64,000 nt of DNA from assembly GCA_026874595.1 (NCBI GenBank), contig CM049306.1:103925142-103989141 (forward strand), given 5' to 3'. This DNA is from Sipunculus nudus. Its lineage: Eukaryota > Annelida > Sipuncula > Golfingiida > Sipunculidae. Both the position numbers and the translations under genes were made by a program. Below the pieces are notes generated by a model. The model was not told the DNA's origin. It did not search any database and saw only the letters and a program-made list of their open reading frames with translations. Position 1 is the first letter of the stretch. Every line of letters starts with the position of its first letter. Positions 1-64,000 of the stretch are shown one piece after another.

Positions 1-814
1 ACTAGGTGAAAATCACTGAATGAAGAACCTGTGCGAACCCTCTTTTCATTCAATTCAATAGTCTTTTCTTTTTCTTAAAAAGGGCGTTTATGTGAAAAAT
101 GTTACTGACAGGTGGCAGCATCTGCATAGCTCTCGTGAGACTGTTTAACATTGCCCCGGGTTCCATTTTCCCCGGGTTCTCTTGCCACCGGGGAACATAA
201 CAAATATTTCCTACTGAACTTACATTCATGCTTACTTATCGTGTGTATCTCAGCAAACATATGAAAACAATAAAATATTCTGCATTTATTTAAAATCAAA
301 GATATGTAATAATTATGGGACCCATGTTCCCCCATGAGAAACAGGACCACAGAAACTGGCTGAATGTATGTAGGCGAGACTGGTCATGAGACACTTGGAT
401 ATGTATTCACTACCAATCGGGCCTTTCACATCAATCGAAAACGAATATCTAAAGTTGTAAAACAACATCGGGGTCCTGCAGTTTTAACCGCTCAACCTAG
501 CGGAGCTGAAGAGCAACCCTTAATGGACAATGACTGTGGTCCAAGACCTGTGCAGTTTTGGCTTTATGAAAATGGGCCAGCTCCTGCCAGGTGGATAGAA
601 CTTTGTCACATATAGGAACTAATCCAGCACTTCGCTTCTGGTTTGTAGACGGTAACATCTCATAAAGCTTTAATCATCAGGGCCCCACTTGGGGAGATAA
701 CCATTACAACATGCTACCCTACGCTTACCTATATAGACCACACGTCATATGAAGCATATATAACGAACTCTTGCAGGCCACATAATGGACAAGTACATCG
801 CCCTGGGTCTTTAA
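1..814. other. No supported gene; region upstream of MULE remnant
   Basis: No splice-supported or recognisable coding sequence was found. An 83-codon open frame at 364-615 has a fairly even codon mix but matches no family I recognise. It could be a decayed part of the transposase remnant that follows. A vertebrate-like or known repeat was not recognised either. Confidence 0.4.
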
Positions 815-1300
815 CCTCGTATCCGCCGCATAGTCATGGACTTCAAAGCAGCTGCCATGCGCATCCATGCGACCATTGCTGCCTTCTCACCAGGACTGCA
901 AATCCAAGGGTATTTCTACCCCCTGACATCAGGCACGTGGCGGAGAATTCAGGATTCAAGACATGTTGAGTCCTACATGTTGAGAATACTTGATTGACTT
1001 GCATTTCTACCTGACCAAGTCATCGAGGGATTTGAGGACATGTCAACCATCGCTCTTGAACGGGCAGCCGAACACACTTAGTGATAACATACATCTGACG
1101 TGTCCATGCTGGTGGCTTTCTGGCTCAGGTGAGAATGCGACAGCCAGCCCTCTTTCAAGTGGACACCTGGAACGTCCACCAGGCAGTTAACTGCATGTGG
1201 ACGACAATCCGCACACGAACGATCAGTGTGAGGGATGAAACTCTCCCTGCTCAAAGCTTGTTGGATCCTATAGTAGCTACTAGTTCTACCCCACATTTTG
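815..1300 (+). mobile_element. Degenerate MULE (Mutator-like) transposase fragment
   Basis: One frame from 815 reads through MDFKAAAM, then a glycine-aromatic segment (GYFYPLTSGTWRRIQ), an in-frame TGA at 995-997, and on into LAFLPDQVIEGFED. After a frameshift the frame from about 1129 gives QPALFQVDTWNVHQAVN. Order and wording match the MULE transposase domain common in invertebrate FLYWCH/MULE proteins: 'DFE.A...a....F....i.GC.FH..q..wrkiq', 'LAFLP', and 'LF....WNV.....'. The usual Cys and His of GC.FH are replaced by Tyr and Pro. With a stop and at least one frameshift it cannot encode a working enzyme. No terminal inverted repeats were found. The assignment rests on remembered motif patterns. 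Confidence 0.6.
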
Positions 1301-1935
1301 GAAGAGGGTCAACTGGCAATGTGGAAATCTTCCTTGAATAACACTGAGCTGGTGCAGCGCCTAGGAAAGATACAAAGCGTGTCTATATATGGACATGCAT
1401 GTAAACAATTAAGAATATACAGCTTCGTGAGCACAGATTGAATATGAAGCTACATCAATAATACTGAAATTTTTTTTAAAATTCTTTGTTTGTTATGTTT
1501 ATGGTTCTCATACATTTACAGCTGCGGGATGACAGTTGACTGTTTAAGTTGTATTGATTGCATTTAATTTTGCGTCCTGAGTATATGTTTATAAAAAAAT
1601 TTGTTCATGTGCAACTGCTTGCGGTCAACTTTGTAAGAATAAATTCGATTGTCTTGACTCCCTTTATCATTCCTTGACTTATAAGAATTTTTTAAGATCA
1701 GCACTGCTCCCCACTACTCACCCACTGCTCACCAAGAACCATGCAATTGCTTCCTCGCATGTGTATTTATACAAACATATGATCAACAGTGTATCTTATT
1801 TCCAAACCATGAGGCTATAACGTATAACATAAAAGTATAAAATAAACTAATACATGCACACTCTCTATAATACGAGCATCCAAATTACATATATAACTAC
1901 TTTATCCTTATAACAGGATGCTGAATCGTGATTTT
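1301..1935. other. AT-rich intergenic DNA, nothing recognised
   Basis: Low-complexity AT-rich sequence with scattered T and A runs. No open frame with splice or domain support was seen. Confidence 0.5.
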
Positions 1936-3033
1936 TAGCTTAGGCCGTGTACAGACTAAGATCGATCTCAGACGTCAGATCGATCCTATCGAGACCGGCT
2001 ATGTTCAAACAGCACAACATCAGTCAGTGGAACCGGCTTCGAACAGGTCTCAACGTGACCGGGTCCTCGGTCGTGCCCAACGCGCACACTATGGAGTTCG
2101 ATCCCAATATATAGACCAAGCCTGTACACGTTGGAACACAAGCGGTTTATAGGTCTCAAAGAGATCGATCTAAACAACACCACGTCGAGAGCAGGTCCCA
2201 TCGAGACCGCCTTCAAGGCGGTCTAGTCGTCACTAGATCGATCTCGAACCCCGAAATAGGCCTAGTCTGTAAAAGGCCTTAGCTGACTGAAAGTCATCCG
2301 AGTTACAGCGATCACTCTGTCTGTCGTCCGTCCGGCAGACCGGCCGACCGGCCGTCGTACCGTCCGGTCGCCCGTTAACAGGACACAATCATAACCGTTT
2401 GACATGGAATCTTCAAACTTAAAATCAAGGGAGGTCCATGAAAATTCCCCGTGGAAACCTGAAATTAGGTCTCTGTTGCTCATATCCTCTGACCTATTAG
2501 GCTCGTAAGAACCCCCCAGAATAATTTAAAAAAATGATCCAAAAGGTCCTGTATCTGAATAACTAATGCATTGATCCCCATGATTATTTGCATGCATATT
2601 GATCATGGATAGTTTCATCATTTTCTGTAGACTGTTGGCGCCGCCTGTATTTTTTTGTATTGTTTTACAACTTTCCCCCCGATTTTTACACCTTCAAATG
2701 AAGCGGTCCTCCGTTATCAGGGCACACATCGTTACTGTCAGACCTAAAATCTTCTTACTGTACACCCAGGGAGGTCCTTGGCAAATCTCATTGGAAACCT
2801 GAAATTAGGTCACTGAGACCAATATTCTGCAAGCATTGTGAAAAACATGATTTTAACACTCTATTAGTCAGATGGGCACATATGGTAGCAGCTAAATGTA
2901 GAATAAGATCACTGTAACCTGAATCTAAGGTCTATTGGCAAAATGCATGATTTTGAGCACTCTTGGAGTTTTGTTAGCCATTGTTCAAGGTTCATTTAAA
3001 TCAACTGAGCGTCATTGCCCATGGGCCACTTGT
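1936..3033 (-). mobile_element. Helentron-like non-autonomous element H1 (carries a nested MITE)
   Basis: Read on the minus strand the element begins ACAAGTGGCCCATGGGC (ending at 3033) and ends in the family hairpin closing in AGCTA at 1936. Removing the nested MITE at 1943-2278 restores the terminal sequence TTTTTAGC-TTA-GCTGACTGAAAGTC, which matches other copies except TTA for TCA. The flanks are T on both sides with no target duplication. The inside has about one and a half copies of the 337-bp unit that is arrayed in H5 and H8, including the GGTGGCGCCGCC-type palindrome near 2636. Its 5' segment matches the first 350 bp of H4. It encodes no protein. Confidence 0.7.
1943..2278. mobile_element. 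PIF/Harbinger-type MITE with TTA target duplication
   Basis: The ends are GGCCGTGTACAGACTA (1943) and TAGTCTGTAAAAGGCC (to 2278), an inverted pair differing in the three-base spacer. They are flanked by TTA at 1940-1942 and TTA at 2279-2281. Palindromic AGATCGATCT motifs lie just inside both ends. A three-base TTA duplication and GGCC-starting ends are typical of PIF/Harbinger MITEs. The empty site is independently known because the host is H1's terminal hairpin. At 336 bp it is non-coding. Confidence 0.75.
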
Positions 3034-3107
3034 TTAAGTTCCAAATTAAAGACTTAATTTTGTTTTCTTAAGCAATTTTTACTTCAGCCAGAAACCTAGA
3101 AATATTA

Positions 3108-3193
<86 letters not shown>

Positions 3194-5380
3194 TTACATA
3201 AGTCTGCCCCTGGCCGCGCACTTAAACAGCCCATTGCGCACGTTCAGTTTGCTAACAATAACCTGTCATCCAAACAGGCGTTCTCTCCCTTAACGCACAA
3301 TGTACGAAGTGTAAACAGTAAATTACCTTACGGAACACTATAACAAACCCCTGCCACATGTTTATAGAAGATTTTTCCCTCCGGTGCACAGTATAATCAT
3401 ATACGTATGTGCTTTCTTCTTGTGTGAAAAAAATAGAGTGCCTTGACACTCAACATGTTGACATTTTATTGTAATTACGACGGTCTGTATATAGTCATAA
3501 TATTATGTTTTTATACAGTCACTTTTTGTGTTTATGTATAGCATTTATTTAAGGGTGCAAATTATCTAGAACGTAATACAACAGACAGTTCTGCTAAAGC
3601 GTTAATTTCAACTGCAAGTTTGTAAATTGTTTAAAAGTGTATTCACTTATGGGCATCTATAATGTGATGCATACTGTAATCTGGCATTATAAGGAAGAGA
3701 AAATGCAACATAGGACTACAAAAACAAAGGGGATGCGTGACGGGGTTGGGTATTTATATGTTGTTATATATAACAACAAACAAGGCACACACTCCGAGGT
3801 CACCCCAGTCGTCCCCGCAAACTGCCATGCGTGTACCTTGATTGAGAGATTTTCGCGATCTATAGCGGCATGGCTGTTACAATATTAAAGCCAGTAAGTC
3901 ACATAAAGGGTTAAATTACCCAATGCCATATATTGTACATTAAGGAGATTGAAGGTACGGCAGTGGCGGCATGGAAATCGCAAGAAAGTTCATAGAAACG
4001 GCAAACATCTATTGTAGGATTAAATATATGTATACAATGGAGCATACATGAATTAGTAATAGGACTAATGGTTATGCATATATGTCACCATTGACCAAAA
4101 ATTGACCAAAACGTGAGAGCACAACACTGATGTTGGAAATCAATGCATGTATCATAGCAGCTGGTGAAGTAAGCTCAATGATCCCTGGAAGGTGACGCTG
4201 TTCATCTAAAGTGTTTATCTCACTGAAGATATTTGACCAAACGATTTAATTAGCAGGATCAGGGCACTGCCAATCTCGGAAGCCTAATGTTAACCCCTCA
4301 ACATCACACACCTGGTTTTACTGGGCTTGCCAACTGAGGTAATTGGCTCCGGGGCTGACTTAATTAAATTTGTGTAGCCGACAAGTGGATCTTCAGATTG
4401 ACGTCCCAGAGCTTCACTCTGTAAAGCCCTGAATCGGGTTGACCTCGGACTGCCTGTTGCGTGTCTAGAAATGTCGTTCTTTAAAAAGCCGCCAGAAGGG
4501 CGTGTCGGTATTGGGGCGTGTGCCAGTCCTTTCCAAAACAAGGCCGTGCGTTTTAGTTTGCCACGGTATATTGCAAGAGCCTGTGGGCATACAAGCACGC
4601 CCCATGACAACCAATACTGTTAAGCGTATATAACGGATATTCAATTTGGTACACTCTCTTACTGCGAACCTCTCGCTGAATAGTGTACATTGGTGGGTAG
4701 TTACAATTCATTTGATCACGTCAATGTTTATCAAACCTCAATGAATGGGCGGGCCAATAGGATCTATACTGAACACGTTAGTGACATATGCTTACACTTT
4801 AGACAGTAAGTGCCCGCTCTATATGTTGAGAGGGTCCAGAAGTACCACGGATTTGTGAACTTGTATGTGCGCAGATAACCATGTAACAAGGACAGTTCAC
4901 AGCTAGTACGGCGACAGTGCTTTCTCGGGACATCTTGTACTTTAAGCTACTAAAAGTGCTCAGTGGAGTCAGTTATCAAACCGACTTTTTATGTGGCGCA
5001 CCTTTGTGGCTTCAGATTGCTAAGTAAGACTTCCAAGTTATTGATAGTTGGTTATGCAAACAGAGGAGGAAGGACGTGTTCGCGTCTTAAATGATTTTCT
5101 TGAGGGACGGGCACCTGGAGTTGAATACCGGGACAGGTATAGATCAACCGCTGCGTTGTGTATGGTAAAAGGAGTTGCTTATCAATGTCACTTTGCATGG
5201 TAACGGTGACAAGGCTGAAACAACAATATTGTTTATTCTCATCCTTGGTTACAGCAGCGAGAAGACTTTTTTCAAGAGCTGCACAGATTATGATTCTCTG
5301 TCTATACACTAAACATAACTCACAATTTCTTCGTTGAAGTTACTTTCTGGTTTGGTTTTAGACCAAAGATACAATAGGAG
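3034..5380. other. Intergenic; no supported gene
   Basis: Contains the CA/TA microsatellite at 3114-3192 and otherwise unique-looking sequence. The longest open frame is 106 codons (4290-4610, minus). It lacks domain, splice or promoter support and is probably chance. Confidence 0.5.
3114..3192. repeat. Compound (CA)n(TA)n microsatellite
   Basis: About 15 CA dinucleotides pass directly into about 24 TA dinucleotides. Confidence 0.97.
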
Positions 5381-5384
5381 GCAC

Positions 5385-5390
5385 TATATA
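5385..5390 (+). promoter_or_regulatory. TATA-like box of the intronless gene
   Basis: TATATA within GGCACTATATAGTATC lies about 55 bp before the start codon at 5443. That leaves room for a 5' leader of roughly 25-30 nt. Position and sequence are the only evidence. Confidence 0.4.
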
Positions 5391-5442
5391 GTATCTTTGA
5401 TAAAACATCGAAAGTTGGATTTAAATACATAAACTGCTAGTC

Positions 5443-6192
5443 ATGGAAGAGTCGGGGCCGCCGCACAAAACTCGCAAGTTAATATATGACGATCATTCCG
5501 GGACATATTACTTTGAAACTAAAGTGGAGGCAGTGGAACGTGCGTGTAAAACCAGGGAGAAGAGAGCAGAGGCACTCAACAGGAGTGAGCATGCCAGGCT
5601 GCGGTCAAAATGGGGCCAGGCTGAAAATGAACATCACCTTTTTGAAATGAAAACACTGCGTGAAGGCCACGCATTACGAGAAAGCCTTAAAGATTATTTA
5701 GCTCATCGAAACCTGCTTGGTAACATTCTGCGTCTGAGGGAGTCGGACCCGATGTACAATGATAATTTTGGTCGATATGGCCCAAAGGCAAGTATGAACG
5801 AAATGCTCCCTTTGTTGGAACTTGAAAGAAAAAGGTTAGATCCTGCCGTAAAGAGAAAGGTGCAGTCTTTAAAGTTGCTTCGACAGAGACGCCCGATTGA
5901 AGTTCTGGACCGTCGTCTGACCACGCCAAATTTAATAAAAAGCTGGCAGCACCGGACTCACACAAGCGTGGATTTATTAGCTGGTAGAAGCAGTGTCATG
6001 TCAAGGGGTAGCCGGCCCATAAGAGGCCTCACCCTCCCGCCAATCCAGGTCAGTATGCCTAAAAAAACCACCGAGGAGGACTCTAAAAGCACAGTGTCTG
6101 CGCCAGCACAGAGTCACACTTCAGCAGAAGACCTCAATAAGACATCACCGCCGGCAGTGTTCGTAACCGAATCTACATTTCACCAACCCTAG
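5443..6192 (+). CDS. Intronless gene, uncharacterised 249-residue basic protein
   Basis: A single uninterrupted frame of 249 codons starts ATGGAAGAG and ends CAACCC-TAG. It is by far the longest frame in the first 16 kb and looks coding. The amino-acid mix is even, with many charged helix formers at residues 25-150 (runs of E, K, R, A and L that could form coiled coil). A proline-, serine- and threonine-rich tail runs from about 190 to the end. It has no signal peptide, transmembrane segment or zinc-binding pattern. The N-terminal segment KLIYDDHSGTYYFETK is Tyr/Asp-rich. A TATA-like box precedes it and AATAAA follows at 6318-6323. I do not recognise the family. It could be a lineage-restricted single-exon gene or a retrocopy of a spliced gene, although no poly(A) tract was seen right after the stop. 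Confidence 0.75.
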   Translation: MEESGPPHKTRKLIYDDHSGTYYFETKVEAVERACKTREKRAEALNRSEHARLRSKWGQAENEHHLFEMKTLREGHALRESLKDYLAHRNLLGNILRLRESDPMYNDNFGRYGPKASMNEMLPLLELERKRLDPAVKRKVQSLKLLRQRRPIEVLDRRLTTPNLIKSWQHRTHTSVDLLAGRSSVMSRGSRPIRGLTLPPIQVSMPKKTTEEDSKSTVSAPAQSHTSAEDLNKTSPPAVFVTESTFHQP

Positions 6193-6317
6193 GACAATGT
6201 GTACGTGCACGAATTAATTTTTCTTATTAATCATATGAATAAGAATTTTATTGAGCAACCGCCTATATTTACGCCATGCATAGGAAGCGTATGGTATAAA
6301 ATATATTAATTAATCCA

Positions 6318-6323
6318 AATAAA
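6318..6323 (+). terminator. Poly(A) signal of the intronless gene
   Basis: AATAAA about 125 bp downstream of the TAG stop, followed by T-rich sequence. Confidence 0.5.
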
Positions 6324-6420
6324 CATGTTAAAAATATTTTTTATTAAATAAGTCCTTTGAATTTTCTTATTTATCTTTTTGATTTGTGCATGTTTATATT
6401 GTTAGTGTTACCATATGGAC

Positions 6421-6469
<49 letters not shown>

Positions 6470-7346
6470 ATTGACCAAAAAGTGAATATGTTGACTTCAA
6501 GCCTGTCAATAGCAAAGTCGGGCCAAGATATTTGCAATTCACAGCAACATTACACTAAACAACCGAGTGCTATATAGTATACAATTCACTTGAGATTCAG
6601 TGACCGTGTCATATAATGTATAGATTCATGATTTCGTTCGGGGTAACCTGTGTAACCTTGACCATATCACTGTACACATTTACACACTTAGATAAATGTT
6701 CCTAGACTTGAAACCTAGAATCTGCATATAGTACATGAAAAATTCATGATCTCCAGTGACGTGCCAGCCAAACAAGAGTGGGACCTTGTAACATCCATGC
6801 CAACATAAGAGGTATGTAATGGCCCTGTCACTGAATGAAGCCCTACATAAGTGGTGTTAAAGGTGGATGTCGGCTGTGACATGAAAACCGTCTGATGGGC
6901 CTTCTGCCCAGCGCATGCCGTAGTCCAGACTTACGACACGTGGAGTTGGGTGTGAAGTATTGACAATAGTGATCAGACACGGTAATATCGTGTGTCGATT
7001 ATTTGTAATCAAAAAAGGAGTATGGAAGAAGTAACATAGCAGGAGAACGTCGTACTTTCTTTATATGGCACGTTGGTCAGGATCACTTCACTGAATTTAT
7101 CTGAAGTCAAAACAATGAGAGGCTTACTGGGGTTTAAATCAATATTTGGGTCTTGATTTTCTTTTATTATTATTCTTAGGGGGTATTGGGGGTGTTTTCC
7201 GGAAAGCAAACCACCAACGAGGGGGCATTTTATTTATCTATTTTTTTTTTTTTTTTTTACTATTATTACAGAACGGATTTTATATCGTGGAAAATGCATT
7301 TTTTTTTCATTTTAAAGACAGAAGATTGAATTCAAATATCACTAAA
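6324..7346. other. Intergenic; microsatellite and T-run only
   Basis: Holds the GT/GA microsatellite at 6421-6467 and a poly-T run near 7240-7259. No gene seen. Confidence 0.5.
6421..6467. repeat. (GT)5(GA)n microsatellite
   Basis: A short GT run followed by about 18 GA dinucleotides. Confidence 0.95.
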
Positions 7347-8330
7347 ACAAGAGACCCATGGGTCATGGCGCTCAGATAAATTTTGTAAAGTTTCAGCAAA
7401 TGCAAAATATATTTATTTACAATGCTTTTTTTATTAATTAGTAGCAATTGCAAAGGTAAGAGGAAATGATCCTGCTATTTTGTAATATTCATGTACTAAA
7501 TATAAACTAATACTCTTACAGGACTGCCATGGGATAAAGCAGGTTTTTGAGATACTGTGTTGCATATGAAATATTCACAGATGGACAGATGGGTGGAAAG
7601 AAAGAACTGACAACTTTATCTCTTTCTGCTGAGGCAGGAAAATAATGATTTTAAGTTTATACCAAATCCTGTTTTTTTTCAACATGTCTATTTTTGGAAG
7701 GAGAATAATGATTAATGTAATAAATAAATTTTATCACATTGATTTTTTTTTTATTTTACAAATTTTATAACATTGCAATATAAAAAAAATATGTCAATAT
7801 AAATAAATTAGAATTATAAGCTGCATCATATTTATCATTAGTTTGGTCATGTCGGATTATGCATACACATATTTTTGCTATTTTTTTAAATCATAAAATG
7901 CTTAAACTGAATTTAAAAGAAAATTATTGATTTTCAGATAAAATTATAAAAAACATGGCATCTTCTATAGATGATTCCTTGGATCACAATTCCGAAAAAG
8001 GTCTGTAAATTGGAGTTTTTAGTTTAATGTGCATGTTTAATTTATTAACTAAAATAAAAGATAAAGTAAAATTGATTAAAAAATCCCTTGTCAAATTAGG
8101 TATACACACTGTTGGTTAGATGAGGGAGAAACAAAATCATTATGTTAAATATTATCTCATCTATAATTTAATACTAAATTTCACATGTTAAAAAAGAAAG
8201 CAAACATATCTTAAGTCATCTGAAGCAAGGAATTCCTCACAACATGCACATCAACACTTTTATAGCAATATATAACACCGATAATTAAATGTGCATTCAT
8301 TGTAACCATTTGTAATACAAAACAAATTCA

Positions 8331-8620
8331 ACAAGGGTCCCATGGGTCACAGCGCTCAGCTGATTGTGATTGGACTATAAATGTTTCTCCATTGTGATAC
8401 TATATCGAGTCGATAAAGCTTATGAATACAGAAGCTATTCCAGGGGGGTCCAGGGGGTCCGGACCCCCCCTTTTTCACCCGAAGCAACCTTTATTAAGGG
8501 GTTTTATTTTGCGGCCTGGACCCCCCTTTTCCAGACGTGATGCCCTTTTTTTAGGATTTTCATTAGTCCTCCTGGGTTGGACCCCCCCTTTTCCTAAAAA
8601 TCCTGGATCCACCCCTTGAA
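8331..8620 (+). mobile_element. Short insertion inside H2 with Helentron-like 5' end and GGTCC-rich body
   Basis: Starts ACAAGGGTCCCATGGGTC after an A, a second copy of the family 5' end. About 100 bp later it becomes G/C-homopolymer-rich with repeated GGGGTCC/GGACCCCCC blocks and ends near TGGATCCACCCC. No closing hairpin is visible. It is either a 5' fragment joined to another GC-rich repeat or a separate subfamily. The ORF through it (8422-8619) is an artefact of the GGTCC repeats. Confidence 0.45.
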
Positions 8621-9178
8621 TATTATGGACATGTTGGGCTATTATAAAGGAATGTAATGTAATATGTGAGTAAATAATAAATGAAATAACCTGACTGATG
8701 GATTAATAGAGTAAAATATAGTGGTTTATTTTTTTATTTATTTAGGAGGGGTTGAATATTGCGATATATCTGAGCAAATCTGAATGCAATGACAGCAGTA
8801 ATAAGCAGTAGTAGAATGATGAATAGGCTATTTGTTGAAGGATCTATAGTGTATAGAAGACTGCAAGATTTCAATTTGACAGATATGATGTAATGATTTA
8901 CTATGCTGATCAGGGGATTTATGAATTTGTTACTGTATGACACAATATCTCTTCAGTTTTGACAATGTACATTATTTTGATGCCCACTATGTCTACATAT
9001 TACACAATATTGACATAATTTTGCATGTACATAGGTACCTATGGACGAGTAGTTATACAAAATATTTAAGTATGAATATATCTGATTCATCTTGTTCTTG
9101 TTTACTGAGGCTGACATTGGGATGGGGCTCAGTGAAGGGAACAGTGAGGGCAGCTATGAGGTGGATGAAGAGAGAAAA

Positions 9179-9183
<5 letters not shown>

Positions 9184-9235
<52 letters not shown>

Positions 9236-9243
9236 CAGAGAGA
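9184..9243. repeat. (GA)n microsatellite
   Basis: About 25 GA dinucleotides with a few interruptions. It creates spurious Arg-Glu open frames on both strands. Confidence 0.95.
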
Positions 9244-9860
9244 GGGGATGGAGCATTCAACAGTACTTAAACACCTGGAAGGTTAAAATATAAGGAAGGG
9301 ACCTGAGGGAAAGAGCAAAGGGAGCTAGCTGCCTGGACTTAGGCAAGTTACATAGCAGCTGTCTAGGTGAGGGCTCAATGCATACCACTGTGCTGGGTTG
9401 GCTTGAGGTAAGCAATACTTGACATGATGTTTGAAAACTTGCCATTGTCAAAGTGTGACAAAATTTAAAGTATTGAATTTACATTTATGTATTTTTAGTT
9501 TAATCCCCGAAAAAGCCTCTAGCTTTTACAGTTACTATATTAAATTAGAAACTATAGTTCCTGATGTTTTGACAAGGTACAATATGTTCAGGTCCATACC
9601 TTCTAAACATTACACAATATTGACTTAATTTCTTGCATGTACATAGGAAATATATAGAGGTATACCTTTGCCAAATATAAACAGAACAACATCAATGGTT
9701 TTAATATAAGGCACTCTTGAAGTGTAACAACAGGCTTTTACTGGGAAACGGAGGGTTTTTCCTTATTTTCTTGAAGGAAGGAAGTCGAAGTGACCCAGGT
9801 TTGGGTATGGCAGGAGAACTAAGGAACATCTAACTGTATCATTTTGTATATTTTTTTTTC

Positions 9861-10339
9861 TGAAGGAAAGTTCAGTCAAATATGATACCACATGGCCATT
9901 TCTTCTTATATCCATTCCTCCACTTTTCACGCTTAACACTGACAATAATTTGCGTTCTTTCATAAAACAAAATTTATGGTATCTAACCTGTTTTCACACT
10001 GCCCCACCTTTGTGGGACTTATATAAGATGTATTTGTTTATTTTGCAAGTTTTTTTTTTAAATCGTATAGAAATTTCCATTAAATTGAAATAGACACTGG
10101 CTTTCCCGTACCGGATATTTCTACGGACTGTTTGCCAGTCAGTAGAAGGAATTCACCTTCTTTCATTTAGCAGATGATGGCGCCGTTCATGCCAACATAG
10201 CAGTCTAAACATCACTTGCCATTGCACATGCTAATATTTTGTATATTGTGCACATATATAAATTAGAGCCCGGCGCAGGCTCTTCCACAAAAAGCCTTCA
10301 TCCTGCAACAGCTCAGCGATATAGGACCCAATTACGCAT
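9861..10339. other. Intergenic, no feature recognised
   Basis: Mixed sequence between H2 and the minisatellite. No open frame with support. Confidence 0.4.
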
Positions 10340-10344
10340 TTTAT

Positions 10345-12275
10345 CCATTTAGCCTTGATAAACTCTGTTATTCTGCCTCTCCACCTGAATCTGACATCAA
10401 CTCTGTTATCCAGCTATACCATCTGTATCCGACATAAACTCTGTTATCCTGCTTCCCCTTCTGTATCAGACATCAACTCAGTTATCCTGCCTCACAATCT
10501 GAATCTTTACATCAGCTTTGTTATTCTGCCTCTCCACCTGAATCTGACATTAACTCAGTTATCCTGCTTCCCCTTCTGTATCAGACATCAACTCAGTTAC
10601 CCTGCCTCACAATCTGAATCTTTACATCAGCTCTGTTATTCTGCCTCACCACCTGAATCTGACATCAACTCTGTTATCCAGCTACACCATCTGTATCTGA
10701 CATAAACTCTGTTATCCTGCTTCCCCTTCTGTATCAGACATCAACTCAGTTATCCTGCCTCACAATTTGAATCTTTACATCAGCTTTGTTATTCTGCCTC
10801 TCCACCTGAATCTGACATAAACTCTGTTATCCTGCTTCCCCTTCTGTATCAGACATCAACTCAGTTATCCTGCCTCACAATCTGAATCTTTACATCAGCT
10901 CTGTTATTCTGCCTCACCACCTGAATCAGACATCAACTCTGTTATCCTGCTACACCATCTGTATCTGACATAAACTCTGTTATCCTGCTTCCCCTTCTGT
11001 ATCAGACATCAACTCAGTTATCCTGCCTCACAATCTGAACCTTTACATCAGCTCTGTTATTCTGCCTCACCACCTGAATCAGACATCAACTCTGTTATCC
11101 TGCTACACCATCTGTATCTGACATAAACTCTGTTATCCTGCTTCCCCTTCTGTATCAGACATCAACTCAGTTATCCTGCCTCACAATTTGAATCTTTACA
11201 TCAGCTTTGTTATTCTGCCTCTCCACCTGAATCTGACATAAACTCTGTTATCCTGCTTCCCCTTCTGTATCAGACATCAACTCAGTTATCCTGCCTCACA
11301 ATCTGAATCTTTACATCAGCTCTGTTATTCTGCCTCACCACCTGAATCAGACATCAACTCTGTTATCCTGCTACACCATCTGTATCTGACATAAACTCTG
11401 TTATCCTGCTTCCCCTTCTGTATCAGACATCAACTCAGTTATCCTGCCTCACAATCTGAACCTTTACATCAGCTCTGTTATTCTGCCTCACCACCTGAAT
11501 CAGACATCAACTCTGTTATCCTGCTACACCACCTGAATCTGACATCAACTCTGTTATCCAGCTAAACCATCTGTATCTGACATAAACTCTGTTATCCTGC
11601 TTCCCCTTCTGTATCAGACATCAACTCAGTTATCCTGCCTCACAATCTGAATCTTTACATCAGCTCTGTTATTCTGCCTCACCACCTGAATCAGACATCA
11701 ACTCTGTTATCCTGCTACACCACCTGAATCTGACATCAACTCTGTTATCCAGCTACACCATCTGTATCTGACATAAACTCTGTTATCCTGCTTCCCCTTC
11801 TGTATCAGACATCAACTCAGTTATCCTGCCTCACAATCTGAATCTTTACATCAGCTCTGTTATTCTGCCTCACCACCTGAATCAGACATCAACTCTGTTA
11901 TCCTGCTACACCACCTGAATCTGACATCAACTCTGTTATCCAGCTACACCATCTGTATCTGACATAAACTCTGTTTTCCTGCTTCCCCTTCTGTATCAGA
12001 CATCAACTCAATTATCCTGCCTCACAATCTGAATCTTTACATCAGCTCTGTTATTCTGCCTCTCCACCTGAATCTGACATCAACTCTGTTATCCAGCTAC
12101 ACCATCTGTATCTGACATAAATTCTGTTATCCTGCTTCCCCTCCTGTATCAGACATCAACTCAGTTATCCTGCCTCACAATCTGAATCTTTACATCAGCT
12201 CTGTTATTCTGCCTCACCACCTGAATCAGACATCAATTCTGTTATCCTGCAATACCATCTGTATCTGACACTAAC
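10345..12275. repeat. 38-bp minisatellite with higher-order structure
   Basis: About 50 copies of a unit near 38 bp, built on 'gacatcaactctgttatcctg'-like cores with variable 3' halves (ctcaccacctgaat, ctacaccatctgtat, cttccccttctgtat, ctcacaatctgaat). One variant, containing CTTTACATCAGCT, recurs at spacings near 112, 152 and 190 bp. These are three-, four- and five-unit blocks. The array therefore grew by duplicating multi-unit blocks. Open frames inside it are by-products of the repeat. Confidence 0.93.
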
Positions 12276-13600
12276 TCGTCATACTCCTCTTATGTCGTAC
12301 TTGTCCTTTTACCGACAAGTATTTACAATGAGGTCTTTTCCCGGCCACACCGACCCTTCAGACTATCCCATTCCAACACACAAGAGCTTAGCCTTCAAAG
12401 AAGTATCATTAAGTGTAATGTATCTACGTGTAAAGATCTCTGTCTATCCAGTAAGAATCCTTGAAAGCACTAGACCTATCCGACTTATATCTCGAGACCT
12501 ACCTGCTCTGTCATCTGACAATTTTTCCTTACATACAAACTGACATCACAATTAAACTATCACATACTGGAATATGCCAGCTGTCAACCATATAAGCTTT
12601 TCCCTTAACCTGAATCTGTTAGAATCCTGAATCTTTAAAATCACAATGTCTTTGACTCATAATTCAGTTCAATGAAATCGACACAACCGACCGTCTTGAC
12701 TTGACAGTCAACACATTCCATAGATGTTCATAACGTCTTATAAACGAACCTATAAAACCAATAGCTGTTAATAAAGGTGCAGATGCCATCTCTATACTCT
12801 AGAAATGATTTCCCATACTTAAAATATTAACCTTCTTTCAAGCATTAAGAGCCTCTCTATATTAAGAAACAACTTACTCAATAAAAAAATTCTAGAAGTC
12901 CTATATATTCACCATTGCCTTGTGACAAAAACGAACACATTTTGTTTGCAAAATATATGCTGTGCTGGTGAAGGTGATCAGAACCTTTATTCTATATGTG
13001 CAAAGCTGGCCTATATCAAGGGACCCTGCTCCGTCTGCCACTTAGGCAACCTAGTTTTCTTTACCACTCAAACATATACGTAATAAGTTTATTACTCCAA
13101 TTATGTTTAGTGCATTGATTACTATATAAGCCCTGGCTGAGATAACTGTTGAGCCTGGACCTGTTACTGTGACATATTCGAGCTGACAGGTTGCAGCCAC
13201 ATGTTGAGTTATAACTGAAGTGTAATTCTTGCCAGAATTTAGTGTGAGATATACTCTGCAGATACAGGTGTCACTGATCATGTCAATGAGGTTTTAAACT
13301 GTGTGACTGTAGAAATGCAAGGCCAGATCATTTTTGGTCCAGTAAAGATATTATTAATTGGCAGTTAAAGCCATACGGCTGATAACACTCAATTAGAATG
13401 TGATGCGGAATCACAGGGGCAGGGGCTGTTGAAGTGATGCATGGAATGTCCCCTGACACAAGAGTGCTCCCGATTTCTTATGCCTGGTTTATTTATACGA
13501 TCCACAGGTGTCAGGTGCCTGGTCGGCCTAAAATCCTGTTGACAACTCTGGGGGCCCAGGTCTGTTTCAGTTCCTACATGTGGCATTGTGCCTAGAATGT
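12276..13600. other. Intergenic, nothing recognised
   Basis: Unique-looking AT-rich sequence between two tandem arrays. No gene supported. Confidence 0.45.
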
Positions 13601-15010
13601 CTGAATCACCTGCAGGAAATTGTTCTGCCTACAAGACCTACATGTGCTAGTTCTGTCTACATGACCTGCATATGCTAGTTTTGTGTACAAGATCTACATT
13701 TGCCAATTATGTCTTCAAGACCTACATGTGGCAGGTGTCTGGAATTTCAACATGAGCTATAGATGAAAAACTTCCTGATCGGTCTAAATGTCCAACTGGT
13801 CTACAAAACCAAGAACTATCAGGTGCCAGGACTGTTTACAAGACCAACAGGCCCTATTGGTCTAAAAAGCCTGTAGACACTGTAAGCCATGTCGTCTGTT
13901 TACAAGGACTATTGGTATCAGGTACCTGGTCTGTCTACAAGACCCACTGGTGTCAGGTCTCTGATCTTTCTACAAGACTTTCAGCTGCCTTGTCCTTTTA
14001 CAAGGCCAACAAATGTTAGGCGTCTCTTCCATCTAAATGACCCGAACTGCAAGGTTCCTCAAGGTCTAAAAGTGTCAGTCGCCTCATCTGTTTATAGGAC
14101 CAAGGCCGAAGCATAGTGAATGGACCTACATGTGTCTGGTCTTTCTACAGTTATAAATGGCAGTTTTCTATCTTGCAAAAAGCCCAATATGTTACAGAGT
14201 GTCTGGACTGTCTCAAAGACCTGGAGGAACCTGGTCAGTCTAAGTTATCTACAAGTACAATAGTTCTCTCTAAAACAGCTACTATGTGTGCTAGTTCTGT
14301 CTTCAAGACTAACATGTGCTATCTCTGTTTACAATTTGTACTGGTGCTGGTGCTGTCTACAAGATCTACATGTGCTACTTCTGACTATGATTCTCGTGTG
14401 TGCCAGTTATTGCTTTATCACCCACTGGTGCCAGGTCTGGCTATAAGATCTATAGTAGCAGGTACCATATATGTTCACAAGGCTACGTGCGGCAGGTGTC
14501 TTATCGGTCAAAAGAGCAATAAATGGCATGTGCCTTGTCTGTCTAAAACACCAACAGGTTCCAGACCTGTTTAAATATCTAAATGTGTTTGTTCTGTCTC
14601 AAAGTCCTACATGAGCCAGGTCTGTCTATAAGATCTAAGGTGACTGGTGCATGGTCTGTCTACAGGACTTACAGGTGCCAAGTGCATTGTTAGTTTAAGA
14701 CCTGTAGATGACTCTTACATTCCTGGTTTGTTTATAAAGCATACAGGAAGAGGTTGTCTTGTCGGTCTACAAGATCTGCAGATGCTTTGTCTTTCTGCAA
14801 TGACTACAGATGAGAGGTGTGTCTAAAAGACCTACATTTGGCAGGTCTGTCTACAAGAACTTTATTTAGCAGGTGTCAGGTCTGTCTACAATACCTACAG
14901 GTCTCAGGTGCCACATCTGTCTATGAGGTCTAAAGGTTGTGGGTGCATGGTCTTTTTACAAGAGCTATAGCTTGCAGGTGAATGGTTTGTCAAAACGGCC
15001 AACAAGAACA
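13600..15010. repeat. Degenerate ~32-bp tandem array
   Basis: Diverged copies of a unit approximated by 'ggtgtcaggtctgtctac' followed by 'aagacctacatgt'. Copies vary in length by a few bases and differ at many positions, so this is an old array. The 152-codon frame at 14116-14574 and its neighbour at 13889-14116 lie wholly inside it. Their repeated 'VYKT/STRPT' wording is the translated repeat, not a gene. Confidence 0.8.
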
Positions 15011-16275
15011 GATGTCAAGAACACATTTAACAGTCATTATATATTATATTTAATATCACGAAAGGATATTTTATTTTATTTTGACTCACAATAACAAAAC
15101 AAATAATTTCCTGAGAATCCTGGCAATGTAACATTTCCACACCCTTCTTTTTTTAAAGAATCAGGGTATTACACTCAGCAAAGAGGTCACAGATTCCATG
15201 ATTTGAAGTTAGATGAACCATTATGATCCCTGAACATGCATTTTATATCAATTTTTTAGTTCTATATTCCAACAAATGACTAGATACTTCATATTTTCTC
15301 TAAATATATGATAATCACAAGAAAATGAATAGATAAGATCTTACTGAAATATTATAAATTTACAATTGTTTTCAGAATAAACATGAATAAATAACATTAA
15401 ATGTGCAGACAATGAGACAGCCTCTACATTTGTAAAAACTGGTCAAGGAAAATCAGAATTATAAAATGACTAAGGGTTTTGAAGTATGATACATTGACAT
15501 ATTGCCTGATATAAGAGGACAAATATTATTTTAAATGGCTCTGAAATATGATTACTGATGACTCTGAAAGAATCAATATAAAAACTAAACAGCTTTTTCA
15601 TAAACTGGGAAAGCAAACAAACAAGTCTTAAGATTATTCTTCAAGTGTTCTACAACATTGAATTTAGAGGAATCTATCTCAATATTTCATGTAACAATTT
15701 TGTTGTTTTTTCAAGCTGGAGTGGTTATTCTTCTATTACCATTATTGCTACTTTGCTTCCAGGGACAGTAATCTATATAAATTTTACATGCTCTCTCATT
15801 TTAAAACAACACTGATTCCAATTTGATAATCCTTTGCTGATAATAAATATAAATATTTCTCTTGATATTGAGCCCTATATTTTTCAATAAACTCTCTATA
15901 ACCAGCCAGGTAATTGATTAGATATCTCCTGACAGCAGCTTACTTAATATCACAGGAAACTAGAAAGCAGTCACAGAGCACATACCTCCACATATATGCT
16001 ATTGTCATGACAACTCCTTTGGTCTTGATACAAGAAAAATTTGTTCATGAAAGGTCATAACAACTCTTGCACCTGTGTTTCCTTTGGCAGTCATATAAGC
16101 TAAAACCACCCAAGAGGTTGGATGGTAGGGTGGTGAAAAAATTTCTTGTGTATAGGATCGACTGGTTTTGACACATGAACGAATCTGTCAAGAGAGGTCC
16201 CAACAGCTCCTGTGCTGATGTCTTCTTTGGCAGTGATCAAGGCTTGATGTGCCCATGAGGTAGAGGGAAGGATGG
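15011..16275 (-). other. Probable 3' UTR of the 15-finger gene
   Basis: Downstream of the stop at 16276 on the minus strand. No other gene is seen. Overlapping AATAAA-type signals lie near 15068-15082 (minus). A short duplicated segment around 16110-16260 resembles the final coding exon (opposite-strand wording 'tgttgatgtcttc...gatcaagg'), hinting at a local duplication. UTR extent is inferred. Confidence 0.35.
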
Positions 16276-16922
16276 TCATGAGAGCTCCTGAGTTGATGTC
16301 TCTTCTGGAGTTGATACAAGAACGATTTGGCTGGGTTCACCAGATGATTCTGCTGCTAGTTTGACTAGATAGCTGTATACACTAGACTGGGACTCGTCCA
16401 TCTCACTTGTATCAATGACCACAGTCTGAGTGTGGCCACCGCTTCCATCATTCTCAATAACTGTCAAACCCTCCCTGGGCTCGACAGTGCTGCCCTCTGC
16501 TAGCAAAGTCTGCTCATGAGTGACTGCCTCTATAGTGACTACCTGATCTGTTATAAGTACTGATTCACTGCTGACTGACTCCATATCTCGGTCTGTTATG
16601 ACCACAGCACCAGATGTCATGTCCTCAATGTGAGTATTCAATGAACTCGCTTCATATATCTCCGAGCCAGTTGCTGGTGCTATCACCTTGACAACCTCTT
16701 TTCGAGTGGGCTCGTACAAGTTTGTATGAAGCTTGACGTGGCGGTGAAGACTTGCATGATCAGCAAATGTTTGAGGGCAGAACTTGCAGGTCAATGGGCG
16801 TTCACCTGTATGAGTGTTCATGTGTTCTGTGAGATACTGGGCTCTTGTGAAAGTCCGTGGACATTCTTGGCAAAGAAATGGCCTCTCTCCTGTGTGTCTG
16901 GGCATGTGTCGATCTAAATCAG
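16276..16922 (-). CDS. 15-finger gene, last coding exon 12 (end of 13, fingers 14-15, tail)
   Basis: 647 nt after TTTTTTCAG. ADLDRHMPRH completes finger 13. CQECPRTFTRAQYLTEH and CKFCPQTFADHASLHRH follow. The 150-residue tail is rich in Glu, Ser, Thr and Val, as in many activation domains, and ends at TGA 16276-16278. Confidence 0.93.
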
Positions 16923-19900
16923 CTGAAAAAATAAAGTAAAACATTTTCTATGTATGTAGAGAAATAATTTATTTTTCTGTTGTTACTGCTCACATATACT
17001 CATTTAACTGTCACACACAATGCATTATGTTCAAAATTGCTGAAAATGTCACAGGATCAAAAAACCTTAGATGAAGTCATGTGCACTTGAACCTTGCAGC
17101 CACGTGAATGTGGTTAAACCTACCAGTACACAATGCTGTAAATTTCAGGTAAAGATGCCTCTTCTCTGATAGTCCTGTTAAATTTTCATGGATAAGTCTA
17201 ATATGGCCTAATGGTTGCGCTGTCTATTAAGGGAGAATGAAGGTGGCCATATAATAAGAACTATAGCATACTTTAGCCATTAGGATTTCTTGCTTAATAT
17301 TCATGAGACAGGCAATAAACCAGATGTCATATGTGAAGGCATTATCTAGGGCAAATCTTCCATTAATTTATCACTGATATATAAATAGGTTTTGGTATCA
17401 AACAAGACCACTATGTTACATCCTATTCCTTGAGAGAGTGTCATAATTACCTGATATCAAGGTGGGATAATAATGCTGAGAGACAATTGAATGAAAGTAT
17501 GAATGTACGAAACTCTTTATTTACAGCAACAATCAAACAGCCATATTTATTGTGCAATGCTATTTGTATGTCAATATAAATCTCTGCAGCCAAACCAGAC
17601 AAGAATAAAATTATACAATGGATTCATGTTATGAGCTCTTACATTAACCAGAACTTACCCTTTCGATAAAACTTCATATCACAGTGAGGGCAGTCGATCA
17701 TCTTTTTCCCTTCGTGTCGCTGGAGATGCAGGGTGAGGTGGGATTTCTGGATGAATGACTTGGAGCAGATCTGACACTGGTACTCCCTCTGCTGGGTGTG
17801 AATACGCTCGTGACATCGCAGAGAAGACAGCTGAGCAAACTGCTTACCACACACATTACACCTGATCATAAAAAAAAATGAAATCACATCAGATGTTTAC
17901 AATTCATCATCTGTTTACAAAATTTATCATTCTAAAAATTTGTAATAATATTACAGCTCAACCCACACATGATATCTTCGAGAAAATATTCACATTCATA
18001 CCTAAAAACAAAAAATGACATGCATAATTTATAAGATATTTCATTACTTACCTAGATATGTTATAAATTATAATTTAACAATATATGTACCTCTGACATC
18101 CTGTTATCAATTCTTCTTAATCATTGTAATGCTTTGAGTTATAGAATATGTATATGTATATATATATTATGTATATAAATATATATATATATATAATTAA
18201 ATAATAAAAAAAAATGCATAAAGTTTCAATACAACACAGTGAAAGTGCTCTACCATATGAGGAGCATTTATAATGTGGCGAAAACCTAAACGAACTCAAT
18301 AACCCAAGCTTTATCAAGCTAATTTAAACGGACTAAATTCACACATTATCATTTCAGTTTTTACCTGAGTAGTGGGCTGGCTGGCAAGCTTAACCCACAA
18401 AACAGTACTATACACATAGTATAATATAATTAATTAATTATATGAGTTTTATAGTAGTTTTCGGCCAAAAAATATAGAAGCTTTTACTGCATAATTGTGG
18501 TTTACTTGGTTATTTTCAATGACCATCAGTTCTCCAAGCAGCATGTGAAGTCTCTTTAATTGGTTCTGTGGCCGTTTAGAGGGCGGTACATGTATAACTG
18601 TAACTAGGAGGATTCTGCAAAGAGCTGAATGTGTTCAATAATAATGATTTAAATAACAATAATTATACAGTGATAACTTACATCAGAAACATGATTGCAC
18701 AGCAAAAAGATATAGGAATATAGGAGATTATGATCTAAATACTAGAAAAAATATAGCAAATTATGTGTCATTTTTTTAAAATAGGAAAACATAAGAGTAA
18801 GCAGAAGCCCTGCATTCTCAGTTGCATGTCTCAGGTAAAAAGAAGTTCTCCACCCATGTGTATCTGGGTTAATCTGTGTGAGGGAAGGGGATAAGGGCAA
18901 GGTAAAAAGGAATTCACAATCCAACAGTTCATGATCAGAAAAGTTAAAGAACCAGACCCTTTCTTTACAGGTTTCTCTTCTGTTTGAGTTCTCATGTGCA
19001 CCATCAAGCATCATTTATCAGTAGGGCTGAGTTTACTTACTTGTGAGGTTTCTCTCCTGATTGAGTTTTCATGTGCACTATCAGGCATTGTTTATCAGTA
19101 GGGCTGAGTTTACTTACTTGTGAGGTTTCTCTCGTGGGTGAGTTTTCATGTGCACTATCAGGCATCGTTAATCAGAAAGGCTGAGTTTACCTACTAGTGA
19201 GGTTTCTCTCCTGTGTGAGTTCTCATGTGCCCTATCAGGCATTGTTTATCAGTAGGGCTGAGTTTACTTACTTGTAAGGTTTCTCTCCTGTGTGAATTTT
19301 CATGTGCACTATCAGGCATCTTTTATCAGAAGGGCTGAGTTTACTTACTTGTGAGATTTCTCTCCTGTGTGAGTTCTCATGTGCACCATCAAGCATCTTT
19401 TATCAGTGGGGCTGAGTTTACTTACTTGTGAAGATTCTCTCCTGTGTGAGTCCTCATGTGCACTATCAGGCATCATTTATCAGTAGGGCTGAGTTTACTT
19501 ATTTGTGAGGTTTCTCTCCTGTGGGTGTTCTCATGTGCACTCTAAGGCATCATTTATCAGTAGGGCTGAGTTTACTTACTTGTGAGGTTTCTCTCCTGTG
19601 TGAGTTCTCATGTGCACTATCAGGCATCGTTTCACAGTGAAGCTGCGGTTACATTCCTTGCACCTCCACGGGCGTACACCAGAGTGACACTGTTCGTGGC
19701 GCTGTAGGTTGGACTTAGCTCTGAATCGCTTCCCACAAGTACCACAAGTATAAGGCTTATCCCCTGAGTGGATTTTCTGGTGTACTGAACAATAAAAAAA
19801 ATTATAATAACAAATAATTATATTCACTGCTTAGATAAAGTATGTAATATGTAATAATAATCAGGATAATAAGAATATAATAAAAGTAACACTGCAATTT

Positions 19901-22900
19901 TTCAATAAATTATATTTTCTTCATAAAGTATAATTATATTTAACTTAAACTTATAATTACAGATTTATTATAGATATTTATTAAATAAAATTACTTAGAT
20001 GAGCTAACAAATAAACATCATTCTGGTGTAAAATTTCAGCAGTTCAACCATTCTTACTTAAACTAAAGGTTCCTAGTGGTTGTTAAGAAGAATTTAAAAG
20101 ACAACCAAATAAACAGACATATGCTTGACTTGCTTGAATCATTTAAAGTAATTCATAACATGGGGATTGCCCCCTACTTACCTATCATGTTTCCATGTGT
20201 GCTGAATGTCTTGCCACATATATTACAGGTGTGGTCCTTTTTCTTGTCTCTGTCCAACTGTTCACTGTCTCTGTCAGAGATATATAATGCAATAAAATCA
20301 CAGAGTGAGATGCCTTATATAATCAGAGTGAGATGCTTTATATTATCACAGAGTGAGATGCCTGATTATCAGAATTTGATGCCTTAAATTATCACTGAGC
20401 GAGATGCCTGATATTTTCATTGAGTGAGATGCATTATATTATCAATAAGAGAGATGCCTGACATGATCACTGAGTGAGATGCCTGACATTATCACTGAGT
20501 GAGATGCCTGATATTATCACTGAGTTAGATGCCTGAAATTATCACCGAGTGGGATGCCTGATATTTTCAATGAGTGAGATGCCTTATATTATTACTAAGA
20601 GAGATGCCTTATATTATCACTAAGAGAGATGCCTGATATGATCATTGAGTAAGATGCCTGACATTTTCACTGAGTGAGATGCTTGACATTATCACTGAGG
20701 GAGATGCCTGATATTATCACTGAGGGAGATGCCTGATAATCACTGAGGGAGATGCCTGATATTATCACTGAGTGAGATGCCTGATATTTTCATTGAGTGA
20801 GATGCCTGACATTGTCACTGGGTAAGAAGCATGACATTATCACTGAGTAAGATGCCTGACATTATGAGATACCTTACATTTCTTTGTGCTCTTGCTCATG
20901 GTGTTGGTTCAGTAAGTCCTGTGATGTGAACCCAAGACGGCAGTATTTACACACGGCAGCCTTGGTCTGACCGTGCTGCTTCATGTGACGCACCAGGTTA
21001 GACTTGAGGCTTGACTCGTACTGGCATTGACTACAGGAGAATGTATGCAGGCCCGTCTTGTGCATCTTCTGATGAACTGAAAAATTTTTTTTATATACAA
21101 GGCAGACTTAGAAGGGGGGGGGGGTGATTAACCCCTCCTTTACAGGAGAACAATTACCTTTTGGCACCAGTTTCCCCATATTTTAATGCTTAATACCTCC
21201 TCTCCCCTGAGGAGTTGTGGACTGTTTCTCAGGGTATTAGTACCATCTTGTTAATAGTGACCCCTCCCCCTCTGCTCCTAATAATTAAACCTTATTTTAT
21301 CTAATGTAAAACTCTAAGTAAAATAATACAGTTTATTATTCATTCAAATGTTTCTTTAAAAGAATTATTTCAAAGCACTAAAATTATCACTAGTGATGAT
21401 TCTATGGAATAACTAGGGACACCACATGGTTGTATGTAAAATACTGGATCCTTGTATCGGACAGAGAAGCATTTTAGTTCTTTTAGTTAATAAGGTAATA
21501 TACTGTGCATTGGGCTTAACTACAGAACTTGTACTAGGGAGAATTTTATGCCATGTGTTGTAGAGAGTTACAAGCTTTGTAGCACCCCTTGTGTTGTACA
21601 GAGTCCCATACTTGTAGCAACCCTTGTGTTGTACAGAGTAACATACCTTGTAGCACCCCTTGTGTTGGACAAGATTTTCCACATTCTTCACAGTGGTAAA
21701 CATATGGTTCATCAAATCTGGAAGGAAACCACATTATCACATACTTATAGCATCATAATCACACGTTAATAATTTTTGCTAGCATATGTGATCTCAATTT
21801 TATACATATATTTAAATGAATAGCAAACAAAAGTTGTTGCTACAAATGCAGCTATGAGTGTTCTACTGGACTTAATATTAATACCCACTTTATTTATATG
21901 CAAATAATGCACTTATATACACAATTACAAGTCTAGATCATACAGTCGTAATCAGTTTCATAATTCATCATTTGACACTGGTGCTTCCAGTACAATATCC
22001 ATATAAATACTCAAAATTCAAAACTACAGATCATTATTCATAAGGTTTATAGGATATTTAATAAGAAAATCACTAATTCCACTGATTCATGAAGCAATGT
22101 TCCTAAAAACTTGGTATTAATTACATAAAAGAAACTAAACTATAAAGTTTTACGCAAAGAAAACTTACTTTTGAGATTTCAGTGATTCCTTGTGCCTGCG
22201 CTGCATGTGTTTTAAGGCACTGCCTTTTTCAGTAAAGGTCAAAGGGCAGAAGAGACATTTGTGAGGTTTGCTACCTTCATGAGTCCTTTGGTGTCTCAAC
22301 ATGTTTCCACGGAAACTGAAACCTTTCTTGCAGATCTTACATAAATATAATTTTCTTCCATTTTTTACATCAACTTCCACATCTATGAAGAGACCAAAGG
22401 CTAATAATCCAACTGTTATTATTGCATGCATAACATTTTATAAATGCTGATAAATATTTGCACTTATTTGATAAGTTACCATTTGCCATTTCCTGTTGCA
22501 TAGACATTCTTATAAAGCATACACAATTTGAATCATTACTAGCCTCACCTTCCCACTCTATAAAACATGCCCTTGCACTGAAAAAGGTACTATGACATTA
22601 CAAAGAAAGATCATGAGAAACATGAAATTTTGAATCTTAAAAATACTGACATTTATATAAAATATTTCATAAGATGATAACTAGAACCTTTTACTACACC
22701 TCTAAAAGGTAATCTGCAAGTATAAGGACAGAATATGTCCATAAAAACTGCTGCAGACACTTGATTAATATATCTGGCCTATCAGTGCCACCTGGTGTCC
22801 AGACTGAAAACAATTTACCATTTTATGATTTTTTTTTGTGAGCACTCCAGGTCCTTTAGAGAATATATGAAGCATTGTTTTAATGTCTTATGAAACAATT

Positions 22901-25900
22901 TCTAATTTGATATTTTCTTATAAACATTTGATGGCATTAACATCAATCCAGCTGCATTTTATTATTAACACAGCTACAGAATCAACAGAATGAGATGTGC
23001 ATTCACTGACAAGCCATGTCCAACAAACTGCTACAGAAACAAATTAAGGAAAATGACATAATACTGAGCGGTTGTGTAAGCCAATAAAACATGGAGCATA
23101 AATACTTCCACAGTTAATCTTAATGCCTGAGATGATACTGATAAACATAGGTATGTATTATACTTACCAATCTTTTTATCACTGAGCATAACAGGTGGAG
23201 ATTCAATGTTAAGTGTTCTGAAATAAGAGCAAAGATCAAGTAAGACATTTCTTCATCTAGTAAAGCATACACCATAAGGACAAGAAATAATGTATAAATT
23301 GTAAATTGTTGTATGCATATCTGTAGTGAAGTTAAATATGTCTGTCTGTTAAAGTAAATTTACTGATAGATAAACCAATCTTATTCTTCCACCAAATACT
23401 TAATTTATGAGTAAGTCATATCTATTTATACCCTATTTTCAGCCTGCCACATTAAAACAAAATATTCTTACCATTATCATTTGAACACCTGTGAATAAAC
23501 TTGCTTTTAGTCTGCACAGCATGTGAACAAGTGACCCAAGGGTCATGATGGTCAGCTGACTTGTATGCTTTTAGGTATGCAAGGAGGTTTATCCAGGTAT
23601 TATGAAAAAAGTTTCTAAGTCAAGCAGTAATAATCTGTGTCTTTATAATAACTGGCCAGCCATGATTTCTGAATGCAACAAAGAACCTTGATCAATGGGT
23701 AACATGACTCCCAGAGTGCTCTAAATCATGCATTTTGCCAATAGACCTTAGATATAGAGTTCAGTTACCTTATTCTACATTCAGCTGCTACCATTTGTGC
23801 CCATCTGACTTATAGTGTTAAAATCATTTCACAAAGCTTGCAGATTATAGGTCACAGTGACATCATTTCAAGAAATTTTACATGAAACTCCCTGTATCTT
23901 AATCAAATTAGAAGCTTCTAGGTCCATCTAACTAATCATGCAAATGTGTCCTGTAAGATGCTCAAATCATGTTCTTTTACATATCTTGCAGAACATAGGC
24001 TACTATGACCTAAAGTCAGGTTTTCAGAGGAGATTCTTGATGGCCCTCCCTGGATGTCAAGTTAGAAGATTCAAGGTTCAGCGGTTAAGAGGCACATACA
24101 CTGTGCAAAAGTCATTGTAGGTGGCAACACCTGTCTTGTGAACAAGAAAGCCATCAAAGACACATAGACAGGTCAAAATAACAGGCCAATACATCAAACT
24201 TACCTTGAGTCTGATGCATGGGGATGACCAGGCTTAGATGAGAAAGGCAGTTGCCCCGAGTGAACTGTGACAAATTTGCTGGCTCAGTCTACTGCACTTA
24301 GTGAACTCATGACCTGCACCTAGACCTGCGTAGGTCCCTATAATTTTGTCTGTTTCTGGTCTTACATAAATATACCCCAAGTAACAGCAACCCCTATTCT
24401 GTTACACTGTTGACCCTATGTCCAGCTTCCCTATTGCTTCCATGACCAGTTCCAGTAATTCACAATTATAACTACAGGTGGCGTCTGTGTGCTCAATTGT
24501 AGAGGATTCTCATGTAGTCCTTACCCCTTAGTGATAGTGGGGCCCCCTACAGAAAGAGAGTAAACTATTTGCACCCCACAGAAGGGGCCAATACATGAAT
24601 TATAAAATGATCACTGAACATTAATAAACGTGATACAAGAAAATGAAAAAAATTTTTCCTTGACCTGTTGCAGGTCTACCTGCACCTGGCTAGACTGAGT
24701 GAACTTTTGACCTGTACCTGGCTGCACTGAGTGAACTCTTGACTTGTTGCCTAATCTGATACAGTTGGCAGTCTGACAGAGCTATAAATAGATCCAGACT
24801 GATCTCTAGCCTGTTGCCAAATCTGAAATAGTAGCCACACCATTGCATAAGCACATGCAGGGGCCCTGCCCTGAGGGGCATGACACCCATGAAGTGATCA
24901 CATGGTGCCCATGAGGTGTTCACATGTCACCCATGAGGTGATCACATGCCTTGTGCTTGGCTGCACTGATTGAACTCTTGACCTATATCTGGCTGCACTG
25001 AATGAACTCTTGATCTGTTGCAAAATCTGAAACAGTTGGCAGTTTCTCAACCTATTAAAGATACACAATCTTGGCCTGATGGTAAAACTGTTAACACATA
25101 CTGAAAGACTTAGGATAAAATGCTTTTTTTTTAAAGCTGACATATTCAAAAACTTGTTATCAAAATATCTAGAATGATAAAAGATGCAGTCCTTTTATTG
25201 TTAAAGGTCCAATAATTCTGCAAAAAATCATTCAAGTAAACTTGAACAAAGCCCACCTAAGAATGATTTTTGTGCAATGTTACAGAAGTTATAATTGAAA
25301 CAATAATTTTGTAGAAGAACAGTTTTGCAGTCCTCAGTTTGAAATAGACATAATAATTGCCATAAGACCAACTTAAGCTTTTCTTATATGATTGAAAGAA
25401 CCATGTCCTAGGATAGTTCTTTTAAAAATTGAATGATTCAACTTGAAAAATTCATCATTAACATTTTAAGCTGAAAGAGGCTAAAATTGTTAGGTTTTGC
25501 CCATAAAAAACAGGTCAATGTAGGTGGCACCACAAAATCTGCAACTTCAAATATGAGTTATGTGACCATCATGTGCACAATACTTGGTAATGCTAGCTTC
25601 TGCATTTCTGAGATTACTTTGTCAATATGCTTACTTGGCCAAATGAATGTTCAAATTCATGTAACTCCAATAAAATTCATCAAATGCAAACCATTTGAAC
25701 AAACTTGAGAGGGCTTGCCTCTGGGATCATTTCTGTAAAATATTGAACAATTTGGCTGGACCGTTTACATGAAGACTTTTAAAAGTTTTTCAGCTTTTTC
25801 CCTATAAAATCTAAGTAAATGCAGATAGTAAAAAAAAATAAGCTGAATCCCACAAAATTTTAAATGTGACAGATTATTGCATAAAATCTGGGGTTGGTAG

Positions 25901-28900
25901 CTCCTGCTATTCCTGAGAAATTATGGGTTAATGTACAGATGACCAATGACCCCGTACAAAAAAAGGTCAATGCAGGTGGCACCACCAATACCTGAATTTC
26001 ATATATGACTCATGTGACCAACACTGGCATAAAATTTGGTGATGATAGCTCCGGCCGTTTCTGAGACTGTCATTTTAGTGTGCTTTTTTGGACAGATGAC
26101 TAAGTTCAAATTCCTGTAACTCGGCCAAAATTCACCGAACTTGAACCATTCGAACAAATTGAGAGAGATGGTATAAAAGATTGTTTCTGTGAAATATTGA
26201 ATAATTTGGCTAGACAGTTTCGTCGGAGAAGATTTTTTTAAGGTTTTTAGCTTTTTCTCTAAAAAATCTAAGAAAATGCAGAATTTTTCAGATGGCTAAT
26301 TTTTTGCATTAAATTTCATGATGCTAGCTCCAGTTGTTTTCAAAATAGTATGGGTTAACGTACAGACGATGGACACTGCCACATCATCACATTAGCTCAA
26401 AGGTTCGCTAAAAATTACTACAGATGCATACTGAATGCAAAATTATAATACAGATACAACTCACTGATGGCAAAATCTTGAATTAAGTTGAGTATGGTTA
26501 TCAATTATTTATAATCAATGTACAGCCGTCTTTATATACCCACAGAGAGCTGTATACCTGTGATTGGAAACATTGCCTGGCATGAGGAATATCTAAAATC
26601 ATGAATCTACATTTTTTAAAAGCTTTTAAAAAAACATTCTTGTCAATATTAACCATAGATATCCTGAAATCTAAATGTCTATAGAGGCATGATGCAACGG
26701 ATGCTGATAAACTGGTGCCAGGCTAGATGTATCTGCTTCACACAGCTAACATATATGGTACAATGACTCAATTCAATCTTTATAATTCAGCCAAAATTCA
26801 TTCTTTGGAACCATAATAGACAATTATTATAAGAATTATTCAGGGAATTATTCTTGTAAAATATTAAACAAATTGGCCCCAGTGGCATCAGTCAAAAAAT
26901 GTTTTACAGGTTTATAACTCATATGGGAAAATACAGCAAAATGGCTAAGTTAAGCTTCCCATAATTCAGCCAAAAATCACTGAACCAAAACCATTTGAAC
27001 AAACTTGAATTATCAACATCTAAGGATAATTAAAGTGTGAGATTTAAGAATTTGGCCCAGTGGTTTTTGAGAAGAAGATCTTTGTAGCCACTGAGCTAAA
27101 ATCAGCTGTTACAGCATATGACTAAATTTAGCTTCTCATAACTCAGCCAAAAGTCACTGAACTGAGACCATTTGAACAAACTTCAGAAAGCACTACCTTA
27201 GGCTCATTTCTGTGCGATATTAAACAATTTGGCCATATGGTTTCAGATAAGAAGTTTTTTGTAGCAGTCAGTATGATGCAGGCACTGATGACCCCCCTAT
27301 AATAAAGGCCAATGCAGGTGGCGCCACCTATACCTCAAATTCAGATATGACTCACGTGACCAACACTGGCATAAAATTTGGTGATGATAGCTTCAGCCGT
27401 TTCTGAGACTGTAATTTTAGTATGCTTTTTTGGACAGATGACTAAGTTCAACTTCCTGTAACTCAGCCAAAAATCACCGAACTTAAACCATTCGAACAAA
27501 TTTGAGAAAGATTGTTCCAGGAATCATTTCTGTGAAATATTGGACAATTTGGCTGAACAGTTTCGGAGAAGAAGATTTTTAAAGGTTTGTTTGCTTTTTC
27601 CCTATAAAATTTAAGAAAATGCAGTTAGCCAAAAAATAAGCAAAATCCGATTGAGTTTTTTAGATGACTAATTTTTTGCATAAAATTTCGTGATGCTAAC
27701 TCTTGTTGTTTTCAAGTTAGTATTGGTGAACATACAGACGCCGGCCGACGGACGCTGGACGACGCCATACCATCGCATAAGCTGACAGGTTCGCTAAAAA
27801 TACAGGCTGCACCACCAGTCTGCAGGAACTGATGAAACTCTCCATGATCAATATGCATGCAAAAATTCATGGTGATCAATGCATTAGTTGTTCAGATACT
27901 GGAGCTTTTGTATCTAAGTTTTAATTATTTGGGGGGGGGGGGGTACTTAGGAACCCCATAGCTTGGAGGATATGGGTAACAGAGACCTACTTTCAGGTTA
28001 CCAAGGAGATTTTTCATGGACCTCCCTGCATGTCATGCTAGAAGATTCCAGGTCCAGCAGTTACAATTTGTGCCTGGTTAATGGACAGACAGACTAAAGG
28101 ACAAAGAGTGATCGCTATAGCTCTGATGACTTTCAGTCAGCCGTGCTACAAAATTTAAGTTTATTTCATGAAAAGTTACAACTGGGAGTTCACTTCAACA
28201 GCAACTTCCCTTAGCCAACAATAAAAAACTTACTTATCTTGTATTAGCACCATATTTTCTGGAACAGCCTGCATCTTGTGTTCTGTCTGTATGTGAACTT
28301 TGACCTTCTCTTGATCACTTCCCTCATACCCACACTTGGCACAGTAGTAGCGTTTTGGCTCTTTAGTACTTGTGTAACGTGGTAGTGATATGTGGGGATG
28401 CATTATCTTCATGTGAGCTGCAGAAAAAATTTCTTTTATCTCAGGTATTAGGTATTTAGGGGAAATTTACAGAAAAATCTTAAATGCAGTACAAACAGGA
28501 TGTAATCTTTAAGCATATGTGTAGGCTTACTAAGATGTTTGTCTGCTACAATAAAATAATGTGTCACAATATTTCAATATAAAAAAACGATCCAAGTCAT
28601 ACGTCCTGTGATCCTTACTGGCATCCTAAGATTCTCAGTTTTATAGTATTTTATTATTTGAAACAATCTTAAACTAATCATCAATACAGTGATATAGACT
28701 ATCAATTTGAATTAATTAATATTATAATTATAACAACTTAACATGTGAAGTGGAAATGAAAGAAAAAAACAAGTATTTAACAAAGTGGGATTAAATGCAA
28801 ATTGTTTAAAATTAGAATATACATGGAAGTACTTTTGCAATTATGTTCACCCGGGAAATTAATTTTTCTACACAGAGAGCACGATGTGCAGCAGATTGAT

Positions 28901-31900
28901 ATTAATACTGATTTCATGTTTATCTAGTACCAAATTATGGAAAATGATTTGCAGGAATTCTCCACCAGAGGGCATCATGACATAAAGGAGAACAATTTTA
29001 TATATGACTGTTGTGACAGGTCTTACTTCTGTAACTAGACCTGTGGGCCAAACTTTTCCCACAGACTTGACACACGATGCGTGCAGACTTTGATCTCCTT
29101 CCACCCTTCTTGGGAGGACTTGGAGTTGACTCTTCATTTAGCAGTTCCTGGTTCTCCTGATGTTCTGCCTTCACTATCACCACTTCTGTCACTGTCTTGT
29201 TACTTTCACTATTGGTGTCTCCTTCACTAGGCCTCTGTTCCTCCACAGTACTTGATAATGGTGGGAGAGAAATCTCAATGGTCTGAGCATCAAGTTGACC
29301 TGACACAGAGAAAAAATAAATAAAGTTGAGATAAAAATAAAATGAAAAATGTCATATACTGGATGTCATGAATGAAACTGTTTTTTCTAAACATTCTTAA
29401 AAATATTAACACCTATGTCTATTGTTAAACAGTACTGAAAAGTATAGATTAAATAAAAAAGCCACATATTACAATCTGCATTTTAAAGGTAATTCTCAGT
29501 GTCAGCATATGGCAAATTATCCAGGTATCCGAGCACATGACTGCAGATAATAATATCTTTATAAGTAAATTTTGCACTGTTTCCATACTGGTAGCTATAA
29601 ATTAATTTTCTAAAATAAATACAAATAATTTAATGTAAATTTCATTCCTAAAACTGTAAAAGTACATTGTTTATTTTTCTAATATTAAAGTTAATAATAA
29701 GTTATAATAAGTAAATTCTGCAAAGGCCTCCTGAAAATGTGCAACCAAATGACTGCCACAAGAAGCCTTCATACAGGCCTGTGTGTGTTTTATTTATTTA
29801 AAGCAACTTGTAATTATTTACAGTCAGACATGTCTTCTGCACTATAAAATATAATTATATTCAATAAAACAAAGCACCAAAATTCAGGATAGCTGAAATG
29901 TTTGTGACAAATATTTGTTATAATAACTTGTATTTTCCTAATAACCCAACAAAGGGATTAGATTTTATGATATTTTACAGTACTTAAATCTTTATATTGT
30001 TCATTCCTTCCACAAAGGTGGTTATATATATTCCCCTGTTTGCATGTTACTTTATCTGTTAATTATCAGTAGCAGAAGTAACAACTGTCAATACTGAAAA
30101 CAAGTGACCCATGGTCATGATGCTCAGCTGACTGGGAAGAGATTCGCAAAAGGAAATTTTATCATCAAAATGGTAGTATATACCCATTAAACTGAAGCAT
30201 CAAACAGATTAAACAACAGGCCAAGATTGTGTCTGTATTTATATATCTCAAAAATAGAGAAAAAATTCGTAAACTTTAAAAACTAGAATACGGGTAGTCA
30301 ACAAGTGACTAAATGTATCCGCCAAAATCAGAGTGGAATGGGTGAAGTGAGGCATGGATTGAGTGGCAAGGGGAAATAGAGTGAGGTGTGTTGCATATTA
30401 GCATGGATGTCTGCATCCTAAATGTGTATGTAGGTTGTGCCACCTACCACAAATCCAGAAAGCTGTCCAAGTTGTATACATATGCAAAATTTTAGGCAGA
30501 AAAGTCAAACCACTACATGTATATGAGTGATTTTAGCCCACGGCAGACAAACAGACAGACGCTGTGCAAAAATGGTTGCAGGTGGCCCTTCCAGTTTTGT
30601 GTATGATAAAGACCTATGTGAGATCCAAAAACACAAGCACAATTTGGCCCAATCGGTCAAATGGTTCGCGAGATATGAGCTTGGATGTCTGCAGCGTAAA
30701 CGAGAATGTAGGTGGAGCCACCTGTGATAAGATCAAGAAAGCTGTCCAGGATGTATAAACCTGCATAATTTTAGGCAATTATGTCAAACAGCTACAGAGA
30801 TGAGTGATTTTAGCCCACTGCAGACAAACAGACAGACCCTGTGCAAAAATGGTTGGATGTGGCCCCTCCAGTTTTGTGTATGAGAAAGACCTATGTGAGA
30901 TCTAAACACATGCACAATTTTGGCCCAATCGGTCAAATGGTTCGCGAGATATGAGCTTGGATGTCTGCAGCGTAAACTAGAATGTAGGTGGAGCCACCTG
31001 TCATAAAATCAAGAAAGCTGTCCAGGATGTATAAACCTGCAAAATTTTTGGCAGTTATGCCAAACAACTACAGAGATGAGTGATTTTAGCTCACAGCGGA
31101 CAAACAGACAGACCCTGTGCAAAAATAGTTGCAGGTGGCGCCACCAGTTTTACGATAAGAAAGAGCTATGTCAGATCTATACACATGCAAAATTTTGACC
31201 TGATCAGTCAAACGGTTCCCGAGATATGAGCTTGGATGTCTGCAGCGTGAACACGAATGTTGGTGGCGCCACCTATCAAAAAGCAAGAAAGCTATCCAGG
31301 ATGTATATGCATGCCGAATTTTAGGTGAATTAATCAAACCACTGCAGAGATATGAGTGATTTTAACCCATGGCAGATGAACAGATGGACACTGTGCAAAC
31401 ATGGTTGCAGGTGGTGCCACCATTTTTGTGTATGGTGTAAAGCTATCCAAGGGCTACATTTGTATTTATAAACAAGGGACCCATGGGTCACGGCGCTCAG
31501 CTTAAGCTTGAAATTTTTGCAAATGCAAAATATACTATTTTAATGTTTTTCATTTATATAAGCATATGAGAAGCTAAGAGGAAAGAGGCCCTCCAACTTG
31601 GTTATAGTAAAGTTCTAAATATATGATTGCAAACTAATACTCTGAAAAGACTGTCATGAAGAAAAACAGTAAAAGTTTTGAGATACTGTGATGCATATGA
31701 AAAATTAACAGATGGACAGGCCAGTGGACAGAATGGACTAATACCTTTATTTCACTTTCAAGGGAATAATGCATTTAAGTTTATATATAAGCCTATTATT
31801 TAAGCATATCCACTTTTTCCATTAAAATAGTTTTTATCTGATTAATTTTTTTTAATTAGAAGTTTTATAAATTTGTATTAAAAAATACTGAAAATATAAT

Positions 31901-34900
31901 TTAAAATATTAGAATTCTAAGTTGCAATCATTATATATCCAGAGTGTAGCTCATATTGGGTCATATTATGCATACACATATATTTTTATTATTATAAGAT
32001 CACAAATGTTTAAACTGAATTTAAAAGAAAATAATGCCACAACATGGCATCTACAAGATTATTCCTTGAATCACTATTAAAAAGATTTGCACACTGGAAT
32101 TTTCAGTACATGATTAATCTTATTCACCGAAATAAAATAAAAGATTCAGTAAATTTGGTAAAATAAAAACATCTTTTCAAATTAAGTATACACACTGTTG
32201 GTTGAATGAGAGACAAACAATATCAATATGCTAATTACAATCTAAGCTATAATTTATTACTGGAATTAATAGTCAATTTCACACCTGGTGAAGTTTTTAC
32301 TCTCCTCAAGTAAGGAATTACTTATCTGATGAACATCCACACTTTCATAGCAATACACCACTTTGTGGACACAATTCAATGTGCACTTTAATCATTGTAA
32401 CCCTGGTGGTAAATACAAAACCTAAAATGTAGCATTGCATAGCCAAGAATAAAATGAAATAAAGAAAATTATAACATTCATCTAGTTAATGCACCATCTA
32501 GGGGGGGGGGTGTGCAGGGCAGAGGGGAAGCCTGCTAGTAGTGGCCAAGTTGAGCCAAGGCAAGCTGCCTAGGGTGGGTTACATAATGCAAGTGAAAGCT
32601 GTACTATTAGGTGGGCTAGATGTAAACAACACTTGACATGGTGTGTGAAAACTTGAATAAAAGCTACTCTTTTCAATCAATTCCTTTGAAATTTCAGATT
32701 TTAAAAGATTCAATCCTAATGTATATATGCTGTGAAAATTAAATCAACTGTGCTTACAGGGAAAAACGTGCCATTGCCAAAGTTGGACAAAATTTAAGGT
32801 ATTGATTTTTTATTTATGCTAATAACTTGAAAAATTTGCAAAATTCAGATCTAATTTTGGGTAAACAATTGAATCTTGATTAAATAAAGTTATATTCCTG
32901 AAAAAAAAGTCTCTAGCTTCAGCAATTCCCATCTTAGGTGAGTACATATATTTCTTGATTTTTTAAAAAGTGCATTATGTTTGGGCCCATAACTTAAAAA
33001 AATTAGGCAATACTGACATCATTTCTGGCATGTGCATAGCGAATGTATAGAAAAATATGTATATATAATATGATCAAAGTCAGATCAGTGGTTTTGATAT
33101 AAGGCAGTCTTAAAGTGTAACAAGTGGTTTTTAATGGAAAAATGAAGTTTTTCATTAATATCTCGAAGGAATTCAGTCCTAGTGACCAAATTCTTGGCAT
33201 GATAGGGGATTTTGGAGACATCTAACTGTATACCAAATTTAAGGAACTTAGAGCAGAAGCTCGGGAGCTGAGCTCTAGCAAACTCCATAACACTAGCTTG
33301 ATGTAAACAATATGTGACATGGTGCTTGAAAACTTGAATAAAATCTACAGTTTTTGATCAACTGGTTTCAAATTTTTGGTGTTAACTGTTGAAATGCTAT
33401 CAAAAACATGCTTTGAAATTTAAATCCACAGCAATTACAGGAAAAATACGTGCCATGGTCAAAGTTGGGCAAAATTTAAGGTACCAATTTTTTATTTTTG
33501 CTAATATTTTAAAAAATTTAAAAGATTTTGATCTAATTTTGGGTATACAATTTAATTTTGATTAATAAAAGTAATATTACTGGAAAAGAAGTGCTTAGCT
33601 TAACAAGTTTTGTGTTAAGTGATCAAATTTCTTTCCTGATTATTTACAAAATGCATTATGTTTGGGCCCATAACTTTTTTAAATTATATAATACAGCCCT
33701 AATTTCTGGCATGTACATAGGAACTATATAAGGATTATTTATGGTAAATATGAAGAAAAACAAATCAATGGTTTTGATATTAGGCAGTCCTGAAGTGTGA
33801 AAATAGGTTTTTAATAAAAAAATTGAGGTTTTTTTCCTTAATTTCTCAAAGGAACGAAGTCGCAAAGACCCAGTTTTCGGCTTGGTATGAGATCTTGGGG
33901 ACATCTAACATTATGCCAAATTTTGTCTTAAGGTTTCAAAACGTGCCACATCTACGGACGGACGATGGACAATGGACCACGACTATAGCTCAGATGACTT
34001 ATAGTCAGCTGAGCTAAAAAAATTTCCTGCTCGGTCAAACGGTTCCCGAGATGTGAGGTTTTATTTGTGGAAACAGACGCACAAATGGACGCTGGGCAGA
34101 GAGGAAAGGTTAGAGGTCAACGCAAATTGGTTAGGCACCAGTTCACATGTGACCCAATAATTGGTGTAAGTTTCGGAAAAATCGGTCCAGAAGTCTCAGA
34201 GGAGTTCTCCGGAAACGAACGCCGCCGCAGCAGCAGCAGAGGAGGAACCCAGTCAAAAACATAGTATCTGCAAAACTTCGTTTTGGCAGATACAAAAATA
34301 CCAGTCTGAAATAACTAATAAAAACACTCATTGGTCAATATCCATGCAAAGAATCATGCTGATCTCTGCATCAGTTGTTCAGATACTACAGCTTTTGTAT
34401 CAAATTAACCCATTATTCTGAGGGCTACTTCGGAGTCCTATAGCTTGAAGGATATGGGTAACAGAGACCAAATTTCAGGTTTCCACAGGCACTTTTCATG
34501 GGCCTCCTTGCATGACAAGAATGAAGATTCTAGGTCCAGTTGTTACAATTTGTGCCACGTTAACAGATGACAGCATCCTTAAAGGTATAAAAAATAGAGA
34601 AAAAAATTTGATAAATTGAATAAAATATAGGTGGCACCACCAGTCTGCAGAAACTGATGAAACACTCCATAATCAATATCCATGCAAAGAATCATGGTGA
34701 TCTCTGCATTAGTTGTTCAGATACTTCAGCTTTTGTATCAAATTTTCCATTATTCTGAGGGATACTTCGGATACTTTAGTTTGAAGGATATGGGAAACAG
34801 AGATCTAATTTCAGGTTTCCACAAACACTTTTCATGGGCCTACTTGCATGACAAGAATAAAGATTCTAGGTCCAGTTGTTACGATTTGTATCCTGTTGAC

Positions 34901-37801
34901 AGATAACCACATCTTTAAAGGTCTCAAAAATAGAGAAAAAAATTCATAAAAATTTGAAAAAAAAACACAGGTGGCGCACCCAGTATGCAGATTCTGATGG
35001 AACACCTTATGAAAAAAATGTATGCAAAAAATTATGGCCATCAGTGTTGAAGTTATTGAGATAATGCAGTTTTTGTATAAAATTTTTCATTATTCTGGGG
35101 GGTATTTTGGAGCCATACAGCTTAAAGGATATGGGTAACAGAGACCTAATTTCAGGTTTCCATAGAGACTTTTCATGGGTCTCCCTGTGTGTCAACATTT
35201 ATGAAGATTCTAGGTCCAGTTGTTATGATTTGTGCCCTGTTAACAGATGTTCATATCTTTATAGGTCTCAAAAATAGAGAAAAATTTGTAAAAAAACCCG
35301 AACAAATACAGGTGGTGCCACCAGTCTGCAGAAACTGATAAAACACTCCATGATCAGATCCATGCAAACAATTATGGTGATCTCTGCATCAGATGTTTAG
35401 ATACTTCAGCTTTTGTATCAAAATTTCCATTATTCTGAGCTGTACTTTGGAGTGCCATAGCTCAAAGGATATGGGTAACAGAGACCTAATTTCAGGTATC
35501 CATGGAGACCTTTCATGGGTCTCCCTGTGTGTCAAGAATGAAGATTCTAGGTCCAGTCGTCACAATTTGTACCCTGTTGACAGATAACTACATCCTTAAA
35601 GGTCTCAAAAAAAAGGGGAAAAAAAAAAAAATACAGGTGGCACCACCAGTCTGCCTGAACAAATGGAACACCTCTTGATCAATATGTATGCCAAAAATCA
35701 TGACCATCAGTGTTGTAGATATTGAGATGTTGCAGTTTGTTTTTATCAAATTTACCATTATTCTGGGGGGTAATTGGGAGCCCCACAGCTCAAAGGATAT
35801 GGGTAACAGAGACCTTATTTCAGGTTTCCATGGAGACTTTTTATAGGTCTCTCACTGTGTCAAGAATGAAGTTTCTAAGTCCAGTCTTTACGATTTGTGC
35901 CCTGTTAACAGATGTTCACATTTTTAAAGGTCTCAAAAATAGAGAAAACAATTCGTAAAAAATCGAAAAATACAGGTGGCGCCACCAGTCTGCAGAAACT
36001 GATGAAACATCTCATGATCAATATGTATGCCAAAAATCATGACCATCAGTAATGTAGTTAATGAGATATTGAAGTTTTGGTATGAAATTTTTGACTATTC
36101 TAGGGGGTACTTTGAGGCCCCATACCTCGAAGGATATGGGTAACAGAGACCTAATTTCTGTTTTCCATGGAGATTTTTCATATGTCTCTCAGTGTGCCAA
36201 CAATGAAGATTCTAGGTCCAGTCTTTACCATTTGTGCCCTGTTAACAGATGTTCACATTTTTAAAGGTCTCAAAAATAGAGAAAAAAATTCGTAAAAAAT
36301 TGAAAAATACAGATGGCGCCACCAGTCTGCAGGAACTGATGGAACATCTCATGATCAATATGTATGCCAAAAATCATGACCATCAGTGATGTAGTTAATG
36401 AGATATTGATGTTTTTGTATGAAATTTTTGATGATTCTGGGGGGTACTTTGGGGCCCCATAGCTCAAAGGATATGGGTAACAGAGACCTAATTTCTGGTT
36501 TCCATGGAAATTTTTAATATGTCTCTCAGTGTGCTCACAATGAAGATTCTAGGTCCAGTCTTTACGAATTGTGCCCTGTTAACAGATGTTCACATTTTTA
36601 AAGATCTCAAAAATAGAGAAAACAATTCGTAAAAAATCGAAAAATACAGGTGGCGCCACCAGTCTGCAGAAACTGATGAAACATCTCATGATCAATATGT
36701 ATGCCAAAAATCATGACCATCAGTGATGTAGTTAATGAGATTCCATGTCCAGTCTTTACGATTTGTGCCCTGTTAACAGATGTTCACATTTTTAAAGGTC
36801 TCAAAAATAGAGAAAAAAATTCGTAAAAAATTGAAAAATACAGATGGCGCCACCAGTCTGCAGGAACTGATGGAACATCTCATGATCAATATGTATGCCA
36901 AAAATCATGACCATCAGTGATGTAGTTAATGAGATATTGAAGTTTTAGTATGAAATTTTTGATGATTCTGGGGGGTACTTTGGGGCCCCATAGCTCGAAG
37001 GATATGGGTAACAGAGACCTAATTTCTGGTTTCTAAGGAGATTTTGCATCGACCTCTCAAAATCCCAAATTACAAGATTCTAGGTCCAGCGGTTACGAAT
37101 TGTGCCTTGTTAATGGACAGACGGACGTCGGACAAAGAGTGATCGCTATAGCTCAGATGACTTTCAGTCAGCTGAGCTAAAAATTAACTTAACAATAACG
37201 TTGGGGATGGGAGTGACAATTGAACCGAAGAAGGTCCCATTAAATTTTGGGGCAAGTCCAGGTAAGATGGACAGATCCTGTAGGATTGCCTGGCCTTGAA
37301 TTGGCAGGGGTTTGTGCTTCATGGAGTGCCATTCTAGTTTGCAATCCAAGATTAAGGTTACTTGATTTTAGCCCTGGACCTCACCTGCCTCTTGTTGTTG
37401 AAGCTCTTTGTTTTTACCAGCCACCATGTTCTGCATCATACTCGACAGCTGTTTCCACTGCTCCCAGGCTTGTGCTTTCTGGTGGTCATCCATATTTTCA
37501 ACAAGTGATAACTGCTGTTCTAACTGTCAAACAAAAGCATAATGAAACCCCCAAAATGAATCAATTTCAGAAATCTACAGATTTCTAGGACTGTTCATGA
37601 TATTGTATCTGCAGACCTTTTTATATGATGGCTGTCCTCTGATCCATATATCTACTGCCACTACTGGCATGCAATGTAGGTAGTGCCACAAGTCTTGTAG
37701 TTGTACAATGGTTAGAACTAATTCAATTTCAATATGCATAATAAATTTCAGAATAATTCACACTGTCAGTCTGAGAAATATAGATAAATCATATAAAATT
37801 T

Positions 37802-37867
<66 letters not shown>

Positions 37868-38674
37868 TTACAGCTAGAGAAGAACAAAAGTGATCCGTAA
37901 TCAACTTTCTTTAAAAAGGTCAAAATTAAACCCTCATTAGTTCATAATAAATATGGAACTGAGCAACTGATTTTTTAATGTTCATTGTTAAAATTCTGAT
38001 CAACCATTTTTAACCTGGTAGAAACCTTGCTAACACTATCAATATATTAAAGATTGATGTATGACCCAAATTTTGTGAAAACACAATTTTAATTTCTAAT
38101 ACTAATTAGAATTATTATATTAATTATCAAATAATGAAAATGTTACCATCCTGTTCAGAGTATATTTTATTTAAATACTGAATGTAAATCTGAACATATA
38201 AAAATGTCATTAATATTAGTAAACTTTTTGTATGAATTCTATGTTCCATTCTGATTAATATAATTGGTTGCAAACATCATACATGTGATGATTCAATATA
38301 TCATATGAATAAATAAGAAATTTATAATGCACAGATTGAATTATGAATTTCAGAAATGAAAAATTATGTATGGAAATAAAAATTAAAATATCAACAAACT
38401 GATAAATAATTAAAGGCTGCTTTTGATATTATTATATTTAAAATTCTGGAATATATGTTTAAAAAGACAGAATCTTAAAATTTGTTAATAAAGGATAGAA
38501 TCTTTATTCCCCCCCCCCCCCCCCCCCCCCCCCCGCTTTTCACTTTTCTAGTTATTATCTGTTTCTTGGAACAGCCCTTCCAATCACGACTGTTATCCGC
38601 CATGCTTAATTTCTTACCCCTAACTGGAACTCTTGTAAAATTGTGTTTGCAGAACTTCCTTCGCTCTCCGCCAT
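16276..38674 (-). CDS. C2H2 zinc-finger protein with 15 fingers (12-exon gene)
   Basis: Coding join, transcript order: 38674-38618, 37523-37385, 29299-29027, 28417-28234, 23217-23168, 22382-22169, 21717-21647, 21076-20878, 20270-20182, 19784-19580, 17861-17659, 16922-16276. All borders are GT..AG and phases match at each junction. The total is 2331 nt, giving 776 residues. A short helical N-terminal segment with Gln-Ala-Trp spans about residues 1-66. A Glu/Ser-rich linker and basic patch (KKGGRRSKSAR) follow. Fifteen C2H2 fingers lie at about 140-626, five of them cut by introns, with several TGEKP-type linkers. A 150-residue acidic Ser/Thr/Val tail ends at QELS. It is probably a nuclear DNA-binding transcription factor. 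DNA target and orthologue are unknown. Large introns hold H4, H5 and H6. Confidence 0.85.
17659..17861 (-). CDS. 15-finger gene, coding exon 11 (fingers 11-12, start of 13)
   Basis: 203 nt. The joined linker reads TGEKPHK-CNVC, confirming the splice across the 77-bp array. Fingers CNVCGKQFAQLSSLRCH and CQICSKSFIQKSHLTLH, then CPHCDMKFYRK cut seven residues after the second Cys. Donor GTAAGT. Confidence 0.92.
18145..18194. repeat. AT-rich microsatellite in an intron
   Basis: Interrupted TA repeat in the intron between exons 10 and 11. Confidence 0.8.
18960..19640 (-). repeat. 77-bp tandem array copying the end of exon 10 and its splice donor
   Basis: Eight copies with donors at about 19031, 19108, 19185, 19262, 19339, 19416, 19492 and 19570 (period 77). 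Each carries about 49 nt of exon (the VHMRTHTGEKPHK coding end) plus about 28 nt of intron beginning with the donor. The copy at 19570 is the true exon end. The others lie downstream in the intron. Most keep GTAAGT, while one is ATAAGT. Confidence 0.93.
19580..19784 (-). CDS. 15-finger gene, coding exon 10 (end of finger 8, fingers 9-10)
   Basis: 205 nt between TTGTTCAG and GTAAGT: VHQKIHSGDKPY, CGTCGKRFRAKSNLQRH, CKECNRSFTVKRCLIVH, TGEKPHK. It ends two bases into the Lys codon of the linker. Length and phases equal exon 3 of the neighbouring gene (46979-47183). Confidence 0.92.
20182..20270 (-). CDS. 15-finger gene, coding exon 9 (first half of finger 8)
   Basis: 89 nt between CTCTGACAG and GTAAGT: a charged spacer (DSEQLDRDKKKDH) and CNICGKTFSTHGNMI. 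Finger 8 is completed by VHQKIH in exon 10. Confidence 0.87.
20276..20874. repeat. 25-bp minisatellite filling an entire intron
   Basis: About 23 copies of a unit like 'tgagatgcctgacattatcactgag' occupy nearly the whole 607-bp intron between exons 8 and 9, from just inside the donor to just before the acceptor. Copies vary by substitutions and small deletions. Confidence 0.92.
20878..21076 (-). CDS. 15-finger gene, coding exon 8 (end of finger 5, fingers 6-7)
   Basis: 199 nt. VHQKMH completes finger 5. Then CSQCQYESSLKSNLVRH and CKYCRLGFTSQDLLNQH with H-x4-H. The donor is GTAAGG after GAAAT. Continuing past it would hit TAA at once. Confidence 0.88.
21548..21665 (-). repeat. ~35-bp tandem copies of an exon end with its donor
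   Basis: Three to four copies of ACAACACAAGGGGTGCTACAAG plus a following GTATG/ACTCTGT segment. They start inside exon 7 and continue into its intron. Some copies keep a GTATG donor-like end and others have lost it. Confidence 0.85.
21647..21717 (-). CDS. 15-finger gene, coding exon 7 (first half of finger 5)
   Basis: 71 nt: KFDEPYVYHCEECGKSCP ending in CTACAAG before GTATGT. It is completed by VHQKMH in exon 8. The exon end is duplicated in the intron (see repeat at 21548-21665). Confidence 0.87.
22169..22382 (-). CDS. 15-finger gene, coding exon 6 (fingers 3 and 4)
   Basis: 214 nt. Fingers CKICKKGFSFRGNMLRH and CLFCPLTFTEKGSALKH are joined by EGSKPHK. Acceptor CTTCATAG, donor GTAAGT. Confidence 0.9.
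23168..23217 (-). CDS. 15-finger gene, 50-nt micro-exon 5
   Basis: Between TTATTTCAG and GTAAGT. It encodes TLNIESPPVMLSDKKI, a short spacer. Phases (2 in, 1 out) fit both neighbours exactly, and this is what identifies so small an exon. The preceding intron (23218-28233) contains element H4. Confidence 0.8.
23527..28148 (+). mobile_element. Helentron-like element H4 (long, internally arrayed)
   Basis: Starts ACAAGTGACCCAAGGGTC after an A. The closing hairpin (GCTCTGATGACTTTCAGTCAGC..GCTA) ends at 28148. The first 350 bp match H1. The middle (25500-27800) has a different unit of about 460-480 bp and the last 200 bp match the 337-bp unit of H5/H8. Internal ends reading GGTTCGCTAAAAA at about 26408 and 27794 suggest other insertions are nested here. 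It lies in intron 4 of the 15-finger gene. No coding capacity. Confidence 0.55.
25500..27800 (+). repeat. Diverged ~470-bp repeat units inside H4
   Basis: Repeated landmarks include GTCAATG(T/C)AGGTGGC(A/G)CCACC at about 25513, 25969 and 27309. Others are 'aactc(c/g)gccaaaattcaccgaac', 'accattcgaacaaa' and 'atttctgtgaaatattg(a/g)acaatttggct'. Spacing is irregular, with two partial units near 26930 and 27120. Confidence 0.7.
28234..28417 (-). CDS. 15-finger gene, coding exon 4 (end of finger 1, finger 2)
   Basis: 184 nt. It opens THMKIMH, which completes finger 1 with 12-residue spacing and H-x4-H. Finger 2 is CAKCGYEGSDQEKVKVH and H. Donor GTAAGT. Confidence 0.88.
29027..29299 (-). CDS. 15-finger gene, coding exon 3 (linker, basic patch, half of finger 1)
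   Basis: 273 nt with acceptor TCTGTGTCAG and donor GTAAGA. It encodes an acidic Ser/Glu-rich stretch, KKGGRRSKSAR, and the first half of finger 1 (CQVCGKSLAHRSSYR). Confidence 0.85.
30420..31440 (+). repeat. 280-bp tandem units of H5
   Basis: Units start at about 30429, 30711, 30989 and 31259, each with GGTGG(A/C)GCCACCT, 'aagaaagct(g/a)tccaggatgtat' and 'gagatatgagcttggatgtctgcagcgt'. Confidence 0.88.
31472..34016 (+). mobile_element. Helentron-like element H6 nested in H5
   Basis: Starts ACAAGGGACCCATGGGTC after an A and ends GACTTATAGTCAGCTGAGCTA before AAAAA. The flanks join as '..ctacatttgtat' and 'tttcctgctcggtcaaacggttcccgag', which is continuous in H8 near 54380-54430 (reverse). H6 therefore landed in an older H5. 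Body has duplicated 'aacttgaataaaa' to 'tggttttgatat(a/t)aggcagtc' segments. Same subfamily as H2 and H7. Confidence 0.8.
34629..37140 (+). repeat. 337-bp tandem units of H5
   Basis: Units start with CAGGTGGCGCCACCAGTCTG at about 34629, 34969, 35309, 35634, 35973, 36308, 36648 and 36842. The last step is only about 190 bp, a truncated unit. Shared landmarks include 'gtaacagagacctaattt', 'gaagattctaggtccag' and 'caaaaatagagaaaa'. Confidence 0.93.
37385..37523 (-). CDS. 15-finger gene, coding exon 2 (N-terminal helical segment)
   Basis: 139 nt between TTTGACAG and GTGAGG. It encodes a Gln/Glu/Met-rich helical segment with QAWEQW near its middle. Phase is 0 in and 1 out. The leftover G joins GT of exon 3 to give Gly. 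Confidence 0.75.
37800..37866. repeat. (AT)n microsatellite
   Basis: About 30 AT dinucleotides in intron 1 of the 15-finger gene. Confidence 0.97.
38509..38534. repeat. 26-base poly-C run (poly-G on the transcribed strand)
   Basis: Uninterrupted C run. On the gene's sense strand it is G26, about 85 nt downstream of the exon 1 donor. Confidence 0.97.
38618..38674 (-). CDS. 15-finger gene, coding exon 1
   Basis: Nineteen codons from ATG at 38674 in a good context (CACCATGGCG), starting MAESEG and ending FQLG in phase 0 at donor GTAAGA. A 26-C run lies about 85 bp into the following intron. The start is inferred, but phase and donor fit exon 2. Confidence 0.7.
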
Positions 38675-39237
38675 GGTGACGAATAGCTGTGATAAGATCA
38701 AAAGCGACAGACAGATCACAAACCCTGTTCACCAAGGTTATGCCTTGAAACCTTGCAGTAACCCAAGATTTTCAGCCATGGCCAAGATCGATCACGCTCG
38801 ATCTGACACCGTGCACCGCGGAGCTAGCCCAGTTTTGGCCTCAGTTTCGTAAATTTCCAACCCTTGCAAATAATGTTCCCTGTTATCTAATAAATTTGAA
38901 AATCTAAAGAACGCGAGATCAGTTGGATTAAAATGATGATTTTTTTGTGTGAAATGACAAAGGACAAAAATGCTATAAATACCCTGAAATGTTTTCACAG
39001 TTATGGTAAATGAAAATGAATATCGTTGAGAACTCTTACTATTTAATTTGTTTATAATAGAAATGATTTCCAAAAGTGATATCCAAACACAGTTTGTTCA
39101 TACTTTGCTTGATTGATGCAAATTTGCTTACGAAGCGAATTCTAAAAATGTGATGCTACAAATATGGCTGCTGTCAATTCGATGTCATGATCACTTTCTG
39201 AAACAGTTATGCCAGCCGGTTTTTAGTGACTTTGGCC
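38675..39237. promoter_or_regulatory. Probable bidirectional promoter between two zinc-finger genes
   Basis: These 563 bp separate divergent start codons at 38674 (minus) and 39238 (plus). The region has more CpG than its surroundings near the minus-strand start (CGATCACGCTCGATC, CACCGCGGAGC at 38789-38823). ATGGCGG at the minus start and AATATGGCTGC near 39160 resemble YY1-type sites. No TATA box stands out. Function is inferred from layout. Confidence 0.5.
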
Positions 39238-39312
39238 ATGTCTGTGGTGGTACACCAGCCTTTTGTTGATATGGAAGTAAACACAGGGTGCTTTCGACAG
39301 TTTAAAGATTTG
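39238..39312 (+). CDS. 8-finger gene, coding exon 1
   Basis: Twenty-five codons from ATG in GGCCATGTCT, ending FRQFKDL in phase 0 before donor GTACGT. Support comes from phase 0 match to exon 2, position opposite the neighbour's first exon, and F at -4 from the junction in both genes. The start was not confirmed by transcript. Confidence 0.62.
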
Positions 39313-42300
39313 GTACGTGTTAATGCAAGGATATTTTATCATGACTTAGTGTTGAAAATTCTGCAAGGTGATCGGTCAGTGTGCATACAGTTTTACTTGA
39401 CTATCACACTAAGGGGCTGTTCCAAAGGAAAAAGCCCGCCTCGAGACCAGTGTTGAAACGATACAATTTAAAAGGTTACACTCTTTTCGCAAATAATACC
39501 TCATATACTTTTTCAGAAAAACGTTTCTTTAATAAATTATATAATCACAATTGGTGATTGGTGACTCTTCAAGGTTCACAGTGGTCAAACGTGTCTTGTT
39601 TAGCTCATTTCAAGGCAGTGACATTTAATTGTGGGACAAATGTTCAGATCATACTGATGTATGCCTTATTTCAAGTATTTGTATTATAACTACCATATAT
39701 ATGTTTATAATTGTACTGGTATGATTAACTAATGTTAGAATAGGGATAAATTTATTTGAACCATGGGAAAATTGTTTATTAATTATTAAATCAAGCTTAT
39801 AAAATTAAATGAACAAATAGTAATTGCAGTAAAATTGGTATTTATCTATATCATGGAACATTTATATATCCATTACTATGCTCTAAAAGTTAAACCAGTG
39901 TAGAATTTAACTAATGCAGTATAACTAATAAATATAGTGAAAAAAATGTTTCCATCTCTGAAATTGAATGCAACATATATTGCCATATATTATACTGCCC
40001 ATATAGTATATAATGACAGTCAATATATGAGAGTAACTGCATGGTATATTCCAATAATATATGAGAATCACATAAATTGATAATAATTTCTTCTTTTACA
40101 AATACTGATAATTGATTAAGTGTAATCAAATTACAATGATTTTATCTTCACCTGGAGCAATGTACAAGATTATAACAGTGAGGTCAGTTGAAATTGGGGC
40201 ATTTTTCTGGTGGCTCCCTCTTATGGTCATATCAGTTAATGTGTGTTAATGTGTTGTGTTATATTGGCACTGTGGCATACTACATTTTTAAGGTTCTTGT
40301 TCCCGCAGTGACCTCACCAATGTGAGAATAGATAAATTTTAATGTAGTCACATAATTTTTAGTGATTTTTATGCATTTTGTGAATTGTGTGGAGGTAACC
40401 AATGAAAACAGCTGAACTGCCTTTGGCAAAGACCGGATTGCCTGTGTGGTTGTCTCCAGGATTATGGACTATTGTGCATATGATCAATAACCCCTGCTGT
40501 AAATGATGGATTTAAGCATGTTTGGCCTGACATTTTGTCCCCATTGGAATACACATGATGCTTTCAACACGGTCTGTATACTGACTTGCCTGAGGTCAGT
40601 TATCACCCACTGTATGCATATTTCCTTATTGTGTGCTACACGAGCTTCCCACGGGCATAGCTATGTACACGCTAAGCCAATCAGATTTCTTCTACCAGTT
40701 CTGTAGATTTGTTTAAACGCAGAGCCAATCAGATTTTACCTTATCCAGCGAAAACTGACTGGGTGTTTCCATACCTGAAAAATCCTGTTATTTCTCACAG
40801 CGTGTGAGTGGAAGGTCATCGGGGCCAGGAGGTCTGATGCACTGTGTTCAGAGAGTGGGGGGGGGGGGGGGGGGGGAGGTTGATTGCCCAGGCCTAAAAA
40901 ATTAATCCTTAACAATTAAAAAAAGGAACAGACCTCCTGGACTCCCCATGCATGGGTCCACTTCTGCTGCTAATGAGGTATACATATTTCCGTTTCTTTT
41001 TTCAGGAACAGCTTTCTTGCCTTGAAATGTACATTTTAATCATCTTTCATGTCTTCCTCACATGAACCTAGCTTTTCTTTATACAACTAACAATAATTAC
41101 CATTTAAAGATCATCAAAAATCTGAATGCCATCCATAAATTCTGGTTAGCAAATGTAAACATCATCACTGACCAGGTGTTCTAGTTAAACATATTTATTT
41201 ATGAATTTCTTGCCAAAAACACAGCGGCACAAAATAAATGTAAAATAATATTTGTAGCTTTTTCTTGTACATATCTTATTGAGACAGTGTCTGACTGAAA
41301 ACCTTTTTTTTTTCTTTCAACATTTAGAATAAAAAAATGAGTCAACATTCCTCAGATCTCGGTTAATACATCTCCCCAACCCAGGTAAAAAGCCTGGTAT
41401 ACCAGGTTTATCAGTTAGTTTATCATATTATATAGGAAAATGCCAGTTTATGATGTCACCTATGGTCTAAGTTACACAGCACTTTACATACTAACTATAT
41501 CCCAAGCGCTGTTTGTTTTGGCCTGGTCCCTACACGAGAGGGGAGCATTGTATGTTGGGCCAATCAGATGAGAGCTGGTGCTGGAAGTTACATCCTCTAT
41601 GATTTGCTAAAATGGTCACATGATTTATAGCAAATATAAATGCTGTTGGCAAAAATTTTTAGGGGTGGAAGAGGCAATTGTGTATGAGCTAGACTACAAA
41701 CTGATTCCATAAATATTTGTGGTCCTCTTGAATGCGTGTTAACAGTGCCCATATGCAACAAGAAATCTACATAATTGGGACGTGTTTCCAGCAAAACAGT
41801 TTACAAGCCAAGCAAGGAATGCACAGAGCCAATGTTGATACATTTCGTTTTGAGTGACAGCTCATCGCCTCGGCAACCGTTTGAATAGGCCACAGGCTCA
41901 GAGATTATGGCCCAACACGTTGTTGGCAGAGGTCCTTGTGCATACAGAATGCCTGGCAGGTGAGCTGTATAAATTTAAAAGAACTGTAACAACATTTGCT
42001 CCGTGCACACCTCGCTGGCTGATTTCTGTTTTGCTGGCAACAGATGCATGGCTACGCTAACATAGTTGTTATGTCATAATTGGTCAATGATGCCATAACG
42101 CAGATCTAGAGAGCAATTTAAATTCAACTATTATTTACCAAGAGTAAAACTGTCATCAAACGGCGCTTGAAGCACAGCTATGGGCGGGGCAATGTTGCCT
42201 GTTGAGTGTTTGTTAACTGACATTTGGTTGGCTGCTAGTCACGTCATACACACGTTTTTCAGCAGACACCAACCAGCCACCTGGTGTTTAAGTCTATCAT

Positions 42301-45300
42301 AAAAGGTCAAACCAGGCAGCATATAAAAAAAAATCAATAGAAGTGCAAGATTGCTGCTGCCTTTGGAGCGTAGATGTCACCAAAATACATTCACAAGCAT
42401 AACTGAACTACTATATATATATATATTATACATGTCAGTCAACCCTCAAAACACAACTTGCCCTGCCCTATTCCTCGAATATAGATTTCTATATTACACT
42501 TAATAGGGAAAGGCCACCAGGAAATATCCTGAATTGCTGATCATACATAGTTCCTTTTGCTATTTAGGCTTTAAAGGGGATCTAAAGCTTTGCATGTATT
42601 AAATTAATTAATTCCTCATATGATGAGCAATGCATGCATCATCCTCAGCATATACACAACCAAGCAGCACAATGATTACTAGGCACAAAACATGTTTAAG
42701 TATGAGTTTTTAGCTCAGCTGACTATAAGTCATCTGAGCTACAGTCATGGTCCATTGTCCGTCTGTCCATCCATCTGTCCGGATGTCTGTCCGTAAGACT
42801 GGCACGTTTCAACACCATTGGACCTATGAATCTGAAATTCGCCATACAGTTAGATGTCCCCAAAATCTCCTACCATGCCGAAAATTGGGTCAATAGGACT
42901 TCGTTCCTTCGAGATATTAAGGAAAAACCTCAATTTTTTATTAGAAATCTATTTTCGCAATTCAGGACTGCCTAATATCAAAACCACTCATCTGGTTTTC
43001 TTCATATTAACCATAAATATTCCTCTATATAGTTCCTATGTACATGCCATTTTTATACCAAAAATTAGATCAAAAGATGTTAATTTTTTTAAATATTGGC
43101 AAAAATATAAAATTGGTACCTTAAATTTTGCTGAAGTTTGACCATGGCACTTTTTTTTCCTGTAAGTACTGTGGATTTAATTTTCACAGCATGTTTTTGT
43201 TAGCATTTTGTCTGTTAACACCAAAAATTTGAAACCAGTTGATCAAAAACTGTAGATTTTATTTAAGTGTTCAAGCACCATGTCACATCAAGTTTACATC
43301 AAGCTAGTGTTATGCTGTTTGCTAGAGCTCAGCTCCCGAGCTTCAGCTCTAAGTTCCTTAAATTTAGCATACAGTTAGATGTCTCCAAAATCCCCTATCA
43401 TGCCAAGAATTTGATCACTAGGACTTAATTCCTTCGAAATATTAATGAAAAACTTAATTTTTCCATTAAAAACCTATTGTTACACTGTAAGACTGCCTAA
43501 TATCAAAACCACTGATCTGACTTTGATCATATATAATATACATATTTTTCTATACATTCTCTATGCACATGCCAGAAATGATGTCAGTATTGCGTAATTG
43601 TTTTAAGTAATGGGCCCAAACATAATGCACTTTTTTAAAAAAATCAAGTTATTGGTATAAATATAAAATTAGTACCTTAAATTTTGCCAAACTTTGACCA
43701 TGGCACATTTGTTTCCTGAGAGCACTGTTGATATAGTTTTCATATCATGCACACATAAGGATTTCATCTTTGTAGTTTAGAAAGCTGAAAGAAATTGGCC
43801 AAATATTATAGCTTTTATTAATGTTTTTATGAGACCGTGTCAGACCCAGGCTTAATCCAGCCCCTCTTCAGTCACCTGTATGTTGACCTTGTTGACCTTT
43901 CATTAGATTATGCATGCTTGAGCGAAGCATACACTGGGGCAGCCAGGCATCTAATGCCCAGCCACTGTTGATCCAGGTGTCCAACCAAACTCATCTAGTA
44001 GTTGTTTTGAAGAACAACATAACAATAAACAATAAATTAATAATTTTTTATAACAAATTAAAGAAAAATTAATAGAAAAGGAATTTGTTAGTTGATGAGT
44101 AACAGAAAATTAACTTGCAGTTACTGATGATGTAAGTATTTTGTATGGATGGATAGAATGTCAGTGTCAATGTTATTCCAGATAACACCATGCAGTCACC
44201 TATGGTATTTTTCAGTGAAATTTTAATGATAAAAAATAAATCATATTATTCATTACTAATCATTAGGGATCATATGAAGGAAATTAATGATAGACAAAGA
44301 TGCAGTTGATAATATTAATCTAGATTCCTACTGTGTCTAGTGTGTAGATTGATGTGAAAGTAGTCCAAAGTGAATATATTACATTTATTTTTTTAATATA
44401 AATAAAAGCCATAAAACCAGGTACTTCTGATCATTATTTAAATTTGTGAATTTTGTATATTCTGGATTCTCAACATCTTTGTTTGGCTAAAAGTGAATAA
44501 ATACTAGACATGATGCGAATGCTTTTCAAATGTACTTGAATACGAATATGAATATGTAATGCATTAAAAAAATTTATTGCATAAGAATGGGAATTCAGGT
44601 AAAAATGAAAGTATTTGAATACCAGTGCAGATACTTTCAAAATGTATTCATGAATGCATTCATGAATGTATTCTATAATATTATTTCAACAATCATTTCA
44701 GTTATTTTATTTTAAAAAATCATATGATTTTCTTATTATTTTTTTAAATAAAATTATATTGGCACAATATTTGTTATTAAATTTTAATAAATAGTTAAAC
44801 TCTTTTATTATATGTGCTGCTTATAAGTTATATGGCCAAGTCAAAATCTGTGTGACAATAGCACTCCATTTGTTAATAAAATAAATGAAATCAGTCCTCT
44901 TCCCTGTCTCCAAAGATACTATCAAAATCATACATAAGCTAAACACCAACAACTCATAATAAAGCCTATATTTATAACCACACAAAACAAGCATGTGCCT
45001 CTTTCCCAAATCATATTTTTTATCATATATAACAGCTGAGCGCCGTGACCCATTGGTCCCTTGTTAACACTTAATTCTTCTTCAGTTTGTAGATGATTTA
45101 GTTCTTATTTTCATGAACTGTCTTGTACATTTTTGATGATATCAGCTCTTTATCTTTTTTTATTTATGTAGATAATCCAAGCAGTGTTGCTGGCCAAGAA
45201 TTTGCCAACAGAGGAACATCTTCAAGCTTGGATGCTGTATCATTCCTGTAAACAGCTGCTTCTACAGCTCTTCAGCTCATCAGGATTTCCGTTGGAGAAG

Positions 45301-48300
45301 GAACAAGGAACGCAGTATCATGAAGACAATCTAACAGACCCAGCACAGGCTTACACATGCTCCACAAAGTCTGATCCTCATAAAACACTTGTGGCTAAAG
45401 AAGATGTCAGGGGAAGTGAAACAGCAGAGCCAACCCAACCTAAAGACAGTAGACAGCCTGCAAGAAAGAGGGGCAGACCAAGAAAGTATCCCATCCAACC
45501 AGCACCCAAAGGTATCAGTGATAACAAAGATATTAAATCACCAGATGTTATCAGTAAGATAAACTCAAACAAGGGGTTTGATTTAAAAGATTCCAGCAGC
45601 ATAGGTTGTGAGCAGCATCAATCAGATGACTTGCCAGCATTGTCAGTGCATGGTCCAGGTGATGTCAACACAACTGATGGATTGGTCTCTGTCAGCTGCT
45701 GTACTACTACAGTGACATCTAGGACTGGTGATGTTGATGTCACAAACAGTAAATCATCCAAAAAAGGCATTTCTCTTTGTTCAGCTGAAAGCCTGCCAAA
45801 GAGCACCTTCAAGCATATAGAGAATGGTTCCAAGAGAGATGACTCTGATGAGGACAAAGATGGGAAGTTACAGGCATCAGACACTGGTCATTCAGATATT
45901 ACAGTGAATGACATTACTTTAGTTCCAAATACTCTTGGTTCCAAGGAAGATTCTTTTTTACAAACTCAAGAAAATCAAACCAGAAAGTCCAACAGACAGA
46001 GGAAGAAAACAAAGAAGGAGATCTGGTTTTTGATCCCCAAGAAAACCCAAAGAAGCCAAAGATCTGCAGCTACGGAAAAGAAAAATGAACCAAATACTAA
46101 ATCTGTGAAGTTGAAAGACAGAACAGTGAAAGAAAAGAGAAATGAACCAAACAGCAAATCTGTGACATTTAAGGAGAAAACAGTGAGAGAGAAGAAGGTT
46201 ACTACTGTAGAAAGTCTGACCTGTAAGCTGTGTGGCAGGGTGCTAGGCAATGCCTCCAACCTCAGAGGTACTGTGATCTGTTTAGGAACTACTAGTGTGC
46301 TGTCTGTAATAATTTCGGGGTTGCATATTTTTAAAATGTTATCTTTCTTTTAGGGGAAACTTCTTTTAAACTCCTTTCTTACTTGATCAGCTTTTTAAAA
46401 CTTTTTTGCGTAGATATCTTCAAAATTGTAATTTTCACCTGAAAACACTTTTCAGAACATTTTAATTATTAGCAACATTATGCTTTGTTCTCAAGTGTTT
46501 GACAATTTTACTGGAAATATGAAATACTGAGGACTAGAAACTAACCTTACAACTCCAAATGTCCTCCCTGGAGCTTGTTTTGAGAATCAAATACAGCAGA
46601 ATGTTATGCAAGTTAATACCTCAGTAAAGATTTTTTTTTTTTCGCATATTTAAAAAAATATTTTTCTCATAATATTTTTGTTACTATTTTTTCATAAAAT
46701 CCAAAGAGGAAGCTCTTTTTGTTTTCATGTTTGCAGTTTTCAAAGCTGTTGATATTAAAACAAGGTTGTTATATCATTCATTATTCATTCTGAATGATTT
46801 TTTTTAATGTAAGAAAATAGGTAAACATATGACACTTAAAAAGAGTGCATCTACACATGTATGTCACTTAATTATAACCATCTTAATTGTATTTGTCACA
46901 CAGTTAAACTTAATCCATAATAATAATATTATTTCACTTTCGGTTCACTGTATATAAAGTAAGATGCATTGTTTGCAGTTCATATGAGAAGTCACAGCGG
47001 TGAAAAACCACACAAATGTGGATTCTGTGAGAAGTCGTTCTCTACCATTACCAACAGGAGGCGCCATGAGCGGGGCCATAAAGGAGAAAGACCATACAAG
47101 TGTTCCACCTGTGAAAAAAGTTTCACTGAAAAGAAAACACTTACCATACATGAACGTATACATACAGGAGAGAGGCCTTTTAAGCGAGTTCCTTTAATTT
47201 TTTCTGTGATGGGTCAGCTTTAAAAATTTATCACCTGCAACTTAACAACAGACACTTTTGCCATTAAATGATTTAAGTCAGATTTCTGAAAATGATCATC
47301 TTCCTGATAGCCCAGCCTCTGGCTCAGTCATGCAGAGACCTTTCTTCAGCGGGCCTCCTGGCCTGATATCACATGGATTTTGACCTGGCATGCAGGTGAT
47401 GATGCCCAAATCATGACCAACCAAATCACTGCAAAAGTTAATGGTACACATTGTTTGCATGCTTAATCATTAAGGGAACAAATGCACCAGAACCTCATCA
47501 GGTGTAGAACTAGCCAATGATTGGTCAGATTCTGTTAATGCTGCCGATAGCCAGACAGGTGATTTAAAAGTAGCAACAGATTTACTTTGCGGTCCACCTG
47601 ACTGGTTTAAATTCTTTTATAATAATTCATGAAATAGCGCGCACATTTGAGCAAGAGACCTGGCTCTCAGGAAGATGTATACAATACTGCTAGACCTGAC
47701 GTTATCTATAGATGCATTCGAAATAAAAATCTAGGGACCAGATTTTTTTAGGCATCCAACATTTATATTTTATGACACATACCAGTATGATGTATTTCAT
47801 GTTAACATTTTATCTAAATGCAGATTTTTTGTGTAAATCTAAAACTTCTCTCTCAGGTTTAACCAAGGTTTTTACAGAAAGCACAAGTAGTTTTAATTAT
47901 TGGTATGTATTTGCTGGAGTGATTAATGTTGATATTTAGATTGATTTTTATTTTCTGTATTTCCAGTATTTTTAAACCCAGGGGGGACATTATTGCAGAT
48001 TTGTTTACCAATTGCCCACCAGAGGGCTGCACAATCTGATCATGAAGCACTCATGATATGTAACCATTTACAAAACACAATGTGTGACATAGATCCCATA
48101 TGAAATGTGGGTGGTTATACTCAGTTGCTCAGTATAATAAAATACAGAAAATCCTGAATGTTTATTCATTTACTTGTAGTCTACAGAAACAACAACACAA
48201 TTTGAAGGAGCTTTGTTTCAGGGCATATTTTGATGATTACTATTTTGCTTTTCAGTTGCCCAGTTTGCCAGAAAACCTTCTCCCACCCGTCAGCTTTGAC

Positions 48301-50856
48301 GATGCACAAGTTGGTCCATGGTCAGGTGAAGAGTCACCTCTGTGAACTTTGTGGTACTTCATTCACACAAAGGTCACAGCTTGTAGTACACAGAAAGCGA
48401 CACCACGACCCTGACAGACCACCGCCAAGAAGTAGAAGGAAAACACATGAGTGCCACACATGTCATAACAAGTTTCCTGACAAGTGTAAGTTATTTTATA
48501 AATACATCATGGCACCATATCATCCGGACCCAAGTACATGTCTTCACATAATTATGTTATCCTAAGTGCAATGCCTTATTACCTAAATGTAAATTATATT
48601 TTATAGAACTTTTTTTGTTGATGTAGCTGCCTCCATTTTTACATACAAAACCTTAAAGGTGCTTATTCACATACCTTTTGAAAAAGAATTTATTTGATTT
48701 ATGGCTTCCTTTGTGTATATATTCCTGAACTAAGGGTAATTCTGTTTATGAAAAGTTTTATAAGGCCTCCTTGAAGGATGTAACTATCAACAACATGTTT
48801 GTAAACACAGCAATGTTTACAAATGGGAAAAACATGCAACTTAAGGTGGTAGGCTGCATATATGCAGAGGTAGAAAGGTCACTTGTTGCAAAACGCCATT
48901 ATCAAAGCTCTGGCTTATTTGACTCGCTGGCCTATTTTCATAATAGCTCCCAGGGATTACCTTTACTTTATAAAGGTCAGACAGGTGATCGGGCTACTTT
49001 AACAAATCTTACATATATGTTATTTGTGTAGGCTTCTATTGAGTAATGTGCCAGTGTTGTACCTTCTTATCAGAGTATATGCAATCCAGGTGTTACCCTA
49101 AGCCAATCAACTCTGGTTTAACCACACTAATAATAATATGCCACTGTTTCCTCCCAGAAAGAGCAGTTGTGCTTATCAAACAGCCTGTCATCTACTGTTA
49201 TCTACTGACATAATCATGTTCTAGATTGAATTGGGGCATGCCGCATGCCCATTATCAAGGAGTTCAATATAAAAAAATAAAAATATAAATTATCATTTTT
49301 TGGTACAAGATGAATTATTCAAATGTGAATCCCATGTTTCAGCACTGGAGATAGCTCTTTATAAATAATTATTAAATAAAAATTGTATCAAAATCACCAG
49401 TGCATGAGCTATAGTCATGTAATTTGTTCAGAATTTAGTATTCAAATGCCATCACACATTTTACTTTTAAATGCTTAATGTTTCAGTGACCTTGCTGCTG
49501 CATGAAGTTGGCCACCAGGAGGAGCCACCCTACAGCTGCAAGTTGTGCATCAAAGCATTCAGTGAGAAGCAGCATCTGACTGAGCATTTAAAGCAGAACC
49601 ATAAAGCCTTGAGGTATACATGTACAGTCTGTTCAACCGCATTCCCATCCCACGCAACATACCTGAAACATCAGGACCTGCACATACAAGAACAGGAAAC
49701 TGAAAAGGTTGCACCAACATTATACCAAGTGATGGTACCAGCAGAGAATACTGACACTGTGACTGCCTCAGACCTATTGCCAACAGCGTCACTGCTGCCT
49801 GCCACAGAAATAAAATCTGAGGATCCTGGTGACCTTGTGGACCAAGTTAGTTTAAGCTCAGCTAAGATATTTGAAGGCGATTATGATAAGTTAACTTTAA
49901 CATCAGATACAATCCGTATGGCAGCAGTACAGGCAGGACTTCAAGTCAGCAAAAAAGGTTTGGTGATAGGTGCCACTGATCTGGTCAGTGCGGTGAAATT
50001 ACAATTAGACTGTGCCAGTGTTGGTAATCTGAGCACAGTTGATGCAGCCAGCTGCCTTATTAAGTCAGAGAGTCTTGCACATAGTGGGTATACAATAAAC
50101 AGTGATATTACAACTAAGATAGAATCAACTGATTTATTCAATAGATCCTCATGTCAGTATGATGAAAGTGCAAACAGCACTATACCTACAGCAGCAAATA
50201 CAAAGGAGCCACCATTGGCTTCTTCAAAAACTTTAGAAAAATTACTCACTTCTTCATTACACCCAGTTTCAGTACAGAAGAGCTACAGTGTTAATCCATC
50301 AACAAACTCTGTTACTCCAGGAAAGGAGCACAGCAGTTCAAACATCCAACAAAAGCATATGCTTCCGAGTAATAAGGGGGCAACACATATTTTTATTTCT
50401 GACATATCAGGTGTACGCAGTTCTGGAAATAAAAAGCAAACATTTTCAACAGTAGAAGATATTAGTACAAATTCTGGCTACCCTGAAATAATTTTTAACA
50501 CTCAACAGAAGTATAAAAGTTTGGTACAAGAACAGGATCCCACTGCTGACACCATTTTATCAGGCTCTGTCAGTGTGGATGGCTGCCAGACAGTGGTCTG
50601 TGAATCTTCTACATCAAATACTAACTCATTACAGGGATCCTCGGGAAATGCTGTGGCATTATCATACACTCCCGATTCATCTGAAATTCTCACTGCTTTC
50701 CAGTTTCAACCAGATATTACTGAAACCTTATCAACTGGTGAGACAACCACTGTTGCAGTCCCGTCAGAAGCCTATGGTTCCAGTTTTACAGTGATGCCCA
50801 TTGAGACTTCTGGTTCTGTCCAGTATGCTGTTATCTCAATGGAAGAACCCACATAG
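39238..50856 (+). CDS. C2H2 zinc-finger protein with 8 fingers and an AT-hook (5-exon gene)
   Basis: Coding join: 39238-39312, 45172-46267, 46979-47183, 48256-48485, 49487-50856, total 2976 nt, giving 991 residues. The N-terminal segment with Gln-Ala-Trp (residues 1-60) resembles the divergent neighbour. A low-complexity Ser/Asp/Lys region follows, with AT-hook RKRGRPRKY (about 123-131) and a duplicated 19-residue basic module (about 327-364). Eight C2H2 fingers lie at about 375-601. A 390-residue Ser/Thr-rich, mildly acidic tail ends at EEPT. It is probably a nuclear DNA-binding regulator; target unknown. Phases agree at all four junctions. The intron after 47183 must be GC-AG. The first intron holds element H7. 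A poly(A) signal lies at 51432. Confidence 0.82.
39313..42710. other. First part of intron 1 of the 8-finger gene
   Basis: AT-rich sequence without a supported gene. It includes the poly-G run and a perfect palindrome CCTGGTATACCAGG near 41393. Short open frames (40503-40706, 41854-42060) have no support. Confidence 0.5.
40856..40876. repeat. 21-base poly-G run
   Basis: Uninterrupted G run in intron 1 of the 8-finger gene. Confidence 0.95.
42711..45064 (-). mobile_element. Helentron-like element H7 in intron 1 of the 8-finger gene
   Basis: Hairpin end TAGCTCAGCTGACTATAAGTCATCTGAGC.. starts at 42711 after TTTT. The 5' end (reverse of ACAAGGGACCAATGGGTCACGGCGCTCAGC) finishes at 45064 before T. 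At 2354 bp its first half closely mirrors the 3' half of H6, with the opposite orientation. The 95-codon frame at 42854-43141 is repeat sequence. Non-coding. Confidence 0.77.
45172..46267 (+). CDS. 8-finger gene, coding exon 2 (helical segment, AT-hook, basic repeats, half of finger 1)
   Basis: 1096 nt after TTTATGTAG and before GTACTG. It opens IIQAVLLAKN..LQAW, has AT-hook core RGRPRK (45466-45483) and a tandem 57-nt duplication at 46075-46188 (EKKNEPNTKSV / EKRNEPNSKSV), and ends in CKLCGRVLGNASNLR. Finger 1 is completed by VHMRSH in exon 3. Confidence 0.87.
46979..47183 (+). CDS. 8-finger gene, coding exon 3 (end of finger 1, fingers 2-3)
   Basis: 205 nt after TTTGCAG: VHMRSHSGEKPHK, CGFCEKSFSTITNRRRH, CSTCEKSFTEKKTLTIH, TGERPF. 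It ends two bases into the linker codon. The donor is GCGAGT (GC type), and no GT nearby keeps the frame. Length and phases equal exon 10 of the 15-finger gene. Confidence 0.87.
47184..47189 (+). promoter_or_regulatory. Predicted GC-type 5' splice site
   Basis: CTTTTAA|GCGAGT. Splicing here to TTTTCAG at 48255 gives TGERPFN-CPVC, a correct finger linker. The only close GT (AAGCGA|GTTCC) would put the next exon in a frame without cysteines at finger positions. Confidence 0.72.
48256..48485 (+). CDS. 8-finger gene, coding exon 4 (fingers 4-5, start of 6)
   Basis: 230 nt: CPVCQKTFSHPSALTMH, CELCGTSFTQRSQLVVH, an Arg/Pro spacer (DPDRPPPRSRRKTH), then CHTCHNKFPDK cut seven residues after the second Cys. 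Donor GTAAGT. Same layout as exon 11 of the neighbour, with nine extra residues. Confidence 0.9.
49487..50856 (+). CDS. 8-finger gene, last coding exon 5 (end of 6, fingers 7-8, long tail)
   Basis: 1370 nt after TGTTTCAG. LTLLLHEVGH completes finger 6. CKLCIKAFSEKQHLTEH and CTVCSTAFPSHATYLKH follow. The tail is Ser/Thr-rich with scattered acidic residues, like many regulatory domains. Stop TAG 50854-50856. Confidence 0.92.
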
Positions 50857-51353
50857 GTTATTTTTTTTATAAGTTTGTTAATGCAAATGGTTATTATTTT
50901 TCCATTAAAATGAGCTCATAAATGTTGCTTTCTATGTGGAAAGTTTTTTGCTAACAGGATCTATTGCTATAGAAGATCGGGGAAGTGTTAATTAAGGGAC
51001 CAAATTAATTAACCCTAGGTGTACCCTATAATGTATGAAGTGTAGAATTGATATATTAGTTTTTTTCCCTCAAAAAGCATGTTTTAATTGTGGGAACAGA
51101 TAAGCCTGGTATAAACGAAGTTAGGAGCTTCATTTAAGGGGGAGAAGGGTATTTCTGGGGCACTGAAGCAAATCTTTGTCAAAATTGTCAAGGACCTGCT
51201 TAATAAAAATGATCTCCTATCATAATTATTCTGTTCATCAGTGTGATTGTAATTTTCTTTTCCCAATGAAAACTCCAGCAGTGGTGGATCCAGAAATATG
51301 AAACAGGGGTGCTAATACTGGATGAGTGGTTGATGCATGGTATAAAGATATAA

Positions 51354-51372
51354 TATATATATATATATATAA
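51354..51372. repeat. (AT)n microsatellite
   Basis: Short AT repeat in the 3' flank of the 8-finger gene. Confidence 0.85.
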
Positions 51373-51431
51373 TTATTAAGTGATATATTTTCAACCTATG
51401 AAAAATACAACTTGTTTTATTCTTTTACATG

Positions 51432-51437
51432 AATAAA
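51432..51437 (+). terminator. Candidate poly(A) signal of the 8-finger gene
   Basis: AATAAA about 575 bp after the stop, before the retroelement fragment. Confidence 0.4.
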
Positions 51438-51539
51438 ATCTAGGGCCATGTTATTTTTGTCAAGTTAATTATAGGTACACAGGGGAGGGTATGGGAAGGA
51501 GTTCATATATTAAGGTAATTTTTAAATATGCAATGAAAA

Positions 51540-52100
51540 GGAGACTGTGCAATGTAAAGGTGGTCTGTCTCATTATGCTGGACTTATCAGCCGCTTTTGA
51601 CATGGTGATTCATGACTTGTTGCTTATCGTCTGAAATATCGGTTTGGAGTTTCCGGTACTGTTCTCTCATGGCCAAGGTCATACCTTACTAATAGAAAAC
51701 AAAAAGTGGTTATAAACGGTTTGTTTTCATCTTCGGAGTTTATTAAGTACAGGGTACCACAGGGTTCAATCCTGGGCCCTTTTCTTTTTACACTTTTCAT
51801 TACTCCCCTAGGGGATATCTGCAGGAAATATTATGTTAACTTTCATGGTTATGCAGACAATCAGTAGTTATACTGTTCATTTGATCGAAGGACAAAATAA
51901 ACATTCATGAGACTGTTTCTAGATTAGAAGAGTGTATATCATCCACTAGATAATGGAGAGGGTAAACAGACTTGAACTGAACGAAGACAAGACTGAAGTT
52001 ATTATGATTGGTACCAAATCTAATCTTAAGAAAGTGCAGGATCTTAAAGATTGGTGATGATATTATCCAGGCAACTAAATGTGTAAGAAACCTTGGTTTT
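51540..52100 (+). mobile_element. Non-LTR reverse transcriptase fragment, 5' part (CR1/L2-like)
   Basis: Translated pieces give LDLSAAFD, then FGVSGTVLSW-like wording after a frameshift, RVPQGSILGPFLF and GYADN. These correspond to RT motifs with the catalytic YADD box altered to YADN. Several stops and frameshifts make it inactive. The 5' end is truncated, as usual for such elements. It runs directly into H8 and continues in frame at 55496. Confidence 0.85.
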
Positions 52101-52149
52101 TAGCTCAGCTGACTGAAAGTCATCTGAGCTATAGCGATCACTCTTTGTC

Positions 52150-54135
52150 CGTCGTCCGTCTGTCCGTCCGCCTGTCAAATCGTAACCGCTGGACCTAGAA
52201 CCTTGTAACTTGGGATTCTGAGAGGTCCATAAAAAATCTCCTTGGAAACCAGAAATTAGGTCTCTGTTACCCATATCCTTCGAGCTATGTGGCCCCAAAG
52301 TACCCCCCAGAAAAGTCAAAAATTTCATACAAAAACTTCAATATCTCATTAACTACTTGACTGATGGTCATGATTTTTGGCATACGTATTGATCATGAGA
52401 TGTTACATCACTTCCTGCAGACTGGTGGTGCCACCTGTATTTTTCGATTTTTTACGAATTTTTTTCTCTATTTTTGAGACCTTTAAAAATGTGAACATCT
52501 GTTAACAAGGCACAAATCATAACGACTGGACTTAGAATCTTAATTCTTGACACACTAAGAGGTCCATGAAAAATCTCCATGGAAACCAGAAATAAGGTCT
52601 CTGTTACCCATATCCTTCGAGCTATGGGGCCCCAAAGTACCCCCCAGAATAGTAAAAAATTTCATACAAAAACTTCAATATTTCAATAACTACATCACTG
52701 ATGGTCTTCATTTTTGGCATACATATTGATCATGAGATGTTCGATCAGTTCCTGCAGACTGGTGGCGCCACCTGTACTGTTTGATTTTTTACGATTTTTT
52801 CCTCTATTTTTGAGACCTTTGAGGATGCTGTCATCTGTTAGCGTGGCACAAATCGTAACGACTGGACCTAGAATCTTCATTTTCGACACACTGAGAGACC
52901 TATGAAAAGTCTCCATGGAAACCAGAAATTAGGTCTCTGTTACCCATATCCTTCGAGCTATGGGGCCCAAAATTACCCCCCAGAATAGTCAAAAATTTCA
53001 TACAAAAACTTCAATATCTCATTAACTACATCACTGATGGTCATGATTTTCGACATACATATTGATCATGAGATGTTTCATCAGTTTGTGCAGACTGGTG
53101 GCGCCACCTGTATTTTTCAATGTTCACGAATTGTTTTCTCCATTTTTGAGACCTTTAAGGATGTAGTTATCTGTCAACAGGGTACAAATCGTAACGACTG
53201 GACCTAGAATCTTCGTTCTTGACACACAGGGAGACCCATGATAAGTCTCCATGGAAACCTGAAATTTGGTCTCTGTTACCCATATCCTTTGAGCTATGGC
53301 ACTCCAAAGTACAGCTCAGAATAATGGAAAATTTGATACAAAAGCTAAAGTATCTGAACAACTAATGCAGAGATAACCATAATTGTTTGCATGGATATTG
53401 ATCATGGAGTGTTTCATAAGTTTCTGCAGACTGGTGGCACCACCTGTATTTGTTCGTTTTTTTTTACGAAATTTTTCTGTATTTTTGAGACCTTTAAAGA
53501 TATGAACATCTGTTAACAGGGCACAAATCATAAAAACTGGACCAAGAATCTTCATTCTTGACACACAGGGAGACCCATGAAAAGTCTCCATGGAAACTTG
53601 AAATTAGGTCTCCCATACCCATATTCTTTAAGCTGTATGGGCAAAAAATACCCCCCCCCCCCCCAGAATAATGGAAAATTTGATACAAAAACTGCAGTAT
53701 TTCAATAACTACAACACTGATGGTCATGATTTTCGGCATACATATTGATCATGAGCTGTTCCATCAGTTTCTGCAGACTGGGTGTGCCACCTCTATTTTT
53801 TTTTCAAATTTTTACGATTTTTTTTCTTTTTTTTGAGACCTTTAAAGATGTGGTTATCTGTCAACAGGGTACAAATCACAACAACTGGACCTAGAATCTT
53901 CATTCTTGTCATGCAAGGAGGGCCATGAAAGGTGCCTGTGGAAACTTGAAATTAGGTCTCTGTTACCCATATCCTTCAAGCTATAGGACTCTGAAGTATC
54001 CCTCAGAATAATGGACAATTTGATACAAAAACTGAAGTATCTGAACAACTAATGCAGAGATCACCATGATTTTTTGCATGGATATTGACCATTAAGTGTT
54101 TTTATTAGTTTCTGCAGACTGGTGGAGCCACCTGT
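52150..54135 (-). repeat. 337-bp tandem units of H8
   Basis: GGTGGCGCCACC-type palindromes at about 52424, 52761, 53098, 53433, 53778 and 54120 mark six units homologous to those at 34629-37140 but on the opposite strand. Confidence 0.92.
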
Positions 54136-54454
54136 ATTTTTGTATCCGCCAAAACGAAGTTTTGCGGATACTATGTTTTTGACCGAGTTCCTCCACCGTG
54201 GCGGCGTTCCTTTCCAGAGAGCTCCTCAGAGACTAATGGACCGATTTTTCCCAAACTTACTCCTATTATCGGGTCACATGTGAACTGGTGCCTAACCAAT
54301 TTGCGTTGACCTCTGACCTTTCCTCTCTATCCAGTGACCATTTGTGGGTCTGTTTCCACTCATAAACCCTCATATCTCGGGAACCGTTTGACCGATCAGG
54401 AAATAAAATTGATACAAATGTAGCCCTTGGATTGCTTTATAACATACACAAAAA

Positions 54455-55200
54455 ATGGTGGCGCCACCTGTAACCATGTTTGCACAGTGTCCATCTGTTC
54501 ATCTGCCTTGGGTTAAAATCACTCATATCTCTGCAGTGAATTGACTAATTCACCTGAAATTCGTCATGCGTATACATCCAGGATAGCTTTCTTGATTTTA
54601 TGACAGGTGGCGCCACCTACGTTCACGCTCACGCTGATGACATCCAAGCTTATATCTTGGGAACCGTTTGACCGATCAGGTAATAAAATTTATACAAATG
54701 TAGCCCTTTGATAGCTCTGTAACATACACAAAAAATGGTGGCGCCACCTGTAACAATGTTTGCACAGCGTCTGTCTGTTAGTCTGCCGTGGCCTAAAATC
54801 ACTTATTTCTCTGTAGTGGTTCGACATAACTGCCTAAAATTTTGCAGGTTTATACATCGTGGACAGCTTTCTTGATTTTATGACAGGTGGCGCCACCTAC
54901 ATTCTAGTTAACGCTGCACACATCCAAGCTCATATCTCAGGAACCATTTGACCGATTGGGCCAAAATTGTGCATGTGTTTAGATCTCACATAGGTCTTTA
55001 TCATACACAAAACTGGAGGGGTTACCTGCAAAGATTTTTGCACAGTGTTTGTCTGTTTGTCTGCCATGGGCAAAAATCGCTCATATACATGTAGTGGTTT
55101 GACTTTTCTGCCTAAAATTTTGCAGGTGTAAACAACTTGGACAGCTTTCTGGATTTGTGGTAGTTGGCACAACCTACATACACATTTAGGCTGCAGACAT
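54455..55200 (-). repeat. 280-bp tandem units of H8
   Basis: Palindromic GGTGGCGCCACCT landmarks near 54458, 54606, 54739 and 54885, homologous to 30420-31440 in reverse. Confidence 0.88.
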
Positions 55201-55495
55201 CCATGCTAATATGCAACATACCTCACTCTATTTCCCCTTGCCACTCAATCCATGCCTCACTATCCGATTTTGGCAGATACATGTAGTCACTTGTCGGTTA
55301 CCCGTATTCTATTTTTAAAAGTTTACACATTGTTCTCTATTTTTGAGATATATAAATACAGACTAAATCTTGGCCTGTTGGTTAATCTGTTTGATGCTTC
55401 AGTTGAATGGGTATATACTACCATTCTAATGATAAAATTTCCTTTTGCGAATCTCTTCCCAGTCAGCTGAGCGTCATGACCCATGGGTCACTTGT

Positions 55496-56130
55496 TATAT
55501 GGGTAGTACACTCACTGGTAGAGAGCATTTAAATAAAGTATGCTCCTCCTCATTTCTCATGTTAAAACGACTGTGTAGAGTGAGACACTATATAGATACA
55601 GATACAAGGAAAATTTTAGCTCAAGCATTAGTCATGAGTAGGGTCGATTATTGCAACAGTCTACTCGTTGGTGCGTCCCAGATGGAATTGAACCGTTTGC
55701 AGTGTATTCAGAACATGTGTGCTCGTTTTGTAACAGGTCTAAGAAAGTATGACCACATCATGCCCTCACTGAAAGCCCTTCACTGGCTGAAAATTCCAAA
55801 CAGGATAAAATATAATATACTAGTATTAACTTTTAAGTGTATTAAGGGAACAGCACCAGAATATCTGATTGAAGCTCTTAAATTAAATGATAATAAACGG
55901 TAAAGGTCAGCCACAGTGGGCAAGATACCTATCCCAGCCAGGTGTAATTTGTCTTTAACTCTACACGGTTGTTTTGTACAGGTAGCTCCTAGGCTTTGGA
56001 ATGCTTTACCTTAGAATCTTAGAAACACAGAGGACATGTCTGTTGAATTATTTTAGTCAGGACTAAAGACTCATTTATTTAAACTCTGTTATGATTGTTA
56101 AGCGCCTTTGACTATTAGAGTATAAAAGTG
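55496..56130 (+). mobile_element. Non-LTR retroelement, 3' part (RT C-terminal domain and 3' end)
   Basis: From 55496 the frame reads MGSTLTGREHLNKVC, LKRLCRVRHYID, ALVMSRVDYCNSLL, ALHWLKIPNRIKYNILVL and stops at 55903. Further pieces read APRLWNALP and GLKTHLF. This is the usual C-terminal region of CR1/L2-type elements. The tail GCGCCTTTGACTATTAGAG..AAAAGTGCACTATATTAAGTG near 56100-56140 resembles their 3' ends. The first 15 or so codons of the open frame starting at 55445 belong to H8. Confidence 0.85.
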
Positions 56131-57812
56131 CACTATATTAAGTGATAACTGTAATTTTATTTGAGACATTTTGAGGCACTTTCACAATATATGAGAGGAT
56201 TTCTGTTCCTCAACCATTGTTCTCTAAAATGTTTTTGGATAATGTAGTCAAACTTTAGGGGTAGGGGTTTCACTTGTGGCTATAAAATTTAAATTTCTTC
56301 AAAATTTGGTTATTAAATTCAACTGGAAAGTCCAAACATTCACTCGTTTGAAACATGCTTATGTCTGTATGGTGAAAATGTGCATCTACATTTATAACAT
56401 GCCAAGTAATATTGTTTAAATGTAATCCTCATTGGTAATTAATTGATAAATTAAAGTAGGGCATGTTAAACTTTGCCGGCATCTGTGGTCTAGGCAGCGC
56501 AACAGACTCAACAGAGCATAGACCATATTTTCGAGTATCAGCCAAGGAGGTTTGAGATATTGCATGGTCGACCAAACCCACGCTGGCCTCACTCACGCAG
56601 GAGAATGCACTTTTTTAAAAGGGGGGGGGGGGGGTTTCCTCAGCTTTATGATCCAGCAGTGTAATAATAGATAGACTCCCTCCCTCAGTATAGGAACATT
56701 TGGATGCTATCTTAATCACAGAGCTGTACATTAATATCCTTAATTAATGAATTAGAAAGTAATAAAATGTGGACGAATAACTGGGAAAAGAAATAGATAA
56801 AATGAGAAATATTACAGCCCAATCGGGGGGGGGCATGCGCCACAGGTGCCCCCCTCTGAATCTGCCACTGTCCAGTTAGGGTTATGAATTGGATTTTGAG
56901 ACTTTTTTTTATAAACATATATATTATATATTATATATGTGTGTGTTAGTCTGTTAATAAATGTCACCCATTACAAAATGATGAACCCTCTTGATTTTGA
57001 ATTATCAGGTCTGAGGTTACAACTACCAGTACTGATTTGATAAGATTTTTTATTAAACTTCATGTGCAACTCCTCATTGAAGGAAAAACTTATTTAATTG
57101 GGTCAAAAGGTTAGAGGCCACAAATCTAAGTTATTTGTTATTTCCTTTCAAAATAAGAACTCCACATAAAATGATACATTGAATTATGACTTAATAAATG
57201 TAATACCAGTCACCCAGGAATCAAATCCATTGAATTTATGGTAAAAGTTCACATGAAATAAGGCTGTATTTGCAAGACACTGCCTGACCAGTCCATGTAT
57301 GACTCTTCTAAGTTTACTGAAACTATTGCTGGACTGTTTCTATTGCATTCTCTATGTAGAATGAATAGTTACCAGGTATCTGTGATCCAGTGATGAATGT
57401 CACTAATATTTAAATGTCAGTTATTTCCAACTTGTTATTAACTAAATGAGCTGCAGTTACTTTTGTGTTTGTTATTTGACAAAGTCATCGGATAAAAAAA
57501 ATGGGGAAAAAAGAGAGCAGTCAGTTTGTTCGGAGCCAGATTTATACATTATAAAAAGGTTTGTACAAAATACACAAATATCAATAAAACAAGAGAATTT
57601 CATTGCAAGCATTATCACAATTTAACAAAGCACACTATTAACAAACAATATTAGGAAACAATGCCAACCATATTTCATTTCTTTTACATGGAGTAACATT
57701 AATTTTTATGGCCTAAATGATACAAAGAAGCCATTGACAACAGCCAATGGTCTTTGTCTCAGTGGTGAACTGAAACATGTTGCAACAATGAAGTGATAAG
57801 AACTAAATCTTC
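56131..57812. other. Intergenic, nothing coding recognised
   Basis: AT-rich with a G run near 56622 and a short GC-rich segment (56820-56880, minus strand 'gtggcagattcagaggggggc') of a type often seen at ends of dispersed repeats. No gene. Confidence 0.45.
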
Positions 57813-57980
57813 CTGCATCACAACTGCTGTAATTCAAAATCTAGACTTACTGCATCACATTTGCCATGATTCAAAATCTAGATGCTGCAAGATGTGTCAT
57901 TGCATGTGTGCTGTCACTGGTATATTCTGAAATATTAATTAGGTGACCACAAACAACTCATACTGGTGTCATAGACAAGT
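57813..57980 (+). repeat. Dispersed direct repeat, copy 1
   Basis: Shares 'tgcatcaca.ctgctgtaattcaaaatctaga', 'tgtgt(a)ctgtcactg' and 'ggtgaccac' to 'ggtgtcat.gataag' with 58330-58461. An internal partial duplicate of its first 35 bp follows at once. Confidence 0.75.
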
Positions 57981-58329
57981 GTAATCAGCAGGTTTTAATG
58001 AAAAAACAGATCAGTCGTAGTCGGTCTGGTCATTAGCTCCATTTTGAATTATAATGGGGATAAGAGATTTCTGAGGAACTGAAACAATTCTTTGTAGAAA
58101 TTATATAATTTTTGTAGAAATGTGTATTTCTTTGTAGAAATTAAAAAGCCTATATAATTAATTATATACCCTTTTATTTAGGGCCCAACTAAAAAAAAAA
58201 GGATGCCCTATCACAATCACTTCATCTTTGTCTTTTCTGGATGAAAACTCTAATTTGGAATGATTAATTGGATTCACACTATATATGGGTCACCTATCAC
58301 CTATATTGCAGATTTCAACTGAATCTCAA

Positions 58330-58461
58330 TGCATCACATCTGCTGTAATTCAAAATCTAGACACTCTGAGACATGCACATCATTACATGTGTACTGTCAC
58401 TGTTGTGTTCTGAGCTAAATACATGAGGTGACCACAATTCACATTGGTGTCATGGATAAGT
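58330..58461 (+). repeat. Dispersed direct repeat, copy 2
   Basis: Second copy of the 57813-57980 segment, lacking the internal duplicate. Identity looks moderate, so the duplication is not recent. Confidence 0.75.
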
Positions 58462-59690
58462 CCATTACAAGCTCCCCTCACTACTTGAGTTTCATAGTGC
58501 AATGGTCTAACTACAGCATTAAACACTGAGCAACAGTTACATGAAGATATGTCCAGTAAATCGGTAAACTGTAAAAACTCACCAGCATTTGACTATCATC
58601 AAGACTTGGTTTCAACAACATGTCTTGTATACATTTTTTGTTGTACTGTTATCAATTATACAATAGGTTAGTCAGGAGCTATTTATGACAAAAGAATGAA
58701 TAATGAATCTACTTGTATACTTCAGTAAAATATAAACATCCTTTATAAGTACTGTGATATATACCATGACATTTTCCCCCAGAAACAAATTTTAGCTTAA
58801 AGTATCCAATAATAACAATGACCGGTGTGACTGCATCCAAACTATTCACAAATAACCTGGGTTACACTGGATGTTGTTTTGTCAATTTAAAAGGAAAATG
58901 ACTGTCAGATAAAGATGCTACTTGCCTAAGCTGAAAAAAACACCCAGTCACACCCTGATGGCTGTAAGATCTGAGCTGATATTAGCAAGTCAATATATAT
59001 ATCTCATCAATTTTATCTCACCATATTAATTAATTACTTCCAAACTTGGCAGAGAATATTTTTGCAATAGCATTACAAAAGCAAACTTGGTAAATACTGT
59101 GTAGTAAAACGGACTGTTATTTAGCAATCAAACACCGGATTGATGTCAAACAACTAACCATGGCAACAATATGATAATTTAAATGTGTCTATAACAAACA
59201 AGGGCACACAATTTATTTTGATCAAATGCTACACTGAAACCACAGTGCATACCAGAACATTTGATTCTGGCATTATCTGTAATTTCTCAGAATGATCAAT
59301 CCCTTGAGTGAATTTTTAAATGTGATTGGTGTGCTATATCTTCAAAGCTTTCACAAATGGGCCTTAAATATGTCTTGTAATGACCATTTTCTGCTGACCC
59401 TTAACCATATTGCCTCCTGTTAACAAAAATAATCTAGCTTTTAATTGCCTAAATACACACACACACACACACATATATATACATGTATATATATCTAACA
59501 TTAGTAACAGAGCTTTAATACAACATAAATTCACCATGTACACAAACAGAAGTATCACATACTGTTCTAAGCACCATAATTAATTTAAAAATTGAGATAA
59601 GAAATTTGACAAAAGCTTTTCACACCAAGCATTTTAGTTTCTAAATAGCTACATAACAAAAAGAAAACATGAACCCAAGGACAGGTTGAT
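58462..59690. other. Intergenic, nothing coding recognised
   Basis: AT-rich sequence with a CA/TA microsatellite near 59455-59490. No supported gene. Confidence 0.45.
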
Positions 59691-60420
59691 CGATGAGTGG
59701 GTGGAGGGAAGAGTGAGTGGCCAAGTAGTGGGCTGACAAATAGCTAAGTGGTCAGACCTAGAATTGGCTGATCTGGCACTAATGGAATCAGACACTGTTG
59801 ATAATAGAATAGGCTAAAATAGATCTGCATGGTGAATGGGTTGGTTGGTTATGGACTGAGCTGACAGAGTGAAAGTCTTATAATGTGGTGAAGGTGTGGC
59901 TGACAGAAGTATGAAAGGGAGACAAAGGTGTGGGCTGACAGATGATTGGTTGGTGATGGCTGACAGAAGCCTGGGCACCTAAGATGTGGGCTGACAGAAG
60001 CATGGGCACCTAAGATGTGGGCTGACAGAAGCATGGGAATCTAAGAATGAATCAGGGCTGAATGAGGATTCAGTGATGAAGGTGTGGGCTGAAAGGAGTT
60101 TGGGGTTATAAAAGGTGTGGGCTGATACAGGACTGGGTCATGAAGGAGTGGGCTGATACAGGACTGGGTCATGAAGGAGTTGGTTGATATAGGACTGGGT
60201 CATGATGGTGTGGGCTAGCTGATACAGGACTGGGTCATGAAGGGGCGGGCTGATACAGGACTGGATCATAAAGGTGTGTGCTGATATAGGACTTGGTCAT
60301 GGAGTGGGCTGATAAAGGACTGGATCATGAAGGTGTACATGGTGTGAAAAAAGAGTGGCGGTGAAGGAGTGGGCTGACAGGGGAACGGATGATCGAGTTG
60401 GCTGACAGAGGACCAGCTGA
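59690..60420. repeat. ~31-bp minisatellite
   Basis: Two related unit types: 'gggctgacagaagcatggg' plus 'cacctaagatgtg' (59930-60050) and 'gggctgatacaggactggg' plus 'tcatgaaggagt' (60110-60340). Flanks are degenerate. Confidence 0.85.
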
Positions 60421-60744
60421 TTATTTTGCTTAATATCCATGGATCTATCAGGCCTGAACGGCAGAGGGATCAAATGTCTCAGAATGACTATAACATGACT
60501 CTTGGATTTGGATCAACAACTATACTTGTAAGATCATCACAATACTTATACTAATAAATGCTCCTGCAACTTCAGGAACAAACCTTATAAAGACAGCAAT
60601 ATTTTTTATACAACAATTAAACTATATAATATATGACACTCTTATCTTTAGGTGTACACTTAGCAACACAGAGTTGACAATATATAGTACTCTGACCCCA
60701 CTGGGTTTTAGTAAATAAATTTGATGTTTCGTATATTTAATAAA

Positions 60745-60960
60745 AGGTGACATTTAATTCACACAACAGCTTTTTGTTCCTAGACCGCATAATGCAATAA
60801 GGGAATAGAGCATTTACCAGATTTGTACCAGTTGCATGGAACTCCCTCCCACTAGATCTCAGAATGGCAGACTCTCTTGCATCTTTCAGAAGAGCCTGAA
60901 AATTTACTTGTTTCAAGTTTGAATTGTAAAGTGCATGGACATGAATATGATAATTGCGCT
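60745..60960 (+). mobile_element. 3' fragment of a second non-LTR retroelement
   Basis: Plus-strand translation gives NRAFTRFVPVAWNSLPLDLR and SLASFRRA, matching the short domain after the RT in CR1/L2-like elements ('a...WNsLP..lr...s...Fk..Lk'). A stop interrupts it. The minus-strand open frame here is a shadow. Confidence 0.6.
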
Positions 60961-63562
60961 CAAGAAATAAACTGTACATACAATACAATTACGTATTTAC
61001 ATTCCATCTGATACATTTATGTTGTAAATTAAGTAAATAACAATATTGAATAAGGTGTTCCCCTGAATTTCTGTTTAAGACTTCAAAGGCCATGTTCCCT
61101 TCCTGGTATATTTTCCATACAGTAAATCAGAATGAGCAATAGTTCCTTCATTCTCCACCAGAGGCCCCCCTCCGCTCGGCTAGTATAAAACCGTCATATT
61201 TGTACAGGTACAAAATATGAAGTTATGCTGTGTCAGTTGAGAATGGCTAGGCCCTGGACTGGAGAAACCACTGGCTAGCAGTGCAAACCCACTAAGAATA
61301 TGATTTCAGTGTCTCACAAATTATGCATGTTATGCTTATAAAAATACTACAATGCATTCTTGGGTGCTCAACACGTTACTTAGTCTGCACATTAAAAAGA
61401 AATAAGGTTGTGTTCTGTATGTGACTGAAATATGTGTCAAACTACCCAACCTTAGGAATCTTATTGTTCAAGGCATATGATCCATTTATGGAATATTATC
61501 ATCACTGGGCCTGTAATGATATACACTATCACAACATGACACATAATGTAATACGTCACTCAAGATATGATATATGATATATTATACGTAGCCTGCGTTA
61601 GAATTTAGAGTGCTAGACAAGGTTCTTCCTTGCTTAAAGAAAAACACAGAAAATTCCATATGGAATATATTAATCTGGGATGAGCCAATCTTTGCTTCTG
61701 ACTGATGATTGCTGGATGTTGTTTTAGACTCGATTAAATGTCATGAACTTGTCAATACATTGAAATCTGACACTAATGATAATATGTATTGCAGTGTTAC
61801 AGTGCAATGATGTATCATTACATCCCTAATCCTTACATGTCAAAAGGACATAATTTGTAAAAAAAATTTGCCTTTCAAATATGTCACAGTAAGTTAACAT
61901 CAACATTACAATAATCTAACTGAAAAGTAGAAAAAAAGGATATATAAGCTGTAGTGTAAGTAACTAAAAGAAAATGATCAAATAAAAGGAAGACCCTGTA
62001 TAACATGAATAAAGGCCAGGAGGCCAAACTTCTAATCATTCACAATACTAATAATTTTAACACCAAGTTGGGTAAAGCATCTTTCATAAAAGTCAAAGAA
62101 GTGATAACGCCATAATTACAAAAAAAATATCATATCACTGGGCATCCAAAAAATATACATGCTTGAGTTCACACATTAGTGTACATACCACACAAATTAG
62201 TTTACATTTTACATGTGGTTTATATACAGCCCACATGAGCAACATGCGCTCTTTGTTCGTCAAGAAATACATCAGCAAAATCCACTACTTGGTGTCTTGA
62301 TCCTACAGAATCACAATCAAACATTTCAGTGTGTTACAATGCTGGCCTGTGTTTCACTTTGCCTGAAATGTCTGTATAATAAGGCTGCTAGACTCTTTGC
62401 ACTAGCAACTATACCACATGTATACAACAAATAGGTGTACAAAAAACAAGCCAGAGCAGTATTAATAAACATCTAATTAAAGTGTGTGTGTATGTACATG
62501 TGTGCTAGTAAAGAGGAACATACAGTATAACAGGCTGCATGTCATAAATGTTCATGATGTGAAAAATCTCATTAAGATTATCAGCCAGTAAGACTAGTTC
62601 AAACATTCAAGTGTATTAAGTATATTGCACCATATAAAATTATGTTTCCATGACCAAACATGTCATACACATGGTGATTATTTTAAGTTTCATTTTGATG
62701 TGACTGCGTATACACCAAATAAAAATGCTGTCATGGTAATTTAAGTAACATCAAGGCAATTTCCTTGCCACAGCCAAGTTTACAGAGTCACTTTGGTGAT
62801 TTCAGAGATATGTATATAATTTGAACTGCTACCCATTTTTCCACACCATTAATCTTAACTTTTCTGGAAATGTCACATTAAGAGACTGTATGAATAAAAA
62901 AAATTGTACCATTACTAAAATAAATCTGTTTCATCTCTATAAAATCACTCATCTGAATTCTTGAACCACAGACCAGTGCAGATTTTTCCCCATTTAAAAT
63001 GAAAATAATATTAATAAACGTGAAAGATTCATTATACATGATTACATTCAATAAATAAATGCCTGATGCCCTTGTACATTTTATATAAGCTGAGTTTTGT
63101 AAATTAATTGATTTATCAAGGTATTTCAAATTTCAAAATAATTTCACGAAACATAATTCATAAACGATTATCTTGATGAAATCCTTACTTGAGTTTCTTA
63201 CAAGGAAGAAGAAAAATTATATATATCATACTGTTCCTTGCAATATATTAATTTTGCATTTTCAGATCTTCCTGTAGCAATATATAAAATTCCTCCCTTC
63301 AGTAAAGCTATGTTCTAGAATTGGAATTCTGATTTTCTTAAAGTATTGTTATTGTCAGAATCTTGAAGTCCTTGCTAATGTTATCTAATCATTTAGTAGC
63401 ATTACAAAGTACATAATAACCAAACATTAGATAGAAACTCAATTTAACATTTGCATTAGATGTTCCTTATTGTTTCAAGCACCTGCTTGACAAAAACACT
63501 TGCATTTTTATGCAATAGTGACTAAACATTAGAAGATGACAGCAGGTTTTGAGACCAGTGGC
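60961..63562 (-). other. No coding feature; may include 3' UTR of the RING gene
   Basis: AT-rich with no supported frame. Because the RING gene's stop is at 63563 on the minus strand, part of this stretch should be its 3' UTR. Its length cannot be told from sequence alone. Confidence 0.4.
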
Positions 63563-63680
63563 TCAGGCCACACCAAATGGGTTTGTATTGACAAGTCCTG
63601 TGGTCTCCCCAGGTTCAAAGGACACTTGAGCTTTACATAATGGACATGTGTTCTGTCGCTGCAGCCATGCTGTCAAACAT
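63563..63680 (-). CDS. RING-finger protein, last coding exon
   Basis: 118 nt after acceptor TATTTTCCAG on the minus strand: CLTAWLQRQNTCPLCK, then a 22-residue tail ending NPFGVA and TGA (63563-63565). C-L-x2-W-L-x4-T-C-P-x-C is the last Cys pair region of a C3H2C3/C3HC4 RING, the E2-binding part of many ubiquitin ligases. The remaining zinc ligands must lie in exons beyond the window. The acceptor is phase 1. No particular RING family could be named. Confidence 0.8.
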
Positions 63681-63930
63681 CTGGAAAATATTCATAGAAT
63701 ATAACAAAGACGTGTAATCACTGCAGCCATGTTATCAAGTATCAAAGGTCACAAAATATCAAACATGCATGAGATTTGTCAATAAAGCCATGATGTCATA
63801 CATAAGCAAACTGCTATAGAATTTATAACAGATATGCGTTCTATCACAACAGGCATGCTATCAAACTTTAGCAAACCATTAAAGAATATGTAACAGATAT
63901 GTGTTCTGTCACTGTGCCAGATGTATATCA
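63635..63930 (-). repeat. ~65-bp tandem copies of the RING exon start with its acceptor
   Basis: Four to five diverged copies of 'acatgtgttctgtc.ctgcagccatgctgtcaaacat' followed by about 30 bp of intron. The first is the exon itself. Others lie at about 63708, 63775, 63832 and 63896 upstream in the intron, several with a CAG or AG at the matching place. Confidence 0.75.
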
Positions 63931-64000
63931 AGGGGTAAAAACAAATTTTACAGTAAAACTTGAATAGTGTCACAATTCATATTTATATGTACAATATTTA

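What the first reader, a model, noticed from the sequence alone, without database searches (positions are those of the whole stretch)
38618..39312. Head-to-head zinc-finger paralogues sharing a 563-bp promoter
Two large C2H2 genes diverge from start codons 563 bp apart. Their last three coding exons have the same phases and the same finger split points: within a finger just before the first His, at the second base of the linker codon, and seven residues after the second Cys. One exon is 205 nt in both. This suggests an inverted duplication followed by finger gain or loss (15 versus 8) and possible co-regulation.
Basis: partly seen in the sequence, partly recalled or inferred. Interest (0 to 1): 0.8.

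Follow-up and report, generated by a model that had tools for sequence, protein, structure and literature searches.

The report
Old back-to-back zinc-finger gene duplicates
Two zinc-finger genes sit back to back with their start codons 563 bases apart, and matching intron positions suggest they are old mirror-image duplicates that differ by a block of seven fingers; this is a tidy but ordinary kind of gene pair, and their joint control is not yet shown.

Summary
Gene A (minus, 12 exons, 776 aa, 15 C2H2 fingers) and gene B (plus, 5 exons, 991 aa, 8 fingers) start 563 bp apart. Their last three introns lie at identical nucleotide offsets (+46, -1, +34) from the first Cys codon of the equivalent finger, and a 205-nt exon is in both. 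I add that intron 1 is phase 0 in both and that the peptides starting at exon 2 are weakly but specifically alike in register. Finger sequence alone does not prove paralogy: other finger arrays of the genome outscore B against A, and a finger tree does not pair fingers in order. The intron map carries the case. A's seven extra fingers correspond to exons 4-9: 807 nt, phase 1 to phase 1, whose gain or loss keeps every finger whole. Most likely this is an old inverted duplication, now diverged, with both promoters packed into 563 bp. That interval has raised CpG for the window, consistent with a promoter; shared regulation is inferred, not shown. New member of a known kind.

The parts
38618..38674 (-). 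Gene A exon 1 (ATG at 38674; 57 nt, ends phase 0)
   Evidence: in-frame stop upstream
37385..37523 (-). Gene A exon 2 (139 nt), coding the N-terminal region that matches the start of B exon 2
29027..29299 (-). Gene A exon 3, ends just before the first His of finger 1
20182..28417 (-). Span of gene A exons 4-9 (28417-28234, 23217-23168, 22382-22169, 21717-21647, 21076-20878, 20270-20182): 807 nt of coding exon, phase 1 to phase 1, the block with no counterpart in B
19580..19784 (-). Gene A exon 10, 205 nt, counterpart of B exon 3
17659..17861 (-). Gene A exon 11, 203 nt, counterpart of B exon 4
16276..16922 (-). Gene A exon 12 with stop, counterpart of B exon 5
38675..39237 (.). 563-bp interval between the start codons, putative divergent promoter; CpG observed/expected 0.81 against a tile mean of 0.32
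39238..39312 (+). Gene B exon 1 (75 nt, ends phase 0)
45172..46267 (+). Gene B exon 2, 1096 nt; ends just before the first His of finger 1
46979..47183 (+). Gene B exon 3, 205 nt; followed by a GC donor
48256..48485 (+). Gene B exon 4, 230 nt
49487..50856 (+). Gene B exon 5 with stop

Best explanation
Genes A and B are old paralogues formed by an inverted (head-to-head) local duplication of a multi-exon C2H2 gene, or by a tandem duplication followed by inversion. They encode poly-zinc-finger proteins, probably DNA-binding regulators of transcription. Afterwards a block equal to A exons 4-9 (807 nt, phase 1 at both ends) was lost from B or gained by A. Because both ends cut a finger at the same point before the first His, the 15-finger and 8-finger forms both keep every finger whole. 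A second change, loss or gain of A's intron 2, is also needed. The two genes now start from one short interval that probably holds both core promoters. Shown: gene anatomy (from sequence), intron coincidence, in-register exon 2 match, 563-bp spacing, raised CpG. Inferred: common descent, direction of the block change, divergent transcription from the interval, shared regulation, DNA binding.
For: Three of three introns in the equivalent eight fingers have identical nucleotide offsets; a placement model gives about 2e-7 for free placement and about 0.004 even if only 24 sites were usable, best of 8 registers. Intron 1 is phase 0 in both. The first 30 residues of exon 2, aligned from its first base, score 33 against a shuffle mean of -20.6 (SD 11.3), reached by 1.5e-5 of 200,000 shuffles, and rank 1 of 330 offsets. 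In BLASTP with B as query, A is the best of 41 subjects (40 other arrays of 8 or more fingers, some from one frame, plus A): 181 bits against 166 for the next, in the register that the introns predict. That register is best of 8 by two scores; ordered pairing beats permutation at 0.0015 and 0.007. The genome's probable CTCF gene has its fingers in one unbroken frame, so these intron sites are not universal among finger genes here. CpG observed/expected in the interval is 0.81, reached by 4.6% of 563-bp tiles.
Against: With A as query, the other arrays listed score 238-266 BLASTP bits against 180 for B, though those longer arrays align with more of A's 15 fingers; with A fingers 8-15 as query, other arrays reach 198 HMMER bits. 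A background-corrected score put register 0 above register 7 (34.5 against 28.7; permutation 0.0097). The finger tree pairs 2 of 8 in order. C-terminal tails show no similarity, and a local alignment of exons 1-2 is only modest (0.013; exon 2 alone 0.003). Exon 1 scores -12 in end register. Exon 2 identity is 15%, and neither exon 2 query finds the other gene in the genome search. A's intron 2 has no counterpart in B. No inverted DNA repeat of the 5' regions was found beyond short matches and one dispersed repeat. No transcript data.
Confidence: 0.7

Rival explanations
1. A and B belong to an old class of intron-split C2H2 genes that share these intron sites by deep descent, and came to lie head to head by rearrangement, not by local inverted duplication.
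For: A itself repeats the same intron site three times (fingers 1, 5, 8), so the site may be recurrent. Divergence is great (about 37% identity over the fingers) and no mirror DNA of the genes was found.
Against: Adjacency at 563 bp in a 1.43-Gb genome is unlikely by chance (inference). Exon 2 queries found no third relative in the genome. The one control gene read, a probable CTCF, has no finger-splitting intron.
Confidence: 0.2
2. Not special paralogues: two generic C2H2 genes with coincident introns inserted at favoured sites.
For: Other arrays match either gene about as well as, or better than, the two match each other; finger tree unordered.
Against: Three coincident introns in order with one exon of equal length, plus the exon 2 match.
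Confidence: 0.08
3. The 563-bp interval is not a shared promoter: each gene starts from its own upstream untranslated exon or an independent core promoter. This can hold together with paralogy.
For: My motif scan found no clear shared core element; the one TATA-like match at 38974 is about what composition gives (my estimate).
Against: CpG is raised from about 38.4 to 39.6 kb (0.52-0.90 in 200-bp windows); in-frame stops lie just upstream of both ATGs.
Confidence: 0.3

Closest known systems
Head-to-head gene pairs with bidirectional promoters (about 10% of genes, transcription starts under 1 kb apart; PMC4089025, abstract seen)
   Same: Divergent genes with start codons 563 bp apart and an interval of raised CpG
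   Different: Transcription starts and co-expression unknown here; the two genes look like paralogues of each other
KRAB-type poly-finger genes (PMC2865497, two passages seen: fingers of the genes in that cluster all in one exon)
   Same: Tandem C2H2 fingers, several with TGEKP-like linkers
   Different: Fingers split over several exons; no KRAB domain among Pfam hits
CTCF
   Same: Multi-finger C2H2 protein; among the PDB sequence hits of both genes
   Different: 15 or 8 fingers, split by introns; the genome has a separate CTCF-like gene on C11 with its fingers in one frame

Membership tests
C2H2 zinc-finger proteins | Repeated C2H2 finger domains | tested here: met
   Pfam zf-C2H2 E 1.4e-55 (A) and 3.4e-24 (B); 15 and 8 fingers
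Head-to-head pair with bidirectional promoter | Divergent genes with transcription starts under 1 kb apart | tested here: inconclusive
   Start codons 563 bp apart; transcription starts unknown
Head-to-head pair with bidirectional promoter | Both genes driven from the interval, co-expression | not testable with these tools
   No RNA or reporter data
Paralogue pair from local inverted duplication | Shared intron positions and phases | tested here: met
   Identical offsets +46, -1, +34; intron 1 phase 0 in both. A intron 2 is not shared
Paralogue pair from local inverted duplication | Each other's closest sequence relative in the genome | tested here: inconclusive
   A is B's best of 41 subjects, but other arrays outscore B against A
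Paralogue pair from local inverted duplication | Residual mirror-image DNA around the centre (expected only in a young pair, so not required) | tested here: not met
   8 inverted matches link the two gene spans, all within 32615-34020 and 42707-43771, a stretch that also matches other loci
KRAB zinc-finger genes | KRAB domain and fingers in one exon | tested here: not met
   No KRAB hit at E up to 0.001; fingers split
CTCF | CTCF orthologue | tested here: not met
   The best genome match to a human CTCF finger fragment is elsewhere, C11:67037581, 69% identical

The most novel reading that the evidence does not exclude
Finger number in this family changes by whole exon blocks cut inside fingers: introns just before the first His of fingers 1, 5 and 8, all phase 1, let a block such as exons 4-9 drop out or be added in one step, fusing the front half of one finger to the back half of another. 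B's first finger would be such a hybrid. For it: its front half scores best by BLOSUM with A finger 1 (41, against 37 for finger 8) and shares the rare Leu in place of Phe (0.8% of 756 fingers), and its back half has an SG(E/D)KP linker like A finger 8. Against it: by identity information A finger 15 is slightly ahead for the front half (13.1 against 12.7), and the back half scores higher with A fingers 10 (51) and 14 (43) than with finger 8 (40). An old divergent pair would thus preserve both forms.
Probability: 0.35. Interest if true: 0.45.

Novelty: new member of a known kind. Interest (0 to 1): 0.3.

Why it matters
In the capped lists, the finger arrays outside the window lie in open frames of 247 residues or more, many on one contig (C16). 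This pair is of another sort: intron-split, diverged, and still 563 bp apart. If synteny shows that it is old, it would be a clean case for asking whether a shared promoter keeps transcription-factor duplicates together, and how finger number evolves by intron-bounded blocks.

Tried and rejected
Finger phylogeny as proof of paralogy: tried, not informative at 23 residues. A background-corrected finger score was dropped as main evidence because it rewards shared non-canonical residues in any register; its result is given against the reading. Rfam on the window: 0 matches at gathering threshold. Mirror-image repeats at 32954-33550 / 43051-43648 (92%) and the 337-bp and 276-bp arrays looked like traces of a palindrome, but the three stretches that I tested (32615-34020, 34373-36741, 30395-31434) match other loci, so they are dispersed repeats; the remaining pairs were not tested. 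Mollusc haemocyanin domain PF14830: no match in the genome, and the control genomes gave none either, so no conclusion on 'mollusc'. Nine paper searches listed no title or abstract start that reports a head-to-head paralogous zinc-finger pair of this kind; these cover only the held library, those terms and the rows listed.

Full report
What is there. I rebuilt both genes from splice signals and reading frame. Gene A runs on the minus strand from ATG 38674 to the stop ending at 16276: 12 exons, 776 residues, 15 C2H2 fingers. Gene B runs on the plus strand from ATG 39238 to the stop ending at 50856: 5 exons, 991 residues, 8 fingers. The gap between the start codons is 563 bp. All introns are GT-AG except B intron 3, which is GC-AG. 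In-frame stop codons precede both ATGs. The Pfam hits at E up to 0.001 are all zinc-finger families.

Intron map. Measured from the first Cys codon of the equivalent finger, A introns 9, 10 and 11 and B introns 2, 3 and 4 lie at +46, -1 and +34 nt. A exon 10 and B exon 3 are both 205 nt. Intron 1 is phase 0 in both. If introns could fall anywhere in eight fingers, three coincidences in the best of eight registers have a chance of about 2e-7; if only 24 sites were usable, about 0.004. This simple model ignores site preference beyond that bound. Not shared: A intron 2, and the length of B exon 2 (1096 nt against 139 + 273 in A).

Ends of the proteins. The first 30 residues of exon 2, aligned without gaps from its first base, score 33, matched by 1.5e-5 of 200,000 shuffles and best of 330 offsets along B. 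I had seen the resemblance by eye before testing, and the register is the natural one because both exons begin there. Local alignments were weaker: 0.003 of 2,000 shuffles for exon 2 and 0.013 for exons 1-2. Identity over 46 residues is 15%. The first exons do not align (score -12), nor do the C-terminal tails. Genome searches with either exon 2 peptide found itself and otherwise only matches with E above 4; neither found the other gene, so the similarity is weak.

Finger sequences. BLASTP of A against B gives 180 bits at 37% identity in the predicted register, against 116, 111 and 59 bits in others. With B as query, A is the best of 41 subjects (40 arrays of 8 or more fingers from the 50 loci then held, some from one frame, plus A): 181 bits, next 166. 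With A as query the other arrays listed reach 238-266 bits, above B's 180, though they align with more of A's fingers; with A fingers 8-15 as query other arrays reach 198 HMMER bits. Permutation of finger order gives 0.0015 (BLOSUM), 0.0074 (identity information) and 0.0097 (background-corrected; in that score register 0 was higher than register 7). In the finger tree B4 and B5 of 8 have the expected A finger nearest. So the fingers lean towards ordered homology but do not prove it.

Are such introns common? I could not make a census. The genome search favours unbroken arrays: with A's fingers as query, A's own exons are not among the rows shown (capped list). In the rows shown the places outside the window have open frames of 247 residues or more; a few are shorter (115-159). 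The one gene that I read as a control, a probable CTCF by 69% identity to a human finger fragment, has its fingers in a single 989-residue open frame. The finger genes of a human KRAB cluster have all fingers in one exon (PMC2865497, two passages seen).

Finger number. A exons 4-9 add up to 807 nt and run from phase 1 to phase 1. Removing them from A would leave eight fingers with B's intron offsets. The front half of B finger 1 fits A finger 1 best by BLOSUM (41; finger 8 scores 37), and 0.7% of 756 background fingers do as well; by identity information A finger 15 is slightly higher (13.1 against 12.7). The back half scores higher with A fingers 10 and 14 than with finger 8. So the hybrid-finger reading is only suggested. 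A's exon pairs 7-8 and 9-10 have like architecture (71+199 and 89+205 nt); the matching finger triplets rank 5 of 55 triplet pairs, so an internal module duplication is possible but not strong.

The interval. GC is 37%, CpG observed/expected is 0.81 against a mean of 0.32 for 563-bp tiles, reached by 4.6% of them. A TATA-like match at 38974 is about what composition would give by my estimate. The inverted repeats shown around the interval (25 of 50) are AT runs and short, imperfect, AT-rich matches. Of 52 longer inverted matches in the window, 8 link the spans of the two genes; all 8 lie in 32615-34020 and 42707-43771, and that stretch also matches other loci, so it is a dispersed repeat, not a trace of the duplication.

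Verdict. Old inverted duplicates are the best reading, mainly on the intron map (0.70). Shared regulation is plausible and untested. Head-to-head pairs are common (about 10% of genes, PMC4089025, abstract seen), and duplicated finger genes are common too (general knowledge), so the finding is an ordinary member of known kinds, with a tidy example of finger-number change by an intron-bounded block.

Noticed in passing
18969-19632 (minus strand): A 77-bp unit, 8.6 copies, repeats the last part of gene A exon 10 with its 5' splice site; five further GTAAGT sites and one GTAGGT follow the true donor. Reading past the true donor meets TAA at once, so use of the copies would end the protein.
   Followed up: partly
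21554-21671 and 20297-20865 (minus strand): Tandem arrays also begin at, or 12 bp after, the donors of gene A exons 7 (36 bp x 3.3, copying the exon end) and 8 (25 bp x 23). Three of 11 introns of A thus start with arrays.
   Followed up: partly
47184: B intron 3 has a GC donor (aa|gcgagt) where the equivalent A intron has aa|gtaagt.
   Followed up: yes
30395-31434, 32615-34020, 34373-36741, 42707-43771, 52176-55156: Repeat families, two with 276-bp and 337-bp internal arrays, occur in opposite orientation on the two sides of the gene pair; the three left-hand stretches also match other loci.
   Followed up: yes
46075-46196: A 57-bp coding repeat, 2.1 copies, within gene B exon 2.
   Followed up: no
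55436-55903: Open frame that resembles the end of a non-LTR reverse transcriptase (recalled resemblance, not searched by protein).
   Followed up: no
G000 contig C16: Many C2H2 arrays in long unbroken frames are listed on one contig, C16 (capped lists).
   Followed up: no
L087:1330-4299: A CTCF-like gene of this genome has its fingers (11 by my count) in a single 989-residue open frame.
   Followed up: partly
5425-6192: Open frame of 255 aa rich in charged residues, probably an exon of another gene.
   Followed up: no
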